A DNA stretch of 64,000 nucleotides from an uncultured Barnesiella sp. GTDB lineage: Bacteria; Bacteroidota; Bacteroidia; Bacteroidales; Barnesiellaceae_A. Position 1 is the first letter of the stretch, and every line of letters starts with the position of its first letter. Below the pieces are notes generated by a model. That model was not told where the DNA came from. It did no database searches and saw only the letters and a list, made by a program, of their open reading frames with translations. The stretch lies in the NCBI GenBank assembly GCA_944321085.1, contig CALUJY010000002.1, positions 62,001 through 126,000 of the forward strand, written 5' to 3'. The position numbers and the translations under genes are program-made. Of this stretch, positions 1-64,000 are shown in pieces.

Positions 1-1366
1 GGCGGGCAATGATGTCTCGTTTGGTTTTGAGGTTGGCAGTCTCGGTTTCGCGCGACGAAGAGAGGGCTTTTTTCTTTTGTTCGAAGAAATAGTCGCAGGC
101 TTCGTTGAAACGTTTCCATACGGCATCGGAATACTTTTTGGCTACCGGACCTATGGTTTTCCACTCTTTTTGTAAAGATACCAATATTTCGCTTGTGGCT
201 TTCCAATCGGTGCTATCTTTCAGAGCCTCGGCTTTCTCGCAAAGTTGACGTTTCTTTTCGAGGTTGGCATTCATGCTCTCCTTGGCGGTTTTGAAGAATT
301 CGGCTTTGGCGGCGAAAAATTTGTCGCAGCTTTGACGGAAGCGTTCAAAGAGAGCCGCGTTGTTTTTGCGCGAGGCAAAGCCTATGCTTTTCCACCGTTG
401 TTGCATATCCAAAATGGCACGAGTCTTTTCGTCCCATGCGGCATATCGTGTTATATTGGGCAGCTCGGCGATGATTTGCTCTATCTCTTCGCACAAAGCC
501 GTTTTGGCAGCTTCGTTTTTGCTCTCCTCATCTTTGCGGTTCTCGAAGAAGGCTTGATAACGCTTGTTTATGACGGTAGAGGCCTCTTTGAAGCGTTCCC
601 ATATCGAGTCGCGCAACTCTTTGGCCACCGGGCCTATTTCGCGCCATTTGTTATGCAGGTTTTGCAGTTGCTTGAATGCTGTTACTATATCTTCCTGTCC
701 TGCAAGCTCTTCGGCGCTTTTGCAAAGGGCTTCTTTCTGTTCAAGATTTTTCTTGAAGTCGTAGTCTCTCAGCTCTTTGTTTATTTTCAGCAAGTCGTAG
801 AATTGCTCGGTGTAGAGTTGGTATTTTTTCCATAACTCGGCAACAGCAGGAGCGGGCACATCGGTGATGGCCTTGAAGTCTTGTTGTATCTGTTGTACGC
901 GTTGGTATTGTTTTCCTACTTCATCGGGATTGTCTATGATAGCTTTCAGTTCATCGAGCAAGGCATTTTTGCGAGCCAAATTCTCTTCTCTTTCTTTGTC
1001 CAACTGTTCCAAATAGAGAGCTTTACGTTCTTTGTAGGTGGCTAAGAGCTCTTTCAACTGCTCTTCGTATGGGTCGTAGGGCATGACAAATCCCGACTCG
1101 GGTTGCCCGCTCTCTATATATGTTTTGTAAGCCTCTTCGGTTTCGATTCGCTTGGTTTTGTAATAGTTTTGTTTGAGAGTGTCTACTTCGTCTTTGATTT
1201 CCTCTATCGGGCCGTTTACGAGCTCGCTTATTCGCGCGATAATCTCTTCGCGACTCATAGGAGTAGCTTCTGCTGCAATCTGTGTTTCGGCACTCTTTTG
1301 TTCTTCTTCGGGTTGAAGATTGTTGGCATCACTGGGGATGACGGGGTCTAAATGGGTGTGTTCCAT
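1..1366 (-). CDS. DUF349 repeat protein (3' end beyond window edge)
   Basis: The reading frame is open from an ATG at 1366 down to base 1, so the C-terminus lies outside the window. The product is highly charged and helical. It starts with a short acidic, Glu-rich segment (MEHTHLDPVIPSD...) and continues with repeats of about 70-80 residues carrying W(K/R)xIGPV or W(K/R)SIGF cores. These are typical of DUF349, a family of coiled-coil proteins of uncertain function common in Bacteroidota. At least four such cores are visible (WKKYQ, WREIGPVAKE, WKSIGFASRK, WKTIGPVAKK). No signal peptide or membrane segment is seen. A likely promoter lies just upstream. The family call is firm; no biochemical role can be read from the sequence. 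Confidence 0.85.
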   Translation of the reverse strand, partial: MEHTHLDPVIPSDANNLQPEEEQKSAETQIAAEATPMSREEIIARISELVNGPIEEIKDEVDTLKQNYYKTKRIETEEAYKTYIESGQPESGFVMPYDPYEEQLKELLATYKERKALYLEQLDKEREENLARKNALLDELKAIIDNPDEVGKQYQRVQQIQQDFKAITDVPAPAVAELWKKYQLYTEQFYDLLKINKELRDYDFKKNLEQKEALCKSAEELAGQEDIVTAFKQLQNLHNKWREIGPVAKELRDSIWERFKEASTVINKRYQAFFENRKDEESKNEAAKTALCEEIEQIIAELPNITRYAAWDEKTRAILDMQQRWKSIGFASRKNNAALFERFRQSCDKFFAAKAEFFKTAKESMNANLEKKRQLCEKAEALKDSTDWKATSEILVSLQKEWKTIGPVAKKYSDAVWKRFNEACDYFFEQKKKALSSSRETETANLKTKRDIIAR

Positions 1367-1413
1367 CTTTATGTAATTTTACTTATGTTTTCAATCCATT
1401 TATTTGGACATGA

Positions 1414-1439
1414 CAAAGTAATAAAATTATTTTGGCAAA
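1414..1439 (-). promoter_or_regulatory. Probable promoter of the DUF349 gene
   Basis: On the minus strand a near-consensus -7 box TTACTTTG (1414-1421; consensus TAnnTTTG) has a TTTG (1436-1439) 14 bases upstream, a shorter spacer than usual. It sits about 48 bases before the ATG. This is a pattern match only. Confidence 0.35.
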
Positions 1440-1535
1440 TCATAAAAAATGCCTACGATTTTTATGCAACTTTATTTCTGTGCTGCATAATTTGTTGATT
1501 ATTAAAATTTTGCATCTTGCTTATTGCTCTATATA

Positions 1536-2774
1536 TTACGATTTTGCGTGGTAATATATTGTAGAACAATTAGATGCTACGAGCGCTTTACTGACACGTT
1601 TTTGCAGTTGCTCACCGGTGAGATTTCGGTATTTGTTTACTTCTTTGTTTATATCATCGGCATCCCCTAATAATTCGTAATATGCCAAATTGGCGGCTTT
1701 GTCGGCATAATTCATGTTAGATACCAAAAACTCGGTTTCGAAACAATTTACGGCTTTATTCAACTCTCTTTCGCCGACAGGTTCTTGTCTCAGTTTCTCC
1801 AACTCTTCGGCAATGGCATTTTCGCCCTCTTCGAAGGTGATGCCTTTGTTGAGTTTCCCGTTGATGATGAACATACCGGGGTCTACGTCGCCGCTTATCG
1901 AGGCGTCGATGCTGTTGAATAGTCTTCTGTTTTGTACCAGCTTTTTATAGAGCCTCGACGAAGCTCCTGTACCTAAAATATCGGAGAGTATGTCGTATGC
2001 CTGATAATCATTGCCTTTTCGGCCGCACATGTGGTATGCCTTGATGATGGCGTTTAACGGCACATTGCGTTCTACGTGCAGTGTGCGCGCTTCGTTTTGT
2101 GCTGGCTCCGATGGGAGATTTCTCGGGTCAATGGTTCGGGCTGCTATGGGTGAGAACCATTTTTCGCACAAGGTAAGTGCCTCTTGTGCCTTTATGCTAC
2201 CTGATATACAGAGTATGGCATTATTGGGGGCGTAATGTGTATAGTAGAACTCTTTTACCTCGTCGAGGCTTGCTTCTTCTATCTCTTTGATGCCTTTGCC
2301 TATGACCGGCCATCGATAGGGGTGTTTTGTATATACCATAGGGCGCAGCAGCTGGTATATATCGCCGTATGGTTGGTTTAGCGTACGTTGCTTGAATTCT
2401 TCTATCACCACATGTTTTTGTATCGCAAGGTTTTGTTCGGAAAATGCCAATCCGAGCATGCGGTCGGACTCTATCCAGAACGCCGTCTCGGCATTGTGGG
2501 TAGGGACGATGGTGTAGTAGTTGGTGATGTCGTTGCTGGTCCACGCATTGTTGTCGCCTCCGGCACGTTGCAGAGGCGTGTCGAAGTCGGGAATGTTGAC
2601 CGACCCGCCAAACATCAGGTGCTCAAAAAGATGGGCAAATCCGGTGCGGTGCGGCGACTCATCTTTCGAGCCTACATCGTATAGTATGTTGACAGCCGTC
2701 ATGCGGGTATTGCCATCGTAGTGATACAATACCCGCAAGCCGTTTGAGAGGAGGTATTTTTCTACCTTTATCAT
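1536..2774 (-). CDS. M16 family zinc metalloprotease (pitrilysin/processing-peptidase-like)
   Basis: Length is 412 aa, the single-unit M16B size common in Bacteroidota. The inverted zinc-binding motif HxxEH is intact (HLFEH, residues 48-52), and a downstream acidic helix (VVIEEFKQR, about residue 126) would supply the third ligand. The C-terminal half looks like the inactive M16 partner lobe. There is no signal peptide, so it is probably cytoplasmic or exported by another route. M16 enzymes degrade small peptides or process precursors; the substrate here is unknown. It is followed 15 bases later on the same strand by a cyclophilin lipoprotein gene, which lies upstream in transcription, so the two may share a transcript. 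The family call is confident. Confidence 0.9.
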   Translation of the reverse strand: MIKVEKYLLSNGLRVLYHYDGNTRMTAVNILYDVGSKDESPHRTGFAHLFEHLMFGGSVNIPDFDTPLQRAGGDNNAWTSNDITNYYTIVPTHNAETAFWIESDRMLGLAFSEQNLAIQKHVVIEEFKQRTLNQPYGDIYQLLRPMVYTKHPYRWPVIGKGIKEIEEASLDEVKEFYYTHYAPNNAILCISGSIKAQEALTLCEKWFSPIAARTIDPRNLPSEPAQNEARTLHVERNVPLNAIIKAYHMCGRKGNDYQAYDILSDILGTGASSRLYKKLVQNRRLFNSIDASISGDVDPGMFIINGKLNKGITFEEGENAIAEELEKLRQEPVGERELNKAVNCFETEFLVSNMNYADKAANLAYYELLGDADDINKEVNKYRNLTGEQLQKRVSKALVASNCSTIYYHAKS

Positions 2775-2789
2775 GCGTTTGCAATGCTA

Positions 2790-3629
2790 TTACATAATCT
2801 TCATAGAGATTATTTTCACGTCTTCTTTGGGGCGGTCGGCCGAGTCGGTAGCTACTTTTTCTATTGTCTCAACTACGTCCATGCCTTCAATCACCTCGCC
2901 GAATACGGTATAGGCTCCATCCAAGTGGGGCGCGCCACCTATGGTGGTGTAGGCCTGTTTCTGCTCTTCGGTGAGCGAGGCTACACCTTCCCGTGCTATT
3001 TGGGCGTGCATTTCTGCAATGAGTTGGTCTTGCAGAGCTTGCAATCCTTGTGTGTCGCGTGCGCGGCGCATCGCGAGTATTTCATCGCGGTGAGCTTCAA
3101 CTAATTGGTTGAATACGTTTTGCTCTTGCTGCATTTGCAGTTGGCGTTCTACTTGGCCTAATTGTCCGGCGGGAATAACTTCGCCGGTCACAATGTAGAA
3201 TTGCGAGCCCGACGAGGCTTTTTTCGGGTTTACGTTATCGCCTTGTCTGGCTGCTGCCAGCGCGCCTTTTTTATGGAAATATTTCGGATATACAAACTCG
3301 GCCGGAATGGTATATCCCGGGTCGCCCAATCCTAATCTTTGTCCGGGTTTGGCGTTGCGCGAGTCGCCGTCGCCGCCTTGTATCATGAATTTATTGATGA
3401 CCCTGTGGAATAGTGTGCCGTCGTAGTATCCTTCTTTGACCAACTTCACAAAGTTGTCGCGATGAGCGGGCGTTTCGTTATATAACATTACCTTTATATG
3501 CCCCATAGAGGTCTCTATATCGACACATACGTTGTCGTTTGTTGCCGTATCGGCCGTTTTTTTCGATTCACAACTCATACCGAAAAATAGAATGATTAAT
3601 AATATGGATAAATATCGTTTGTTTCTCAT
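2790..3629 (-). CDS. Cyclophilin-type peptidyl-prolyl isomerase lipoprotein
   Basis: This 279-aa protein starts with a lipoprotein signal peptide ending in lipobox FGMSC, so it is predicted to be lipid-anchored in the periplasm or outer membrane. The cyclophilin core is recognisable: FHRVINKFMIQGGD, then GSQFYIVTG, then a late HLDGAYTVFGEVIEGMDV. Between the last two, about 75 residues of Gln/Glu/Arg-rich helix interrupt the usual compact fold (roughly residues 150-225). This longer form is seen in related bacteria. The enzyme catalyses cis-trans proline isomerisation during folding of envelope proteins. It lies between the M16 protease and maf genes on the same strand. Confidence 0.9.
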   Translation of the reverse strand: MRNKRYLSILLIILFFGMSCESKKTADTATNDNVCVDIETSMGHIKVMLYNETPAHRDNFVKLVKEGYYDGTLFHRVINKFMIQGGDGDSRNAKPGQRLGLGDPGYTIPAEFVYPKYFHKKGALAAARQGDNVNPKKASSGSQFYIVTGEVIPAGQLGQVERQLQMQQEQNVFNQLVEAHRDEILAMRRARDTQGLQALQDQLIAEMHAQIAREGVASLTEEQKQAYTTIGGAPHLDGAYTVFGEVIEGMDVVETIEKVATDSADRPKEDVKIISMKIM

Positions 3630-3650
3630 AAATATCTTTGCGTGATATGT

Positions 3651-4232
3651 TTATATCTTCTTCAATTCCTGATAAAGGCGTTGTATAGGCAGCCCCATCA
3701 CATTGTAATAGCTGCCTTCTATACCGGTCACTCCTATGTAGCCTATCCATTCTTGTATGCCGTATGCCCCGGCTTTGTCTAAGGGGGCATAATGTGTTAC
3801 GTAATAGTCTATCTCTTCGTCGGTGAGGCGGGCGAAAGTGACGTGCGACGATGTGGCAAACAGTCGTTGCATTAGCGTAGTCGTGATGGCTACGCCCGTG
3901 ATAACGGTATGTGTGCGTCCCGACAAGTCGTGCAACATCTCTCGTGCATGGTTGGGAGATGTAGGTTTGCCGTAGACTTTGCCATCGAGCCATACAATTG
4001 TGTCGGCTGTGATGAGCAAGGTCGCATCGTCCATCAGTTGACGGTAGGCATCGGCTTTTTCTTTGGCAATATACATGGGTATTTCTTCGCCTGTGAGATG
4101 TGCCGGATACGATTCGTCGACAGAAGGCAGGCTCGTCACTTCATAATCGACCCCGATACCCGATAGAAGTTCGCGACGGCGGGGCGAATTGCTGGCGAGC
4201 AATATGCGGTAATGAGAGAGGTTGTCGAGCAT
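3651..4232 (-). CDS. maf: Maf-like nucleotide pyrophosphatase
   Basis: The 193-aa product has the N-terminal Maf signature LASNSPRRRELL and the ITADTIVWLDG segment of the nucleotide-binding cleft. Its length is normal. Maf/YhdE/YceF proteins hydrolyse non-canonical or modified NTPs such as dTTP, UTP or m7GTP to the monophosphate, and were first linked to septum control. The subclass cannot be fixed from the motifs visible. The gene lies about 30 bases after the KdsC-like gene in the same direction, and the pair is often adjacent in Bacteroidota. A cytoplasmic location is expected, since there is no signal peptide. Confidence 0.92.
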   Translation of the reverse strand: MLDNLSHYRILLASNSPRRRELLSGIGVDYEVTSLPSVDESYPAHLTGEEIPMYIAKEKADAYRQLMDDATLLITADTIVWLDGKVYGKPTSPNHAREMLHDLSGRTHTVITGVAITTTLMQRLFATSSHVTFARLTDEEIDYYVTHYAPLDKAGAYGIQEWIGYIGVTGIEGSYYNVMGLPIQRLYQELKKI

Positions 4233-4262
4233 AAATAGTGTAAGTGTCTGGTAGAATATCGT

Positions 4263-4787
4263 TTACCACCCGAATGCTTTCTCGTCTTGCATCCAGTTGT
4301 TTTGGGCTTTTAGTATCTGTTCTATTACATCGCGAGCGCAGCCGTAGCCTCCTTGTACGGGCGAAATATATTTGGCGATGGCGCATATTTCGGTTGCTGC
4401 GTCCGATGGGCAGCAAGGCAATCCCACGGAGCACATGGCTTCGTAGTCGGGTATATCGTCACCCATGTATAATACGTTTTCGGCGTCTATCCCAACTTCG
4501 TCGAGCCAGCGGCGCAATACGTCTATTTTTATATCGGCACCCATATATACATGCTTGATGCCGAGAGCTGTATATCTTTGTTCCAAGGATTCTCCGCGAG
4601 CTCCGGTAATAATGGCTATGGGGTAGCCCGATTTGACGGCGAGTTGCATGGCATAGCCGTCTTTTACGTTGACCATGCGGGTAGGACCGTGTCCCGGGAA
4701 TAGCGGAATCGTCGATGGTGACAAGACCCCGTCTATATCGAAAACAAATGCCTTTATGAGAGACAAATCATAATCTATGCGGCTCAT
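4263..4787 (-). CDS. KdsC-like HAD phosphatase (3-deoxy-D-manno-octulosonate 8-phosphate phosphatase family)
   Basis: This 174-aa protein is a capless C0-type HAD hydrolase. Motif I is FDIDGVLSPST, with the two catalytic aspartates in DxD. Motif II threonine is in IAIITGA, and motif IV is MGDDIPDYEAM. The length and the DGVLS form match KdsC, which removes phosphate from KDO-8-P on the way to lipopolysaccharide inner core. Its start overlaps the preceding gene by 4 bases (ATGA-type), implying translational coupling with the Rossmann protein. A generic HAD phosphatase is the alternative. Confidence 0.88.
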   Translation of the reverse strand: MSRIDYDLSLIKAFVFDIDGVLSPSTIPLFPGHGPTRMVNVKDGYAMQLAVKSGYPIAIITGARGESLEQRYTALGIKHVYMGADIKIDVLRRWLDEVGIDAENVLYMGDDIPDYEAMCSVGLPCCPSDAATEICAIAKYISPVQGGYGCARDVIEQILKAQNNWMQDEKAFGW

Positions 4788-5617
4788 AAGTTTTTCGTTT
4801 GGTTATTGGTGATATTTTTGTTTTGCCCGTATCGTTCTATATCGAGGCTTATCAGCCGGTATAGCTCCTCTTCGGGAGTGCCTTCGAGAAGGGCAAGATG
4901 TTTTTTCATGACATTTTCGTCGTGGCGTATGGCCGGGCCTGTCTGGGCATCGAGCGGTGCCATCTGTTCGGCTTTTGTCTCTGTTTCGCGGATGAGCAAT
5001 TTCATGACGTCGAAACTTATGTCTTGGGCTTCGAGCAGGCGTGCGGCGATGGCATACATGTGATTCGAGAAGTTGCATGCGAATACAGCCGCAAGGTGTA
5101 CCGCCCGGCGTTGCGCCGAGTCGCATCGTATCACATTTTCCGATATATGTGTGGCTAATGCCTCTATCCGTTTACCGGCTTGCTCGTCCGATGCTTCTAT
5201 GAAAATAGGTACTCCCCGCCAATCGGTCTTTCTCGATTTGTGTACGGTCTGCATGGGATACAGTACCCCGTAATGAGGCGTTTTGTCTCTGAATATTTCA
5301 GACTCCATGCTTCCGGCCGTGTGTATCCACAAGGCGTCGTTGCCTTGTATTTTGTCTATGAGGCCGGGCAAGGCGTTGTCGCTTACCGAGAAGAGATAAA
5401 GTGTTGCATCGTGGCATATCTCTGATATATAGTCGGTTATCGAAACCTCTTGCTGCAACTGTCGTCTCAATGCGTCGGCGGCAGCAAGGGTGCGATTGTA
5501 TATCTGCACGATTTTGCAATGGGCGTTGTCGAGCGCTATGGCAAGTTGTGTCGCCATATTGCCTGCGCCTATGATTACGATGCGCTCTTGTGCCGGTATA
5601 GTATGATGGTCGCTCAT
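4784..5617 (-). CDS. DUF2520-containing Rossmann-fold protein (NADP oxidoreductase-like)
   Basis: The N-terminus has a dinucleotide-binding loop GAGNMATQLA (residues 17-26), like NADP-binding F420-dependent oxidoreductases or ProC. The C-terminal half is all-helical, with HLAAVFACNFSNHMYAIA, characteristic of the DUF2520 domain. Length is 277 aa. The reaction is not known for this family. The gene overlaps the KdsC-like gene by 4 bases and follows the nitroreductase gene by one base, so 6143 to 3651 reads as one transcription unit. Confidence 0.85.
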   Translation of the reverse strand: MSDHHTIPAQERIVIIGAGNMATQLAIALDNAHCKIVQIYNRTLAAADALRRQLQQEVSITDYISEICHDATLYLFSVSDNALPGLIDKIQGNDALWIHTAGSMESEIFRDKTPHYGVLYPMQTVHKSRKTDWRGVPIFIEASDEQAGKRIEALATHISENVIRCDSAQRRAVHLAAVFACNFSNHMYAIAARLLEAQDISFDVMKLLIRETETKAEQMAPLDAQTGPAIRHDENVMKKHLALLEGTPEEELYRLISLDIERYGQNKNITNNQTKNL

Positions 5618-5618
5618 G

Positions 5619-6143
5619 TTACCACTGTGCGATGTGGACTTTTTCCCACATCATTTTGCTTTCGTCAAACGGCTTGCGCTCTTCGTTTTTATGTCCTATG
5701 GTTATGGCGCAAAGGATACCCATCTCTTCGGGGATGGCAAGCAACTCACGTACGTAGTCTTCGGTAGCTTCATTGCCTACGAACCTGTTGCGTAATTGTA
5801 TCCAGCAGCTGCCCAGCCCTAAGGCGTGAGCTTGCAGTTGCATCAGGGTGGCAGCGATGGAGCCGTCTTCGACCCATGCTTCGCTGCGAGTCATGTCTAC
5901 GGTGACAACTATCGTAAGCGCCGACCCTGCAATAGGGGTTGCTCCTGCATCGCGGCATTCCGACAGTTGACGCAATACCTCTTTGTCTTCTACAACGATG
6001 AAGTTCCAAGCCGTGCATCGTTTTGACGATGGCGCCATCAATCCTGCTTCGAGTATGGTTTTTACATCGTCGGCATCGATGGGCTCGTCGGTATATTTGC
6101 GGATACTATGCCGCGTAAGCAACAGTTCGTGAAAATTTTCCAT
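5619..6143 (-). CDS. Nitroreductase family protein
   Basis: The 174-aa product has the family hallmarks: TRHSIRKYTDEPI near the N-terminus (FMN phosphate-binding arginines), MAPSSKRCTAWNFIVVED, and AHALGLGSCWIQLRNR. This is an FMN-dependent NAD(P)H oxidoreductase fold acting in the cytoplasm; the physiological substrate is unknown. It is the first gene of the minus-strand run down to maf. It is transcribed divergently from the TonB receptor, with a -7 box (TATATTTG) about 23 bases upstream. Confidence 0.92.
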   Translation of the reverse strand: MENFHELLLTRHSIRKYTDEPIDADDVKTILEAGLMAPSSKRCTAWNFIVVEDKEVLRQLSECRDAGATPIAGSALTIVVTVDMTRSEAWVEDGSIAATLMQLQAHALGLGSCWIQLRNRFVGNEATEDYVRELLAIPEEMGILCAITIGHKNEERKPFDESKMMWEKVHIAQW

Positions 6144-6165
6144 AATGTTTCCTATAAGATATATG

Positions 6166-6173
6166 CAAATATA
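6166..6173 (-). promoter_or_regulatory. -7 promoter element before the nitroreductase gene
   Basis: The minus strand reads TATATTTG, an exact match to the Bacteroidota -7 consensus TAnnTTTG, 23 bases before the ATG. No clear -33 TTTG is seen at the expected distance. Confidence 0.45.
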
Positions 6174-6277
6174 CGACTATTTTTGTTGCTTCGAGGCGAA
6201 ATTTCGGGGTTAATTATACGCAAAACCGAAAATTGCCGTTATTGTATAGTGAGAAGTCGTTTCTTCCCTGTTATCAG

Positions 6278-8719
6278 ATGAATTTCATGTCGATAAAATA
6301 TAGACTACTTTTTTGTATGATAGTGCTGTGTGGGGGGCTACCCATGATGGCACAAAACATAGTAAAGATAAGCGGCCGCGTAATAGATGCCGATAATCAA
6401 CCGGTGGAGCTTGCCATTGTGCGTATCGCAGGCACTACGACAGGTACTTCGACCAATTTGGAAGGAAAATACGAACTGAAAGTGGCTTCTGCCGATACGG
6501 TGAAAGTCATCTACTCTTGTTTGGGATATAGGGAAGAGGAGCGGATTCTACGTAACCCGTCGGGCGAAGTGCGACTCGAAGTACAGTTGCAGAAGAAATC
6601 TTTCAGTTTGCAAGATGTTGTCGTTACCGAATTCCGTCGGCAGCAAGGTACTTTGCAGACCATCGATCCCAAGGATTTTCGCTTGGTGCCCGACGCTTCG
6701 GGTGGCAGTATAGAGTCGATGTTGGCAACCTTTGCAGGTGTCAATTCGAGTAACGAGTTGAGTTCGCAATATTCGGTTCGGGGTGGAAGCTTCGATGAAA
6801 ACATTGTGTATATCAATGGAATAGAGATATACAGGCCGTTGCTTATTCGTTCGGGACAACAAGAGGGGATGAGTGTCATCAATCCCGATTTGGTAGCTTC
6901 AATCGGCTTTTCGTCGGGCGGTTTTTCTGCCGAATATGGTGATAAAATGTCGTCGGTGCTCGACATACGGTATAAGCGCCCACAAGCGCTCGAAGTTTCG
7001 TTGTCGGGTAGTTTCTTGGGCGCAACGGCTTCGGTAGGGCATAGTACCGGAAAATTTACGCAACTGCACGGTATAAGGTATCATACCAATTCGACGTTAT
7101 TGAGTTCGCTCGATGTAAAAGGAGAGTACGACCCTTCGTATTTCGACTACCAAACGTATATGACTTATCAGTTTAATCCTCAATGGGAGGTTGCGCTTTT
7201 GGGTAATATCGCTATCAATAATTACCGGTTTACGCCTACCGAGCAAACCACCTCATTTGGTACGGCATACGATACAAAAAGTTTTAAGGTCTATTTCGAC
7301 GGCCAAGAGAAAGATATTTTCGAGACCTATTTCGGTTCGCTCTCGTTGGCTTTCAATCCGACCAAAGACCACCAGTTGTCGTTGCAATTTTCGGCATTCC
7401 GTTCCAATGAGTATGTGTCGTACGACATTGCCGGGCAATATTGGCTCGACGAGTTGGCCGGGGACGGCGCGGGCGGTACGCCGGCCGAAGAGGAAACCCC
7501 CAAGGGAGATTTGGGCGTAGGTACCTATCACGAGCATGCGCGCAACCGACTTATCGCAACTGTTATGTCGGTAGCTCTCAAAGGCTCGCACCGCGTGGGC
7601 GCCAACGATATCAGGTGGGGTGTTACGTACAATAAAGAGCAGATTTACGATTATTTGCGGGAGTGGGAGATGCGCGATTCTGCCGGATATACTTTGCCTC
7701 ATGTAGGCGACGACATACAGATGATTTACAATATCGTGTCGCAAAACGAACTATCGACCAATCGCATATCGGCATTTTTGCAAGATACATACCGCTTGCG
7801 TTCGGCCATAGGCCGGTTTTATTTCAATGTCGGAGTACGAACTTCTTATTGGGATTTCAATAACGAGTGTATCGTCAGCCCGCGGGCATCGGTGACGTTT
7901 ATACCCGAACGCAACGACCGTTTTACTTTCAGGTTGGCAGGTGGTGTATATTATCAAGCTCCTTTCTATAAAGAGTTCCGCGATACCATAGGCGATGGTC
8001 GTAACAACTTCTATGTTCACCTGAACGACCAGATACGTTCGCAACAATCTATACAGGTCGTTGCCGGGGGCGATTACACATTCCGTGCATTAGACCGCCC
8101 CTTCAAGGTCTCTCTCGAAATGTATTATAAAAAGCTCAACGACCTTATACCATACGAGGCGAATAATGTGAAACTGTGGTATAGCGGTGTGAATGAGGCT
8201 AACGGATATGCGGCTGGCATCGACTTTAAGCTGTATGGCGAGTTCGTGCCGGGTACCGATTCGTGGCTCAGTGTGTCGCTTATGAAGACGCAAGAGATTA
8301 TCGATGGCGTAAAAGTGCCTTTGCCTACCGACCAGCGGTATAGCCTCGGCCTCTTTTTCCAAGACTATGTACCCAAACTGCCTATGTTCAAGATTAGTCT
8401 GAAAGCAATTTGGGCTGACGGATTAACTTTCGGGTCGCCGCTGAAAGGACGTACTGCCGGATATTATCGCGCTCCGGCCTATCGCCGTGTCGATGTAGGG
8501 CTTTCGTATATTCTAATCGGTGGTGACGAACAATGGTCGAAATACGGCATTTGGCGCTATGTCAAAGGTGCGACGATAGGTCTCGACGTATTCAATATAT
8601 TCGATTTTGCCAATGTCAACTCCTATACATGGGTTACCGATGTAAACAATGTGCAGTATGCTGTGCCCAACTATTTGACCCGCCGGCAGCTTAATTTGCG
8701 CCTTGCCGTGCAGTTCTGA
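6278..8719 (+). CDS. TonB-dependent outer-membrane receptor with carboxypeptidase-like N-terminal domain
   Basis: This is a protein of about 813 aa. The ATG at 6278 (or 6287) places a signal peptide (IKYRLLFCMIVLCGG...MAQ) at the N-terminus; an ATG at 6233 would add 15 residues and is less likely. A CarboxypepD_reg-like beta-sandwich follows (VKISGRVIDADNQPVE, CLGYREEERIL). Then comes the plug with QDVVVTEF and YSVRGGSFDENIVYING, and a 22-strand-type barrel ending in aromatic F (RLAVQF). No SusD-like gene is adjacent, so it is not a standard SusCD pair. It probably imports a siderophore, cofactor or oligomer by TonB energy; the ligand is unknown. Confidence 0.9.
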   Translation: MNFMSIKYRLLFCMIVLCGGLPMMAQNIVKISGRVIDADNQPVELAIVRIAGTTTGTSTNLEGKYELKVASADTVKVIYSCLGYREEERILRNPSGEVRLEVQLQKKSFSLQDVVVTEFRRQQGTLQTIDPKDFRLVPDASGGSIESMLATFAGVNSSNELSSQYSVRGGSFDENIVYINGIEIYRPLLIRSGQQEGMSVINPDLVASIGFSSGGFSAEYGDKMSSVLDIRYKRPQALEVSLSGSFLGATASVGHSTGKFTQLHGIRYHTNSTLLSSLDVKGEYDPSYFDYQTYMTYQFNPQWEVALLGNIAINNYRFTPTEQTTSFGTAYDTKSFKVYFDGQEKDIFETYFGSLSLAFNPTKDHQLSLQFSAFRSNEYVSYDIAGQYWLDELAGDGAGGTPAEEETPKGDLGVGTYHEHARNRLIATVMSVALKGSHRVGANDIRWGVTYNKEQIYDYLREWEMRDSAGYTLPHVGDDIQMIYNIVSQNELSTNRISAFLQDTYRLRSAIGRFYFNVGVRTSYWDFNNECIVSPRASVTFIPERNDRFTFRLAGGVYYQAPFYKEFRDTIGDGRNNFYVHLNDQIRSQQSIQVVAGGDYTFRALDRPFKVSLEMYYKKLNDLIPYEANNVKLWYSGVNEANGYAAGIDFKLYGEFVPGTDSWLSVSLMKTQEIIDGVKVPLPTDQRYSLGLFFQDYVPKLPMFKISLKAIWADGLTFGSPLKGRTAGYYRAPAYRRVDVGLSYILIGGDEQWSKYGIWRYVKGATIGLDVFNIFDFANVNSYTWVTDVNNVQYAVPNYLTRRQLNLRLAVQF

Positions 8720-8795
8720 TGCGTATTTACGGCTCTTTTTCGAAGAATAGTTTGTTCTCCGACTCGATTTAGTATTTTGGTGTTTATCGATATAA

Positions 8796-8839
8796 CGAGC
8801 CCCTTGCCTTGTTGACGATTACAATAGGCAAGGGGCTCG
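8796..8839. terminator. Bidirectional terminator hairpin between convergent genes
   Basis: Perfect 13-bp arms (8796-8808 CGAGCCCCTTGCC and 8827-8839 GGCAAGGGGCTCG) with an 18-base loop lie between two converging genes ending at 8719 and 8881. No long T-run follows on either strand, so termination is inferred from position and stem strength. Confidence 0.65.
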
Positions 8840-8880
8840 AAGTGTCTGTATGTTTGATGGTATTGATGAGCTGGGAAAAC

Positions 8881-10188
8881 TTAGCTTTCAAGCAGTTTTA
8901 CGGCATCGACATACTGAGCGATGCCGGCTGCCACCTGTTTGGCTGCTTTCATGGCAAGTACCACCGTTTGTGGATGGTGTACTACGTCGCCGCCGGCAAA
9001 GACGCCTTTGCGGGTTGTCATACCATAGGGACGTTCCTTTATGATTACGTAGCCGTATTTATCGACATCGATACCCGTGGTGGTCGATACGATACGATTG
9101 GCAGGTCGCGACCCGATGGCAAGGAAAATACGGTCGAAAGGAATCTCTTTTTCGCCTTCGGGCGTGTCGGCACGGATGCCTGTTACTTTGCCATCGTCGT
9201 TGCCGATAAACTCCTTGGTCGATGTTTCCCACAAGAATTTGACCCCTTCGTTTACGGCTTCTTGATATTCGGTGGGTGTTGCCGACATTTCGGCTTCTGT
9301 GCGGTGGTATATCACCGATACGCTTGCAGCTCCCATTCGTAAGGCTGTACGAGCTGCATCCATGGCAACATTGCCACAGCCTATTATACCTACGTTTTCG
9401 CCTATTTTCATAGGTACGTGCGAACGATCTACTATATTTTGGTTGTAGATGCTCACCATGTGCAGCAGGTATGACGATTGTACGATACCATGCAGCTTGG
9501 CGCCGGGAACGTTCAGGTCGTTGGGCAGCGAGGTTCCTGTGCCGATGAAAATGGCGTCGTAGCCCATCTCGAACATCTGGTCGACCGTGATGTCACGGCC
9601 TACGACACATTTGAGGACGAACGTCACGCCCAAAGCCTCTATTTTTTCTATCTCTTTGCGTACTACCGCTTTGGGTAAACGGTATTCGGGGATACCATAC
9701 ATCAATACGCCGCCGGCTTCTTCTTGGCTGTCGAATATCGTTACGCCGAATCCCTGACGTGCCAAATCGCCGGCAACGGTCAGTCCGGCAGGGCCTGAAC
9801 CTATCACAGCAACTTTACCGCGTGTCTTTTGCGGCAGTCGTTCCCTAAGCAGGCTCATGTCGGTATCGAAATCGGCTACAAATCGCTCCAATTTGCCTAT
9901 TTGTATGCCTTTCCCTTTGGCATACAAGATACAGTGTCCTTGGCATTGGTTTTCGTGAGGGCACACGCGGCCGCAAATGGCGGGTAAGTTGCTCTTTTCG
10001 TTGATGATACTCATGGCTGCGCCCATGTTTCCCATAGATAATTGGTGTATAAACTCCGGTATGTCGTTTTCTATGGGACAGCCTTTGCGGCAGGATGGAT
10101 TCTTGCAGTTCAAGCAACGTTTCGCTTCTGTTATGGCCTCTTTGATGCTATAACTTTCGTTGATTTCTTTAAATGTTTTTTGTGTCAT
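8881..10188 (-). CDS. gltA: GltD/NfnB-type NADPH-dependent flavoprotein (glutamate synthase small-subunit family)
   Basis: The 435-aa enzyme has an N-terminal Fe-S cysteine domain (CLNCKNPSCRKGCP, then CGRVCPHENQCQGHC). An FAD-binding GSGPAGLTVAGDLA, then IPEYRLPK and GCGNVAMDAARTALRMGA for NAD(P)H follow, and it ends with VFAGGDVVHHPQTV. It fits the homotetrameric 'gltA' NADPH glutamate synthase/NfnB family. These proteins pass electrons between NAD(P)H and an Fe-S partner, either for glutamate synthesis or ferredoxin-linked transhydrogenation. The usual NfnA-like partner gene is not next to it here. The gene symbol is therefore provisional. Confidence 0.85.
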   Translation of the reverse strand: MTQKTFKEINESYSIKEAITEAKRCLNCKNPSCRKGCPIENDIPEFIHQLSMGNMGAAMSIINEKSNLPAICGRVCPHENQCQGHCILYAKGKGIQIGKLERFVADFDTDMSLLRERLPQKTRGKVAVIGSGPAGLTVAGDLARQGFGVTIFDSQEEAGGVLMYGIPEYRLPKAVVRKEIEKIEALGVTFVLKCVVGRDITVDQMFEMGYDAIFIGTGTSLPNDLNVPGAKLHGIVQSSYLLHMVSIYNQNIVDRSHVPMKIGENVGIIGCGNVAMDAARTALRMGAASVSVIYHRTEAEMSATPTEYQEAVNEGVKFLWETSTKEFIGNDDGKVTGIRADTPEGEKEIPFDRIFLAIGSRPANRIVSTTTGIDVDKYGYVIIKERPYGMTTRKGVFAGGDVVHHPQTVVLAMKAAKQVAAGIAQYVDAVKLLES

Positions 10189-10226
10189 AGTTGTATGTTG
10201 TTTCTCATTTTGCTATCTTGACTTTG

Positions 10227-10234
10227 CAAAATTA
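10227..10234 (-). promoter_or_regulatory. -7 promoter element of the GltD-like gene
   Basis: The minus strand reads TAATTTTG, an exact TAnnTTTG match, 39 bases before the ATG at 10188. No convincing -33 box was seen. Confidence 0.4.
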
Positions 10235-10474
10235 GGCTGTTTCGCTCGTTTTGTTATAATTTAGTGTGTTAAATAATCATATATTTATAACTGCTAATAA
10301 ATATAGTGTACGAAAGATTTGTTTTTATTGTTTTTATTCACGAATATTGCAATGTAATTATGATGGCATGTCATAGCATAGTAAAAACAGGTAGAAATCG
10401 TTTCCGCTGTTACCACTATAAATGTTTTGTCATTTTATTGCCGATAGTGTTGTCCTCAGTTATTTTTTTGATTT
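10235..10474. other. AT-rich divergent intergenic region before the signalling island
   Basis: This non-coding stretch separates the minus-strand GltD-like gene from the plus-strand island. I found no exact -33/-7 pair reading toward 10475, no operator-like inverted repeat and no tRNA. The island promoter must lie here but I cannot place it. Confidence 0.4.
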
Positions 10475-11299
10475 ATGGAAAACATATCTTTGGAAAAGAC
10501 CATGAAAGCATGGAACGATGCACAAAACAAATTGCGTTCTATCTGCGCGGATACACCGAGTGAAGAGCGTAGCGAAGCCATTGCGTTTTGCCGTTCTTTA
10601 CACGCTCCTATGAGAAAACATGCTTCCCAGACTGATTATGCCGATTTCCTTGCAGAGTATGCACAAGTGTTGATGTTTGATGAAATGCTTGTGCAGGAAG
10701 AAATAGATGTGCAAGAAGAGCTGATTAAGATACGGCAGAGACAAGCCGAGGAAAACCGTGCGGAGTATTTCCCGCGATATACCAATGGTCTGTTTTACTT
10801 GGGTTATGCTCACATGAGTGTCGGTAACCCGAAAGAAGCAATGTATTATATGGAGCAGGCGGTAGAAAACGAACGGGTCATCAGTAAAGAGATGCCCGAT
10901 GCGAAAACCAACGGCTTGGCAGTGGCAACTTATATGCTGGCTCATACATACAATACGTTCGCGCGTAAAATCTTGGCAGAAGATACCTACAAAGAGGCTC
11001 TTATCGAATATAAAGCTCTTGCCGACAAGACACCCGACAATAAAAAGATATATGAGGTTATGGCTGATATTACGGTCGAATTTGCCGAATATTATTGGTT
11101 CGTCCCGTTTATAAATAAGGCATTAGACCGTTATTGGCAGGCCGAGAGTATCTATAAGGAACTATTGCCCGATGAATCGGCAATGGCGAAACTCAGAGGA
11201 TTGTATGAATTGATGATAAAACGGTATCGCTCGATGGGTAACGACGAACAGTGCGACCGATTGAGCAATATGCTGCAAGCTTGTACTCATACCCAATAA
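10475..11299 (+). CDS. TPR-like helical protein, first gene of the signalling island
   Basis: The 274-aa product is entirely helical by appearance, with no signal peptide. At least one clear TPR-like unit is visible around residues 103-130 (YTNGLFYLGYAHMSVGNPKE, then AMYYMEQAV). Weaker ones follow (TYMLAHTYNTFARKILAEDT, then YKEALIEYKALADKTPDNK). TPR proteins are protein-interaction scaffolds. It precedes the next gene by only 4 bases and so is probably co-transcribed and translationally coupled. Nothing catalytic is seen. I assign it as an adaptor or scaffold of the kinase/AAA island by position only. Confidence 0.7.
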   Translation: MENISLEKTMKAWNDAQNKLRSICADTPSEERSEAIAFCRSLHAPMRKHASQTDYADFLAEYAQVLMFDEMLVQEEIDVQEELIKIRQRQAEENRAEYFPRYTNGLFYLGYAHMSVGNPKEAMYYMEQAVENERVISKEMPDAKTNGLAVATYMLAHTYNTFARKILAEDTYKEALIEYKALADKTPDNKKIYEVMADITVEFAEYYWFVPFINKALDRYWQAESIYKELLPDESAMAKLRGLYELMIKRYRSMGNDEQCDRLSNMLQACTHTQ

Positions 11300-11303
11300 A
11301 ACT

Positions 11304-12437
11304 ATGAACTTTATGAAAACGTATGCTATAATCCACGATGCGATAGAGTTGGATACGCTCTATAAAGCAATAGATAAAGAAGAACTCGAAAAGAAAATAG
11401 CGCAATGTTATTGCGACTATTTCTATTTCAGAAAAGAATTAGAGGTCGGTATAAAGTTCAATCCTGCACCCGAAGAGTATTGGGCGACCAAGCAAAATGT
11501 GCTTTTCGAACAATATGGCATCATGTGGCATTCTCCTGCAGAATTGAATACCCAAACGTTGGGAAAGGAGTATTGTGAATATATGCCCGAAGTATGGATC
11601 CCTTCTGAGATAGTATCGCTTCGCAAACCGGCAGATTCTACTCTCTTACTTCCGTGGACACATATAGAAGTGCAGCTCTGCCATACTATACATGATTTTA
11701 CTATGACGAATAGAACCTATTCCGGATCTAAGTTAATCCCGAAAGAAAATGTGCGAGAAGGCTCAAACCTGATTTCGTTTTTCGATTCGTTTTATGATAA
11801 TTGGGGGAATATCAATATTGACCATGTTGATAAATATTCCATTTCCGGAAGGTATCAAATGGGCGATTTTACCGCTACGCGAAAAAAGGGCTTTTGGTCA
11901 AAAGAATACGGTATTGCAGGTTATACATCGGGAAGTATAGTAATACAGCTTATGGCCGAAAAAGAGCCTGCATTGCCATTGGGAAGCGATAAAAGAAAGT
12001 TGGTCGTGGCGTCATACAAGCGTGTTGCCATAGATGCTTTTGAGCCTGTTGAGTTGCTGACATTCCCTTTGGATGGTATGTCCGAAAATTACATTCCCTA
12101 TGAAGTAGGGGACGAATATACCGATGCTGTGCTCAAACGTATAGTGTGTATGAGCCGGAATTCGGCGGGTATCTCAGGGCAAATAGAACTAATGAATGGC
12201 GATATCCGTAATTTCTTGCTCGGAACGGGTGAATATTATCGCTATTTGTTCCCCGATGCTTATGTAAAAGTGTCGCTTGTCGATGACAATATGGAGAAAG
12301 CTATGGTTCCTGCCGACGCTGCCTGTTGTCGTTACTATATGCGGACCATTCCGGCCGAGACAGACGAAAACACCGTGCGAGTTCCTGCCAAAGGCTGCGG
12401 AGAGAGAGTCGATACAGACGATATAATGACGATATAA
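11304..12437 (+). CDS. Hypothetical protein with a YGIxWxSP motif
   Basis: I do not recognise this 377-aa family. Residues 59-82 carry YWATKQNVLFEQYGIMWHSP followed by AELN, which resembles the C-terminal end of the last protein of the island (23586-24395). The middle is rich in aromatic and beta-strand-like segments (EYGIAGYTSGSIVIQLMAEK). The C-terminal part (ISGQIELMNGDIRNFLLGTG) could be a small beta domain. The predicted start could be ATG 11304 or 11313 (MNFMKT). No signal peptide or membrane segment is seen. The stop codon lies inside an 11-bp tandem repeat. Confidence 0.6.
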   Translation: MNFMKTYAIIHDAIELDTLYKAIDKEELEKKIAQCYCDYFYFRKELEVGIKFNPAPEEYWATKQNVLFEQYGIMWHSPAELNTQTLGKEYCEYMPEVWIPSEIVSLRKPADSTLLLPWTHIEVQLCHTIHDFTMTNRTYSGSKLIPKENVREGSNLISFFDSFYDNWGNINIDHVDKYSISGRYQMGDFTATRKKGFWSKEYGIAGYTSGSIVIQLMAEKEPALPLGSDKRKLVVASYKRVAIDAFEPVELLTFPLDGMSENYIPYEVGDEYTDAVLKRIVCMSRNSAGISGQIELMNGDIRNFLLGTGEYYRYLFPDAYVKVSLVDDNMEKAMVPADAACCRYYMRTIPAETDENTVRVPAKGCGERVDTDDIMTI

Positions 12438-12448
12438 TGACGATATAA
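12418..12448 (+). repeat. 11-bp tandem repeat across a stop codon
   Basis: The unit ACGATATAATG is repeated almost three times and contains the TAA stop (12435-12437) of the preceding gene. Slippage of one unit would shift the reading frame at the C-terminus. Confidence 0.75.
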
Positions 12449-12531
12449 AAATCATTTTATCCAGAGTATTTGTAATGTGATATTGTATGTCTCCGAAGCC
12501 TGAGTGCGAACCTATAAAATAGAAACATGTT

Positions 12532-12792
12532 ATGTTACTGTCATATTCATACGATGAACATACAACCTACGAGATAGAAGTACCCGATGATATGTATGAA
12601 GCCGCCCAAAGTAACGACCCCGGAGGGAAAGCAGCTTTGGCTCTTGCTTTGTATATACAAGAAGAAAATTGGGAAGCACTCGAACTGATTGCCGAGTGGA
12701 TGCACTGTGCTGCCGACAAAGGAAATGAGGAGGCCGAGGAATGGTTGGAAGATTATTACTTCGACGATGGTGCATGCGACCCTTATTCCTGA
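12532..12792 (+). CDS. Small acidic Sel1-like protein
   Basis: This 86-aa, strongly acidic protein starts at the ATG at 12532. The nearby ATG at 12527 is out of frame. Residues from about 58 (MHCAADKGNEEAEEWLEDYY) match one Sel1/TPR-like helix pair (AAxxGNxxAxxWL). One Sel1 unit alone is too short to form a solenoid, so it may act as a capping or adaptor subunit with a partner such as the preceding TPR-like protein. Genes flank it at 94 and 42 bases on the same strand. Confidence that it is a gene is good; the role is unknown. Confidence 0.65.
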   Translation: MLLSYSYDEHTTYEIEVPDDMYEAAQSNDPGGKAALALALYIQEENWEALELIAEWMHCAADKGNEEAEEWLEDYYFDDGACDPYS

Positions 12793-12834
12793 AAATTTTT
12801 TGTAACGTTTCGATATAATTAATTACTCTATAAT

Positions 12835-13809
12835 ATGGACCAATATAAATATCAAGAGCAACAGAAGTCCCAAGAGAAACAAAAGAGCGAGGTCGCTTCG
12901 GACGTTCAGTATGGGAAGAAATGCCCCAACTGCGGGCACATGTGCGATATAAATGATACCTTTTGTGTAGAATGTGGCTTCTGCTTGTCGGGAGGAGAGT
13001 GCCCTTCTTGCGGAATTACTGTACAACCCAATTGGGAGATATGTCCTTCATGCGGCCATCCGTTGCATGGCGATGCCTGTTCGTTTTGCGGAGCGCATTT
13101 GGATGAACAGGATACTTTCTGTACCGAGTGCGGTAATCCGCGAGGCGGTATAGAATGCCCGAAATGCCATACCCTGAATTTCCGCAGTTTCTGTCGGAAT
13201 TGTAATGAGCCGCTGAATGATATGGCGCAGCGCGAGGTAGAGAAAGCACTCAAAGACCCCAAGTTCCAACGTATGTTGACTTTGGCCAAAGAGCTTGCTG
13301 CATTGGAAGACCAGATTATGGAGGCACAAGAGCAAGGCTCGTCGGAAACAGCACCCGAACTGCCGCAATTGAGCGAAGAAGACAGGGCTATGCTCGACCA
13401 ATATAGAGACCTGATTAATATGGTGAGAAATATACCTGACGCGCCCGAGCAGAAACAAGAAAAACCCAAGCAGCAGCAGAAAGAGCGAAAGCAACTGTCG
13501 GTAAACTCTGTTTCACTCGAAGAGACCATCGCCATATACAAATCGAAGGTGGCCGAGATGCAAAAAGCCATGAGCGAACTTATTCCCGACCCCGGATCTA
13601 CACCGCAAGAACAGCGCAACTATTATTCGGCAAGGAAGTTGCCGGTGCTGACTACTCGCAAAGAGCGAGTCCCCGAATATTGGGTATGTAACCTGTGTGG
13701 TTGTTATCATAACCAACCTTCTGAGTGTGCAGAACCTGAGTTGGGCGGAACATGGACGTATAGAGATATTACCGTGGTGGAGAAGACATATCAATATCAA
13801 GACGAGTAA
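12835..13809 (+). CDS. Five-ribbon zinc protein with coiled coil (DZANK-like scaffold)
   Basis: The 324-aa product carries a tandem array of four zinc ribbons and a fifth at the C-terminus. Cysteine pairs are at residues 30/33-44/47, 56/59-70/73, 82/85-96/99 and 108/111-120/123. The C-terminal set is CNLCGC near 285-290 with C298. A charged helical region with a likely coiled coil and a Gln/Lys-rich linker (about 130-260) lies between them. Ribbons of the CPxCG-FCxxCG type are used for protein-protein contact and occur also in the FHA and AAA proteins of this island. I infer a scaffold role. There is no membrane segment. Confidence 0.8.
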   Translation: MDQYKYQEQQKSQEKQKSEVASDVQYGKKCPNCGHMCDINDTFCVECGFCLSGGECPSCGITVQPNWEICPSCGHPLHGDACSFCGAHLDEQDTFCTECGNPRGGIECPKCHTLNFRSFCRNCNEPLNDMAQREVEKALKDPKFQRMLTLAKELAALEDQIMEAQEQGSSETAPELPQLSEEDRAMLDQYRDLINMVRNIPDAPEQKQEKPKQQQKERKQLSVNSVSLEETIAIYKSKVAEMQKAMSELIPDPGSTPQEQRNYYSARKLPVLTTRKERVPEYWVCNLCGCYHNQPSECAEPELGGTWTYRDITVVEKTYQYQDE

Positions 13810-13832
13810 CTAACGACATATAAATCAACAAG

Positions 13833-16800
13833 ATGAGTAATAATACACAAAACCCTGATAATATCGATAAGACCTTGAAGCCCGATGTGGCCGCAGATAA
13901 GACGTTGAAGCCGGATGTGGCAGTGGCTGACAAGACGTTGAAACCGGATATAATAGACAAAACCTTGAAGCCCGATGCGGCCGCAGATAAAACGTTGAAG
14001 CCGCAAGCTGTGGCCGATAAAACATTGTCGTCGCAAGTCGCCGATAAGACCTTGCGCCCTGCCGGTAGCGATGCGTCGATAAAGCGAGAAATAAAAGAGT
14101 TGGAAGAGTCATCGAAGGATGTAGAATCCGAATATCTTCTCAACGGTGTTACCTACAAGACGGTGAAAGTGCTCTCTACGTCGTCGGGTGAAGCCCGTAT
14201 CTTGTTGGTAGAGAACAAGGGACAGCAATATGTTTTGAAGCTCTACTATTACGGACAACATCCCGACCATGAGATTCTCGAAATGATACATAAAGTAGCC
14301 GGTAGCGGTTTGCTGGTCGATATAATTGCACATGGATATTGGACTAATCCCAAGCGCACCGATGAGCAACTCGATTTTGAGTTGATGAATTACTGTTCGG
14401 GAGGCTCTCTCGATAAAATCAACTTGCGCGGCAACGAGGAAAAATTCCGGGAGATTGCCATTCGGGCGGCCTCTTCGATAGATTTTCTGAACAAGCACAA
14501 TATATTGCACCGCGATATAAAACCCGGTAACTTTTTCTTTACCGACGATTCGCAAACCTCTTTGGTATTGGGTGACTTCGGTATTGCTGTGAAATGCCCG
14601 CAAAACGGTTCTTGTAGGGTCGATACAGCGCGTACGCCTATATATGCGGCCCCCGAGTTTTATACGCACGTTCCCGGTGAACGTCCCGACATCGATATAA
14701 AGAGCGACTATTATTCGTTAGGTATTACGTTGTTGAGTATATGGATGGGAGAGGCCAATATAGCCGGTAGTGAGTCGGTATTGTTGAAAAACAAACTCAA
14801 CGAAACATTGCCGTATCCTACCGATATGTCGGCTCACACGTTGTCATTGATAAAAGCTCTTACCCGGTTGATGCCTAATAAACGTTGCGGATTTACCGAA
14901 ATCGTACGTTGGGCAAAAGGTGAAAATATCTTCAAAGATGAAAAGGCCGAGTCCGATGAGGCTCAACTCAACATTGTGTTCAATTCCGGGAAAAAGCAAG
15001 TGGCACATACACCCGAGGAGCTGGCTGCCTTTATGTTGGCCGACCAAGAGCTGGCTATCAAGTATCTTTACACCGGTAAGATAACAAAATGGTTCAACGA
15101 CGCCAAACGTCCTGAGTTGGCGGTCAATATAGAGAGCATCGTAGAAACACTCTATCCCAAGGATAAAACTGCCGGATTGTATGCTGCCTGCTACATGCTC
15201 GATCCGGCCATGCCATATACCGATGTAAAAGGGAAAAAACTCGATAGTACCGAACAGATTGCCCAGTCGTTGGTAGATAACTTTGCACATTATAGCAAAG
15301 TACTCTCCAATCCCAATGACCCCTTATATATATACCTGAATGTAAGTGGTCTGAAAAGCATTTCCGATACTTATCCCAAACTGTTCAAGGCCGATAGCCG
15401 CCGAGCTTTGTGGCAACTTATCTATGCTCTCAATCCGCAAGCGCCATTTTACATCTCTATGGAAGATGGCAAGACGGTCGCTTGTAACAACGGCGATGAG
15501 ATATTGAAAGCTGTTTACGAATCGGTACCGACAGAAGACAGCTGGGACGATTTGCGTAGCGAAATGTTCTTTGTGTGGTTGGCACAGCGTGACCCGGCTG
15601 TCGCCGGTAAAATAAGAAGTCGATTGAAAGGACTCGACAACAAAAACATGGCACTTACATGGTATGTTCTGTATTCTCTCAATCCGAAAGTATCTTATAT
15701 GTTGCAATTGGACGAGACTGCGTCCGATTACTACTTTACGCACTCGCAAGTTGCCGACTTTATAAACCTTTGTCTTATCGATTATTTGGTACTCGATGGC
15801 GAGCCCGATACTATCATCAGAAACCTTACGGATATTAAAGACACCCGTCTGTATTATTACTTCAAGTCGAAAGAAATATATGACGACAAGATAGACTGGA
15901 TTTCTTATTGTATGGATGTGGAGTCAAAGGAGAATAGTCGCAAGAATGGTCCGTATAGCTGGATTTATGGTGCATTCAAAGCCATCAAAGGCCTCGACTT
16001 CAAACCATATTATTATTTCCCGAAGAGCAAGATTTTGGTTACGTCGTTGGATGAACTGAAAAAAGTTCCGTCGAGCGAAATAAAAGAAGAACTCGATAAG
16101 CGTTATCTTGAAGAGTGGATTGCTACTTTCTTCCAAGAAGACCCGTATGCCGACCTTTCGCAGAAATTTACATACGAGAAGCTCACTGTTAAGTATCTCG
16201 AATTTATAGAGAAACTCGATAAAAAGAATGTCAATGTATCTAATTTCAGAAAGGCTACCACTATCGTAGAAAAAAATAAAAAGAAAGTACGTACTGCATA
16301 CGGGTGGTTCTTATTGATGCGTCTGTTGTTGGGAGTGCTTTGTTTTGTTCCTATCATAGCATTTATTGTAGCCTTGATTTGGTTCGGCTTACCATTCGAC
16401 AGTAATCCGTTGAGCGGATTTTCAGCTCCGGCAATCATAGGAATGACCATATTGTTCTCTTTGGTTGTGTGGTTTGTGGGCGATTTTGACTCTTGTCTCG
16501 GTAGCGTGATAGTAGGAGCGATAGCGGCGGTCGTCGTCTATTATGCCCTCTATTTTGCTCTTGAATTGATAATGCCTGTGGCCCGCTGGATTATGGTGGC
16601 ATTGTTGGCGTTGTTGGGATTCTATATTTTGCGAAGTTGTTATCTCAAATTGCCTACCAAGCGAAGCGCAAACAAATTATTGTTTAACCCCACCTTCGAA
16701 GAGAGTGGCCTTGAACCTCTGCATTTCGCTTACAGAGCCCAAGCCGGTTCTTATTTCGATTCGTCCATAGCCGATGCATCGTTCGATTATGTTGATTATT

Positions 16801-17240
16801 TGAAGAAAAACATGAAGTCGTTTGCTATCAGAGCAATACCTGTTACGCTGTTGGTATGTGGATTGGCATACGTGTTTGTTCTTTTCACGCCGGCATTGAG
16901 CAATGTTCTTCCGTTGAAAGATATGGTGACTGCCGAATCTTCGCTGCAAGGTGAGTGGACCGGTACGTTTGAAGGCCGTCCCGCAACACTCGAAATTACA
17001 GAGGTCGATGGCGACAACCTGAAAGCCGTTATCAACGTACAGTATTCCAATATGATTTCCGAGCAGCTCGAAGGAACGGTCGATATGGAAAACATGCTCA
17101 TACACTTCGATGACGTAGTGTCGAATGGTAATCTCGATGGCCGTTACGATGCTATATTGAGCGACGACTTGAAGTCGTTCGAGGGAATGTATGAAAACTA
17201 TACGACTAAAAAACAGGTAAAAATATCATTTAGCAAATAA
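13833..17240 (+). CDS. Membrane-anchored Ser/Thr protein kinase with DKTL repeats
   Basis: At 1135 aa this is the signalling core of the island. Residues 12-76 hold seven DKTL-type repeats (see the repeat entry). The kinase domain spans about 104-363: K136 in YVLKLYYYG, the catalytic loop HRDIKPGN (226-233), DFG (248-250) and APE (273-275), all intact. Residues 380-760 are helical, with three units of about 80 aa each containing a Y(M/A/S)L(D/N)P core (about 454, 531, 614). Four hydrophobic segments (about 824-935) and one more (about 1000-1020) anchor it in the membrane. A C-terminal beta-rich domain (1038-1135; GEWTGTFEGRPATLEI) follows. The kinase side is expected in the cytoplasm. Confidence 0.9.
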   Translation: MSNNTQNPDNIDKTLKPDVAADKTLKPDVAVADKTLKPDIIDKTLKPDAAADKTLKPQAVADKTLSSQVADKTLRPAGSDASIKREIKELEESSKDVESEYLLNGVTYKTVKVLSTSSGEARILLVENKGQQYVLKLYYYGQHPDHEILEMIHKVAGSGLLVDIIAHGYWTNPKRTDEQLDFELMNYCSGGSLDKINLRGNEEKFREIAIRAASSIDFLNKHNILHRDIKPGNFFFTDDSQTSLVLGDFGIAVKCPQNGSCRVDTARTPIYAAPEFYTHVPGERPDIDIKSDYYSLGITLLSIWMGEANIAGSESVLLKNKLNETLPYPTDMSAHTLSLIKALTRLMPNKRCGFTEIVRWAKGENIFKDEKAESDEAQLNIVFNSGKKQVAHTPEELAAFMLADQELAIKYLYTGKITKWFNDAKRPELAVNIESIVETLYPKDKTAGLYAACYMLDPAMPYTDVKGKKLDSTEQIAQSLVDNFAHYSKVLSNPNDPLYIYLNVSGLKSISDTYPKLFKADSRRALWQLIYALNPQAPFYISMEDGKTVACNNGDEILKAVYESVPTEDSWDDLRSEMFFVWLAQRDPAVAGKIRSRLKGLDNKNMALTWYVLYSLNPKVSYMLQLDETASDYYFTHSQVADFINLCLIDYLVLDGEPDTIIRNLTDIKDTRLYYYFKSKEIYDDKIDWISYCMDVESKENSRKNGPYSWIYGAFKAIKGLDFKPYYYFPKSKILVTSLDELKKVPSSEIKEELDKRYLEEWIATFFQEDPYADLSQKFTYEKLTVKYLEFIEKLDKKNVNVSNFRKATTIVEKNKKKVRTAYGWFLLMRLLLGVLCFVPIIAFIVALIWFGLPFDSNPLSGFSAPAIIGMTILFSLVVWFVGDFDSCLGSVIVGAIAAVVVYYALYFALELIMPVARWIMVALLALLGFYILRSCYLKLPTKRSANKLLFNPTFEESGLEPLHFAYRAQAGSYFDSSIADASFDYVDYLKKNMKSFAIRAIPVTLLVCGLAYVFVLFTPALSNVLPLKDMVTAESSLQGEWTGTFEGRPATLEITEVDGDNLKAVINVQYSNMISEQLEGTVDMENMLIHFDDVVSNGNLDGRYDAILSDDLKSFEGMYENYTTKKQVKISFSK
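13866..14060 (+). repeat. Seven DKTL-type threonine repeats in the kinase N-terminus
   Basis: The coding repeat gives DKTLKPD four times, then DKTLKPQ, DKTLSSQ and DKTLRPA, spaced 9-11 residues apart with Val/Ala/Ile linkers. The threonines are residues 14, 24, 35, 44, 54, 64 and 73. The last copies are less conserved. The segment is unstructured by composition and precedes the kinase domain, so the threonines are plausible autophosphorylation sites read by the FHA protein at 21285. That use is inferred. Confidence 0.9.
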
Positions 17241-17248
17241 ATTTCATT

Positions 17249-20200
17249 ATGGCTATAACATGTCCTAAATGCAATAAACCCAACCGCAACGAAGCCATCT
17301 ATTGCAAATGGTGTGGTTCGTGTGTTATTTCCAAATCGGCCGAACCGCTGAAAGAGTTGGTTGGGATGGACGACATCAAGGCGCAGTTACGCAAAATCAT
17401 CAATACCTGCGAGGCGCTGCAAGCACGCTCCCGCCACAGCGGGGTCTCGTTCCGCATGGATTTGAATATCGTTATTACCGGTAATACAGGAACCGGTAAA
17501 ACAAAATTGGCGCGGGTCATCCATAAATTGTTGTATTCTTCCGGCATTGTAAAATCTCCGGAGCTTACAATCGTCGACGCGGTGGATTATTCGGATTTTT
17601 CTGACCCTAAGAATTGGGACGCCAACATTGAGAAAGTAAAAGATGGTATTTTGTGCATAGAGAATGCTCAAAAGTTATTGCCGACGGGTAAGTCGGATAC
17701 TATTTCTAAACTCGATAAGTTGTTTAGCAGTATGCCCAAGTGGATGGGGAAACCTATCGTCATACTGTCTGGACTTCCCGATTTGCAGAAGTTTATGTCG
17801 GCAAATCCCGATGTGCGGAACCGCTTCCAATATCAATTCGATTTGAAAGATTATACGGTCGAAGATGTAGTCGCAATATGTACGAAGATATTGACGGACG
17901 AATATCATATCTCGCTCAATCCCGATGCCGAGGAGAAACTCGATCGTGTATTCAAGTACGAGAAACGTAATAGCGGCGATAATTTCGGAAACGGACATTT
18001 GGCGGCGCAGAAAGCATACAATATCTTGCTCTGTCTTAGCGAACGAGATAGTACGTCGAAAAATCCCGTTGCTATTCCCGAAGATATTCCCGGTAAAGAA
18101 TTCCGGCCTAAGACATTTGAGGAGGTTATGGCCGAGCTCGATGAGTTTGTAGGCGTTGATGAGATAAGGGAGACGGTGCAGAAGATTGTCAATAAAATGG
18201 ATATGGATATGGAGCGGAAAGGCGAAAGTGCCAAGCGCGAAATCAAAGACCATTTTCTTTTCCTCGGCAATCCCGGTACCGGAAAGACAACCATTGCCCG
18301 TATTTTTGCCGATATTCTCAATTCGCTTGATGTGCTCCCCGTAGGACAGCTGGTGGAGGTATCGCGTAAAGATCTGGTATCGAATTATGTGGGACAAACT
18401 GCCAAGGAGGTAAAAGCTGCTTTCGACCGTGCTATGGGTGGAGTCCTCTTTATCGATGAGGCATATTCGTTGGTACAAGGCGATAATGACAGATTCGGTC
18501 AAGAGGCTGTCGATACGATGTTGAAGTTGGCCGAAGACAATCGCGGAAAAATTGTCGTTATATTGGCCGGATATACCAAAGAGATGGGCGAATTTTTGAG
18601 TACCAACTCAGGCTTGACCTCTCGTTTCAATGAGACAGTTAATTTCCGTGATTATACCGCCGAAGAGCTTACCGAGATATTCCGCGGAATGGTGAGGAAA
18701 GGCGGCTTTACGCTCGATGAAGAGGCGAATGAACGAGTGGAGCACTACTTCCAAAAAATGTATCTTACTCGTACGCGCAACTTCGGTAATGCGCGTGAAG
18801 TACGCAATACATACGATAATGCTGTCAAGAATCAGGCCAAGAGGTTACAGGCAATCAAAAATACGCCTCAATACGACGCCTCGATGTTGTATGTGTTGAC
18901 TCGTGAAGACATTGAAGGAGCCGAGGCTACCAAGGAGAAGAGTGTAGATGACATCATGAAAGAGCTCGATGAGTTTGTCGGCATGGATAGCGTGAAGAAG
19001 GAGATCCGTTCTATCGCAAACAAAATCATGCTCAATCGCCGCATGATGGAGATGGGGCTTGCAGGAGCCGAGGCTCCTACCGTACACTTGGTAATAACGG
19101 GTAATCCCGGTACTGGTAAGACAACTATTGCACGCAAGATGGGCGAGATATTCAAGGCGATAGGGTTGTTGCCATCCGACAAGGTGGTACAACGCGAGCG
19201 CAAGAGTCTGCTCAGTTCGTATATAGAAGATACGGCTATTAATGTAGATAAGGCGTGCGACGAGGCAATGGGCGGTATCCTCTTTATCGACGAGGCCTAT
19301 AACCTGATGCCCTTCGATGCCAGTGGAAGTAGAGACCAAAACGGAGCAAAGGCAGTAGATGCCCTTATGACACGTATGAGCAACGATGCCGGCAAATTCG
19401 TCGTTATTTTGGCGGGATACCGTGCCGAGATGGAAGAGTTCATCAACAATGCCAATCCCGGATTGAAACGCCGTTTCACGCACTTCCTGCATATCGAAGA
19501 TTACACAGCCGATGAGTTACATACGATATATAATCAGTTGGCGGCTAAGAAGAACTACAAGTTTACACCCGAAGCCGAAGAACTCGTGGCGAAGTGTATC
19601 GACGAGATGGTATCGGCCAAGGATGAGAATTTCGGAAACGCCGGAGAAATGGTGAAACTGTTTGACCGTACACGTTCTCGACAATCAGACCGTTTGGTGG
19701 CGCACATGAACGAAAATATGACGCCCGATATGTATTTGACGATAGAAGCCTCCGATATACCGTACGATCCGCCCAAGAAAGTCGATGTAAACGAGTGCCT
19801 CGCAGAGCTGAACAACCTGATAGGGCTCGATTCGGTAAAAGACGAGGTACGCGGTATAGCCGACTACATCAACATCGAGCGCGGCAAAGCCGAAGCGTTG
19901 GGTAAGAAATTCGAAGGCATCTCCGATCACTACCTGTTTATCGGTAATCCCGGAACGGGAAAGACCACCGTAGCGCGCATTATGGGCAACATCTTCTATT
20001 CGTTAGGTATGCTGCCGAGCAACAAGGTGGTCGATGTCACGGCCAAAGACCTCATAGCCGGATATATAGGGCAGACCGGCAAGCAGACCGAGCAGGTGGT
20101 GAAACGCGCTATCGGAGGAGTGCTGTTTATCGACGAGGCCTATTCGCTCGACGACGGTCCGCATGGGTTCGGTAAAGATGCTACGGCGACGTTGCTGCGC

Positions 20201-20596
20201 ATGTTGCTCGATTACAAGGGTAAGATGATATGTATTGCAGCCGGTTATCCGTATGAGATGCAAAAATGGCTCGATACGAACTCGGGCTTGACCTCTCGCT
20301 TCAATAAAACCATCATTTTTGAGGACTATAATGCAGAGCAGTTGTCGGAGATATTCCTGAATAAGGCGAAGAAAGATCGTTTGACACTTGATGCCGAAGC
20401 CGAGAAGGCAATGCGTAGTTACTTCGACAGCCTCTGTCGCAACAAGGGTCGCAACTTCGGTAATGCACGTGAGGTAAACAACTATTTTGCAAAAGTGAAG
20501 ATAAACCAAAGTGCCCGTTTGCGTAAGGCAATGGAGCGTCCCGACTTTGATAAAATGATGTTCTGTCAATTACTGGCAGAAGATATGCTCATTTAA
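17249..20596 (+). CDS. Zinc-ribbon protein with four CbxX/SpoVK-like AAA+ modules
   Basis: This 1115-aa protein starts with a zinc ribbon (CPKCNKPNRNEAIYCKWCG, residues 5-23) and continues with four AAA+ modules. P-loops are at 78-85 (GNTGTGKT), 340-347, 618-625 and 899-906 (all GNPGTGKT). Walker B is intact in modules 2-4 (FIDEAY, Asp403/Glu404, Asp681/Glu682, Asp962/Glu963). Module 1 has CIENA instead, so it probably binds but does not hydrolyse ATP. SRF or RRF arginine-finger candidates follow each active module. CbxX/CfqX and SpoVK proteins are hexameric protein remodellers. The gene begins 8 bases after the kinase stop, so the two are coupled. The substrate is unknown. Confidence 0.9.
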   Translation: MAITCPKCNKPNRNEAIYCKWCGSCVISKSAEPLKELVGMDDIKAQLRKIINTCEALQARSRHSGVSFRMDLNIVITGNTGTGKTKLARVIHKLLYSSGIVKSPELTIVDAVDYSDFSDPKNWDANIEKVKDGILCIENAQKLLPTGKSDTISKLDKLFSSMPKWMGKPIVILSGLPDLQKFMSANPDVRNRFQYQFDLKDYTVEDVVAICTKILTDEYHISLNPDAEEKLDRVFKYEKRNSGDNFGNGHLAAQKAYNILLCLSERDSTSKNPVAIPEDIPGKEFRPKTFEEVMAELDEFVGVDEIRETVQKIVNKMDMDMERKGESAKREIKDHFLFLGNPGTGKTTIARIFADILNSLDVLPVGQLVEVSRKDLVSNYVGQTAKEVKAAFDRAMGGVLFIDEAYSLVQGDNDRFGQEAVDTMLKLAEDNRGKIVVILAGYTKEMGEFLSTNSGLTSRFNETVNFRDYTAEELTEIFRGMVRKGGFTLDEEANERVEHYFQKMYLTRTRNFGNAREVRNTYDNAVKNQAKRLQAIKNTPQYDASMLYVLTREDIEGAEATKEKSVDDIMKELDEFVGMDSVKKEIRSIANKIMLNRRMMEMGLAGAEAPTVHLVITGNPGTGKTTIARKMGEIFKAIGLLPSDKVVQRERKSLLSSYIEDTAINVDKACDEAMGGILFIDEAYNLMPFDASGSRDQNGAKAVDALMTRMSNDAGKFVVILAGYRAEMEEFINNANPGLKRRFTHFLHIEDYTADELHTIYNQLAAKKNYKFTPEAEELVAKCIDEMVSAKDENFGNAGEMVKLFDRTRSRQSDRLVAHMNENMTPDMYLTIEASDIPYDPPKKVDVNECLAELNNLIGLDSVKDEVRGIADYINIERGKAEALGKKFEGISDHYLFIGNPGTGKTTVARIMGNIFYSLGMLPSNKVVDVTAKDLIAGYIGQTGKQTEQVVKRAIGGVLFIDEAYSLDDGPHGFGKDATATLLRMLLDYKGKMICIAAGYPYEMQKWLDTNSGLTSRFNKTIIFEDYNAEQLSEIFLNKAKKDRLTLDAEAEKAMRSYFDSLCRNKGRNFGNAREVNNYFAKVKINQSARLRKAMERPDFDKMMFCQLLAEDMLI

Positions 20597-20625
20597 TAAT
20601 ATGATAATTAAATAGTATAAATAAT

Positions 20626-21150
20626 ATGGATTATAAAGAAATATTGGCTCCTTTGTCTGGATGCGATTCTTTTAAGAAGGAGATAGCAGACAAGGTTTCT
20701 AATATAAAAATGGAAAAGAGCCGAGGCGGAAATATGAGCCGTTTTTTCGATAATTATCTCTTTATGGGAGAAGCCGATACCGATATGAGTATGGCTGCTC
20801 GCATGATGGCTGAGATTCTTTTTGCCGAGGGTATGTTAACCTCCGATAAAGTGGTGACAGTGTCGAGAGCCGACCTTGTGGGATCTTTCGTAGGAATGTC
20901 GAAAGCGCTGGTAAATAATGCCTTCAAGGATGCGAATGGAGGAGTGCTGTTTATCGATGAGGCCTATTCGCTCATGTTGGGAGATAATGATTATTTCGGA
21001 AAAGAAACCATGGATGCTTTAATAGCAAATTTAGATGACGCCAAAGGCCGTTTAATCTGTATTGCGGCAGGAAGTTCGTCCGAAATGCAACAATGGCTTG
21101 AAAACGATAGGCGTGTAGCCATGCGTTTCAATAAAACTGTTGCTTTTTGA
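20626..21150 (+). CDS. Truncated pseudo-AAA paralogue lacking the P-loop
   Basis: The 174-aa protein is clearly related to the fourth AAA module of its upstream neighbour: FDNYLFMGEADTDMS aligns with HYLFIGNPGTGKT, and CIAAGSSSEMQQWLEN aligns with CIAAGYPYEMQKWLDT. The Walker A lysine and glycines are replaced (residues 48-55, GEADTDMS), while Walker B is kept (VLFIDEAYSL, Asp111/Glu112). It ends at RFNKTVAF, before the helical lid. No homology continues in other frames past the stop. It may be a regulatory cap for the AAA ring or a decaying duplicate. The intact reading frame favours a retained role. Confidence 0.8.
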   Translation: MDYKEILAPLSGCDSFKKEIADKVSNIKMEKSRGGNMSRFFDNYLFMGEADTDMSMAARMMAEILFAEGMLTSDKVVTVSRADLVGSFVGMSKALVNNAFKDANGGVLFIDEAYSLMLGDNDYFGKETMDALIANLDDAKGRLICIAAGSSSEMQQWLENDRRVAMRFNKTVAF

Positions 21151-21284
21151 GAATGTGAAAAAGTGAAGGTAGATGCAAATCCTTTATTAATAAGGTTATA
21201 GTATTTACCGCTATTGATAAGAATGATTTGTAGATTACGGGTAGGAATAGTCCCGATAATCGATTTATTTAAGACCATTTTGAT

Positions 21285-21947
21285 ATGAGTGATCTCGTAA
21301 AATGCCCTCATTGCAGTAAAAATATAGAAAACGATAGTTTCTATTGTGACCAATGCGGTGCTGAATTGATGTATTGTCCACAATGTCATATTTTCGGGAA
21401 AGGCAAATTCTGTTCTAAATGCCGCACGCCCCTTGTGCCTGCAAGCAAAAGTGCGTCGTCTCCCGCAACCTCTCAACCTGTCAGTCCGCAAACGTCAGGT
21501 GGTGTACAGATGAATCAGCCTGTCAATCCGCAACCGGCAAGTGGCATGCAGCCGAATTACAACGCTGCGCAAAATCAGCGACCGCCGATGGCAGCGGGTG
21601 GAAATGTAAATCAATCGACCGCAAAGCCAACTGCTCAGCCCGGTATGCAAAATATGGTTACACCCACCAAATTGGTATGTCGTGCAGAAGGTATTGTGCT
21701 TATATTGAAAGATGGTGCTATTATAGGTCGTCGTAATGGCGACTATGTGGCGCAGTTCAGCAGTCAGCCTTATGTATCGGGAACACATGCCCGTCTTGCA
21801 TATACAACACAAGGTTGGACTATTACCGACTTAGGTTCCACCAATGGAACAATGGTGAATGGCAAGAGTTTGTCGGTTAATGCACCGTATCCTATATCTG
21901 TTGGCGATACGGTTCGTATTGCTACGCTCGATTTTATTGTAGAATAA
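21285..21947 (+). CDS. Zinc-ribbon FHA-domain protein (phosphothreonine reader)
   Basis: This 220-aa protein has two N-terminal CxxC ribbons (CPHC...CDQC, residues 7-24; CPQC...CSKC, 31-46). A Pro/Gln/Asn/Ser-rich linker (about 52-125) follows, then an FHA domain (130-220). The FHA signature residues are present: GRR (148-150), SGTHAR (165-170) and LGSTNGTMVNG (183-193). FHA domains bind phosphothreonine peptides. The kinase repeats or the PP2C tail could be the ligands. It is separated by 134 bases from the pseudo-AAA gene, so a separate promoter is possible, and by 15 bases from the phosphatase gene. Confidence 0.9.
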   Translation: MSDLVKCPHCSKNIENDSFYCDQCGAELMYCPQCHIFGKGKFCSKCRTPLVPASKSASSPATSQPVSPQTSGGVQMNQPVNPQPASGMQPNYNAAQNQRPPMAAGGNVNQSTAKPTAQPGMQNMVTPTKLVCRAEGIVLILKDGAIIGRRNGDYVAQFSSQPYVSGTHARLAYTTQGWTITDLGSTNGTMVNGKSLSVNAPYPISVGDTVRIATLDFIVE

Positions 21948-21962
21948 AAAAACATTGAGTTT

Positions 21963-22880
21963 ATGATATTACAGTGTCAAGTTGCAAGCGACGTAGGATG
22001 CGTACGCACCAATAATGAAGATATAGCCTTGTTGGCAGGTGGTTTATATAGAGACGCTGTCGATCGTTTTGTGGCAGAGTTACAGCCTAATTCACGTTTC
22101 GTTGCTATTGTAGCCGATGGCATGGGTGGATATGAAGGTGGTGAGATAGCCAGCGAAATGGCAGCAAAATCTTTCGATTCGTTTTTTACAAGTTTGCCTG
22201 CCGGCCTTTCCGTCGATGGATTGGTCGCACAAGTGAAGGCGTGGGTGACAGATATGCATGCTACGATAATAAGTTACGGAGAAGAGCATCGCGAGTATGC
22301 CGGATTGGGCACGACAATGGTAGGAATATTTGCTTACGAAGGTCGTATATATCGCATCAATGTAGGTGATAGCCGCTTGTATCGGTATAGGAACGGAATA
22401 TTGAAACAACTTTCGGTAGATCATTCTATGCGAGAGCTTACCGGTGATATGTCGCAGCCTTCTAACTTAATTTATAACTCTTTGGGAGCAGGTGGAAAAG
22501 TCTTTGCCGATGTCGAGGAGATGACCATGCAAATCATCGATGACGACCGGTTCTTGATTTGTTCCGATGGTTTGAGCGACATGATTTCTGATGAAGAGAT
22601 TAGCTCTATTTTAGCCGATAATGCCGATGTGGAAGCTCTTATAGCTGCTGCCAAGCAGGCCGGAGGACGCGATAATGTAAGCGTGATACTGCTGACGGTA
22701 TGTGCCGCAGAGCAAGAGGCCGACGATACCTCAGATGCAGCAGAGGCCGAGGCAGATACTACGGGTGATGACAGTACAGATGACGAGGGTGGCCGCGATA
22801 GCGATACGTCCGTTATCGACAGGTCTTCGCCTATGAGAAATGACCAATCTATTCCTAAAATAGACAAAACAAAAAGATAA
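21963..22880 (+). CDS. PP2C-type Ser/Thr protein phosphatase
   Basis: The 305-aa product has the PPM/PP2C metal-site motifs: NNED (17-20), VADGMGGYEGG (50-60), NVGDSRLYRYR (133-143), CSDGLSDM (200-207) and GGRDNVSV (234-241). The catalytic domain ends near residue 247. It is followed by an acidic, Asp/Thr/Ser-rich tail of almost 60 residues ending in IPKIDKTKR. That tail includes an IDKT element like the kinase repeats, so it may be a kinase substrate or FHA ligand. This is the likely eraser of phosphorylation by the kinase at 13833. It is cytoplasmic, with no membrane segment. Confidence 0.92.
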   Translation: MILQCQVASDVGCVRTNNEDIALLAGGLYRDAVDRFVAELQPNSRFVAIVADGMGGYEGGEIASEMAAKSFDSFFTSLPAGLSVDGLVAQVKAWVTDMHATIISYGEEHREYAGLGTTMVGIFAYEGRIYRINVGDSRLYRYRNGILKQLSVDHSMRELTGDMSQPSNLIYNSLGAGGKVFADVEEMTMQIIDDDRFLICSDGLSDMISDEEISSILADNADVEALIAAAKQAGGRDNVSVILLTVCAAEQEADDTSDAAEAEADTTGDDSTDDEGGRDSDTSVIDRSSPMRNDQSIPKIDKTKR

Positions 22881-22929
22881 TCAGGCATGTGCCATAGATT
22901 TTGGTGAAACGATACCTAAAAGAAAAACT

Positions 22930-23574
22930 ATGACAGTGAGAATTTCTTTGCATCCTGCTGGTGATGATAAACTCTTTGGCAAAAGCAAATGGTGGGGTGA
23001 CCCCGAGTTGCCGGTCGATATGGATTATCCGAATTACAGAGATGATAACGGCGAGGAGTATCCGTTGACCTTTATATGTCAGGTAAATTGTTCGGAATTA
23101 GCTGCATACGATACACCGCTTCCCAAAGAGGGATTGTTGTGTTTTTTTGCCCGGATAGATTATTATCTCGGTTACGACGACGATGGAGTATCGTGCGAGG
23201 GTGTTTGGCCGCTCGACGATGTGAAAGTAATATATGTTGCACCCAAAGATATGCCGCGTATTGAAACGAAAATACTTATCGACGAGAATGATGAGCCTAT
23301 GGCATTGCCTTGCAGGCGCATAGAATGGCATGAAGAAACCCGAAAAGACAATTGCGACGGGCATAAACTATTGGGGGCGCCTTTTATGATACCGTGGGAC
23401 GATTGGGATGCACCTTGCGAAGGTTGGAAAGTATTGTTGCAAGTAGATACCGATGAAGACGACGATTATACGCTCCGCTTTATGGACGATGGCGTATTTT
23501 ACTTCTTGATAGCTCCCGACGATTTGCAAAAAGGCCGATTCTCGCAAGTGCGCGGCTTTATGATTTCCATGTAA
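22930..23574 (+). CDS. DUF1963 (YwqG-like) protein
   Basis: At 214 aa with a high content of Asp and Trp, it fits the DUF1963 pattern: KSKWWGDPELPVDMDYP near the N-terminus and LTFICQVNCSEL downstream, with a C-terminal VLLQVDTDEDDDYTLRF. The biochemical function of DUF1963 is not established; such proteins are often found next to AAA+ or kinase signalling genes. The gene lies 49 bases after the phosphatase and 11 bases before the last gene of the island. The prediction of membership is firm; the role in the island is unknown. Confidence 0.8.
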   Translation: MTVRISLHPAGDDKLFGKSKWWGDPELPVDMDYPNYRDDNGEEYPLTFICQVNCSELAAYDTPLPKEGLLCFFARIDYYLGYDDDGVSCEGVWPLDDVKVIYVAPKDMPRIETKILIDENDEPMALPCRRIEWHEETRKDNCDGHKLLGAPFMIPWDDWDAPCEGWKVLLQVDTDEDDDYTLRFMDDGVFYFLIAPDDLQKGRFSQVRGFMISM

Positions 23575-23585
23575 TAGAGATTGAT

Positions 23586-24395
23586 ATGAACAGAGAAGCT
23601 CAGATAAAGTCGATAGCAGAAGATAGCAAGTTGTCGATAAACAATAGAATAGAGAAGATACTCTCTGTGCATGATGAGGTCGATGGCGATACCGACGAGT
23701 ACTACGTATTAGGATGTACGGTATTTGAAACCATTCGTATTCTGTTGTTGAGCGATAATTACGAAGATTGTCATCTCGACGATTTGTTGATGTGTAATTG
23801 CATGCTTGCTGAGGCGTACAAACATACTTCTCAGTCGTGGCGCATTGCTCCGTTGGCACGAGAAGTATATGATAAGCTCATAGGCTCTCTCACCCGGAAA
23901 ACCGAAAGACTGCATACGCATGTGCAAGTATTGGGGCGTGTATGTGATTGTTTGCGAGGAACAGGGCATCCGCGACTGATGATGAGATTGCTCGGCATGC
24001 AATTGCGATATGAGAAATCGTTGCCTGAACCTGACCAAGAGGAGTTGGAAGAGATTGTCGATACCTTGTATCGTTTATCGCTCCTTACAAAATGCGATAC
24101 GTGGTTGCAACCTGTTGAGGCCGATGTCGCTGCGTTGTTAGGAGCTGAAAAAATGGAGGAGATAAAGCAAAAACCGGGCATCGGTTCGCTTGCGGTAGAC
24201 CCGGTGGAATATACCGAAGAGTGGGAAAATATTATTGACGAAGTAGAAGCCCGGGTCAGTGAAGAATTGGCCGATGAGCCCAAGGGCATGGGATTTTGCT
24301 TTACGTATTGGCATGTAAAAGAGGGGATATTGCAAGAATATGGTATAAAGTGGCGTTCTCCGAAACGGATGAATCCTCGCGTGATGTTCGATTGA
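23586..24395 (+). CDS. Helical hypothetical protein, last gene of the island
   Basis: I do not recognise this 269-aa family. It is helical, with charged repeats (YEDCHLDDLLMCNCMLAEAY) and no signal peptide. The C-terminus (YWHVKEGILQEYGIKWRSP, then KRMNPRVMFD) resembles a motif near residue 59 of the 377-aa protein encoded at 11304. This links the two ends of the cluster and supports a single unit. It begins 11 bases after the DUF1963 gene. Confidence 0.6.
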   Translation: MNREAQIKSIAEDSKLSINNRIEKILSVHDEVDGDTDEYYVLGCTVFETIRILLLSDNYEDCHLDDLLMCNCMLAEAYKHTSQSWRIAPLAREVYDKLIGSLTRKTERLHTHVQVLGRVCDCLRGTGHPRLMMRLLGMQLRYEKSLPEPDQEELEEIVDTLYRLSLLTKCDTWLQPVEADVAALLGAEKMEEIKQKPGIGSLAVDPVEYTEEWENIIDEVEARVSEELADEPKGMGFCFTYWHVKEGILQEYGIKWRSPKRMNPRVMFD

Positions 24396-24466
24396 CGGAA
24401 GTAGGTGCTGATGGCGCAATGCGACCAACATTTATACCGCCCCAAAAAGCGTGTCAACAGTTTTTT

Positions 24467-24498
24467 ATAGCAAAAATTGCTATTGGAGCTATATTTTT
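24467..24498 (+). terminator. Possible terminator of the signalling island
   Basis: A 7-bp stem (ATAGCAA 24467-24473, TTGCTAT 24477-24483, loop AAA) is followed by an imperfect T-rich tail (GGAGCTATATTTTTAT), about 70 bases after the last stop. Confidence 0.35.
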
Positions 24499-24529
24499 AT
24501 ATTTATTTCGTGATTTTATTGCGAAAATG

Positions 24530-24560
24530 TTTGTTTATAAAAATATTTTACCTATATTTG
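24530..24560 (+). promoter_or_regulatory. Consensus promoter of a candidate small RNA
   Basis: A -33 TTTG (24530-24533) and a -7 TATATTTG (24553-24560) are separated by 19 bases, the ideal Bacteroidota arrangement. No gene start follows before the terminator ending at 24633. Confidence 0.65.
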
Positions 24561-24565
24561 TTGCG

Positions 24566-24633
24566 AAGAACCTTTTCATCATACTTGTTATATGTTCAGT
24601 CGGCTGGTGCGTGACGTATCGGCCGGTTTTTTT
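24566..24633 (+). ncRNA. Candidate small RNA (about 65-70 nt) upstream of guaB
   Basis: A transcript starting a few bases after the -7 box at 24553-24560 would end at the T-run 24627-24633. That T-run follows a stem of six pairs (CGGCTG 24601-24606, CGGCCG 24620-24625), with weaker extension by G-T and A-T pairs. The 5' part (about 35 nt) is single-stranded and pyrimidine-rich. It might be a trans-acting RNA or an attenuated leader. guaB has its own -7 box downstream, which favours an independent RNA. The 5' end is approximate and there is no family match. Confidence 0.4.
24598..24633 (+). terminator. Intrinsic terminator with seven-T tail
   Basis: The stem CGGCTG/CGGCCG contains one G-T pair and is flanked by further weak pairs. 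A loop of 13 bases and TTTTTTT at 24627-24633 give the classic intrinsic terminator shape on the plus strand. Confidence 0.55.
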
Positions 24634-24727
24634 GTGCCGAATTTATTGGGGAATTTGGCAGGATTTATATTCATAATAAAAATCGTAAAAATACATCTTG
24701 CGCATAGATTTGTTCTGTAAAAATACA

Positions 24728-24735
24728 TATCTTTG
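24728..24735 (+). promoter_or_regulatory. -7 promoter element of guaB
   Basis: TATCTTTG matches TAnnTTTG exactly, 26 bases before the guaB ATG. A TTTG at 24709-24712 is a bit close (15-base spacer) for a standard -33 box. Confidence 0.5.
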
Positions 24736-24752
24736 CGTGCAATAAAATTTAA

Positions 24753-26234
<1,482 letters not shown>

Positions 26235-26271
26235 TGCCTGTTATGTGCAGTGAATAAGACTTGATTTATAC

Positions 26272-26310
26272 CGGGGCGACAGACAATTTTTTGTGTGTTG
26301 TCCCGTTTTA
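26272..26310 (+). terminator. guaB terminator
   Basis: The 10-bp stem CGGGGCGACA (26272-26281) pairs with TGTTGTCCCG (26296-26305) using two G-T pairs, followed by TTTTA. Confidence 0.7.
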
Positions 26311-26338
26311 TGACAATAGAAAAGCAAATAGTATAACA

Positions 26339-26356
26339 TGCTCATGGTTATGAGCA
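26339..26356 (+). promoter_or_regulatory. Small perfect hairpin just upstream of a parvulin gene
   Basis: TGCTCAT and ATGAGCA form a 7-bp stem with loop GGTT, 16 bases before the ATG at 26373. It could affect translation or stability, or be chance. Confidence 0.3.
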
Positions 26357-26372
26357 AGCAAAGTATAAAGGA

Positions 26373-28310
26373 ATGAAAAGACAATGGATGTTGGCGGCAT
26401 TTGCATGTGCCGGATTAAGCATGATTGCTGGAGCACAAGAGAGTGACCCTGTCTTGATGACAATCAATGGAAAAGAAATTACGAAGTCGGAATTCGAGTA
26501 TATCTATCACAAGAACAACCGGCAGCAGGTAGATACCAACAGTATCGACGAATATCTCCCTCTTTTTATCAATTATAAGCTCAAAGTCGATGCCGCCGAG
26601 AAAGCGGGCATAGATACTACGGCCGCTTTTCGTACAGAACTGAACGGCTATCGTGACGAGCTGGCAAAGCCCTATTTGGTAGACCGTGAGATGGAAGAAA
26701 AACTCCTGCACGAAGCCTATGACAGACTCAAAGTAAATGTAGAGATAAGCCATATCTTATTTTCTACCATGAATCTCCCCGATGCAGCCGCTCACGAGGA
26801 GGTACGCCGTAAGGCCACCGAAGTGATGCAGCAAGCCCGTGAAGGTGCCGATTTTGCCAAACTTGCCGAGCAATACTCCGATGACCCTAGTGCGAAGGGA
26901 CGTGGCGGTTACCTCGGATATGTGAAAGGCGGTAGGTTGATATATCCTTTCGAAAAAGTCGCTTTCTCTATGAAACCCGGCGAAGTATCCGATTTGGTGG
27001 AGACACGTTTCGGTTATCATATCATCAAAGTACACAACGTACGTCCCGACATGGGCGAGCGTCTTTGTGCTCATATCTTCATACAAGTACCTCAAAATGC
27101 AACACCCGAAGAGGTAGAACGTAAAAAAGCCTTGGCAGACGAAATATACAAAGAGCTGCAAGAAGGTGCCGACTTTGCAACGCTTGCCAAAGAGAAATCG
27201 GACGACAAGTCTAATTCCGGTCGCGGCGGTGAACTGCCGTGGTGCGGAGTAGGAGACTTTGTCAAGGAATTTGAGAATGCTGCTTTTGCTTTGAAAGAGA
27301 AAGGCGACATCGCAGCTCCGGTACGCTCTATGTATGGTTTCCATATCATAAAATTGCTCGATACCCGTTCGTTGCAACCATTTGACGAAATGCGCAGCGC
27401 ACTCGAACAACGCATCGCGCGCGACGAGCGTGGTGGTATGGCACGTGAATCGATGATAGCGAAGTTGAAACAACAATACAATTACAGTTGCGACTCGTCG
27501 CAGTTGGAGCAGATAGCAGCTCTGAGTCTTACCGGAAAAGCCGATTCGACATTCGTAGCTGCATTAGGTCAGAACAGTACCGTATTAGCAACCTATGGCG
27601 ACAAGCAGATTACCGCCTCGGAAGTGGCCGCATCGCTCGGGAACAGTCGCATATTGGCTACGCAAGATGCCGAGCAGGTAGTAGCTAATGCAGTAGACCG
27701 TCTGGCAACCCAAGGGGTGCTCGATTTGGAAAAAGCGAACCTCGATAAGAAATATCCCGAATTTCGTAATCTTATCAACGAATATCGCGACGGCATGTTG
27801 CTCTTTGAGATAAGCAACAAAGAGGTGTGGGGAAAAGCCTCGACCGATACCGAAGGTTTGGCTCGTTTCTTCAAGAAAAACAAAAAGAAATATGCATGGG
27901 ATGAGCCTCGATACAAAGGTTTTATAGTTTCTTGTGCCAATGATACGGTAGCTCGTGAAGTGAAAAAACGGATGAAAAAATTCTCGTTCGATTCTTCTGT
28001 CGCCGATATAGAGAATGAGTTTAATACCGACTCGCTGATAAGAGTTTCTATCCGTAAGGGCTTGTTTGTCAAAGACGACGATGCTATCGTCGACGAATTG
28101 GTATTCAAGGGCGAACCTGCACAACGCGATGAAAAGCTGCCCGTTGTGTTTGTTTCGGGTAAAAAACTGAAAAACCCCGAGGCCTATACCGATGTGCGCG
28201 GACAGGTAACGGCCGATTACCAAGAATATCTCGAAAAACAATGGGTGGCACGTCTTAACGACGATGCAACGGTTGTAATAAACGAAGATGTATTAAAAAC
28301 AATTAAGTGA
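26373..28310 (+). CDS. Periplasmic parvulin-type peptidyl-prolyl isomerase (two PPIC domains)
   Basis: This 645-aa secreted protein has a signal peptide (MKRQWMLAAFACAGLSMIAGAQ). It carries two parvulin domains, the first around 127-224 (ISHILFS, GADFAKLAEQYSDD, GYHIIKVHN) and the second around 230-330 (GADFATLAKEKSDD, GFHIIKLLD). The C-terminal 300 residues are helical and of unclear role, probably a chaperone-like segment. It is the first of four tightly spaced envelope-biogenesis genes, expected to assist folding of outer-membrane proteins. The next gene begins only about 40 bases later. Confidence 0.88.
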   Translation: MKRQWMLAAFACAGLSMIAGAQESDPVLMTINGKEITKSEFEYIYHKNNRQQVDTNSIDEYLPLFINYKLKVDAAEKAGIDTTAAFRTELNGYRDELAKPYLVDREMEEKLLHEAYDRLKVNVEISHILFSTMNLPDAAAHEEVRRKATEVMQQAREGADFAKLAEQYSDDPSAKGRGGYLGYVKGGRLIYPFEKVAFSMKPGEVSDLVETRFGYHIIKVHNVRPDMGERLCAHIFIQVPQNATPEEVERKKALADEIYKELQEGADFATLAKEKSDDKSNSGRGGELPWCGVGDFVKEFENAAFALKEKGDIAAPVRSMYGFHIIKLLDTRSLQPFDEMRSALEQRIARDERGGMARESMIAKLKQQYNYSCDSSQLEQIAALSLTGKADSTFVAALGQNSTVLATYGDKQITASEVAASLGNSRILATQDAEQVVANAVDRLATQGVLDLEKANLDKKYPEFRNLINEYRDGMLLFEISNKEVWGKASTDTEGLARFFKKNKKKYAWDEPRYKGFIVSCANDTVAREVKKRMKKFSFDSSVADIENEFNTDSLIRVSIRKGLFVKDDDAIVDELVFKGEPAQRDEKLPVVFVSGKKLKNPEAYTDVRGQVTADYQEYLEKQWVARLNDDATVVINEDVLKTIK

Positions 28311-28350
28311 TAAACGAATCTGATTGTTTCGTTGTACTTTTAGGAGCAAA

Positions 28351-29253
28351 TTGCAGCTCAAAAAAGTGAAAGGCATATTATATACAAGTATAATGGGCAT
28401 CCTCATGCTGACAGCATGGGGATGTTCCGATAATCGAACCGACACAAAAGATTTGTTGGTGCGCATAGATGATTATGTCTTGTCGACGAGACAACTCAAT
28501 GAGGATATGCCGGCCGGCCTTACGAACGAAGAACGTGAAGCCTTTACCCGACAATATATTGATGAGTGGGTCTCTTCGGTTTTGTTGTACGACGTCGCCC
28601 GGAAAAACTTGTCGGATGTCGAGCGTTTAGACCGTCTTGTCAATGACTACCGTCGTGATTTATTTGTATATGAGTATTGCAGCCGCCTCTCGGACGAACG
28701 TGTGTCAGACGATTTTCCCGAAGATTCCATTAAAGCGTTTTACGAACAAAACAGCAAGCGTTTTACCTTGCGTAAGCCTATTGTGAAAGGGCTGTTGTTG
28801 AAGGTGCCGAAAAATGCTCCATCATTGTCGTCGCTTCGTTCATGGGTGGCATCGGGGTCGCAAAGTGCGGTAGAGAAGATAGAGAAGTATGCCATAAAAA
28901 ACGCTATCGGGTACGACTATTTCTATGACCATTGGGTATGGTTCGACGATGTGAAAGACAATATCCCTTATGATTTTGGCAATGACGACTCTTTCTTGCG
29001 ACAGCATAAAGACCTCGAAGTGTCGCAAAACGACAATGTATATTTGCTGCATATAAGCGAATATCAGACGGCACAATCGGTGATGCCGTATGAGTTTGCG
29101 CGCCAACGTATCATAGAGATATTGACCAATCGTTCGCGCGTGAAATTCAACGAAGAGTTGAAGCGTGAGGTCTATGATGAAGCTGTGAGAGAGGGACGAG
29201 TAGAATATTTTTACGGCGACACGACCGCCATCGTGGAAAATGAGAAAAAATAA
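28351..29253 (+). CDS. Lipoprotein of the periplasmic folding-factor cluster (SurA-N-like)
   Basis: The best start is the TTG at 28351, because AGGAG lies 4 bases upstream (28342-28346) and the product begins QLKKVKGILYTSIMGILML, a lipoprotein signal ending in AWGC. A TTG at 28324 and an ATG at 28393 (which loses the Lys-rich n-region) are less likely. The mature protein, about 280 aa, is helical and charged. It resembles the N-terminal part of SurA-type chaperones, but I see no clear catalytic parvulin domain. It lies between two parvulin genes, so envelope protein folding is the likely role. Confidence 0.75.
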   Translation: MQLKKVKGILYTSIMGILMLTAWGCSDNRTDTKDLLVRIDDYVLSTRQLNEDMPAGLTNEEREAFTRQYIDEWVSSVLLYDVARKNLSDVERLDRLVNDYRRDLFVYEYCSRLSDERVSDDFPEDSIKAFYEQNSKRFTLRKPIVKGLLLKVPKNAPSLSSLRSWVASGSQSAVEKIEKYAIKNAIGYDYFYDHWVWFDDVKDNIPYDFGNDDSFLRQHKDLEVSQNDNVYLLHISEYQTAQSVMPYEFARQRIIEILTNRSRVKFNEELKREVYDEAVREGRVEYFYGDTTAIVENEKK

Positions 29254-29260
29254 TATAGAT

Positions 29261-30628
29261 ATGAATTGTCGACTGAAATCTTTTAGCCTCGTGATTGGTT
29301 TGATACTTGCCGCGGCAATATCGCTGCCGGCTCAGAATAATGTTATCGACGAGGTCGTGTGGGTAGTGGGTGACGAACCTATATACAAATCGGAGGTAGA
29401 GACCCAAATCAAACAGATGCAATATGAAGGTCAGAAAATCAACGGCGATCCTTATTGCGTAATCCCCGAGATGATGGCTGTGCAAAAATTATATCTGCAT
29501 CAAGCGAAATTAGATACCATCACTACCAACGAGAGTATGGTGTTCCAGCGTGTCGATGCCCAGCTTAATTTCTTTATCGACCAACTCGGTTCGAAAGAGA
29601 AAGTCGAGGAATATTTCAGAAAACCGATGACAGCTATCAGAGAGGAGTTGGCCGACTTTGTGCGTAATAACAGTATCGTGCAAGAAGTACAACGTACATT
29701 GGTGAAAGATGTGAAAGTAACGCCGGCCGAGGTGCGTAAGTATTTTGCCAAGTTGCCTGCCGACAGCATCCCCACCATACCGTTGCAGGTCGAGGTACAG
29801 GTCATATCGATATATCCCAAAGTTCCTCAACAAGAGATCGACAATGTGAAAGCACGCCTTCGCGAGTTTACCGACCAAGTAAACTCGGGCGAACGTGAAT
29901 TCTCGACGTTGGCCATATTGAATTCGGAAGATCGCGGAACCGCTCTCCGAGGCGGTGAAACCGGCTTTATAGGGAAGAGCTCTTTGGCTCCCGAATTTGC
30001 CGCTGTGGCATTCAATTTGAATGATACTAAAAAAGTATCCAAAATAGTAGAGACAGAGTTCGGCTATCATATCATACAACTTATAGAGAAACGCGGCGAC
30101 CAAATCAACTGTCGTCATATCTTGCTCAAACCTCATGTATCGCAAAGCGATATCGATGATGCTGTACATACGCTCGACTCGATACGTACCGATATAATCG
30201 ACAAGAAGTTTACATTCGAGTCGATAGTTCCCTATGTATCGCAAGACAAGAACACTCGTTACAACGAAGGCCTCATGAGCAATGCCAATACCGGTTCTAC
30301 CCGTTTCGAGATGAGTGAGCTGCCACAAGATATTGCCAAAGCTGTCGCCGGGATGGAAGTGGGCGAGATTTCGCATCCTATTACCACAATCGATGTGACG
30401 AATAACAAAGAGATGGTAGTACTCGTCAAACTTCGTTCACGACGTCCGGTTCATAAAGCCGATTTGGCTAACGACTATCAGGTTATTGCTAATATGCTCG
30501 AAACGCACAAGCAACAAGAGATTTTGGCCAACTGGGTGAAGCAAAAACAACAAGAGACCTATGTCAGAATCAAAGAAGAGTGGCGTAATTGCGATTTCGA
30601 ACATGATGGTTGGGTAAAAGAACGTTGA
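29261..30628 (+). CDS. SurA-like periplasmic peptidyl-prolyl isomerase
   Basis: The 455-aa product has a signal peptide (SFSLVIGLILAAAISLPAQ), a SurA-type N-terminal helical region (IDEVVWVVGDEPIYKSEVE), a parvulin domain (EREFSTLAILNSEDRG, GYHIIQLIEKRGD) and a second PPIC-like segment (CRHILLKPHVSQ). SurA assists folding and transport of beta-barrel outer-membrane proteins. The ATG at 29261 is preferred over 29240, which would overlap the previous gene and place seven residues (MRKNNID) before the signal. Confidence 0.88.
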   Translation: MNCRLKSFSLVIGLILAAAISLPAQNNVIDEVVWVVGDEPIYKSEVETQIKQMQYEGQKINGDPYCVIPEMMAVQKLYLHQAKLDTITTNESMVFQRVDAQLNFFIDQLGSKEKVEEYFRKPMTAIREELADFVRNNSIVQEVQRTLVKDVKVTPAEVRKYFAKLPADSIPTIPLQVEVQVISIYPKVPQQEIDNVKARLREFTDQVNSGEREFSTLAILNSEDRGTALRGGETGFIGKSSLAPEFAAVAFNLNDTKKVSKIVETEFGYHIIQLIEKRGDQINCRHILLKPHVSQSDIDDAVHTLDSIRTDIIDKKFTFESIVPYVSQDKNTRYNEGLMSNANTGSTRFEMSELPQDIAKAVAGMEVGEISHPITTIDVTNNKEMVVLVKLRSRRPVHKADLANDYQVIANMLETHKQQEILANWVKQKQQETYVRIKEEWRNCDFEHDGWVKER

Positions 30629-30665
30629 TATTTACCTTTTACGACGTAGCATTTAATTTCCCGCT

Positions 30666-32279
30666 ATGAAGAAGATTTCGCTGTCGCCTTTGCTTGTCAT
30701 CCTCTTATGCGCAACGACGGTATGGGGCATTCCTCGTGAACCTGTCCCGACAGCCGCGGCAAGTAATAGAAGCGCAAAGAAAGAAAAAGTATATCTTCTT
30801 CATGCCGATTCGCTTACTTTCGATGCCGAACAAAGTGCCGATTATAGGGTGTTGCACGGCAATGTGCAGTTCCGTAAAGACAGCATGTACATGTATTGCG
30901 ACAGTGCCTACTTCTATGAAGCCAATAACTCGCTCGATGCTTTCAGTAACGTGCGCATGGAGCAGGGCGATACGCTCTTTATATACGGCGATGTACTCTA
31001 TTTCGATGGTAATGAACAGGTTGCCCGCTTGCGAGATCATGTGCGCATGGAAAATCGCAATGTTACTCTGTTTACCGATAGTCTCAATTACGAGATGCGT
31101 CCCAATATAGGCTATTTCTTCGATGGCGGTTCTATTGTCGACGAACAGAACGAGCTCACGTCGCTCTACGGGCAGTATTCGCCCGATACGAAAGATGCCG
31201 TGTTTAATTACGATGTGGTTCTGACCAACGAAAAGTATGTCATATATTCCGATACGCTGACGTATAATACCAACACCAAGATAAGTTATTTGCGAGGCCC
31301 TTCTACGATTGTATCGGATAGCAATACAATACTGACCACCAACGGGTGGTACGATACCGAAGCCGATCAGGCCATGTTGCTCGACCGTTCGCTGCTCATC
31401 GGCGACAATCGCTCGCTTACCGGCGATACACTATATTATGACCGAAACATCGGTTTCGGCGAGGCGTTTGGCAATATGCGCATGGTTGACTCTTTGCAGT
31501 ATATCATTATGGAGGGGCAATATGGTTTCTATAACGAGGTAACCGATTGGGCTTTTGCCACCGACAGTGCGCGAGTGATGGAGTATTCGCGAGAAGATAC
31601 GTTATATCTTCATGCCGATACTTTGCTGTCGTTTATCGATATAGATTCTACCCGTATCGTCAGGGCTTATTATGGCGTACGTTTCTATCGGATCGATGCG
31701 CAGGGCGTGTGCGACTCTATGCAGTATGTTGCCAGAGATACGACGCTCACCATGTATGACAGTCCTATTATGTGGAGCGGAAACCAACAAATCGTAGGCG
31801 ATACCATACGGTTGTTTTTCAATGACTCGACTATCGATAGGGCTCATGTCATCAACTCGGCCTTCGCCACCCAGTGGAAAGAAGGCCCTTATTACGACCA
31901 AATGGCCGGCAACGAAATGAAAGCCTTTTTTGAAGAAGGCGAGATGCGTCGTATAGAGACTTCGGGCAATGTGTTGACGATTTATTTCCCGCAAGAAGAA
32001 GATTCCACATTGATAGGCATGTTCAATGCCGATGCAAGTTTCCTGAATATATTTTTGCGTGACAATAAGATGGAGAAGATGATTATGTGGCCTCTTGTCA
32101 CAGGACGCATGTATCCGATGGAGAAACTGAGAAAAGATATTATATACCTGCCTCGCTATAAATGGTACGAGGCCGAGAGACCCAAAGACCAATACGATAT
32201 ATACAGGAAAACCTCCTCAAAGGCAGGTCAGACCGATTCGACCGACGTACGTGCGCCGGGACATAAATTCAACTTATAA
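30666..32279 (+). CDS. OstA/LptA-like outer-membrane biogenesis protein
   Basis: The 537-aa protein starts with a signal peptide (ISLSPLLVILLCATTVWG). It continues with repeated beta-strand units typical of the OstA/LptA jellyroll: HADSLTFDAEQSADYRVLHG, VQFRKDSMYMYCDSAYFYE and DTLFIYGDVLYFDGNEQ. The repeats of D(S/T)LxYD cover the first 350 residues. In this phylum such proteins take the LptA-like place in lipopolysaccharide transport; the exact role is not shown here. Its neighbours are SurA-like and MutL, an arrangement I recall from other Bacteroidales. Confidence 0.82.
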   Translation: MKKISLSPLLVILLCATTVWGIPREPVPTAAASNRSAKKEKVYLLHADSLTFDAEQSADYRVLHGNVQFRKDSMYMYCDSAYFYEANNSLDAFSNVRMEQGDTLFIYGDVLYFDGNEQVARLRDHVRMENRNVTLFTDSLNYEMRPNIGYFFDGGSIVDEQNELTSLYGQYSPDTKDAVFNYDVVLTNEKYVIYSDTLTYNTNTKISYLRGPSTIVSDSNTILTTNGWYDTEADQAMLLDRSLLIGDNRSLTGDTLYYDRNIGFGEAFGNMRMVDSLQYIIMEGQYGFYNEVTDWAFATDSARVMEYSREDTLYLHADTLLSFIDIDSTRIVRAYYGVRFYRIDAQGVCDSMQYVARDTTLTMYDSPIMWSGNQQIVGDTIRLFFNDSTIDRAHVINSAFATQWKEGPYYDQMAGNEMKAFFEEGEMRRIETSGNVLTIYFPQEEDSTLIGMFNADASFLNIFLRDNKMEKMIMWPLVTGRMYPMEKLRKDIIYLPRYKWYEAERPKDQYDIYRKTSSKAGQTDSTDVRAPGHKFNL

Positions 32280-32291
32280 CAGCATTGTGCC

Positions 32292-34190
32292 ATGAGCGAT
32301 ATAATACACCTTTTGCCCGACTCCGTTGCCAACCAAATTGCAGCCGGAGAGGTGATACAGCGACCTGCATCGGTTGTCAAGGAGTTGGTAGAGAATGCCA
32401 TCGATGCCGGTGCTACTCATATCAGTGTCATTTTGAAAGATGCCGGGCGTACGCTGATTCAGGTTATAGACAATGGCATGGGCATGTCTCCGACCGATGC
32501 CCGGTTGGCATTTGAACGGCATTCGACATCTAAAATCAAGCAGGCCGACGATTTGTTCTCGTTACATACAATGGGTTTCCGTGGCGAGGCGTTAGCATCG
32601 ATTGTTGCTGTCTCTCAGGTCGAGTTGCGTACCCGCCGCGCCGAGGATGAGTTGGGCACGTGTCTGCGCTTGTCGGCTTCACGCTGCGAGTCACAAGAGT
32701 GTATAGCTATGCCGTCTGGTAGCAACTTCGCTGTAAAGAACTTGTTCTTTAATGTGCCGGCTCGTCGTAAATTTTTGAAAAATAATAAGATAGAGCTTAG
32801 TAATGTTATCAGCGAGTTTGAGCGTATCGTATTGCCAAATACCGAGGTAGAGTTCGTTCTGATACACGACGACAAAGAGGTGTATCATTTTTTCCCCGGG
32901 TCGCTTCGTCAGCGTATCGTTTCGATGTTTGGCAAGAATTTCAATCAGCAACTATTGTCGGTCGAGGTACAGACATCGGTTGTCACCATAAACGGATATG
33001 TAGGGAAACCCGAGGCGGCACGCAAACGGGGCGCTTTACAATACTTTTTTGTCAATGGGCGTTACATGCGGCATCCCGGGTTTCACAAGGCTGTCATGAA
33101 GGCATACGAGGAGCTTATCCCCGTGAATGAGATGCCCAACTACTTCCTCTTCTTTACGGTTGCACCCGAAACCATTGATATAAACATACATCCTACCAAA
33201 ACCGAAATAAAATTTGAAAACGAGCAGGCTATATGGCCTATTGTGTTGGCTTCGGTCAAAGAGGTACTCGGCAAATTCTGTGCTGCGCCCTCTATCGATT
33301 TCGATATGGCCGATGCTCCCGAAATACCGGCTTTTACGCCGGATACCAACGTAACGCCTCCGTCACGGGGATACGACCCGTCGTACAGCCCGTTCAAGAA
33401 ACCGAGCGGAGTAGGAGGCGGCTCGGTGAAACGACCCGATTATGACTGGGAAAAATTGTATGCCGTATTTAATGATACGCCCAACGATACACCCGGTGAT
33501 GTTCAGGCTATTGATGCCGGTTCGGCATGTCAATCGGAGTTCTCCCGAGTACATCCTTTTTCTGCCGAGGACGATAATGCCGATGGGCAGCAATCTCTTT
33601 TGGAAATGCACATCGATTCATCGTCGGCACCATCGTTGTTTTTGCAGTTTAAGGGGCGATATATCGTGACCCCCTCTAAAACCGGGCTTTTATTGGTAGA
33701 CCAGCATAGGGCGCATGTCAGAGTGCTTTATGAGCAGTATATGGCACGACGCGAGAAGCAGACGCAACTGCCGTCGCAAAAAATATTGTATCCCGAGCTG
33801 ATTCACCTCAGCCCGTCGAAAGCGGCTTTGATGGATGACGTGCAGCCCGTTTTGCAACAGTTGGGATTCGATATTTCGGATATGGGCAACGGCTCATACT
33901 CGGTTTGCGGTGTCCCCGTAGGTATAGAGGGCATCGACATACACTCTTTGTTGGAGCAAATGTTTCTTGCCGCAGACTCTAAGGAGCGTTCCGTTGCCGA
34001 CGACCTCTTTATGCGTCTTGCTCTCTCTCTTGCCGAGTCGGTTGCCATCCCGGTGGGACAAGTGCTCTCGGGCGAAGAGATGGAACGCCTTATAGGGGAT
34101 TTGTTCGGTATAGCTACCCCCAATTATACGCCCGATGGCAAGCCGGTATTTACCATTATAACAACCGAAGAGATTGCCAAACGGATGTGA
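32292..34190 (+). CDS. mutL: DNA mismatch repair protein MutL
   Basis: The 632-aa protein has an intact GHKL ATPase domain: VIQRPASVVKELVENAIDAG, IDNGMGM and GFRGEALASI. A linker (about 330-450) leads to the C-terminal dimerisation domain. The endonuclease motif DQHA(X)2E(X)4E appears as DQHRAHVRVLYE: the first glutamate is Val, so nicking activity is uncertain. MutL couples MutS mismatch recognition to strand removal. The gene is 12 bases after the OstA-like gene and is the last of the operon. Confidence 0.95.
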   Translation: MSDIIHLLPDSVANQIAAGEVIQRPASVVKELVENAIDAGATHISVILKDAGRTLIQVIDNGMGMSPTDARLAFERHSTSKIKQADDLFSLHTMGFRGEALASIVAVSQVELRTRRAEDELGTCLRLSASRCESQECIAMPSGSNFAVKNLFFNVPARRKFLKNNKIELSNVISEFERIVLPNTEVEFVLIHDDKEVYHFFPGSLRQRIVSMFGKNFNQQLLSVEVQTSVVTINGYVGKPEAARKRGALQYFFVNGRYMRHPGFHKAVMKAYEELIPVNEMPNYFLFFTVAPETIDINIHPTKTEIKFENEQAIWPIVLASVKEVLGKFCAAPSIDFDMADAPEIPAFTPDTNVTPPSRGYDPSYSPFKKPSGVGGGSVKRPDYDWEKLYAVFNDTPNDTPGDVQAIDAGSACQSEFSRVHPFSAEDDNADGQQSLLEMHIDSSSAPSLFLQFKGRYIVTPSKTGLLLVDQHRAHVRVLYEQYMARREKQTQLPSQKILYPELIHLSPSKAALMDDVQPVLQQLGFDISDMGNGSYSVCGVPVGIEGIDIHSLLEQMFLAADSKERSVADDLFMRLALSLAESVAIPVGQVLSGEEMERLIGDLFGIATPNYTPDGKPVFTIITTEEIAKRM

Positions 34191-34248
34191 TGGGCACCGT
34201 TGGGGGATTAATGGGGTAGTAGCCGATATTCCAGATGGCCGGAGCAGT

Positions 34249-35373
34249 CTATTGCAGGAAATCTTTCAGTTGATTTATTGCGGGTAGAACCTCGCCGGTA
34301 TATTCGTCAAACATGCCTCGGTGCAGGTCTATCCTTCCGTAGAACGGTTCGACATACGTCTCTTCGGGGTACCAGTAATATACCCCGGTTACGTTGTCAT
34401 ATCGTTTCAGTAACCGTACGAGGTCCGAAAGGTAGCTCGCCTGTCCCTCGGGCGTAAAGGGATAGTCGCATGCGGCATTGCCGCTCTCGCCATAGTCGCT
34501 CTTTTGGTGAGGGTAGGCGGTCTCTACTATCATGATCTCTTTTTGAGGGAATTTGTTTTGCAAAGATTGCAGTGTCGTTTCGAGCTGCGAGAAAGAGCCA
34601 TGCCAGAAAGGATAGTAACTCAGCCCTATGATATCGTAGTCGATGTTGGCAACTTTTTGGTAATAACGTATAGCTGTCTCGCTGTCACCGCCGCGGTCGA
34701 TATGGATGATAATCTGGGCATCGGGACACACCTCTCTGCAAGCCTTGGAAGCATTGCGCAAGTATGACAGGAAGTTTTCCCATTGCGTAGGTGTGTTGGC
34801 CGCTTCGTCCCATACGCTTATGCGGCCGCTTTCCCATAGCATTCCGCCGGTGATTTCGTTTCCAATTTGAATTTGTGCGGGTGTGATGCCCTCTTCTTTC
34901 AGCCGAGAGAGGCTCTCCCGGGTATAGTTGTAGACTTGTTGGGCCATTTCGGCAACAGAGAGAGACTCCCACTCCTTGGGGGTATATTGTTTGCCGGGGT
35001 CGGCCCATGTGTCGGAATAATGGAAATCGAGGCAAATCAACATGCCGGCATCTATGCAGGCCCGGGCTGTCCTGATGACGTAATTGATATCCTGGCATGC
35101 TTCGCTTTGCATGTCGGGTGCGACAAACAGCCTTATGCGGGCGATGTTGAACCCTTTTTGGGCGAAATATTGCGGAACGTTCTCTATCGGCGAGCCATTG
35201 TCGGTGTATATGGCATGATTCTCATTATACACAAGCCATTGCGACAGGTCGGCACCGACAAAGCGGGTGGGGGCTTCGGGCGGCGTTTCTATGGCGTCGT
35301 TCTTCTTATCGCATCCGGTAAGCATAGCCATCGATAGGCCGAGTATTGCACAAAGGGAACAAAATTTATTCAT
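34249..35373 (-). CDS. GH53 arabinogalactan endo-beta-1,4-galactanase lipoprotein
   Basis: The 374-aa product begins with a lipoprotein signal (lipobox MLTGC). The GH53 catalytic acid is in IGNEITGGMLW and the nucleophile in IMIVETAYPH; both motifs are intact. It is expected at the outer membrane, cleaving beta-1,4-galactan side chains of pectin. It is the last gene of a minus-strand trio with a 14-base gap, together with two murein-peptide enzymes. No SusCD pair or other glycoside hydrolase is nearby, so it is not in a standard polysaccharide utilisation locus. Confidence 0.9.
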   Translation of the reverse strand: MNKFCSLCAILGLSMAMLTGCDKKNDAIETPPEAPTRFVGADLSQWLVYNENHAIYTDNGSPIENVPQYFAQKGFNIARIRLFVAPDMQSEACQDINYVIRTARACIDAGMLICLDFHYSDTWADPGKQYTPKEWESLSVAEMAQQVYNYTRESLSRLKEEGITPAQIQIGNEITGGMLWESGRISVWDEAANTPTQWENFLSYLRNASKACREVCPDAQIIIHIDRGGDSETAIRYYQKVANIDYDIIGLSYYPFWHGSFSQLETTLQSLQNKFPQKEIMIVETAYPHQKSDYGESGNAACDYPFTPEGQASYLSDLVRLLKRYDNVTGVYYWYPEETYVEPFYGRIDLHRGMFDEYTGEVLPAINQLKDFLQ

Positions 35374-35387
35374 ACAGCATATCGTAT

Positions 35388-36521
35388 TTATCGGGGAGAA
35401 ACTCCTATCCCGGGTTTGTCGTTGAGTGTGATTCTACCGTCTATGACTTTTACTCCGTCATAACAATCGTTGGAGATGAGCAGGTTGCCATCCAAATCGG
35501 CCCAGTCGGCCAGGGGTGAGAGCTGGGCTGCCGCCGATATGGCGCACGACGTTTCGGTCATGCAGCCTATCATCACTTTCATACCCAAGGTTTTTGCGGT
35601 AATAGCCATTTGGTATGCCTTGTAGAGGCCGGTACTCTTCATGAGCTTGATATTTATGCCGTCATAGATGCCATAGATATGGGCTATATCCTCAGGGCCC
35701 TGTATGGCTTCATCGGCGATGATGGGCAGTGGGCTGCGCTCCCTGAGCCACGCCGTTTCTTCTACCATCTCTTTGGGGAGAGGCTGTTCTACGAAGAGAC
35801 AATTTTGCCGGGCAAGCCACTCTATCATTTCGAGGGCACGGTTTTTATCGTTCCAGCCTTCGTTGGCGTCGACACATATCGGCCTGTCGGTCATGCTCCT
35901 GATGGTCTCTATGGTAGCTTTATCATGGGGGACACCTACTTTTACCTTCAATATCTTATAAGGCGATGCTTCTGCCACCTTTTGCCTTACGACCTCTTGG
36001 GTATCTATACCTATCGTAAACGATGTATAGGGAGTCTTTTCGGGCGACAAGCCCCAGATTCTGTGCCATGGCTGTCCCAATAATTTGCCTACAAGGTCGT
36101 GCAGGGCTATGTCTATGGCAGCCTTGGCCGACGGGTTGCCGGGAGCGATACCATCGACATAATCGAGTATTTCTTCCATGCGGAAAGGGTCGGAAAACTG
36201 CGACAAGTCTACTTTTGACAGAAAGTTGCAAACACTCTCTTGTGTCTCGCCCAAATAGGGCGGCATGGAAGCCTCGCCATAACCGGTTACGCCATCATAT
36301 TCTATGAAAGTAAGAACATCGGGCGTGAAGGTGCGTGAGCTCTTCGATACGGTAAATGTATGTATCAGGTCAAGCCGGTAGGGGCGGAAGGTCAGATGGA
36401 GGCCTCCTTTGGGGGCAGGAGTGTTTGGAATGCCAACCTGGGCGGCAAACAGATGGTCGGGCATAAGGGCGATTCCGGCAAGCCCCATTCCGGCGCAACG
36501 TAGAAAATCTCTTCTTTTCAT
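35388..36521 (-). CDS. Dipeptide (L-Ala-D/L-Glu) epimerase, enolase superfamily, exported
   Basis: The 377-aa protein has a twin-arginine-like signal (MKRRDFLRCAGMGLAGIAL), so it may be exported folded. The enolase-superfamily sites are visible: ILKVKVG (KxK, with the catalytic Lys), DANEGW and EQPL metal ligands, ADEAIQG, and INIKLMK. This form matches Ala-Glu epimerases, which convert L-Ala-D-Glu from peptidoglycan to L-Ala-L-Glu. The upstream gene is an NlpC/P60 peptidase that would release such dipeptides, and the two genes are 15 bases apart. Confidence 0.88.
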   Translation of the reverse strand: MKRRDFLRCAGMGLAGIALMPDHLFAAQVGIPNTPAPKGGLHLTFRPYRLDLIHTFTVSKSSRTFTPDVLTFIEYDGVTGYGEASMPPYLGETQESVCNFLSKVDLSQFSDPFRMEEILDYVDGIAPGNPSAKAAIDIALHDLVGKLLGQPWHRIWGLSPEKTPYTSFTIGIDTQEVVRQKVAEASPYKILKVKVGVPHDKATIETIRSMTDRPICVDANEGWNDKNRALEMIEWLARQNCLFVEQPLPKEMVEETAWLRERSPLPIIADEAIQGPEDIAHIYGIYDGINIKLMKSTGLYKAYQMAITAKTLGMKVMIGCMTETSCAISAAAQLSPLADWADLDGNLLISNDCYDGVKVIDGRITLNDKPGIGVSPR

Positions 36522-36536
36522 GATGGCTGTCTGTTT

Positions 36537-37487
36537 TCAAAAGTACCACGGATGTTCTGCGACACGGGTAATACCCGGTGTGCCTGTGGCCGTGACGATA
36601 CGACGGGCGGCCAATATCTTTTTGTCTTCAAAAGCCGCGTCGGAGGGCCGCAGGCTATTGGTCTTTACCCGGCCTGCACATTGTATATATTTCCCGTCTT
36701 CGAGGTAGATGACAACATGGTTTATGCGCCCTTTGCTATTGCCGAAGAATAGCAAATCGCCTTTTCGGTATGTCCCCGGGGCGTATACCGTATCCAAGAC
36801 CTCGCCGGTGTTGGCCTGCTGCGAAGCATCGCGTTGCAGAATAATGCCTTGCGAGAAATAGAGCATACGGGTCAGGCCCGAGCAATCGACACCTTTTACC
36901 GATGTGCCACCCCATAAATAGGTTGTGCCCGTCATCATGACAGCCTCTTTTTGGAGCCGCTCTACATCGGGAGCCGTATGAGCCCATGCGTAGAAGTCCG
37001 ATACCTCGCTTTGACGTACATATCCTATCCGTCCGTCGGGCGTATATACCTCGATATAGCCGTTGATTCTTTTCCCAGTACTTTGTAGTATGCAACCCAG
37101 CACAAGGTCGCTCACGGGGCGCGATTCGTCGCCGTTGCACGAGTCATAGATATAGCCCTGCATGGCAGTGAAGATATATCTGTAACTCTCTCTCCACGCC
37201 TGCATCTCTCTGTCGGTTCGGGGTGTTATCGACAGGTGGTGCATCCATCCGCGATACCCTTCGGGCGTTACAATCAGGCTCCATTCGCTTGTGTCGGACA
37301 GAATCTGTACAGGTGTCCCCATGATGGCCTGGGAAACCATTTCAGAGCCATGCCGTGGCTCGGACCTCATGTGGGCGCAGCATAAAGATACGATGCCCCA
37401 CGACGAGCTGTCGGCTGGTTTCTCTTGACAATAACTATCTATGGGCAACCACAAAGCGATGATGAGCAGAATAGCGTAATGTTTCAT
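36537..37487 (-). CDS. NlpC/P60 endopeptidase with SH3-like domain (YkfC-like)
   Basis: From the ATG at 37487 (an upstream ATG at 37517 would put ten charged residues before the signal) the 316-aa product has a signal peptide (HYAILLIIALWLPIDSYC). SH3-like segments follow (SEWSLIVTPEGYRGWMH). The C-terminal cysteine peptidase domain has the catalytic Cys in GVDCSGLTRMLYF and the His in GRINHVVIYLEDG. It fits gamma-D-glutamyl-L-diamino acid endopeptidases that trim murein peptides, and it feeds the epimerase gene that follows. It is the first gene of the trio; its promoter was not identified. Confidence 0.88.
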   Translation of the reverse strand: MKHYAILLIIALWLPIDSYCQEKPADSSSWGIVSLCCAHMRSEPRHGSEMVSQAIMGTPVQILSDTSEWSLIVTPEGYRGWMHHLSITPRTDREMQAWRESYRYIFTAMQGYIYDSCNGDESRPVSDLVLGCILQSTGKRINGYIEVYTPDGRIGYVRQSEVSDFYAWAHTAPDVERLQKEAVMMTGTTYLWGGTSVKGVDCSGLTRMLYFSQGIILQRDASQQANTGEVLDTVYAPGTYRKGDLLFFGNSKGRINHVVIYLEDGKYIQCAGRVKTNSLRPSDAAFEDKKILAARRIVTATGTPGITRVAEHPWYF

Positions 37488-37517
37488 GGCGTGACGATAT
37501 TTTTCACATTCATACAA

Positions 37518-37889
37518 AGTTACGGAAAATCTCTGGAATATCCGTCGAATTGTGGCGGATTAAAGCAATGTGATTTGATTATTAGATAGTTAGGGGAAAT
37601 TGCAGAAGTTGGGCAGACAGTTGAGAATCGTCACAACTCTCTACAAGATTGTGAACCTGCCCCGCATTGGCGGAGGCTATGTGAAGAGAGGTACTCTCGC
37701 AGGCTTTTGGAAACAGAAAAGCCATAGCTCATTGGGGCATTTTTAGCGGTGCCTGCACTGCGTTAAGAAAATGCCCCAATGAGCTAACGTGGTTACACCC
37801 CTCTGGACACCCCCGTTTGCCGTGCGGCAAGACCGCAGCAGACGGAAACCAACAAACCAATTTGTCAAACCTGAAAACGAAAAATAAGC
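37518..37889. other. Left border of a mobilizable element, oriT-containing non-coding region
   Basis: This 372-base region between the NlpC/P60 and mob genes has no supported reading frame. It contains the strong palindrome at 37725-37786 and a smaller GAGAG-GTA-CTCTC hairpin at about 37687-37699. Its sequence is like the non-coding leader upstream of MobV relaxases. The junction with chromosomal DNA is not visible as a direct repeat. Confidence 0.45.
37725..37786. other. oriT-like palindrome upstream of the relaxase
   Basis: Perfect 19-bp arms (37725-37743 TAGCTCATTGGGGCATTTT and 37768-37786) surround a 24-base loop, about 100 bases before the relaxase start. Inverted repeats at this position are typical of oriT recognised by MobV/Pre proteins; the nick site cannot be placed. 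Confidence 0.55.
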
Positions 37890-39194
37890 ATGGGATATAT
37901 AAGCATTCAAATCAACAAGGCGAAAGGGGCGGCTGACACGGGCGCATCCGACCACATCGAACGCAAGACAATGCCCAAGAACGCCGACCCGACACGCACC
38001 CACCTCAACCGTGAGCTGGTGGAGTTCCCCGACGGTGTGGCAGACCGCACCGAGGCGATAAGCCACCGCATCCGCACGGCAGGCATCAGGCGGAAGATAA
38101 CCCCCGACCAAGTACGGGCAATCCGCATCGTGCTTTCGGGCACGCACGAGGACATGATAAGAGTGCAGGACGAGGGCAGACTGGACGAATGGTGCGATGA
38201 CAACCTGCAATGGCTGCACCGCACGTTCGGAGAGGAGAACACCGTATCGGCAGTGCTGCACATGGACGAGCATACGCCGCACATCCATGCCACGGTCGTG
38301 CCGATAGTGACGGGCGAGCGCAGGAAAGCGAGAAGGAAGCAGGCGGAGGGCAAACGCACCTACCGCAAGAAAGCCAATGCCGTGCGTCTGTGTGCCGATG
38401 ACCTGCTGACCCGTGAGAAATTGGTAGCCTATCATGACAGTTACGCAAAAGCAATGGCGAAATACGGCTTGCAACGTGGTGTCCGTGGTTCGGAAGCACG
38501 GCATACCACCACCGCCCAATACTACCGTGACCTAAAACGGCAGACGGGAGAGCTTGAAGCCAACGTAAGGCAGTTGCAGACCGAACAGCAACAAGCGGAA
38601 CGGCAGCTTGACGAGGTAAGGAAGGAGATCAAATCGGAGAAATTGGAAGCAGCCAAGACGGAAGCGAAAGCCGCATTCGTAGCTAAGGTTGGTTCTCTTT
38701 TCGGTGGTGGTAAGTTGAAAGAGTTTGAACACAAGAATGAAGATTTGCAAAAGCGCATACAGGAACTTGAAGAAGAAGCCGTACAACGAGAGGAACAACA
38801 TACCAAGCAGATACAGGAAATGAAGAATGTTTACGAACAACAATACCGCAAGCTGTCGGAATTTACGGATTTTGTCAAACGCTACTTCCCTTATGTGGAA
38901 AAGCTGATGCCGACCATTAAGTTTTTGCGTGATACTCTGAATTTTGGCGATGGGTTAATCAAAAAGCTGTGCATGTTTAAGGAAGTCACCATTAAAGGCG
39001 AACTCTATTCTACTGAGTTCCGACAGCACTTTAAGACTGATGGCTCAGTTTGTTCACTTAAAGAAACCTCAGATGGGAAATTTGACCTCAAAATAGATGG
39101 CGTTTCACATGTAAACTGGTTCAGACGCAAGAAATACGAGTTTATGGAAGCATTGGGATTACCGAAACAGAAACAACAGAGTAAAAAACTATAA
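37890..39194 (+). CDS. MobV-type relaxase (plasmid mobilization/recombination protein)
   Basis: The 434-aa protein has the MobV/Pre signature. The N-terminus has HIERKTMPKNADPTRTHLN, and the metal-binding HMDEHTPHIHATVVP lies at 124-138. A coiled coil follows (about 215-320), and the C-terminal part is of unknown role. The enzyme nicks oriT and leads transfer of a plasmid or element by a helper conjugation system. The first two thirds are visibly GC-richer than the flanking genes downstream, a sign of foreign origin. No integrase or replication gene is seen, so the element seems incomplete. Confidence 0.9.
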   Translation: MGYISIQINKAKGAADTGASDHIERKTMPKNADPTRTHLNRELVEFPDGVADRTEAISHRIRTAGIRRKITPDQVRAIRIVLSGTHEDMIRVQDEGRLDEWCDDNLQWLHRTFGEENTVSAVLHMDEHTPHIHATVVPIVTGERRKARRKQAEGKRTYRKKANAVRLCADDLLTREKLVAYHDSYAKAMAKYGLQRGVRGSEARHTTTAQYYRDLKRQTGELEANVRQLQTEQQQAERQLDEVRKEIKSEKLEAAKTEAKAAFVAKVGSLFGGGKLKEFEHKNEDLQKRIQELEEEAVQREEQHTKQIQEMKNVYEQQYRKLSEFTDFVKRYFPYVEKLMPTIKFLRDTLNFGDGLIKKLCMFKEVTIKGELYSTEFRQHFKTDGSVCSLKETSDGKFDLKIDGVSHVNWFRRKKYEFMEALGLPKQKQQSKKL

Positions 39195-39204
39195 TTCAGG
39201 AAAA

Positions 39205-39229
39205 GCCTTAATAATCATATTTATTAGGC
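39205..39229. terminator. Weak AT-rich hairpin after the relaxase
   Basis: TAATAA/TTATTA (6 bp) extends to GCC/GGC with one bulged base; no clear T-run follows. It may end the relaxase transcript. Confidence 0.3.
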
Positions 39230-39249
39230 AGATTATTATGACTTTATAT

Positions 39250-39257
39250 TACTTTTG
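39250..39257 (+). promoter_or_regulatory. -7 promoter element of the AT-rich operon
   Basis: TACTTTTG matches TAnnTTTG, 68 bases before the ATG at 39325. A -33 TTG is not seen at the right distance. Confidence 0.35.
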
Positions 39258-39324
39258 TATCTGAAAGATTGATTTTACTTAGAGATATTTATATTTTGTC
39301 TACTTTAAACATAAAAGAAATAAC

Positions 39325-40647
39325 ATGAACTATCTTATTGGGAAACAAAAAATATATGAAAGTGCTTTCTATCCTTACGGTGATGGTATAATTACTCTTC
39401 CTCATCGTATACGAGCATATATAGATTCAAGTTCTGATGAGTTCAGTCACTTGACTATAGAAAATAAATTATGTGATTTAGGTTTTGCTGTAACAAGAGG
39501 TATAAATTTATATACAGAAATTAAGAAGGATATAAGTGAACATGCAAAAGACGTTCAATATCGAAGTTATGAAGATAATATAAAGAGCTCGTTGTTTTCT
39601 TATATAGATTATTTGAGAGAAACGGAAACTCTTTTAACGGAAACCCTTTTAGAGCAGAAAGATATTGATTTAATGCAGCTTGTAGATTTATTGGTTGAAG
39701 AAATTTTACTTCGTTATAACGAATATCCGGATGTAAATTCTAACGAATATACTATAATCTTTAGAAGTATTCCATTAGATTATACCGCAATAATAAATCG
39801 TTTTAATATAAAGTCCTCAGAAGAAAAACAATCATGTCATAATTATTTATTGACAGCCCAAGAATCAATAAGCAAGGCTGTTATGAACAAGGACTATGTT
39901 CTATATCTAAATCGTTGGAAAGAATTATTGCCCAAGTTATCTGGGTATGACCTTTATTTTGCGGATGATTTGGTGTTTCCTGGTGATGAAGAATACGTGT
40001 ATGCGTATAATGAAAAACAAAAAGATAACCCCACTAGACAGTTGGTTTTATGTGTTCCTCCTGAGCCATGGAGTGGAAATATCCTTAATTCCAAACTTGT
40101 AATCCTTTCTTTGAATCCTGGATATGTAGAGCACCTGAATAAGAATCTTGCAAATATGTTCAAACCTCAGATGGCTGAAGAAATCATGGAGGACAAAAGA
40201 AAGGTTTTGTCAATGGAAGGAACTAAATTTGACTATTACGAGCCAACAAGAATATTGGGTGACTATTATTGGAGAAAGAAAATACTTCCTTTAGGAACAG
40301 CCGTATATGGAGAACAGGAAAAGGAAAATATTTTTAATCATGTTTCCTTATGTCAGTATTTTGCTTACACTTCGCTGGTATCTCCAGCTATTAAGAATTT
40401 ATTTCCATCTCAGAAATTTACAAAAATGGTGTTGCTCTATTTGGCTACCTCTGCAAAAGAAGTAAAGTTTCTTGTGATGAGGCACGAAGCCCAATGGAAA
40501 ACATTAATGGGAGAAGGTCTATGGAATTATTTATATGATAACAATAGACTGCTGGTTAGTAAAAATTATGCTAATCAATCCCTTACGGAGAAGAACATCG
40601 GCATTGAAAATTATAGGATTATTGTTGAACACTTAAGGAATAATTAA
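39325..40647 (+). CDS. Hypothetical cargo protein with a UDG-like NPG motif
   Basis: The 440-aa protein is Lys/Asn/Ile-rich and encoded by visibly AT-rich DNA. Residues 244-267 (VPPEPWSGNILNSKLVILSLNPGY) read like the region of uracil-DNA glycosylase superfamily proteins where a strand leads to an NPG loop. No other UDG motif is clear. The N-terminal half is helical. It starts a three-gene operon; the next ATG follows its stop directly (TAAATG). A nucleic-acid-acting or defence role is possible but unproven. Confidence 0.55.
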   Translation: MNYLIGKQKIYESAFYPYGDGIITLPHRIRAYIDSSSDEFSHLTIENKLCDLGFAVTRGINLYTEIKKDISEHAKDVQYRSYEDNIKSSLFSYIDYLRETETLLTETLLEQKDIDLMQLVDLLVEEILLRYNEYPDVNSNEYTIIFRSIPLDYTAIINRFNIKSSEEKQSCHNYLLTAQESISKAVMNKDYVLYLNRWKELLPKLSGYDLYFADDLVFPGDEEYVYAYNEKQKDNPTRQLVLCVPPEPWSGNILNSKLVILSLNPGYVEHLNKNLANMFKPQMAEEIMEDKRKVLSMEGTKFDYYEPTRILGDYYWRKKILPLGTAVYGEQEKENIFNHVSLCQYFAYTSLVSPAIKNLFPSQKFTKMVLLYLATSAKEVKFLVMRHEAQWKTLMGEGLWNYLYDNNRLLVSKNYANQSLTEKNIGIENYRIIVEHLRNN

Positions 40648-41259
40648 ATGAATCACTTAAAAAGATTACAAAATGCTCTTGAACGGTTTGCTCCAGCTAA
40701 TACTGTTAGTGGACTGACAAAGCAATTTGAGGACATTGCCCAAATTGTATTTAATGGACGTTATGTCGTAAATGGAGAATACGAGATATATCCAATTGAT
40801 ATTGAGTTCTATTTTCATGATGAAGAGAATAAAAGTATAATTGAACCTCAAATGTACCATGTAGGAGATGTTCCCTATTTCCCGGTAGGAGCGATTTGTC
40901 CCAATAGGTCTGGTGTTGACATGACTTTTGAGCGTGAAGGAAAATATCGTGCATCATTTCTTATTCGAGGGTATACTTATAAATCCTTGGTTAATAATGA
41001 TGAAAAGACTTTTACAAATAAGGCTTCTCAAAAATTGAAAGAAGGAGAAATAGATAAATTCAAGCCACAATATTTATGGGAAGATTTGTTTGGTAATGCC
41101 TCAATTTTCGGGAAAGGGTTGTCTATTGTCTGGATGGATAATGAAGATTTTAATAAAGTTCGTATTATGTCTTCCGCCAGAATAAATGTAAAAAAAATAA
41201 AAGGGGAAGCAACTGACCGTATGTGGCGTTTTACTAATCTTGACGCAGATCAGCAATGA
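40648..41259 (+). CDS. Hypothetical protein with GVDMTFE and FLIRGY motifs
   Basis: The 203-aa product is not recognised by name. It has a likely beta-rich core with PIDIEFYFHDEENKSI, FPVGAICPNRSGVDMTFE and ASFLIRGYTY. Its GxDxTFE...(L/F)IRG pattern recalls proteins with a DNA-glycosylase-like fold, but that is a weak recollection. The gene directly follows its upstream neighbour and overlaps the next by 4 bases (ATGA), so all three genes are translated together. The DNA is AT-rich like its neighbours. Confidence 0.55.
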   Translation: MNHLKRLQNALERFAPANTVSGLTKQFEDIAQIVFNGRYVVNGEYEIYPIDIEFYFHDEENKSIIEPQMYHVGDVPYFPVGAICPNRSGVDMTFEREGKYRASFLIRGYTYKSLVNNDEKTFTNKASQKLKEGEIDKFKPQYLWEDLFGNASIFGKGLSIVWMDNEDFNKVRIMSSARINVKKIKGEATDRMWRFTNLDADQQ

Positions 41260-41636
41260 AAATCTTAAAATCAACTATGGACTATGTGTTTTTTTCGGAG
41301 AATCTGAAAAGATATTATCCGAAAGTGTACAATGAATTGACTGAAATATTGTCAAAGCATGATGTGCATTACGGCGTATTGAAAGGAACAGCCGATTATT
41401 GGTGTAGAGATTATATGCCAGTACAAGTAGATGGTAATTCTTTTGTTCAGTTTAAATATCATCCTGACTATCTGGAAGGACTTCGCGATTATGAAACATC
41501 AACAGAAACTTCCATTAAGCTGGCTAAAACGATATTACCAAGTTCTTCAATATGTGTTTCTCCCATTGTAGCAGACGGTGGTAACTTTACCTTTGGAAGC
41601 ATAAAAAAGGTAGAGGATACACCGCTGTTGTTATAA
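41256..41636 (+). CDS. Agmatine deiminase-like protein, N-terminal part of a split gene
   Basis: This 126-aa piece begins in a 4-base overlap with the upstream gene. It has the guanidine-deiminase N-terminal motif DYWCRDYMPVQVDG (substrate guanidine contact) and VADGGNFTFG. Beyond GSIKK the peptide is out of frame (VEDTPLLL, then stop). The other frame reads GRGYTAVVIMTEKIF, the normal continuation. The break falls at ATA AAA AAG (41601-41609). So the gene is either frameshifted in a six-A run or read by programmed -1 slippage. On its own this part lacks the catalytic Cys. Confidence 0.75.
   Translation: MKILKSTMDYVFFSENLKRYYPKVYNELTEILSKHDVHYGVLKGTADYWCRDYMPVQVDGNSFVQFKYHPDYLEGLRDYETSTETSIKLAKTILPSSSICVSPIVADGGNFTFGSIKKVEDTPLLL
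41603..41609 (+). promoter_or_regulatory. A_AAA_AAG slippery heptamer at the frameshift
   Basis: The heptamer, in the zero frame as xxA AAA AAG, is the strongest bacterial -1 frameshift site (as in dnaX). A -1 slip gives GGT AGA GGA TAC and continues in frame into the ATG at 41636. No strong stimulatory stem-loop was seen after it. Confidence 0.5.
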
Positions 41637-42115
41637 TGACGGAGAAAATATTTATTGAGAACCCTGATATGGATAGAAAATATCTTGTTTCTCTAATGGA
41701 AAAGTTATTTCCAAATCATAAGTTCTTATTTTTGCCTTGGGATAGAAGTGACGTTTGTGGTCATACAGATGGAATTTTACATGCTGTTGGCAGTAATAAA
41801 GTACTGGTGAATCTGAAAGTTTACCCTGATGATATTGCCGCTAAGATGAGAAGTCAATTAGAATCATACTTTAAAGTCATCGATTTAGAGCTAAGTGATT
41901 ATCATAATATGAGTTGGGCTTATATAAATATGATTCATACTCAAAATGTAATAATTGTCCCAGGTGTAGGACGTTCTACAGATGAAGAAGCTTTGAAACA
42001 TATAAAAAAACTGTTTCCAGAGTATGATGGTAGAATTTATCAGGTGCAGATGCAATCTATAGTTAAAAGAGGGGGAGGAGCTTTAAATTGCCTTTCATGG
42101 TCTTTTACTATATAA
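41636..42115 (+). CDS. Agmatine deiminase-like protein, C-terminal part of a split gene
   Basis: This 159-aa piece holds the rest of the deiminase: CGHTDGILHAVG (with the catalytic His), IVPGVG and the nucleophile in GGGALNCLSW. Its ATG overlaps the stop of the first part by one base (TAATG), so it could be reinitiated. Joined by a -1 slip at 41609 the fused protein would be about 285 aa. That is shorter than classical agmatine deiminases, but all active-site motifs are kept. Agmatine deiminase makes N-carbamoylputrescine and ammonia; the real substrate may differ. Confidence 0.75.
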   Translation: MTEKIFIENPDMDRKYLVSLMEKLFPNHKFLFLPWDRSDVCGHTDGILHAVGSNKVLVNLKVYPDDIAAKMRSQLESYFKVIDLELSDYHNMSWAYINMIHTQNVIIVPGVGRSTDEEALKHIKKLFPEYDGRIYQVQMQSIVKRGGGALNCLSWSFTI

Positions 42116-42365
42116 GCAAACTGAAATAATGCGCTAAAATAAGTTTCTCATATCTCTATTTTTTTCTAAATTTGCAAAAGGAAAAGAGTTACTTGAAAAG
42201 TAATATAACGCAGACCACAGCAATTGGGACGGTTGCCAAATCGTTACCCCAAAACAAGGTAATTCTTCTAAATCGCTTAATTTCAAATAGCTATATTCCT
42301 TATACAGATTTACTGAAAAAGTATGTTATTGTAAAGACACAGGGCGGTGTTTTCTCCGAAACTCC
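42116..42365. other. Right border of the mobilizable element
   Basis: This 250-base AT-rich tail to the deiminase has an exact -7 box TAAATTTG at 42167-42174. Starting from a TTG at 42172 there is an open frame that runs into the antisense of lgt; I do not support it as a gene. I found no direct repeat matching the left border. Confidence 0.4.
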
Positions 42366-43226
42366 TTATTTCTTATGCGGTCTTGCGGGTGTGCCGGTGA
42401 GATTTATTTTCCCTATCCCTTTGTATAGCAGACAGATTAATCCTAAGATGATAAATGGGATGCTGAGCAGCTGCCCCATATTGAAGAGCATGGTCTCCTC
42501 AAAGAGTTCCTGGTTTTCCTTGACAAACTCCACCACAAAGCGGAAAGCAAAAATCGTCGTGAGGCAATACCCGAAGAAAAAGCCGCGGTGCAGCTCTTTG
42601 CCTTTATACTTGTACAGCAAGTATCCTCCTATGAAGATAAGCAGGTAGGCGATGGCTTCGTAGAGTTGTGCGGGATGGCGGGGAATATTGTCGACTTGCG
42701 AAAAGATGATACCCCAGTCGCTGTTGGTGGCGCATCCGATAATCTCTGAATTCCAGAAGTTGCCTATTCGTATGCAACATGCCGCTATCGGGGTAGCTAT
42801 GGCAATGTTGTCGAGCGTTTGCCACATGTCGATATGGGTCTTGCGCGAGTATAGCCACAGCGCAATCATTAAGCCAATGGTGCCCCCGTGGCTTGCCAGA
42901 CCTAAATAACCTGTAAAGGTGTAGTTCCCGTTGGCATCGGTACCGAAAGGCAGAATGATTTCCAACGGGTGAGCCAGGAAATATCCCGGTTCGTAGAAGA
43001 GGCAGTGCCCTAATCTTGCCCCTGCGACGATTCCAATAAAACCGTATATGATAAGTTTCTCGAAATTTTGGCCCGAAAGTCCTTGCCGTTTATAGAGGTG
43101 TTGCAAGATAAAGTAGGCGGCGGCAAGTCCTATGAGCCACCACAATGAATAGTAACGGACACGCAGTGCTCCTATACTGAATAGGTCTATGACCGGATTC
43201 CATTCTATGGCACAGGGTATTATCAT
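42366..43226 (-). CDS. lgt: Prolipoprotein diacylglyceryl transferase
   Basis: The 286-aa integral membrane enzyme has the Lgt motif GARLGHCLFYEPGYFL, and the catalytic-face segments SHGGTIG and RIGNFWNSEIIG. Seven hydrophobic segments are expected. Lgt attaches diacylglycerol from phosphatidylglycerol to the lipobox Cys, the first step of lipoprotein maturation; many lipoproteins in this window would use it. The C-terminal tail is charged (PARPHKK). The gene's end marks the right limit of the mobile element, so the element lies just downstream of its stop codon. Confidence 0.95.
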   Translation of the reverse strand: MIIPCAIEWNPVIDLFSIGALRVRYYSLWWLIGLAAAYFILQHLYKRQGLSGQNFEKLIIYGFIGIVAGARLGHCLFYEPGYFLAHPLEIILPFGTDANGNYTFTGYLGLASHGGTIGLMIALWLYSRKTHIDMWQTLDNIAIATPIAACCIRIGNFWNSEIIGCATNSDWGIIFSQVDNIPRHPAQLYEAIAYLLIFIGGYLLYKYKGKELHRGFFFGYCLTTIFAFRFVVEFVKENQELFEETMLFNMGQLLSIPFIILGLICLLYKGIGKINLTGTPARPHKK

Positions 43227-43245
43227 AATATCGACTTTTTGAGAT

Positions 43246-44139
43246 TTATTTTTTTGTTCTATGCGGTATTCTCGGGAACAGCTTCTTGAACCGTACCAGA
43301 TACTCTGTTACATTGCTGCCTGCTATGATGAGCGTGACGGCCGACACAATCATGACAATGCCGCAACTTACCCGTACGGTCAAGGCTTCGCCAAATACGG
43401 TTACGCCGAAGAATACGGCTGTCAGCGGCTCCAAGGCTCCCAATATGGCCGTAGGTGTAGAACCGATATATTGTATGGCTTGTGTCGTGCATAAGAAAGA
43501 GATTGCCGTAGGGAATATGGCCAAAGCAATGATATTGCCCCATAGAGGCCATTCGGCGGGAACTTGCAGTTCTGTGCCGAACTTCACGCGTACCAAAAAT
43601 AACAGAATACCGAACACAAGTACATAGAATGTCAATTTCAGCGTGGCGATATTTTTGAGCTTCGGACGATTTACCCGTACAATATATAATGCGTACGAAA
43701 GCGACGATACCATGACCAAAATGACGCCTGTGATATTCAACGTAGAGCCATCGCTGTTTTTATACAGTAACGATATGCCACCCAAGGCCAATAGGATACA
43801 TAGCATAGTCAGCGTGCTGAGTTTCTCTTTGTATACTACGGCCATGATGAGAGCAACTAATATGGGGTAGACAAACAGCAATGTCGAGGCAATGCCGGCA
43901 TCCATGTAATTGTAACTCTCGAAAAGGGTCAGAGATGAGACGGCTACCAGTAAGCCCAGCAAAATGAGTGGGAAAAGTTCGCCGCGATGCAGCCGGAACG
44001 AGCGGCCGCGAGCTTTCAGCATGATGCCTAATACCGGAATGGCGAAAAGGTATCTGAAAAACAGTACCGAGTCGGGGTTCATGCCGTATGAAGCCGCCGC
44101 AATACATCCCAAAAGATATCCTTTGAATTTGGTGCTCAT
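43246..44139 (-). CDS. EamA/DMT-family transporter, possibly shortened N-terminus
   Basis: The 297-aa membrane protein has the two EamA repeats of this family (GGISLLYKNSDGSTLN; ILGALEPLTAVFFGVTVFGE). Eight to ten helices are expected. From memory, related proteins read YGTNP...PLY...GMNPxSVLFFRY. Here SYGMNPDSVLFFRY follows directly, so about 14 residues of the first helix region seem to be missing, perhaps by recombination between the two (G/T)NP sites. Function may be reduced. The substrate is unknown. The gene is 19 bases from both neighbours. Confidence 0.8.
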   Translation of the reverse strand: MSTKFKGYLLGCIAAASYGMNPDSVLFFRYLFAIPVLGIMLKARGRSFRLHRGELFPLILLGLLVAVSSLTLFESYNYMDAGIASTLLFVYPILVALIMAVVYKEKLSTLTMLCILLALGGISLLYKNSDGSTLNITGVILVMVSSLSYALYIVRVNRPKLKNIATLKLTFYVLVFGILLFLVRVKFGTELQVPAEWPLWGNIIALAIFPTAISFLCTTQAIQYIGSTPTAILGALEPLTAVFFGVTVFGEALTVRVSCGIVMIVSAVTLIIAGSNVTEYLVRFKKLFPRIPHRTKK

Positions 44140-44158
44140 ATTATTTTGTCATTGCACA

Positions 44159-45244
44159 CTACGAACGATTGACAATGTCGATTTGCTGGCGTACCGACTC
44201 CTCGTGTATGGCTTGAATGATGCTTTTCATGAAATTACCGTCCATGCCCAATTCTATTGCTTGTGCTATGCGCTTGTTGAGCATTTCGTCGTAACGTTGA
44301 GCCTGCAATATTTTCATGTTATGCTCTTTTTTATATCGGCCTATTTCGCGCGATATACTCATCCTTTGCGATAAGATGTTGAGTAGCTCCTCATCGAGTT
44401 GGTCTAATTGCCGTCGCAGTTCCGAGAGCGTTTCGGTGGCCTCGGTCGTCTCTCGTATCACCAACGTGTGCAAGATGTGAGTTAATGTTTCGGCAGTGAC
44501 TTGTTGCTCCCTGTCGCTCCATGCGGCCGCCGGATTGCAATGCGCTTCTATCATCAACCCGTCATAGCCTAAGTCCATCGCTTCTTGGCATAGAGGAGCA
44601 ACCAACGATTGCTTGCCGCCCATGTGGCTGGGGTCGCACAAGACAGTGAGACTCGGGATGCGCAGGCGCAATTCTATGGGTATATGCCAATGAGGCGGAT
44701 TGCGGTATATTTGTTTCTCGTATGAGCTGAAACCTCTGTGTATGACACCTATGCGACGTATGCCGGCATTGTAGATGCGCTCTATGGCGCCAATCCACAA
44801 TTCGAGGTCGGGATTGAGCGGATTTTTTATCAGTACCGGTACGTCGCTCCCGGCCAATGTGTCGGCAATTTCTTGCACCGAGAAAGGGTTGGATACGGTG
44901 CGAGCGCCTATCCACAGAATATCTATGCGGGCTTTCAATGCCTCTTCGACATGTTGTCTTGTGGCTACTTCGGTAGCTACAAGCATCCCGGTCTCCTCTT
45001 TTACGCGATTGAGCCATGCGAGACCTTTCTCGCCGACGCCCTCGAAGCTGCCCGGTTTGGTGCGCGGTTTCCATATTCCGGCGCGGAATATTTTTATGCC
45101 ATTGGCCGATAGTTGCCGTGCGGTTTCCAGCAGTTGCTCTTCGGTCTCGGCACTGCATGGACCTGCTATGACCAACGGTCGTTCCACGGCCAGATTTTGC
45201 GGCACGATAGGTTTCAGGTCGTCTATATATATCGATGCAGACAT
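44159..45244 (-). CDS. Bifunctional DAHP synthase / chorismate mutase
   Basis: The 361-aa protein begins at the ATG at 45244; a TTG start at 45274 would add ten residues. Residues 1-270 form a type I DAHP synthase (VIAGPCSAETEEQLLETA, IRRIGVIHRGFSS, CDPSHMGGK). The C-terminal 90 residues form an AroQ-type chorismate mutase (LRRQLDQLDEELLNILSQRM, SISREIGRYKKEHNMKILQ). The fusion catalyses the first step of the shikimate pathway and the chorismate-to-prephenate step. The mutase part may also be allosteric. The fused form is common in this phylum. Confidence 0.92.
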   Translation of the reverse strand: MSASIYIDDLKPIVPQNLAVERPLVIAGPCSAETEEQLLETARQLSANGIKIFRAGIWKPRTKPGSFEGVGEKGLAWLNRVKEETGMLVATEVATRQHVEEALKARIDILWIGARTVSNPFSVQEIADTLAGSDVPVLIKNPLNPDLELWIGAIERIYNAGIRRIGVIHRGFSSYEKQIYRNPPHWHIPIELRLRIPSLTVLCDPSHMGGKQSLVAPLCQEAMDLGYDGLMIEAHCNPAAAWSDREQQVTAETLTHILHTLVIRETTEATETLSELRRQLDQLDEELLNILSQRMSISREIGRYKKEHNMKILQAQRYDEMLNKRIAQAIELGMDGNFMKSIIQAIHEESVRQQIDIVNRS

Positions 45245-45296
45245 TGCTTCTATGATTATATTTTCTGCCGACAAAAGCGGCTAGCATTTCACCATG

Positions 45297-45304
45297 CAAA
45301 GATA
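45297..45304 (-). promoter_or_regulatory. -7 promoter element of the DAHP synthase gene
   Basis: The minus strand reads TATCTTTG, an exact TAnnTTTG, about 50 bases before the ATG at 45244. No good -33 box was found. Confidence 0.45.
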
Positions 45305-45402
45305 AGGCATCTTTCGCAATAAATAACCGAAACGAGGCGATGTGCCATGGCGTAAATATAAAATAGTTTGTATCTGTAAAATATGCAGCCATCGCGTTAC
45401 TG

Positions 45403-45431
45403 TTGTATTTTGAAAAAAATGCCTATCTTTG
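45403..45431 (+). promoter_or_regulatory. Promoter of the acidic hypothetical gene
   Basis: TTG (45403-45405), an 18-base spacer and the exact -7 box TATCTTTG (45424-45431). It rules out the in-frame start codons at 45403 and 45433, which would precede or coincide with the transcription start. Confidence 0.6.
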
Positions 45432-45450
45432 TATGACAAATGTAAAGAGC

Positions 45451-45921
45451 ATGGATACACCTCGTGAAACACTACGCAAAAGCATTCTGAATGCTTTTAC
45501 AAACACATTGATGAAGTTGCAGTCGCAGCATACTACGCTGAGCGACATGTATGTTCGTGTGCAAGAAGATGACGAACCGCAATTCGTCATATACGACGAT
45601 GCCGATAATGTGTTGCTGTCGTTACCGTTGGATGGGTGGAATGAATGGAAAATATCGGAGGGGGTAGACGATAACATGACACCTTTTGTAGCCTTGCTCG
45701 AAGAGACGGTGAATATCCCCGAAATTTATGGCCTGTTCGATAGTTTCGATTATGATGCACCTTTCTCCTTGTTGCTCGTCGACGAAAATATGGATATTAT
45801 AGCAGAAATCCTTACGATAGATCACGAAAATATTGTCTTGGGAGATGATTTCTGGGAAAAAATGGACAAAGAACTCGATGAGTTTTATGAAAGACTCATG
45901 AGCGATGTGCCCCGTAAATAA
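45451..45921 (+). CDS. Acidic hypothetical protein
   Basis: From the ATG at 45451 this is a 156-aa Asp/Glu-rich cytoplasmic protein. No named family is recognised. Visible features are beta-like strands (FVIYDDADNVLLSLPLDGW; FSLLLVDENMDIIAEILTI) and a C-terminal helix (KMDKELDEFYERLM). It has its own promoter and lies about 180 bases upstream of tig, with a separate tig promoter between them. Confidence 0.7.
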   Translation: MDTPRETLRKSILNAFTNTLMKLQSQHTTLSDMYVRVQEDDEPQFVIYDDADNVLLSLPLDGWNEWKISEGVDDNMTPFVALLEETVNIPEIYGLFDSFDYDAPFSLLLVDENMDIIAEILTIDHENIVLGDDFWEKMDKELDEFYERLMSDVPRK

Positions 45922-45988
45922 GAGAACGACTGTTGTCGTGGCGGTAAAGGGGAGGGTAAAAAGACCATGAAAAAAATCGTCATAATTA

Positions 45989-46019
45989 TTTGAATATAGA
46001 AAGATAAACAGTAATTTTG
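45989..46019 (+). promoter_or_regulatory. tig promoter
   Basis: TTTG (45989-45992), a 19-base spacer and TAATTTTG (46012-46019) give an almost ideal promoter, leaving a leader of about 75 bases before the ATG at 46102. Confidence 0.7.
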
Positions 46020-46101
46020 CGCTCCTGTTATGGCGTTGCCTTTTTAGTGCAAAAGCCAATCGATAGCCAATAAGAATATTAACTAAATATAATCGTTAAA
46101 G

Positions 46102-47451
46102 ATGAACGTTTCACACAGTAACATTGACAACCTGAACGCCATTATTTCCATAGAATTGGAAAAGCCCGATTATGAAGAAAAGGTAAACAAATCGCTTCGT
46201 ACATACGGCAATCGCGCCAACATACCCGGGTTCCGCAAAGGACATGTTCCTTTCAGCATGTTGGTGAAAATGTTTGGTAAGGCTGTCAAAGCCGAAGAAA
46301 TCAACCGTTTGGTATCGGAATCTCTTTATAATTACATTCGCGATAATAAATTGGATATTTTAGGCGAGCCCATGACTGCCGAAGACCAAACGATAGACCT
46401 CGAAAACGGCGAGAACTTCACATTCCGTTTCGATATTGCGTTGGCTCCCCAAATCGCTCTTACGGTAGATAAGAATATTACCATACCTTATTATAAAATC
46501 GCTGTTACCGACGAGATGGTAAGCAAGCAAGACGAAACTTTCCGCGCTCGTCAGGGCAAGCAAATAACGGTAGATGCGTTGAGCGACGAGTCAGACCTCG
46601 TGAAAGGTTCTATGGTAGAGCTTGAAAATGGTACCGTCAAAGAAGGCGGTATTGTGGTAGATGCCACCATCATATCGCCCAAATATCTGAAAGGCGATGA
46701 GAAAGCCAAATTCTCGGCTGTGAAAGTAGGCGACAAGGTCGTATTCAATCCCGATGCCGCATGTGAGTCGTCGGTGGCCGAGTTGTCGTCGATGCTTAAC
46801 ATCGACCGCGAGAAAGCAGCCGAAGTGAAGAGCGATTTTGAGTTGACGGTTACCGAAATCATGCACTTGCAACCCGCCGAGCACGACCAAGAGTTCTACG
46901 ATGGTGTTTTCGGAAAAGATGCTGTAAAGAACGAAGAAGAATATACGGCAAAGGTGCGTGAGATGATTGCTGCACAATTAGCTCCCGAAAGCGATTATCG
47001 TTTCGGTATAGATGCCCGCAAGATATTGGAAGAGAAAGCCGGTGCGATAGAGCTGCCTGTGGCATTCCTGAAACGTTGGTTGATAGCAACGAACGAAAAA
47101 TATACAGCCGAGAATATCGACGAAGAGTTCGTTAAGATGGAAGCCGACCTTAAATGGCATCTTGTCAAAGAGCATATAGCTCGTTCGTTCGAAGTAAAAG
47201 TCGATGACGAAGACCTGAAAGCTCTTGCATTGAGCGTTACGCGTCAGCAATTTGCACAATACGGCATGGGTAATCTGCCCGATGAAGTGATTGCAAATTA
47301 CTCACAAGAAATGCTTAAAAACAAAGATTCGCGCAACCAACTGATAGATCGCGCCACTGAGGCCAAGATACAGAATGCCATAAAAAATGCCGTTACCCTC
47401 GATGAGAAAGAGATTTCGGCAGAAGATTTCGGCAAACTTTTTGAGGCGTAA
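46102..47451 (+). CDS. tig: Trigger factor
   Basis: The 449-aa product has the ribosome-binding loop of trigger factor near the N-terminus (GFRKGHVPFSML, analogous to GFRxGKxP). A diverged peptidyl-prolyl isomerase (FKBP-like) domain (roughly 150-235) and a long helical substrate-binding C-terminus (EYTAKVREMIAAQLAPESDY) follow. Trigger factor is the first chaperone met by nascent chains at the ribosome exit tunnel. tig, clpP and clpX are adjacent here, as in many bacteria, and a terminator follows tig. Confidence 0.95.
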   Translation: MNVSHSNIDNLNAIISIELEKPDYEEKVNKSLRTYGNRANIPGFRKGHVPFSMLVKMFGKAVKAEEINRLVSESLYNYIRDNKLDILGEPMTAEDQTIDLENGENFTFRFDIALAPQIALTVDKNITIPYYKIAVTDEMVSKQDETFRARQGKQITVDALSDESDLVKGSMVELENGTVKEGGIVVDATIISPKYLKGDEKAKFSAVKVGDKVVFNPDAACESSVAELSSMLNIDREKAAEVKSDFELTVTEIMHLQPAEHDQEFYDGVFGKDAVKNEEEYTAKVREMIAAQLAPESDYRFGIDARKILEEKAGAIELPVAFLKRWLIATNEKYTAENIDEEFVKMEADLKWHLVKEHIARSFEVKVDDEDLKALALSVTRQQFAQYGMGNLPDEVIANYSQEMLKNKDSRNQLIDRATEAKIQNAIKNAVTLDEKEISAEDFGKLFEA

Positions 47452-47470
47452 TCATATAACTTAATATTTG

Positions 47471-47502
47471 CAGCCCGGTATGCAACCATGTGTATCGGGC
47501 TG
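47471..47502 (+). terminator. tig terminator
   Basis: CAGCCCGGTA (47471-47480) pairs with TATCGGGCTG (47493-47502) over 10 bp with one G-T pair; a weak T-rich tail follows. Confidence 0.6.
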
Positions 47503-47581
47503 TCGTTATAATTATTGCAGCATGATAACCTTCATTGACTATTGTATAAATAGTATAAACAAGGCTGCAAGTAAGGCGATA

Positions 47582-47615
47582 TTGCGTGTATGAAGTGAAT
47601 TAATTATTATCTTTG
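47582..47615 (+). promoter_or_regulatory. clpP promoter
   Basis: An exact -7 box TATCTTTG (47608-47615) has TTG at 47582-47584 (spacer 23), slightly long. The leader to ATG 47644 is about 25 bases. Confidence 0.45.
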
Positions 47616-47643
47616 AGCGTAGAAACTACAAACCATATAGAAT

Positions 47644-48318
47644 ATGAATAACGATTTTAGAGACTTTGCCGTAAAGCAAAGAGGATTAAATGGTCTTGCA
47701 TTTGACCAATATGCTCAGTACATAAGCAGCAGTTATATGTCGCCCACCATTATGGAGGAACGTCAGTTGAATGTGACACAGATGGATGTCTTCTCGCGTT
47801 TGATGATGGACCGCATTATATTCCTCGGCACGGCAATAGACGATTATACTGCAAACGTCATCCAAGCACAACTGCTTTACTTAGACTCGGCCGACCCCGG
47901 GAAAGATATATCTATATACTTCAATACCCCCGGCGGTTCGGTATATGCAGGTTTAGGTATCTACGATACCATGCAATATATAGGGTGCGACGTTTCGACC
48001 ATCTGTACCGGTATGGCCGCCTCGATGGGAGCCGTTTTGTTGGTTGCAGGCACCAAGGGGAAACGTTTTGCATTGAAACACTCGCGCGTCATGATACATC
48101 AGCCTATGGGCGGGGCTCAGGGTCAGGCATCCGATATAGAAATTACAGCCCGCGAGATACAGAAATTGAAGAAGGAATTGTACACTATCATTGCCGAGCA
48201 TTCCGGTAACGATTACGAGAAAGTATGGAAAGATTCTGACCGCGACTATTGGATGACTGCCGAGGAAGCTCAGGCTTACGGCATGATAGACAAGGTGCTG
48301 GTAAGAGAGAAAAAATAA
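47644..48318 (+). CDS. clpP: ATP-dependent Clp protease proteolytic subunit
   Basis: The 224-aa serine peptidase has the nucleophile region [19 protein letters not shown] with the active Ser, the catalytic His in [10 protein letters not shown] and the downstream Asp within SDRDYWM. It forms a 14-mer chamber that degrades substrates unfolded by ClpX. The N-terminus carries an extra 30 or so residues, likely a propeptide. clpX starts 3 bases after its stop, so the subunits are co-expressed. It follows tig in the usual order. Confidence 0.97.
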
Positions 48319-48321
48319 TAT

Positions 48322-49590
48322 ATGGCAAAAAAAGGAGATTCGGATGTATGTTGCCTTTGTGGGAGAGGAATGTCTCCCACAAGGACTCTTCTGTCGGGTA
48401 CGTATGGTGGTGCTATATGCACCGATTGCATAACGATGGCATATCAATATTGCAAAGACAATGGCATTTTGAATGTGTCGCAGTCGAAAGGCAAACAACA
48501 GCTGCCCGATAAGTGGGCGTTGGATATGGCTACTCTGCCACGACCGATAGAGATAAAAAATTTCCTCGACCAATATGTCATAGGGCAGGACGATGCGAAG
48601 CGTTATCTGTCGGTAGCTGTGTATAACCACTACAAAAGGTTATTGCAACCCGATTCGAAGAAAGCCAAAGACGATGCCGAAATAGAAAAGTCGAATATCA
48701 TTCTGGTAGGCCGTACAGGTACCGGTAAGACCCTTTTGGCTCGCACCATCGCCAAGATGCTGAAAGTACCCTTTGCTATTGTAGATGCCACGGTACTTAC
48801 CGAGGCCGGCTACGTAGGCGAGGATGTAGAGAGTTTGTTGGTAAGGCTTTTGCAAGCAGCCGACTACGATGTGCAGGCTGCCGAGCGCGGTATTGTGTTT
48901 ATCGATGAGATAGACAAGATAGCCCGCAAAGGCGACAACCCATCTATCACTCGCGACGTAAGCGGAGAAGGTGTGCAACAAGGTCTGTTGAAGTTGCTCG
49001 AAGGCTCTATCGTAAATGTTCCGCCCGAGGGCGGGCGTAAGCATCCCGAGCAAAAACTGATTGCCGTAGATACGAAAAACATACTCTTTATTTGCGGCGG
49101 CGCATTTGAGGGGATAGAGCGCAAGATTGCCATGCGTCTCAATACGCATGTAGTGGGATATAACAACGAGGCCGTGCGTCAGATCGACAAAGACAATATG
49201 TTGCAATATATAGCGCCCCAAGATTTGCGTTCTTTCGGCTTAATTCCCGAGATTATAGGACGACTTCCCATACTTACCTATTTGGAGCCGCTCGACCGCA
49301 ATGCCCTGCGGCGCATTTTGGTAGAACCGCGCAATGCCATAATCAAGCAATATATCAAGCTCTTTGCCATGGATGGGGTGAAACTCTCATTCGACGATGA
49401 AGTGCTCGATTTTATTGTAGACAAAGCAATAGAGTATAAGTTGGGTGCTCGCGGACTGCGTTCTATTGTTGAGTCCATCATGATTGATGCTATGTATGAG
49501 ATGCCTTCTGCAAATACCAAAGAGCTTCGCATAACCTTGCCGTATGCCGAGGAAAAATTCTCCAAAACCAGCCGTTTGCATATCCGGTAA
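48322..49590 (+). CDS. clpX: ATP-dependent Clp protease ATPase subunit ClpX
   Basis: The 422-aa protein has the N-terminal zinc-binding domain ([10 protein letters not shown]...CTDC), Walker [13 protein letters not shown], Walker [12 protein letters not shown], an [13 protein letters not shown] pore-loop region and RSIVESI in the lid domain. ClpX unfolds tagged proteins and feeds them to ClpP. Its length is normal. It is translationally linked to clpP. A promoter for the next gene (recQ) lies after its stop. Confidence 0.97.
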
Positions 49591-49608
49591 AAAAATATCC
49601 TCAAAAAC

Positions 49609-49640
49609 TTGGTGTAGAACGCAAGTTATTTATAAATTTG
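49609..49640 (+). promoter_or_regulatory. recQ promoter
   Basis: TTG (49609-49611), a spacer of 21 and TAAATTTG (49633-49640). It overlaps a potential TTG-type start at 49638 and so supports the ATG at 49695. Confidence 0.55.
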
Positions 49641-49694
49641 TTTGAGGTAAACAAATACTCGGCTTTTCAAGGGTGTCATCACAAAAATAGTACT

Positions 49695-51875
49695 ATGGCT
49701 AAGAAAGATAATTTGACAGAAGCATTGAAGCGCAACTTCGGGTTTGATACGTTCAAAGGTAACCAAGAAGCAATTATAAGAAATCTGCTGGCAGGGAAAG
49801 ATACTTTTGTATTGATGCCTACCGGCGGCGGCAAATCGTTGTGTTATCAGTTGCCCTCGTTGATGCTCGAAGGAACCGCGATAGTTATCTCTCCGTTGAT
49901 AGCCTTGATGAAAAATCAGGTAGATGCCATGCGCAATTTCAGCGAGGAAGATGGCGTTGCGCATTTCATCAACTCATCTCTCAACAAAGCAGCCATAGAA
50001 CAAGTGAAAGGCGATATATTATCGGGTAAAACTAAATTGTTGTATGTCGCACCCGAGTCGCTTACCAAAGAAGAGAACATAGAGTTTCTCAAACAAGTAC
50101 GTATTTCGTTTTATGCCGTCGACGAAGCTCACTGTATATCGGAGTGGGGGCACGACTTCCGTCCCGAATATCGTCGTATAAGACCTATTATCAATGAAAT
50201 AGGAGAGCGTCCCGTCATCGCGCTTACGGCGACGGCAACTCCTAAGGTACAGCATGATATACAGAAGAATTTGGGTATGACCGATGCAACGGTATTCAAG
50301 TCGTCGTTCAATCGCCCCAACCTTTATTATGAAGTACGTCCCAAAACTGCCAATGTAGACAAGGATATTATAAAATATATAAAACAACAGGAGGGTAAAT
50401 CGGGTATCATATATTGTCTGAGTCGCAAGAAAGTCGTAGAGCTTGCCGAGTTGTTGCAAGTAAACGGCATAAAGGCGTTACCCTATCATGCCGGAATGGA
50501 CTCTACCACAAGAACCGAAAACCAAGATGCGTTTTTGCTTGAAAAGGTAGATGTAATTGTCGCCACCATAGCCTTCGGCATGGGTATAGACAAGCCCGAC
50601 GTAAGATATGTGATACACTACGATATTCCCAAAAGTCTCGAAGGCTACTATCAGGAAACCGGTAGAGCCGGTCGTGACGGAGGCGAAGGGCAGTGCATCA
50701 CGTTCTATATAAACAAAGACCTTCAAAAACTCGAAAAATTCATGCAAGGCAAGCCTATTGCCGAGCAAGAGATAGGCAAACAGCTCCTTATGGAGACTGC
50801 TGCCTATGCCGAATCGTCGTTGTGCCGTCGTAAGTTGTTGCTCCATTATTTCGGAGAAGAGTATAATGAAGACAATTGCGGTAACTGCGATAATTGCTTA
50901 AATCCTAAAAAACAAGTGGAAGCAAAAGACCTGTTATGTGCCGTCATAGAAACGGTACTCGCTTTGAAAGAAGAATTCAAGACAGAGCATGTCATTGATG
51001 TGCTTATGGGAAAAGATACCAATCAAGTAACAGCATATCGCCATGACGACCTCGAAGTGTTCGGCTGTGGCCAAAACGAAGATGAAAAGACATGGAACGC
51101 CGTTATACGGCAAGCTCTCATAGCCGGTTACTTGACGAAAGATATAGAAAACTACGGCTTGCTGAAAGTCACCGATGCCGGACGCAAATTCTTGGACGAC
51201 CCGCAATCGTTCAAGATTGTAAAGGATGCCGACTTCGATGAGATAGAGGAAGAGGTACCCGTAAAGGGCGGGGCCGCATGTGCTGTCGACCCGGAGCTGT
51301 TCTCTATCTTGAAAGATTTGCGCAAGAAAATGGCAAAAAAACTCGAATTGCCGCCGTACGTTATATTCCAAGACCCATCGCTCGAAGCAATGGCTACGAC
51401 ATATCCCATCACCATCGACGAGTTGCAAAACATTCCCGGTGTGGGTGCCGGAAAAGCCAAACGCTATGGCGAAGAGTTTGTAAAGGTCATAAAACTGCAT
51501 GTCGAAGAGAATGAGATAGAGCGTCCCGAGGATTTGCGGGTTCGTACGATAGCCAATAAATCGAAACTGAAAGTATCTATCATTCAAGCCATAGACCGCA
51601 AGGTGGCACTCGATGAGTTGGCCGAGTCGAAAGACCTCGATTTCGATGAATTGCTCGACGAAATAGAAGCTATCGTTTACTCGGGTACGAAAATCAATAT
51701 CGACTATTTCTTGCGGGAGATTATGGAAGATGACCATATCGAGGAGATATTCGACTACTTCAAGGAGAGCGAAAGCGACAGCCTCGAAGATGCCATCAAT
51801 GAATTTGGTCGAGATTATACCGAAGAGGAAATACGCCTTGTACGCATCAAGTTCATTTCTGAAATGGGCAACTAA
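49695..51875 (+). CDS. recQ: ATP-dependent DNA helicase RecQ
   Basis: The 726-aa protein has Walker A PTGGGKSLCYQLPS, the DEAH box VDEAHCISEWGHDFR, TATATPKV and QETGRAGRDG, then a zinc-binding domain (CRRKLLLHYFGE, CGNCDNCL) and a C-terminal HRDC-like domain. The RecQ family unwinds forks and recombination intermediates. The start at 49695 is favoured by the upstream promoter. The acidic C-terminal 60 residues are a Bacteroidota extension. Confidence 0.94.
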   Translation: MAKKDNLTEALKRNFGFDTFKGNQEAIIRNLLAGKDTFVLMPTGGGKSLCYQLPSLMLEGTAIVISPLIALMKNQVDAMRNFSEEDGVAHFINSSLNKAAIEQVKGDILSGKTKLLYVAPESLTKEENIEFLKQVRISFYAVDEAHCISEWGHDFRPEYRRIRPIINEIGERPVIALTATATPKVQHDIQKNLGMTDATVFKSSFNRPNLYYEVRPKTANVDKDIIKYIKQQEGKSGIIYCLSRKKVVELAELLQVNGIKALPYHAGMDSTTRTENQDAFLLEKVDVIVATIAFGMGIDKPDVRYVIHYDIPKSLEGYYQETGRAGRDGGEGQCITFYINKDLQKLEKFMQGKPIAEQEIGKQLLMETAAYAESSLCRRKLLLHYFGEEYNEDNCGNCDNCLNPKKQVEAKDLLCAVIETVLALKEEFKTEHVIDVLMGKDTNQVTAYRHDDLEVFGCGQNEDEKTWNAVIRQALIAGYLTKDIENYGLLKVTDAGRKFLDDPQSFKIVKDADFDEIEEEVPVKGGAACAVDPELFSILKDLRKKMAKKLELPPYVIFQDPSLEAMATTYPITIDELQNIPGVGAGKAKRYGEEFVKVIKLHVEENEIERPEDLRVRTIANKSKLKVSIIQAIDRKVALDELAESKDLDFDELLDEIEAIVYSGTKINIDYFLREIMEDDHIEEIFDYFKESESDSLEDAINEFGRDYTEEEIRLVRIKFISEMGN

Positions 51876-51903
51876 ATAAAAAGATTACGATTAGACATAT
51901 TAG

Positions 51904-53691
51904 ATGAATCACATAAGAAATTTTTGTATCATAGCTCATATTGACCATGGCAAGAGTACCTTGGCCGACCGTTTATTGGAATTTACTCATACGGTAGCAG
52001 GGAAAGACCTGCAAGACCAAGTGCTCGACGATATGGACTTGGAACGTGAACGAGGTATCACTATCAAGAGCCATGCCATACAAATGGAGCATGAATATAA
52101 GAATGAGAAATATATACTCAATCTCATAGACACTCCGGGACACGTCGACTTCTCATACGAGGTGTCGCGCTCTATTGCAGCTTGCGAGGGCGCGTTGCTC
52201 ATCGTCGATGCCACGCAAGGCATACAGGCTCAAACTATATCGAACCTGTATATGGCCATAGAGAACGACCTCGAAATTATACCGGTTGTCAACAAAGTCG
52301 ATTTGGACAGTGCACGTCCCGATGAAGTAGAAGACCAGATAGTAGAACTGTTGGGATGCAAACGCGAAGACATCATTCGTGCCAGCGGTAAAACGGGTGA
52401 GGGGGTAGACGCGATTTTATCGGCCATCATAGAGCGTGTGCCGGCACCGTTGGGTGACCCGTCGGCACCATTGCAGTGCCTTATCTTCGACTCTGTTTTC
52501 AATCCCTTTCGTGGTATCATCGCATACTTCAAGATATGCAACGGTACGATACGGAAAGGCGATTTGGTAAAGTTTGTCGCCACCGGAAAAGAGTATGACG
52601 CCGATGAAATAGGCGTGCTGAAACTCGATATGTCGCCGCGTGAGACGCTGAGTGCCGGAAATGTAGGCTACATCATCTCGGGAATCAAAACTTCGCGCGA
52701 GGTAAAGGTCGGCGATACGATAACACATGTAGAGCGTCCGTGCGATGCTGCCATCGACGGTTTCGAGGAGGTTAAGCCCATGGTATTTGCCGGCGTTTAC
52801 CCCATAGAAACAGAAGACTTCGAAAACTTGCGTTCGTCGCTCGAAAAGTTGCAGCTCAATGATGCTTCGCTGACATTTCAGCCCGAGTCTTCGGCTGCGC
52901 TTGGCTTTGGTTTCCGTTGCGGTTTTTTGGGATTGTTGCACATGGAAATTGTGCAGGAGCGGCTCGACCGGGAGTTCGATATGGATGTTATCACCACAGT
53001 GCCTAATGTGTCGTATATCGTATATGACAAGAAAGGCAATAAAACCGAAGTCCATAATCCTTCCGGATTGCCCGACCTTACACTTATAGACCATATCGAA
53101 GAACCATATATACGGGCGTCCATCATTACGGTGACCGATTTTATAGGTCCTATCATGACTTTGTGTCTCGGGAAGCGGGGCGAACTTGTCAAACAGGAAT
53201 ATATTTCGGGCAATAGGGTAGAGCTTTTCTATGATATGCCCTTAGGCGAAATTGTCATCGATTTCTATGACAAGCTGAAAAGTATATCCAAAGGTTATGC
53301 CTCGTTCGACTATCACATTCACGATTATCGCGAGAGCCGTCTTGTGAAACTCGATATTTTGCTGAATGGCGAGAGTGTCGATGCCCTTTCGACCCTGACC
53401 CATATCGACAATGCGGTGACGTTCGGCAGACGCATGTGCGAGAAGCTCAAAGAGCTGATACCTCGTCAGCAGTTCGATATTGCCATACAGGCTGCCATCG
53501 GTGCTAAAATTATTGCTCGCGAGACAGTTAAGGCGGTGCGGAAAGATGTTACTGCCAAGTGTTACGGTGGAGACATCAGCCGTAAGCGCAAACTGCTCGA
53601 AAAACAGAAAAAAGGCAAAAAGCGTATGAAACAAATAGGTACGGTAGAAGTGCCGCAAAAAGCATTCCTTGCTGTACTAAAATTAGATTGA
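51904..53691 (+). CDS. lepA: Elongation factor 4 (LepA)
   Basis: The 595-aa GTPase has G1 [13 protein letters not shown], the G2/G3 region [24 protein letters not shown] and [10 protein letters not shown], then EF-G-like domains and the LepA-specific C-terminal domain ([20 protein letters not shown]). LepA promotes 30S-related steps or back-translocation under stress. A perfect terminator follows, so the gene is at the end of its transcript. Confidence 0.97.
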
Positions 53692-53702
53692 CGGAATTCT
53701 TG

Positions 53703-53738
53703 CGGGCGAGTGCGCATGTGGCGACACTCGCCCGTTTT
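53703..53738 (+). terminator. lepA terminator
   Basis: CGGGCGAGTG (53703-53712) and CACTCGCCCG (53725-53734) form a perfect 10-bp stem followed by TTTT. Confidence 0.75.
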
Positions 53739-53778
53739 ATAACCGGTATTTCTAAATGTGTGAATATCGTTCATCGTG

Positions 53779-53809
53779 TTGCATATCACGCTTTTTTGCA
53801 TTAATTTTG
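53779..53809 (+). promoter_or_regulatory. purM promoter
   Basis: TTG (53779-53781), a 20-base spacer and TAATTTTG (53802-53809) lie about 70 bases before the ATG at 53882. Confidence 0.6.
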
Positions 53810-53881
53810 CCTATTATAAACAGTGTTGCGGCGCACTCTCCCAAGCCGCATGGTGAGTATAATATTTTATGATATATAGAT

Positions 53882-55051
53882 ATGAGCGACCAACGTTATA
53901 ACCTGCGTGGTGTTTCGGCATCGAAAGAAGATGTACATAACGCTATTAAGAATATCGATAAAGGCATCTTCCCCCATGCTTTCTGTAAGATTATCCCCGA
54001 TATTTTGGGAGGAGACCCCGATTATTGCAATATTATGCATGCCGATGGTGCAGGAACCAAGTCGTCTTTGGCATACGCCTATTGGCGCGAAACCGGCGAT
54101 TTGTCAGTATGGAAAGGCATAGCCCAAGACGCACTCATCATGAATATCGACGACCTGCTTTGTGTGGGCGCCACCGACAATATATTGGTGTCGTCTACTA
54201 TCGGACGCAATAAATTGTTGATACCCGGTGAAGTAATATCGGCTATAATAAACGGAACGGAAGAACTGCTTGCCGATTTGCGCAATTTGGGCGTAAATGC
54301 TTATGCCACAGGCGGCGAGACTGCCGATGTGGGCGACCTTGTGCGTACGATTATCGTTGATTCTACCGTAACATGCCGCATGAAACGGGCCGATGTGATA
54401 GACAATGCGCATATAGCGGGCGGAGATGTAATTGTCGGTATGGCCTCGTACGGTAAAGCAACTTATGAAAAGGAATATAACGGCGGAATGGGTAGCAACG
54501 GACTTACCTCGGCACGGCACGATGTGTTTGCCAAGTATTTGGCAGAAAAGTATCCCGAGAGCTATGATAATGCCGTCCCCGAAGACTTGGTATATTCCGG
54601 AAAACTGCATTTGACCGACGCCGTAGAGGGCGTGTCGCTCGATGCCGGCAAGTTGGTGCTTTCGCCCACACGCACTTATGCCCCTGTTATCAAAAAGGTG
54701 CTCGATGTTATGAGACCTAAGGTGCATGGCATGGTACATTGTTCGGGTGGCGCACAAACCAAGATAATGCACTTCGTGGAGAACAAACGCGTGGTGAAAA
54801 ACAATCTTTTCCCGGTACCGCCACTCTTCAAGACCATACAAGAACAGTCGGGAACCGATTGGCAAGAGATGTATAAGGTGTTCAACATGGGACATCGCAT
54901 GGAAGTATATCTCGCGCCCGAAGATGCACAACAGGTGATAGAGATAGCCCGCAGTTTCGGTATAGAGGCACAAGTCGTAGGTTATGTAGAGAATGCGTCG
55001 TGCAACGAACTCGTTATCGAGTCGGAAGCCGGACGCTTCGTTTATGAATAG
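53882..55051 (+). CDS. purM: Phosphoribosylformylglycinamidine cyclo-ligase (AIR synthase)
   Basis: The 389-aa protein has the AIR synthase pattern: DYCNIMHADGAGTKSSLAY at the N-terminus, WKGIAQDALIMNIDDLLCVG, ATGGETADVGDLVRT and a C-terminal MHRMEV-like region (NMGHRMEVYLAPEDA). It closes FGAM to AIR with ATP in purine synthesis. It is longer than E. coli PurM by about 40 residues, a form typical of Bacteroidota. The next gene is udk, 44 bases later, also nucleotide metabolism. Confidence 0.92.
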   Translation: MSDQRYNLRGVSASKEDVHNAIKNIDKGIFPHAFCKIIPDILGGDPDYCNIMHADGAGTKSSLAYAYWRETGDLSVWKGIAQDALIMNIDDLLCVGATDNILVSSTIGRNKLLIPGEVISAIINGTEELLADLRNLGVNAYATGGETADVGDLVRTIIVDSTVTCRMKRADVIDNAHIAGGDVIVGMASYGKATYEKEYNGGMGSNGLTSARHDVFAKYLAEKYPESYDNAVPEDLVYSGKLHLTDAVEGVSLDAGKLVLSPTRTYAPVIKKVLDVMRPKVHGMVHCSGGAQTKIMHFVENKRVVKNNLFPVPPLFKTIQEQSGTDWQEMYKVFNMGHRMEVYLAPEDAQQVIEIARSFGIEAQVVGYVENASCNELVIESEAGRFVYE

Positions 55052-55095
55052 GGCGCATAGTCAGTGATAGAAAGTTACAAAGTAAAAATCACATT

Positions 55096-55707
55096 ATGAT
55101 AGTAATCGGTATAGCTGGAGGCACGGGGTCGGGAAAAACGACGGTTGTGCGTAAGATAATAGAGAGCTTCAATGAAGGCGAGGTCGCTGTAATTCCGCAA
55201 GATTCTTATTATCGCGACAATAGTGATATGCCTCTCGAAGAACGGCAAAAGCTCAATTTCGACGAACCTGCCGCCATAGAATGGGAATTGTTGGTAAAGC
55301 ACTTGAAACAGCTTAAAGAAGGCCATGCAGTAGAGCAGCCCACTTATTCGTATCTTACCTGTACACGACTGCCTGAGACCATTCATGTAGAGCCCCGGGA
55401 TATAATCATTGTCGAGGGTATCCTAATTCTATGCGACCCGGCATTGCGCGACATGCTCGACATAAAAATATTTGTCGACGCTGACAGTGACGAGCGCCTT
55501 ATTAGAGTTATCAATCGCGACATCATAGAGCGTGGTCGGACGGTAGAGATGGTCTTAGAGCGGTATGAGCGAGTGTTACGTCCCATGCATCTGCAACACA
55601 TAGAACCGACCAAACGCTATGCCGACCTTATCATCCCGCAAGGTGGACATAATACCGTTGCCATAGAAATGATGAAAGACTATATATCGCACAAGTTACG
55701 TCTGTAA
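55096..55707 (+). CDS. udk: Uridine kinase
   Basis: The 203-aa kinase has the P-loop GIAGGTGSGKTTVV at the N-terminus, QDSYYRDNS, FDEPAAIEW, and YEQPTYSYLT-like YSYLTCTRLPET, all typical. The RDIIERGRTVEMV lid arginine segment follows. It phosphorylates uridine and cytidine for pyrimidine salvage. Its stop is 8 bases before the MltF-like gene. Confidence 0.95.
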   Translation: MIVIGIAGGTGSGKTTVVRKIIESFNEGEVAVIPQDSYYRDNSDMPLEERQKLNFDEPAAIEWELLVKHLKQLKEGHAVEQPTYSYLTCTRLPETIHVEPRDIIIVEGILILCDPALRDMLDIKIFVDADSDERLIRVINRDIIERGRTVEMVLERYERVLRPMHLQHIEPTKRYADLIIPQGGHNTVAIEMMKDYISHKLRL

Positions 55708-55715
55708 ATTTACCC

Positions 55716-57113
55716 ATGCGTCGTTTAGTCTCTCCTATATATATATTGTTGTCGTTACTGCTTACTGTTCTTGTTGCCGCATGCGGCAGTCATAAGAATG
55801 GCGAGCAAGAAGGTACTGCATGCGATTGGGACTCGATAAAGGCGCGTGGCGAGTTGCGGATACTTACATTGTACAGCTCTACATCGTATTTCTTTTATAA
55901 AGGCGAGGAACGAGGTTATGAATATGAGCTTATAAAACGATTTGCCGATGACCATGAATTATCGACGACAGTTATTGTGGCCGATAATATAGCCCATCTC
56001 ACGGAGATGCTGCTCAATGGCGATGGGGATGTCATAGCATACGAAATGCCGGTTACCAGCGATACGAAAAAAAACATGATACATTGTGGCCCCGAAGTAG
56101 TTTCGAATCAAGTATTGGTGCAATCTACCCGCAACAAACCTCTCATTACCAATGTAACAGACCTCGTCGGGAAAGATGTGTATGTAGAGCGCGGGTCGAA
56201 ATATGAAGAGCGTATCAGTAATCTCAATGAAGAATTGGGTGGCGGTATAAAGGTACACTGTATCAATCGCGATACGGTAGTGACGGAAGACCTTATAGAA
56301 ATGGTATCGAAAGGCGAAATACCATACACTCTTGCCGATGAAAACTTGGCGAGACTCAATCGCACATACTATCCCAATATCAATATCTCTTTGGCTGTGA
56401 GCTTCCCGCAGCGTTCACAGTGGGCTGTGCGTTCCGATGCACCGCATTTGGCGGCCGAGATAGACCGTTGGGTCGATGCCAATGGTACTTCTGAAAGCTA
56501 TAAAGCTATATCGAAACGATATTTCGAGCAGGAAAAACGCTCATCATCGAGAGTAATACTCTCTGTCGAGAAGGGTCGGATTTCGAAATACGACAATATA
56601 TTCAAGCGCGTAGCCAAAGAGACGGGGTGGGACTGGCGTATGTTGGCTGCCATAGCCTATCATGAGTCGCGATTCGATACCAGTGTCGTCTCTTGGGCAG
56701 GTGCCCGAGGGTTGATGCAACTCATGCCCGGTACGGCTGCCGCATTTGGATTACAAGCCGATAGCATTGAATATCCCGAACCCAATATAAGAGCTGCGGC
56801 AAAATCGCTTGTCAGTGTCGAAAAAAACTTTGCCAAAATCGATAACGAACGCGAAAAGATGTGTTTTATACTCGCAGCATACAATGCCGGGCTGGGGCAT
56901 GTATATGATGCTATTGCGTTGGCACAAAAGTATCATTTACAACCCGATGTGTGGACTGGTGAGGTAGAAAATGCCATGCTCATGAAAGCCAACCCCGAGT
57001 ATTTCAATGATGAAGTGTGCCGCTTTGGTTATATCAGGGGACGACAAACTGTATCGTATGTGCGCGAAGTTATGGCGTTGTATAAATTGTATTGCGAAAA
57101 GATACCCGAATGA
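55716..57113 (+). CDS. MltF-like membrane-bound lytic transglycosylase lipoprotein
   Basis: The 465-aa product has a lipoprotein signal (LLSLLLTVLVAACG). An amino-acid-binding-protein-like domain follows (about 45-280; GELRILTLYSSTSYFFYKG). It ends with an SLT domain with YHESRFDTSVVSWAGARGLM, where the catalytic Glu is in HESRF, and LMPGTAAAFG. This architecture is that of MltF, which cleaves peptidoglycan to 1,6-anhydromuropeptides at the outer membrane. A terminator hairpin follows. Confidence 0.92.
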   Translation: MRRLVSPIYILLSLLLTVLVAACGSHKNGEQEGTACDWDSIKARGELRILTLYSSTSYFFYKGEERGYEYELIKRFADDHELSTTVIVADNIAHLTEMLLNGDGDVIAYEMPVTSDTKKNMIHCGPEVVSNQVLVQSTRNKPLITNVTDLVGKDVYVERGSKYEERISNLNEELGGGIKVHCINRDTVVTEDLIEMVSKGEIPYTLADENLARLNRTYYPNINISLAVSFPQRSQWAVRSDAPHLAAEIDRWVDANGTSESYKAISKRYFEQEKRSSSRVILSVEKGRISKYDNIFKRVAKETGWDWRMLAAIAYHESRFDTSVVSWAGARGLMQLMPGTAAAFGLQADSIEYPEPNIRAAAKSLVSVEKNFAKIDNEREKMCFILAAYNAGLGHVYDAIALAQKYHLQPDVWTGEVENAMLMKANPEYFNDEVCRFGYIRGRQTVSYVREVMALYKLYCEKIPE

Positions 57114-57208
57114 CCCATAAAAAATAGGTCGTTATTATAGTTTAAGTCGAAAAAAATCACGATATTTGCATCCGTTTTGCAGATAGAATAGGACGGTATG
57201 CCCTAAAT

Positions 57209-57237
57209 AGCCCTAAAAATAGGGGCTGAGGCTTTTT
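57209..57237 (+). terminator. Terminator after the MltF-like gene
   Basis: AGCCCTA and TAGGGGCT (57209-57215, 57220-57227) pair with one bulge, followed after five bases by TTTTT. Confidence 0.5.
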
Positions 57238-57255
57238 CTATACGATAAAAAGCTA

Positions 57256-57263
57256 TATATTTG
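57256..57263 (+). promoter_or_regulatory. -7 promoter element of the HU gene
   Basis: TATATTTG matches TAnnTTTG exactly, 54 bases before the ATG at 57317. A good -33 TTG is not evident. Confidence 0.5.
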
Positions 57264-57316
57264 CAACTCAAAAAATTAGAAATATATAATTAGTATAATC
57301 GTAAAACGTTACAGAC

Positions 57317-57589
57317 ATGACAAAAGCTGACATCGTAAACGAGATTTCAAAGAGCACCGGCATCGAAAAAGCCGTTGTGCTTGAAACTGTCGAGAAATTT
57401 ATGGAAACTGTAAAAAGTTCTTTGAGTAAAGGCGAACCTGTATATTTGAGAGGTTTTGGTAGCTTTATCGTAAAGATGCGTGCACAGAAAACTGCCCGTA
57501 ATATTTCGAAAGAGACCACCATCATCATACCTGCACATAACATACCGGCATTCAAGCCCGCAAAGACCTTTATGAACGACGTGAAATAA
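57317..57589 (+). CDS. HU/IHF-family DNA-bending protein
   Basis: The 90-aa protein has the classic HU layout: an N-terminal helix-turn-helix (MTKADIVNEISKSTGIEK), the GFGSFIVKMR strand and an arm ending (NIPAFKPAKTF). The proline of the arm is present in FKPAK. It forms a dimer that bends DNA. It is followed closely by a tiny basic protein gene, so the two may be expressed together at high level. Confidence 0.95.
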   Translation: MTKADIVNEISKSTGIEKAVVLETVEKFMETVKSSLSKGEPVYLRGFGSFIVKMRAQKTARNISKETTIIIPAHNIPAFKPAKTFMNDVK

Positions 57590-57642
57590 TCTGTGCAGAT
57601 TGATTTTACTGATTTTTCATTGAACTCTAAAAATAATACACT

Positions 57643-57732
57643 ATGCCTAACGGTAAAAAAAGAAAAGGTCACAAGATGGCCACGCACAAACGTAAAAAAA
57701 GACTGAGAAAGAATCGTCATAAGAAGAAATAA
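57643..57732 (+). CDS. 29-residue basic protein, AURKAIP1/COX24-like
   Basis: This gene is only 29 codons: MPNGKKRKGHKM followed by ATHKRKKRLRKNRHKKK and TAA at 57730-57732. The Lys/Arg-rich tail resembles the C-terminal COX24/AURKAIP1 motif (KHKRKKxxK), found in mitochondrial ribosomal protein mS38. I recall similarly short proteins in other Bacteroidota. A ribosome-associated role is the best guess. The gene is 53 bases after HU and is followed by a strong hairpin. Confidence 0.75.
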   Translation: MPNGKKRKGHKMATHKRKKRLRKNRHKKK

Positions 57733-57774
57733 TCTAATTCTTGCTGTGACAAGACTTTTAAGTTTAAGTGCAGA

Positions 57775-57818
57775 AAAGAACAAACTTACTGATGGTTTTT
57801 GTCATAAGTTTGTTCTTT
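57775..57818 (+). terminator. Terminator after the basic small protein
   Basis: Perfect 14-bp arms AAAGAACAAACTTA (57775-57788) and TAAGTTTGTTCTTT (57805-57818). The end of the right arm is T-rich, but no clean T-run follows. Confidence 0.55.
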
Positions 57819-57910
57819 CTGCTTACAAGCACGTCTTTGTGCAAGACAAGGCTTCGGGAAGTAGCCTATAAAAAATTTCCCTCGACAATAAGTAACCTAA
57901 AAGTAATATT

Positions 57911-59488
57911 ATGTCATCTGAACTCGTAGTTGACGTACAGCCCAAAGAGGTCTCTATTGCACTGCTCGAAAACAAACGCCTTGTAGAGCTGCAAAAAGAG
58001 CCCCATAATACTCCCTACGCCGTGGGGAATATCTATTTGGGACGCGTCAAAAAATTAATGCCGGGTTTGAATGCAGCATTTGTCGATGTAGGTTACGAAA
58101 AGGATGCTTTTTTACATTACCTCGATTTGGGACCATATTTCACATCAAGTGCTGTATATGTGAAGTACCATCGTGGTGAGAATAAAAAAAATGTGTCGCT
58201 ATCCAAGTTTACCATGCAGAAACCTTTCGACAAGGATAGCACCATCGCCGATGCCCTTACGGTAGGTCAGGAAATACTTGTACAAATAACCAAAGAACCT
58301 ATCTCAACAAAAGGTCCTCGTCTTACGGGAGAGATTTCGTTTGCCGGACGTTTTTTGGTTCTTATTCCTTTTTCCGATAAAGTATCGGTATCGCAAAAAA
58401 TAAAATCGAATGAAGAGCGTGCCCGTTTGAGGCAGCTCATACAAAGCATTAAACCCAAAAATTTTGGGGTGATAGTGCGTACTGTCGCCGAAGGCAAGCG
58501 TGTTGCCGAACTCAATAACGAGATGAAGTCGCTTGTGAAGAGTTGGGAAGACAGTATCGACAAAATGAAAAAGAAACCCAAAGCTCCAGCCCTCGTTTAC
58601 GAAGAGACGAGTAGGGCGGTGGGTATGCTGAGGGATATATTCAGCCCGTCGTTCGAGCATATCTATGTCAACGACAGTGCGACTTACCAGCAAATACACA
58701 ATTATGTAAGTGTAATAGCTCCCGAGCTCGAAGGTATCGTAAAACTCTACGACGGCGAGTTGCCTATCTTCGACAATTTCGGTCTTACCAAACAGGTGAA
58801 ATCTTCGTTTGGGAAAACCGTCTCTTTCAAAAGCGGAGCTTATATTATTATTGAGCATACCGAGGCGTTGCATGTCATAGATGTCAACAGCGGCAACCGT
58901 TCCAAATCGGCTACCAACCAAGAGAGCAACGCCATAGAGGTCAATATGAATGCTGCCGAAGAGATTGCCCGGCAGTTGAGGCTGAGAGATATGGGCGGTA
59001 TCATCGTCATAGATTTTATTGATATGGCCGATGCCGATAACCGCCAAAAGCTCTATGACCGTATGCGGGAACTGATGGCAGGCGACCGTGCCCGACATAA
59101 TATTCTGCCGTTGACCAAATTCGGGCTTATGCAAATAACCCGTCAACGGGTACGTCCTGCACTCGATATAACGACGAGCGAAGAGTGTCCTACTTGTCAT
59201 GGAAAAGGCATTATACAACCATCGATGCTATTTACCGACCGTCTCGAAGATAAGATAGCATACATGGTATTGAAACTGAAAAAAAACGACTTCACGCTAC
59301 ACCTGCATCCTTACGTAGCAGCTTATATCGATAAAGGGGGATTTTTCTCCCTCAAATGGCAATGGAAACGAAAATATTCGTTCCGTTTCAAAATCATACC
59401 CGACCAATCGCTCGCGTTGCTCGAATACAAATTCTTCGACAAGGAACGCAATGAGCTCGATATGAAAGAGGAGCTGGAAATAAAATAA
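57911..59488 (+). CDS. rng: Ribonuclease G/E family endoribonuclease
   Basis: The 525-aa protein has the S1 domain at the N-terminus (YLGRVKKLMPGLNAAFVDVG, residues 43-62) and the catalytic DNase I-like site with IDVNSGN and IVIDFIDM. The zinc-link is CPTCHGKG. There is no long C-terminal degradosome tail, so it is an RNase G-type enzyme. It trims 16S rRNA and decays mRNA. The start is ATG 57911; no exact -7 box is seen before it. Confidence 0.93.
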   Translation: MSSELVVDVQPKEVSIALLENKRLVELQKEPHNTPYAVGNIYLGRVKKLMPGLNAAFVDVGYEKDAFLHYLDLGPYFTSSAVYVKYHRGENKKNVSLSKFTMQKPFDKDSTIADALTVGQEILVQITKEPISTKGPRLTGEISFAGRFLVLIPFSDKVSVSQKIKSNEERARLRQLIQSIKPKNFGVIVRTVAEGKRVAELNNEMKSLVKSWEDSIDKMKKKPKAPALVYEETSRAVGMLRDIFSPSFEHIYVNDSATYQQIHNYVSVIAPELEGIVKLYDGELPIFDNFGLTKQVKSSFGKTVSFKSGAYIIIEHTEALHVIDVNSGNRSKSATNQESNAIEVNMNAAEEIARQLRLRDMGGIIVIDFIDMADADNRQKLYDRMRELMAGDRARHNILPLTKFGLMQITRQRVRPALDITTSEECPTCHGKGIIQPSMLFTDRLEDKIAYMVLKLKKNDFTLHLHPYVAAYIDKGGFFSLKWQWKRKYSFRFKIIPDQSLALLEYKFFDKERNELDMKEELEIK

Positions 59489-59520
59489 TAATAATATACC
59501 GGCTTCTTGTCTGTTATATA

Positions 59521-59550
59521 ACGCGGTAACTCGTAAAAGGGTTACCGCGT
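59521..59550 (+). terminator. rng terminator
   Basis: ACGCGGTAAC (59521-59530) and GTTACCGCGT (59541-59550) form a perfect 10-bp stem, followed by TGTTAATTAT. Confidence 0.6.
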
Positions 59551-59588
59551 TGTTAATTATCGGTTGAAAGAAAAGATGGCTGCTTTGT

Positions 59589-59618
59589 TTTGTCTTTCTT
59601 GCGTTTGCGTTATCTTTG
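59589..59618 (+). promoter_or_regulatory. Promoter of the ADP-ribosylglycohydrolase gene
   Basis: TTTG (59589-59592), an 18-base spacer and TATCTTTG (59611-59618), 70 bases before the ATG. Confidence 0.6.
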
Positions 59619-59687
59619 TTGAGAACAAGAAGACTATTTCTCGTCGTATATTGCATAGGATAGGAGACAAGGTAATATGATATAAAT

Positions 59688-60485
59688 ATGATAGGCGCAA
59701 TTATAGGAGATATTGTAGGAAGCATCTATGAGTTCGATAATATTCGCACCAAAGACTTCCCGTTTTTTACATCAGAGCAGGATTATACCGACGATACCAT
59801 TCTTACCGTAGCTACGGCCGATTGGTTGCTGCATGGCGGTTCCCCAGAACAGTACTATTTGGGGTATGCCATACGTCATCCATATCCTATGGGAAGCTAT
59901 GGCGAAGGCTTCGTTTCATGGGTAAAGCGTGCGCAACGAGGTTTAGGCTTTGCGCCGTACAATAGCTGCGGTAACGGGTCGGCCATGCGGATCGGACCGG
60001 TGGGGTGGGCTTTCGACACGGAAGAGAAGACGCTCGAAGCAGCCCGGGTGTCAGCTGCCTGTACGCACAATCATCCCGAGGGTATCAAGGGCGCACAAGC
60101 AGTGGCGTTGTGTATCTTCATGGCACGCAAGGGAGAAAGCAAAGAGGCAATCCGTAAGGCAGTGGAAACCAAGTATGGCTATGACCTCGGTTTTACATGC
60201 GACGAAATACGTCCGTCTTATACGTGGGGTGCAACCTGCCAAGATACAGTTCCTCAATCTATCAGAGCATTTATCGATGGCACCGACTTCGAGGATTGCA
60301 TACGCAATGCCATATCCATAGGGGGCGACAGCGATACACTGGCCTGCATTACCGGCAGTATAGCCGAGGCTTTTTATGGAGTACCGTGCGATATGTCCGA
60401 CAAGGCTATGGCATATCTGTCGGACGACTTGCGTAATATAGTGTCGGACTTCGAGGCTCGTTATGGTGCCCGAATAATCAGATAA
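59688..60485 (+). CDS. ADP-ribosylglycohydrolase family protein
   Basis: The 265-aa product has the di-magnesium motifs of ARH/DraG proteins: GAIIGDIVGSIYEF at the N-terminus, QDYTDDTILTVATADWL, and the C-terminal SIGGDSDTLACITGSIAEA. It removes ADP-ribose from a protein or nucleic acid; the target is unknown. It heads a three-gene operon with an alcohol dehydrogenase and a phosphatase, 26 bases from the next gene. Confidence 0.92.
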   Translation: MIGAIIGDIVGSIYEFDNIRTKDFPFFTSEQDYTDDTILTVATADWLLHGGSPEQYYLGYAIRHPYPMGSYGEGFVSWVKRAQRGLGFAPYNSCGNGSAMRIGPVGWAFDTEEKTLEAARVSAACTHNHPEGIKGAQAVALCIFMARKGESKEAIRKAVETKYGYDLGFTCDEIRPSYTWGATCQDTVPQSIRAFIDGTDFEDCIRNAISIGGDSDTLACITGSIAEAFYGVPCDMSDKAMAYLSDDLRNIVSDFEARYGARIIR

Positions 60486-60511
60486 AAGATAACTATCAAA
60501 AAAATAAGAAT

Positions 60512-61549
60512 ATGCTTGCATATACGTATATAGGAAGAGGTGACTTTCGGTTGCAAGAAAAACCGTTGCCTCAGTTACAAGATGCCCGCGATGCCATAGT
60601 ACGCATGACGCTTGGCAGTATTTGTACGAGCGATTTGCACATTAAACATGGCAGCGTGCCACGCGCTGTTCCGGGTATCACAGTGGGGCATGAGATGGTC
60701 GGTGTGGTAGAAAGTGTAGGTAGTGGCGTTACAAATGTACAGCATGGCGACAGGGTAGTAGTTAATGTAGAGACATTTTGTGGCGAATGTTTTTTCTGTC
60801 GTCACGGATTTGTAAATAATTGTACCGATTCGCATGGCGGCTGGGCATTGGGCTGCCGCATAGATGGAGGACAGGCCGAGTATGTGCGTGTACCATATGC
60901 CGATTGCGGATTGACCCGCATCCCCGACAATGTAAGCGACGAGCAAGCTCTCTTTGTGGGCGATATTTTGGCAACCGGTTATTGGGCAGCACGTATCTCG
61001 GAGATAACATGCGATGATACGCTCCTGATTATCGGGGCAGGACCTACCGGTGTATGTGCTTTATTGTGCGCCATGTTACATGCGCCTCGTCGCATTATTG
61101 TATGTGAGAAGTCGCCCGAGCGCATGCGTTTTGTGCGAGAATATTATCCCGAAGTTTTGGTGACAACGCCCGATGAGTGTATCGACTTTGTGCACGCTCA
61201 TAGTGAACATGGCGGAGCCGATGTGGTGATGGATGTAGCCGGAGCCGACGATACTTTTCGTTTGGCATGGCAATGTGCGCGTCCCAATGCCATTGTTACT
61301 ATTGTGGCGTTATACGATAAACCGCAGTGCTTGCCTTTACCCGATATGTATGGCAAGAATCTGACATTCAAGACCGGAGGTGTCGATGGGTGCGACTGTG
61401 AGGCGATACTACGCCTTATAGCCGAAGGTAAAATCGATACTACGCCGCTTATTACACACCGCTTTCCGCTGTCGCGAATAGATGAAGCATACAGTATTTT
61501 TGAAAATCGACTCGATGGAGTTATAAAAATAGCTATAACCAATGACTGA
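60512..61549 (+). CDS. Zinc-dependent alcohol dehydrogenase (MDR family)
   Basis: The 345-aa protein has the GroES-like N-terminal domain with a catalytic zinc site (CTSDLHIKHG; GHEMVGVVESVGSG). The structural zinc-binding cluster CGECFFCRHGFVNNC has four Cys. The Rossmann domain carries GAGPTGVCALLCA. It oxidises a secondary alcohol or polyol with NAD(P); the closest kin are Tdh/sorbitol-type enzymes, but the substrate is unclear. Its stop overlaps the next ATG by 8 bases. Confidence 0.9.
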   Translation: MLAYTYIGRGDFRLQEKPLPQLQDARDAIVRMTLGSICTSDLHIKHGSVPRAVPGITVGHEMVGVVESVGSGVTNVQHGDRVVVNVETFCGECFFCRHGFVNNCTDSHGGWALGCRIDGGQAEYVRVPYADCGLTRIPDNVSDEQALFVGDILATGYWAARISEITCDDTLLIIGAGPTGVCALLCAMLHAPRRIIVCEKSPERMRFVREYYPEVLVTTPDECIDFVHAHSEHGGADVVMDVAGADDTFRLAWQCARPNAIVTIVALYDKPQCLPLPDMYGKNLTFKTGGVDGCDCEAILRLIAEGKIDTTPLITHRFPLSRIDEAYSIFENRLDGVIKIAITND

Positions 61550-62249
61550 AAAAGAAATAAAGAAAAAACCTATTGTTGCTATTGGCGATATACACGGGCT
61601 TGATTATTGGCGAGCTATTGTACAGCGACATCCCGATTGTCTTACGGTTTTCTTGGGCGATTATTTAGACCCTTATGATGTAATCCCGCGCAGTGCGTTG
61701 CTCGATAACTTACGTGCTATCATCGAATTGAAGAAAACTCGCCCCGACGATGTCGTGCTGCTCTTGGGCAACCACGACATGCACTATTTCAGTCCTTATG
61801 CAAGAATGGGTACGCGTTTCGATGGCGAGATATGCAAAGAGGCGTCAGGCCTGTTTTTAGATAGTCTTCATCTGTTCCGATATGCCTATCAGGAGGGAAA
61901 TAGAGTGTTTACCCATGCAGGTATTTCGCAATGGTGGTGGTTGGATGATTTTCATGGCGACGATACGCGTCCGATAGCCGAGCAACTCAATAACCCGTCG
62001 GAAGAGCAGATGAGCGCTCTGTGTCGTATAGGGCATGCCCGTGGCGGAGAATATGGCCGACATGGAGGTATCTTCTGGGCTGATAGCAAAGAACTATGGA
62101 ATCCCCTTCATGGATATACACAGATAGTAGGCCATAATCCGGTGCCGGAGATTACGACTCGCGAAGGCGACGAAGGGGCTAAAATTGTATTTTGCGATAG
62201 TTTGCGTCATGGCAACTATCTCTTTATCGATGACTCGGAAGCTGTTTGA
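61542..62249 (+). CDS. Calcineurin-like metallophosphoesterase
   Basis: The 235-aa protein has the expected metal motifs: IGDIHGLDYW, FLGDYLDPYDV, LLGNHDMHYF, THAGISQ and VGHNPVP. It is cytoplasmic. It may be a protein phosphatase or act on dinucleotides. It overlaps the alcohol dehydrogenase gene by 8 bases, so translation is coupled. The substrate is unknown. Confidence 0.9.
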   Translation: MTEKEIKKKPIVAIGDIHGLDYWRAIVQRHPDCLTVFLGDYLDPYDVIPRSALLDNLRAIIELKKTRPDDVVLLLGNHDMHYFSPYARMGTRFDGEICKEASGLFLDSLHLFRYAYQEGNRVFTHAGISQWWWLDDFHGDDTRPIAEQLNNPSEEQMSALCRIGHARGGEYGRHGGIFWADSKELWNPLHGYTQIVGHNPVPEITTREGDEGAKIVFCDSLRHGNYLFIDDSEAV

Positions 62250-62312
62250 TATATATCGTTGAGTACAAAAGATTTTTGTGTGACAAAAATGAAATCTTAC
62301 CGAATAAATTGT

Positions 62313-62320
62313 TAACTTTG
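62313..62320 (+). promoter_or_regulatory. -7 promoter element of thrS
   Basis: TAACTTTG is an exact TAnnTTTG match, with transcription expected near 62326, just before the leader hairpin. No clear -33 box was seen. Confidence 0.5.
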
Positions 62321-62328
62321 TCGCTCGT

Positions 62329-62359
62329 AAAAACGGAGGCGAGAATATCGCTCGTTTTT
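62329..62359 (+). terminator. 5'-leader hairpin of thrS (terminator-like)
   Basis: The stem AAAAACG/CGTTTTT (62329-62335, 62353-62359) continues after an internal loop with GCGA/TCGC (62339-62342, 62348-62351). The right arm ends in TTTTT, like an intrinsic terminator, yet it sits between the -7 box and the thrS ATG. An alternative pairing of TCGCTCG at 62321 with CGGAGGCGA is possible. Confidence 0.45.
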
Positions 62360-62396
62360 ATTAAGTGTATTTGTAATTGATTAGTAACAAAAAGAT

Positions 62397-64000
<1,604 letters not shown>

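Follow-up and report, generated by a model that had tools for sequence, protein, structure and literature searches.

Known signaling sets and AAA machines with related components

Membrane Thr kinases, PP2C phosphatases and FHA proteins encoded in one locus are best known from the type VI secretion system (T6SS), where PpkA, PppA and Fha serve as writer, eraser and reader, respectively. STK/PPM/FHA sets also occur in new T7SS subtypes; subtypes c-j encode an STK with transmembrane (TM) segments, a PPM phosphatase and a separate FHA protein (T7SSe), and the T7SS itself is defined by FtsK-type TsxC and the WXG100 protein TsxA (PMC11217815). The TerY-P triad combines a vWA protein, a PP2C phosphatase and an STK fused to a zinc ribbon, and TerY-P-like modules have been tied to phage defense (PMC11090510). 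The KKP system, consisting of two kinases and a phosphatase, likewise shows that modules of a Ser/Thr kinase with a PP2C phosphatase can defend against phage (PMC11341870). Haloarchaeal Vps4/ESCRT loci link an AAA protein to FHA, STK and STP components and further contain ESCRT-III proteins (PMC10936438). Among AAA proteins, CbxX/CfxQ, SpoVK and EccA share an AAA core with an AAA_lid_6 domain, and dynein, midasin/Rea1 and RNF213 carry several AAA modules per chain with active and inactive sites mixed. To our knowledge, Ser/Thr kinase circuits are poorly mapped in Bacteroidota.

Overview of the locus

The window analyzed here, a 64,000-nucleotide stretch of an uncultured Barnesiella sp. genome, contains eleven plus-strand open reading frames at positions 10475-24395, separated by intergenic gaps of 4-134 bp (Table 1). 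ORF calls and Pfam searches reproduced the same-strand arrangement, the coordinates and the domains named in the original prediction. That prediction had treated all eleven genes as one unit, a proposal we reject because six of them (g1-g3, g7, g10 and g11) are not conserved with the others. The neighborhood comparison across Bacteroidota that had been suggested found only g4-g5-g6-g8-g9 kept together elsewhere, the remaining six genes being local.

Table 1 Features of the island and its flanks in the window.
Feature	Coordinates	Strand	Description	Evidence
gltA-like gene	8881-10188	-	flank upstream of island	
g1 (local)	10475..11299	+	TPR-like helical protein	Pfam
g2 (local)	11304..12437	+	no family	Pfam
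g3 (local)	12532..12792	+	86-aa helical protein	
g4 (core)	12835..13809	+	multi-zinc-ribbon protein, 324 aa	Pfam DZR 3e-19, alignment
g5 (core)	13833..17240	+	membrane-anchored Ser/Thr kinase, 1135 aa	Pfam, alignments, hydropathy, motif test, AF2
Thr-repeat tail of g5	13833..14117	+		six [DE]xT[VILMT][RK] motifs against 0.08 expected
post-kinase region of g5	14970..16322	+	repeated helical units LYxGKIxKW ... NDxxYxYL	
g6 (core)	17249..20596	+	N-terminal zinc ribbon and four CbxX/SpoVK-type AAA modules	Pfam, profiles, alignments
g7 (local)	20626..21150	+	truncated AAA paralogue	nearest to g6 module 4, 43% identity
g8 (core)	21285..21947	+	two zinc ribbons, linker, C-terminal FHA	Pfam FHA 3e-15
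g9 (core)	21963..22880	+	PP2C phosphatase	Pfam PP2C_2 8e-13
g10 (local)	22930..23574	+	DUF1963 protein	Pfam 1e-26
g11 (local)	23586..24395	+	helical protein, no Pfam family	
guaB	24762-26234		flank downstream of island	

Conservation and distribution of the five-gene core

The conserved unit consists of five genes: g4, g5, g6, g8 and g9. When 396 Bacteroidota genomes were sampled, profiles of g4, g5 and g6 each strongly matched the same seven of them, and the AAA module 1 profile scored 420-477 bits in these carriers versus 149 bits for the next match. About 2% of the sampled Bacteroidota genomes, many of the source genomes being draft or metagenome-assembled, carry the cassette. Core gene order is identical in the window, L045/L053, L047, L048/L054, L049, L050, L065, G812 (L113) and G125, the last read from two contigs (L046/L055 and L103). 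The first four core genes are present in L056 and L057, and the partial contigs L051 and L066 agree with this order, which is constant wherever the contig is complete except for two Prevotellaceae loci without an adjacent PP2C gene. One of these two Prevotellaceae genomes has other PP2C genes. The pairwise distances of the five core genes are congruent as well (r 0.64-0.92). Non-conservation of the other six genes would fit a chance run without common function; however, for the five-gene core this is refuted by the order shared among at least nine loci, the co-occurrence of three profiles in the same genomes and the congruent distances, leaving it a negligible probability. The predicted tie between a phospho-signaling set and an AAA protein is thereby supported both physically and evolutionarily.

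The cassette is absent from eight congeners. A clean empty site did not emerge in them: the region downstream of guaB is retained, the genes on its upstream side are unlike those of the window, and the gltA-like gene flanking the island has just a 40% identical paralogue there. Weak kinase-region matches in G449, G558 and G758 did not correspond to a cassette when the loci were read. Plasmid or phage carriage was rejected, as plasmids yielded neither a DNA match nor a g4 match and viral contigs scanned with the kinase region yielded nothing. Matches to g6 in phage collections are SpoVK-like AAA proteins, single or in tandem, with no cassette in the contigs read.

Writer, reader, eraser and scaffold components

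The kinase domain of g5 (Pfam 1e-22) keeps the K, HRD and DFG motifs. It follows an N-terminal stretch of DKTLK/R repeats and is itself followed by the post-kinase helical region, about 4-5 C-terminal TM segments and a beta-rich tail. All six kinases examined by hydropathy analysis have TM segments; the G812 kinase has none and a separate TM protein adjoins it. Within its first 95 residues g5 contains six D-K-T-L-[KR] repeats, where shuffling gives an expectation of 0.08. Such Thr-repeat tails, strict or related, are found above chance in 9 of 13 kinases. Thr repeats are few or missing in the kinases of L050, L051 and L113, and the L066 kinase carries a different repeat (DGTD). We propose that the repeats may be autophosphorylation sites and FHA ligands. 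The tail motif [DE]xT[VIL][RK] also terminates all six Ignavibacteria-group FHA proteins and is missing from the FHA proteins of Bacteroidales, g8 included. A fold search with the AF2 model of the g5 kinase (pLDDT 80) returned kinases alone. The post-kinase region matches no Pfam family and no PDB or BFVD fold at E<=0.001 and may represent a new fold.

The FHA domain of g8 keeps the pThr-binding GR, SxxH and NG motifs, and g9 contains the DGMGG, SDGL and DN motifs together with an acidic C-terminal tail ending in IDKTKR. With catalytic or pThr-binding motifs present in the Thr kinase, the FHA protein and the PP2C phosphatase, the anticipated writer/reader/eraser set is borne out. The g4 protein consists of four Cys4 ribbons, a coiled middle and a conserved C-terminal W-C-N-x-C..H..P..CA.P..GG.W unit. 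Because of these four ribbons and the W-C-N..H..C unit, its earlier description as a five-ribbon protein is fair. Wherever the contig extends far enough, a g4 homologue immediately precedes each kinase homologue, with a SUKH gene between them in two loci. g4 is a probable scaffold.

Tandem AAA proteins with a non-hydrolyzing first module

In module 1 of g6, Walker A is intact and Walker B (ILCIENAQ) lacks the catalytic Glu; modules 2-4 carry DEAY. This loss of the catalytic Glu with retention of Walker A is found in 11 of 11 g6-type proteins, in which two to five active modules follow. Chains therefore contain three to six modules in total: six in G125 (L103) and three to five elsewhere, with four in the window. 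AAA_lid_6 is detected in four stretches of g6 (1e-44), and the AAA modules match both the SpoVK profile TIGR02881 (735 bits, summed over modules) and the EccA profile TIGR03922. Matches to CbxX/SpoVK-clade profiles exceed the curated cut-offs, but as scores are summed over modules they indicate clade kinship only. Unlike CbbX/SpoVK proteins, which have a single catalytic module, g6-type proteins combine three to six modules with an N-terminal zinc ribbon and a non-hydrolyzing first module. They resemble dynein, midasin/Rea1 and RNF213 in having several modules per chain with mixed sites, the G125 protein having six modules, but belong to another AAA clade, are bacterial and have small modules without large linkers. 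Homologous chains of three, four, five or six modules offer a natural series for the evolution of single-chain AAA engines, and the conserved dead module allows one to ask why asymmetric inactive sites persist.

The pseudo-AAA paralogue g7 noted in the original prediction is real (Pfam AAA 4e-10), but does not belong to the core. It lacks a Walker A motif (GEADTDMS in its place), contains DEAY and ends before the lid; it is a probable decayed local duplicate of g6 module 4.

Proposed mechanism

We lean towards the view that the five genes form a phosphothreonine switch which would control an AAA protein-remodeling machine at the inner membrane. g5 may sense the state of the envelope or cytoplasm and phosphorylate the Thr repeats of its own N-terminal tail; the kinases of other members may also modify the tail of their FHA protein. 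Several copies of g8 would bind the multiple pThr sites through their FHA domains, and the zinc ribbons common to g4, g6 and g8 could gather scaffold, tandem AAA protein and reader at the membrane. With its non-hydrolyzing ATP-binding module followed by active ones, g6 would act as an asymmetric engine that pulls on or reshapes a bound client protein, after which g9 may strip the phosphates and reset the complex. The output is a guess because the cassettes have no client or effector gene in common. The most likely guess is envelope or protein-quality control, given the membrane-anchored kinase, the mostly housekeeping surroundings and the lack of a conserved effector gene.

As originally stated, no named system fits: no match was found in PADLOC or NCBIfam, and the literature searched held no description of the five-gene set as a system. 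The haloarchaeal loci come close in coupling an AAA protein to phospho-signaling, but the cassette has a CbxX-type AAA protein and ribbon scaffolds instead of Vps4 and ESCRT-III proteins. More tentatively, this may be an undescribed system whose membrane Thr kinase uses multivalent pThr-FHA contacts to switch an asymmetric single-chain AAA machine, a dynein/midasin-like design with one fixed non-hydrolyzing module and variable active ones that would have evolved independently in the CbxX/SpoVK clade. If true, a conserved phospho-signaling system would be added for Bacteroidota and its kinase tail-FHA code would be directly testable.

Alternative functions

Phage defense or cell suicide, the former raised in the original prediction, is in our view an unlikely function. 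Phosphorylation would here free an AAA-driven effector, with the variable neighbors (SUKH, DUF1963, GNAT, g1-g3, g10-g11) acting as effectors or immunity-like adaptors. The accessory distribution of the cassette, SUKH-1 domains inside or adjoining three cassettes and the precedents of KKP and TerY-P-like modules are consistent with this. KKP differs, however, as the cassette has one kinase together with FHA, AAA and scaffold proteins. In PADLOC the kinase and AAA domains show a generic resemblance to the mad6, PD-T4-6 and IetA models, but these matches reflect shared folds; in PADLOC-DB no system set matched, g4 gave a weak PbeC match and g8, g9, g10 and g11 gave nothing. Further, the core contains no nuclease, toxin or NADase, cassette neighbors are not conserved, and at eleven loci the cassette is flanked mostly by housekeeping genes, a small minority of the 76 flanking proteins matching defense families.

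Control of a T6SS- or T7SS-like secretion apparatus, in which the AAA protein would play an EccA-like part, is improbable. It would account for the STK/PPM/FHA combination and the EccA and SpoVK profile matches, although these matches indicate clade kinship only. However, the window's whole genome (G000) lacks VipB/TssC (PF05943; control search positive in E. coli), and no FtsK/EssC, WXG100 or Tss family occurs among the eleven island proteins (Pfam) or the 25 commonest flank families. The machine of the cassette is instead the CbxX/SpoVK-type tandem AAA protein with its ribbon scaffolds. Slightly less probable still is a metal-responsive phospho-switch distantly akin to TerY-P whose vWA protein has been lost. 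An operon combining PP2C, a Ser/Thr kinase and zinc ribbons does recall TerY-P and its CoCoNuT-associated versions, but Pfam detects a vWA domain in none of the eleven proteins, the g5 C-terminus is formed by TM segments and a beta-rich tail, and ribbons are borne by g4, g6 and g8 rather than by the kinase (PMC11090510 for the triad). An FHA reader and a tandem AAA protein are present instead. Since genes for vWA, Tss, FtsK and WXG100 proteins are all missing from the locus, it is not a TerY-P, T6SS or T7SS locus.

Genes local to the window

g1 was not found at other cassettes, and g2 has no full-length homologue in the 98 other genomes searched. The gene immediately following the L065 cassette encodes a 301-aa protein into which a g3-homologous domain is fused. 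Within the island, a 28-residue motif (YW.K..L..YGI.W.SP..LN) occurs both in g2 and at the C-terminus of g11.

A conserved five-gene core within the island

The island lies between a gltA-like gene and guaB, and Pfam bore out the domains originally predicted for g1 and g4–g10. Its core, or cassette, keeps a constant gene order at the loci read: a multi-zinc-ribbon protein (g4), a membrane threonine kinase (g5), a zinc ribbon protein with tandem CbxX/SpoVK AAA modules (g6), a zinc ribbon FHA protein (g8) and a PP2C phosphatase (g9). Using the part of g5 behind the kinase domain (post-kinase region) as query, seven strong genomes, including the window's own, were identified among 396 genomes of the phylum; an eighth match (2e-4) fell in a genome whose locus contains no cassette. 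Profiles for the zinc-ribbon protein and for the ribbon plus first AAA module matched the same seven of these 396 genomes strongly; being derived from known members they are not blind, but would still reveal solitary homologues. With the module-1 profile, the seventh genome scored 420 bits compared with 149 bits for the next match, an ordinary AAA module. Additional loci came from order-wide and class-wide searches and a named genome collection, where two carriers are listed as Prevotellaceae and three as Ignavibacteria or Melioribacteraceae. All genome searches together covered 1948 genomes (counted with repeats) of one phylum, and carriers are mostly draft or metagenome-assembled genomes. 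The cassette of genome G125 is spread over two contigs and is whole once both are read. At L056 and L057 PP2C is absent beside the set and a GNAT gene takes its place.

Pairwise distances of the five core genes are correlated (r 0.64–0.92, Mantel p at most 0.013) and their trees share a split between a Bacteroidales and an Ignavibacteria group. Based on co-occurrence, correlated distances and this common split, the core is inherited as a unit. None was found in the eight congeners searched and the core is therefore accessory. The gltA-like gene may be a recent gain too, since these eight congeners hold only a 40% identical paralogue.

The proposed eleven-gene unit did not hold beyond the core. 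Homologues of g1, g2, g10 and g11 were sought near other cassettes and none were found; a single homologue of g3 was seen, as part of a 301-aa fusion protein immediately downstream of the cassette at L065. Among the cassettes compared, g7 is present in the window only; it lacks Walker A, ends before the lid and is closest to module 4 of g6 (43% identity; tree), the simplest reading being that it represents a decayed duplicate. Neighbours of other cassettes are mostly unrelated housekeeping genes. SUKH-1 (SMI1/KNR4) proteins occur at three Ignavibacteria-group loci, in two of them between ribbon protein and kinase. A short motif, YW.K..L..YGI.W.SP..LN, is common to g2 and g11. Small ORFs at other sites of the window's genome, and in one congener, match the motif-bearing part of g2 as well.

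Features of the island and of related loci
Feature	Sequence	Coordinates	Strand	Assignment	Basis
gltA-like gene	window	8881-10188	-	oxidoreductase, directly upstream of island	
Island	window	10475-24395	+	eleven ORFs, intergenic gaps 4-134 bp	
g1	window		+	TPR-like	Pfam
g2	window	11304-12437	+	no family match	Pfam
g4	window		+	zinc ribbons	Pfam
g5	window		+	kinase	Pfam
g6	window		+	zinc ribbon, four AAA modules	Pfam
g7	window		+	AAA-like	Pfam
g8	window		+	zinc ribbon, FHA	Pfam
g9	window		+	PP2C	Pfam
g10	window		+	DUF1963	Pfam
g11	window	23586-24395	+	no family match	Pfam
Six-module AAA protein	L103 (G125)	156-5189		bacterial, 1677 aa, CbxX-type modules, first without catalytic Glu, others DEAY	
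Second tandem AAA protein	L104 (window's genome)	7062-10499		1145 aa, adjoins DnaE-like gene	
Helical tandem AAA protein	L105	6460-10383		1300 aa, N-terminal helical part, tandem AAA modules	
Zinc ribbon AAA protein	L092 (MT836273.1)	2002-4785		adjoins P-loop protein	
Variant cassette	L113 (G812)	5259-14099		kinase without TM segments, separate 418-aa TM protein beside it	
Plasmid cassette	L031 (NZ_CP069422.1)	7418-25280		STK, zinc-ribbon FHA, PP2C, AAA_2	

Kinase tails and FHA proteins

The kinase homologues contain the motifs K, HRD and DFG. In the window kinase, six [DE]xT[VILMT][RK] motifs fall within the N-terminal 95 residues, versus 0.08 expected, and similar tails are found in most homologues; the repeat has drifted in L065 (SGTQRP), reads DGTD in L066, and the L050, L051 and L113 kinases have few repeats or none. 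All six Ignavibacteria-group FHA proteins terminate in the kinase-tail motif (DATVRV, EKTVRI, DKTVRI, EKTIRV, DKTIRL, DKTERV), and the window PP2C ends in IDKTKR. The FHA domains retain GR, SxxH and NG. The kinase tail would most naturally serve as both substrate and FHA ligand.

Hydropathy places about 4–5 TM segments near the C-terminus of the six kinases tested. The post-kinase region was modeled at a pLDDT of about 80; it has no Pfam family and a fold search of PDB and BFVD gave no match at E<=0.001. A putative new fold is a lead only, because the region is known from five or six sequences.

An asymmetric AAA protein

An N-terminal zinc ribbon and a first AAA module with Walker A (G-x4-G-K-[TSN]) are present in 11/11 homologues. 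In all 11, module 1 carries DN, EN or ND in place of the required DE (ILFIDNAQKL, ILCIENAQKL), and later modules read DEAY. Loss of the catalytic Glu with retention of ATP binding is a design known from other asymmetric AAA machines. Across the 11 proteins, module number is three in G812, whose cassette also has a transposase-like gene upstream, and six in G125; six proteins, the window's among them, have four modules and the remaining three have five. Later modules are of two types, partly alternating along the chain. The six-module chain resembles dynein, midasin and RNF213 in design, not kinship.

Other tandem AAA proteins were observed. No N-terminal zinc ribbon was found in the L104 protein. 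ORFs similar to that of L105 are common in many Ignavibacteria, and the loci read showed no kinase or FHA genes linked to them. The L092 contig, labelled Bacteriophage sp. and from human gut, is possibly a bacterial fragment rather than phage.

Proposed mechanism and relation to known systems

The best-supported reading is that kinase, FHA protein and PP2C would form a phosphothreonine switch at the membrane, which would bring together the ribbon-bearing proteins and drive the asymmetric AAA remodeller. The role in phage defence raised by the original prediction, or in other defence, is possible but not favoured, as few of the 76 flanking proteins scanned matched defence families and the cassettes share no conserved effector. 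The cassette is unlikely to be part of a secretion apparatus: VipB is absent from the window's genome, and FtsK and WXG100 were not found within the locus.

TerY-P sets (PMC11090510) and GAP1-N2-type sets (PMC7159879) include a vWA protein, T7SS subtypes have TsxC and TsxA (PMC11217815), and AAA proteins are joined with FHA, STK and STP in haloarchaeal Vps4 loci (PMC10936438). No description of the five-gene set was found in the open-licence papers searched. A rumen plasmid of Aristaeella lactis (Bacillota) encodes a different cassette, with a ClpB-like AAA protein. Its kinases match the kinase profile of the window cassette family, which suggests a wider class of such cassettes. The plasmid cassette also carries a 4Fe-4S radical-SAM-like protein and a DUF4011 protein, and its profile-matching kinases number two.
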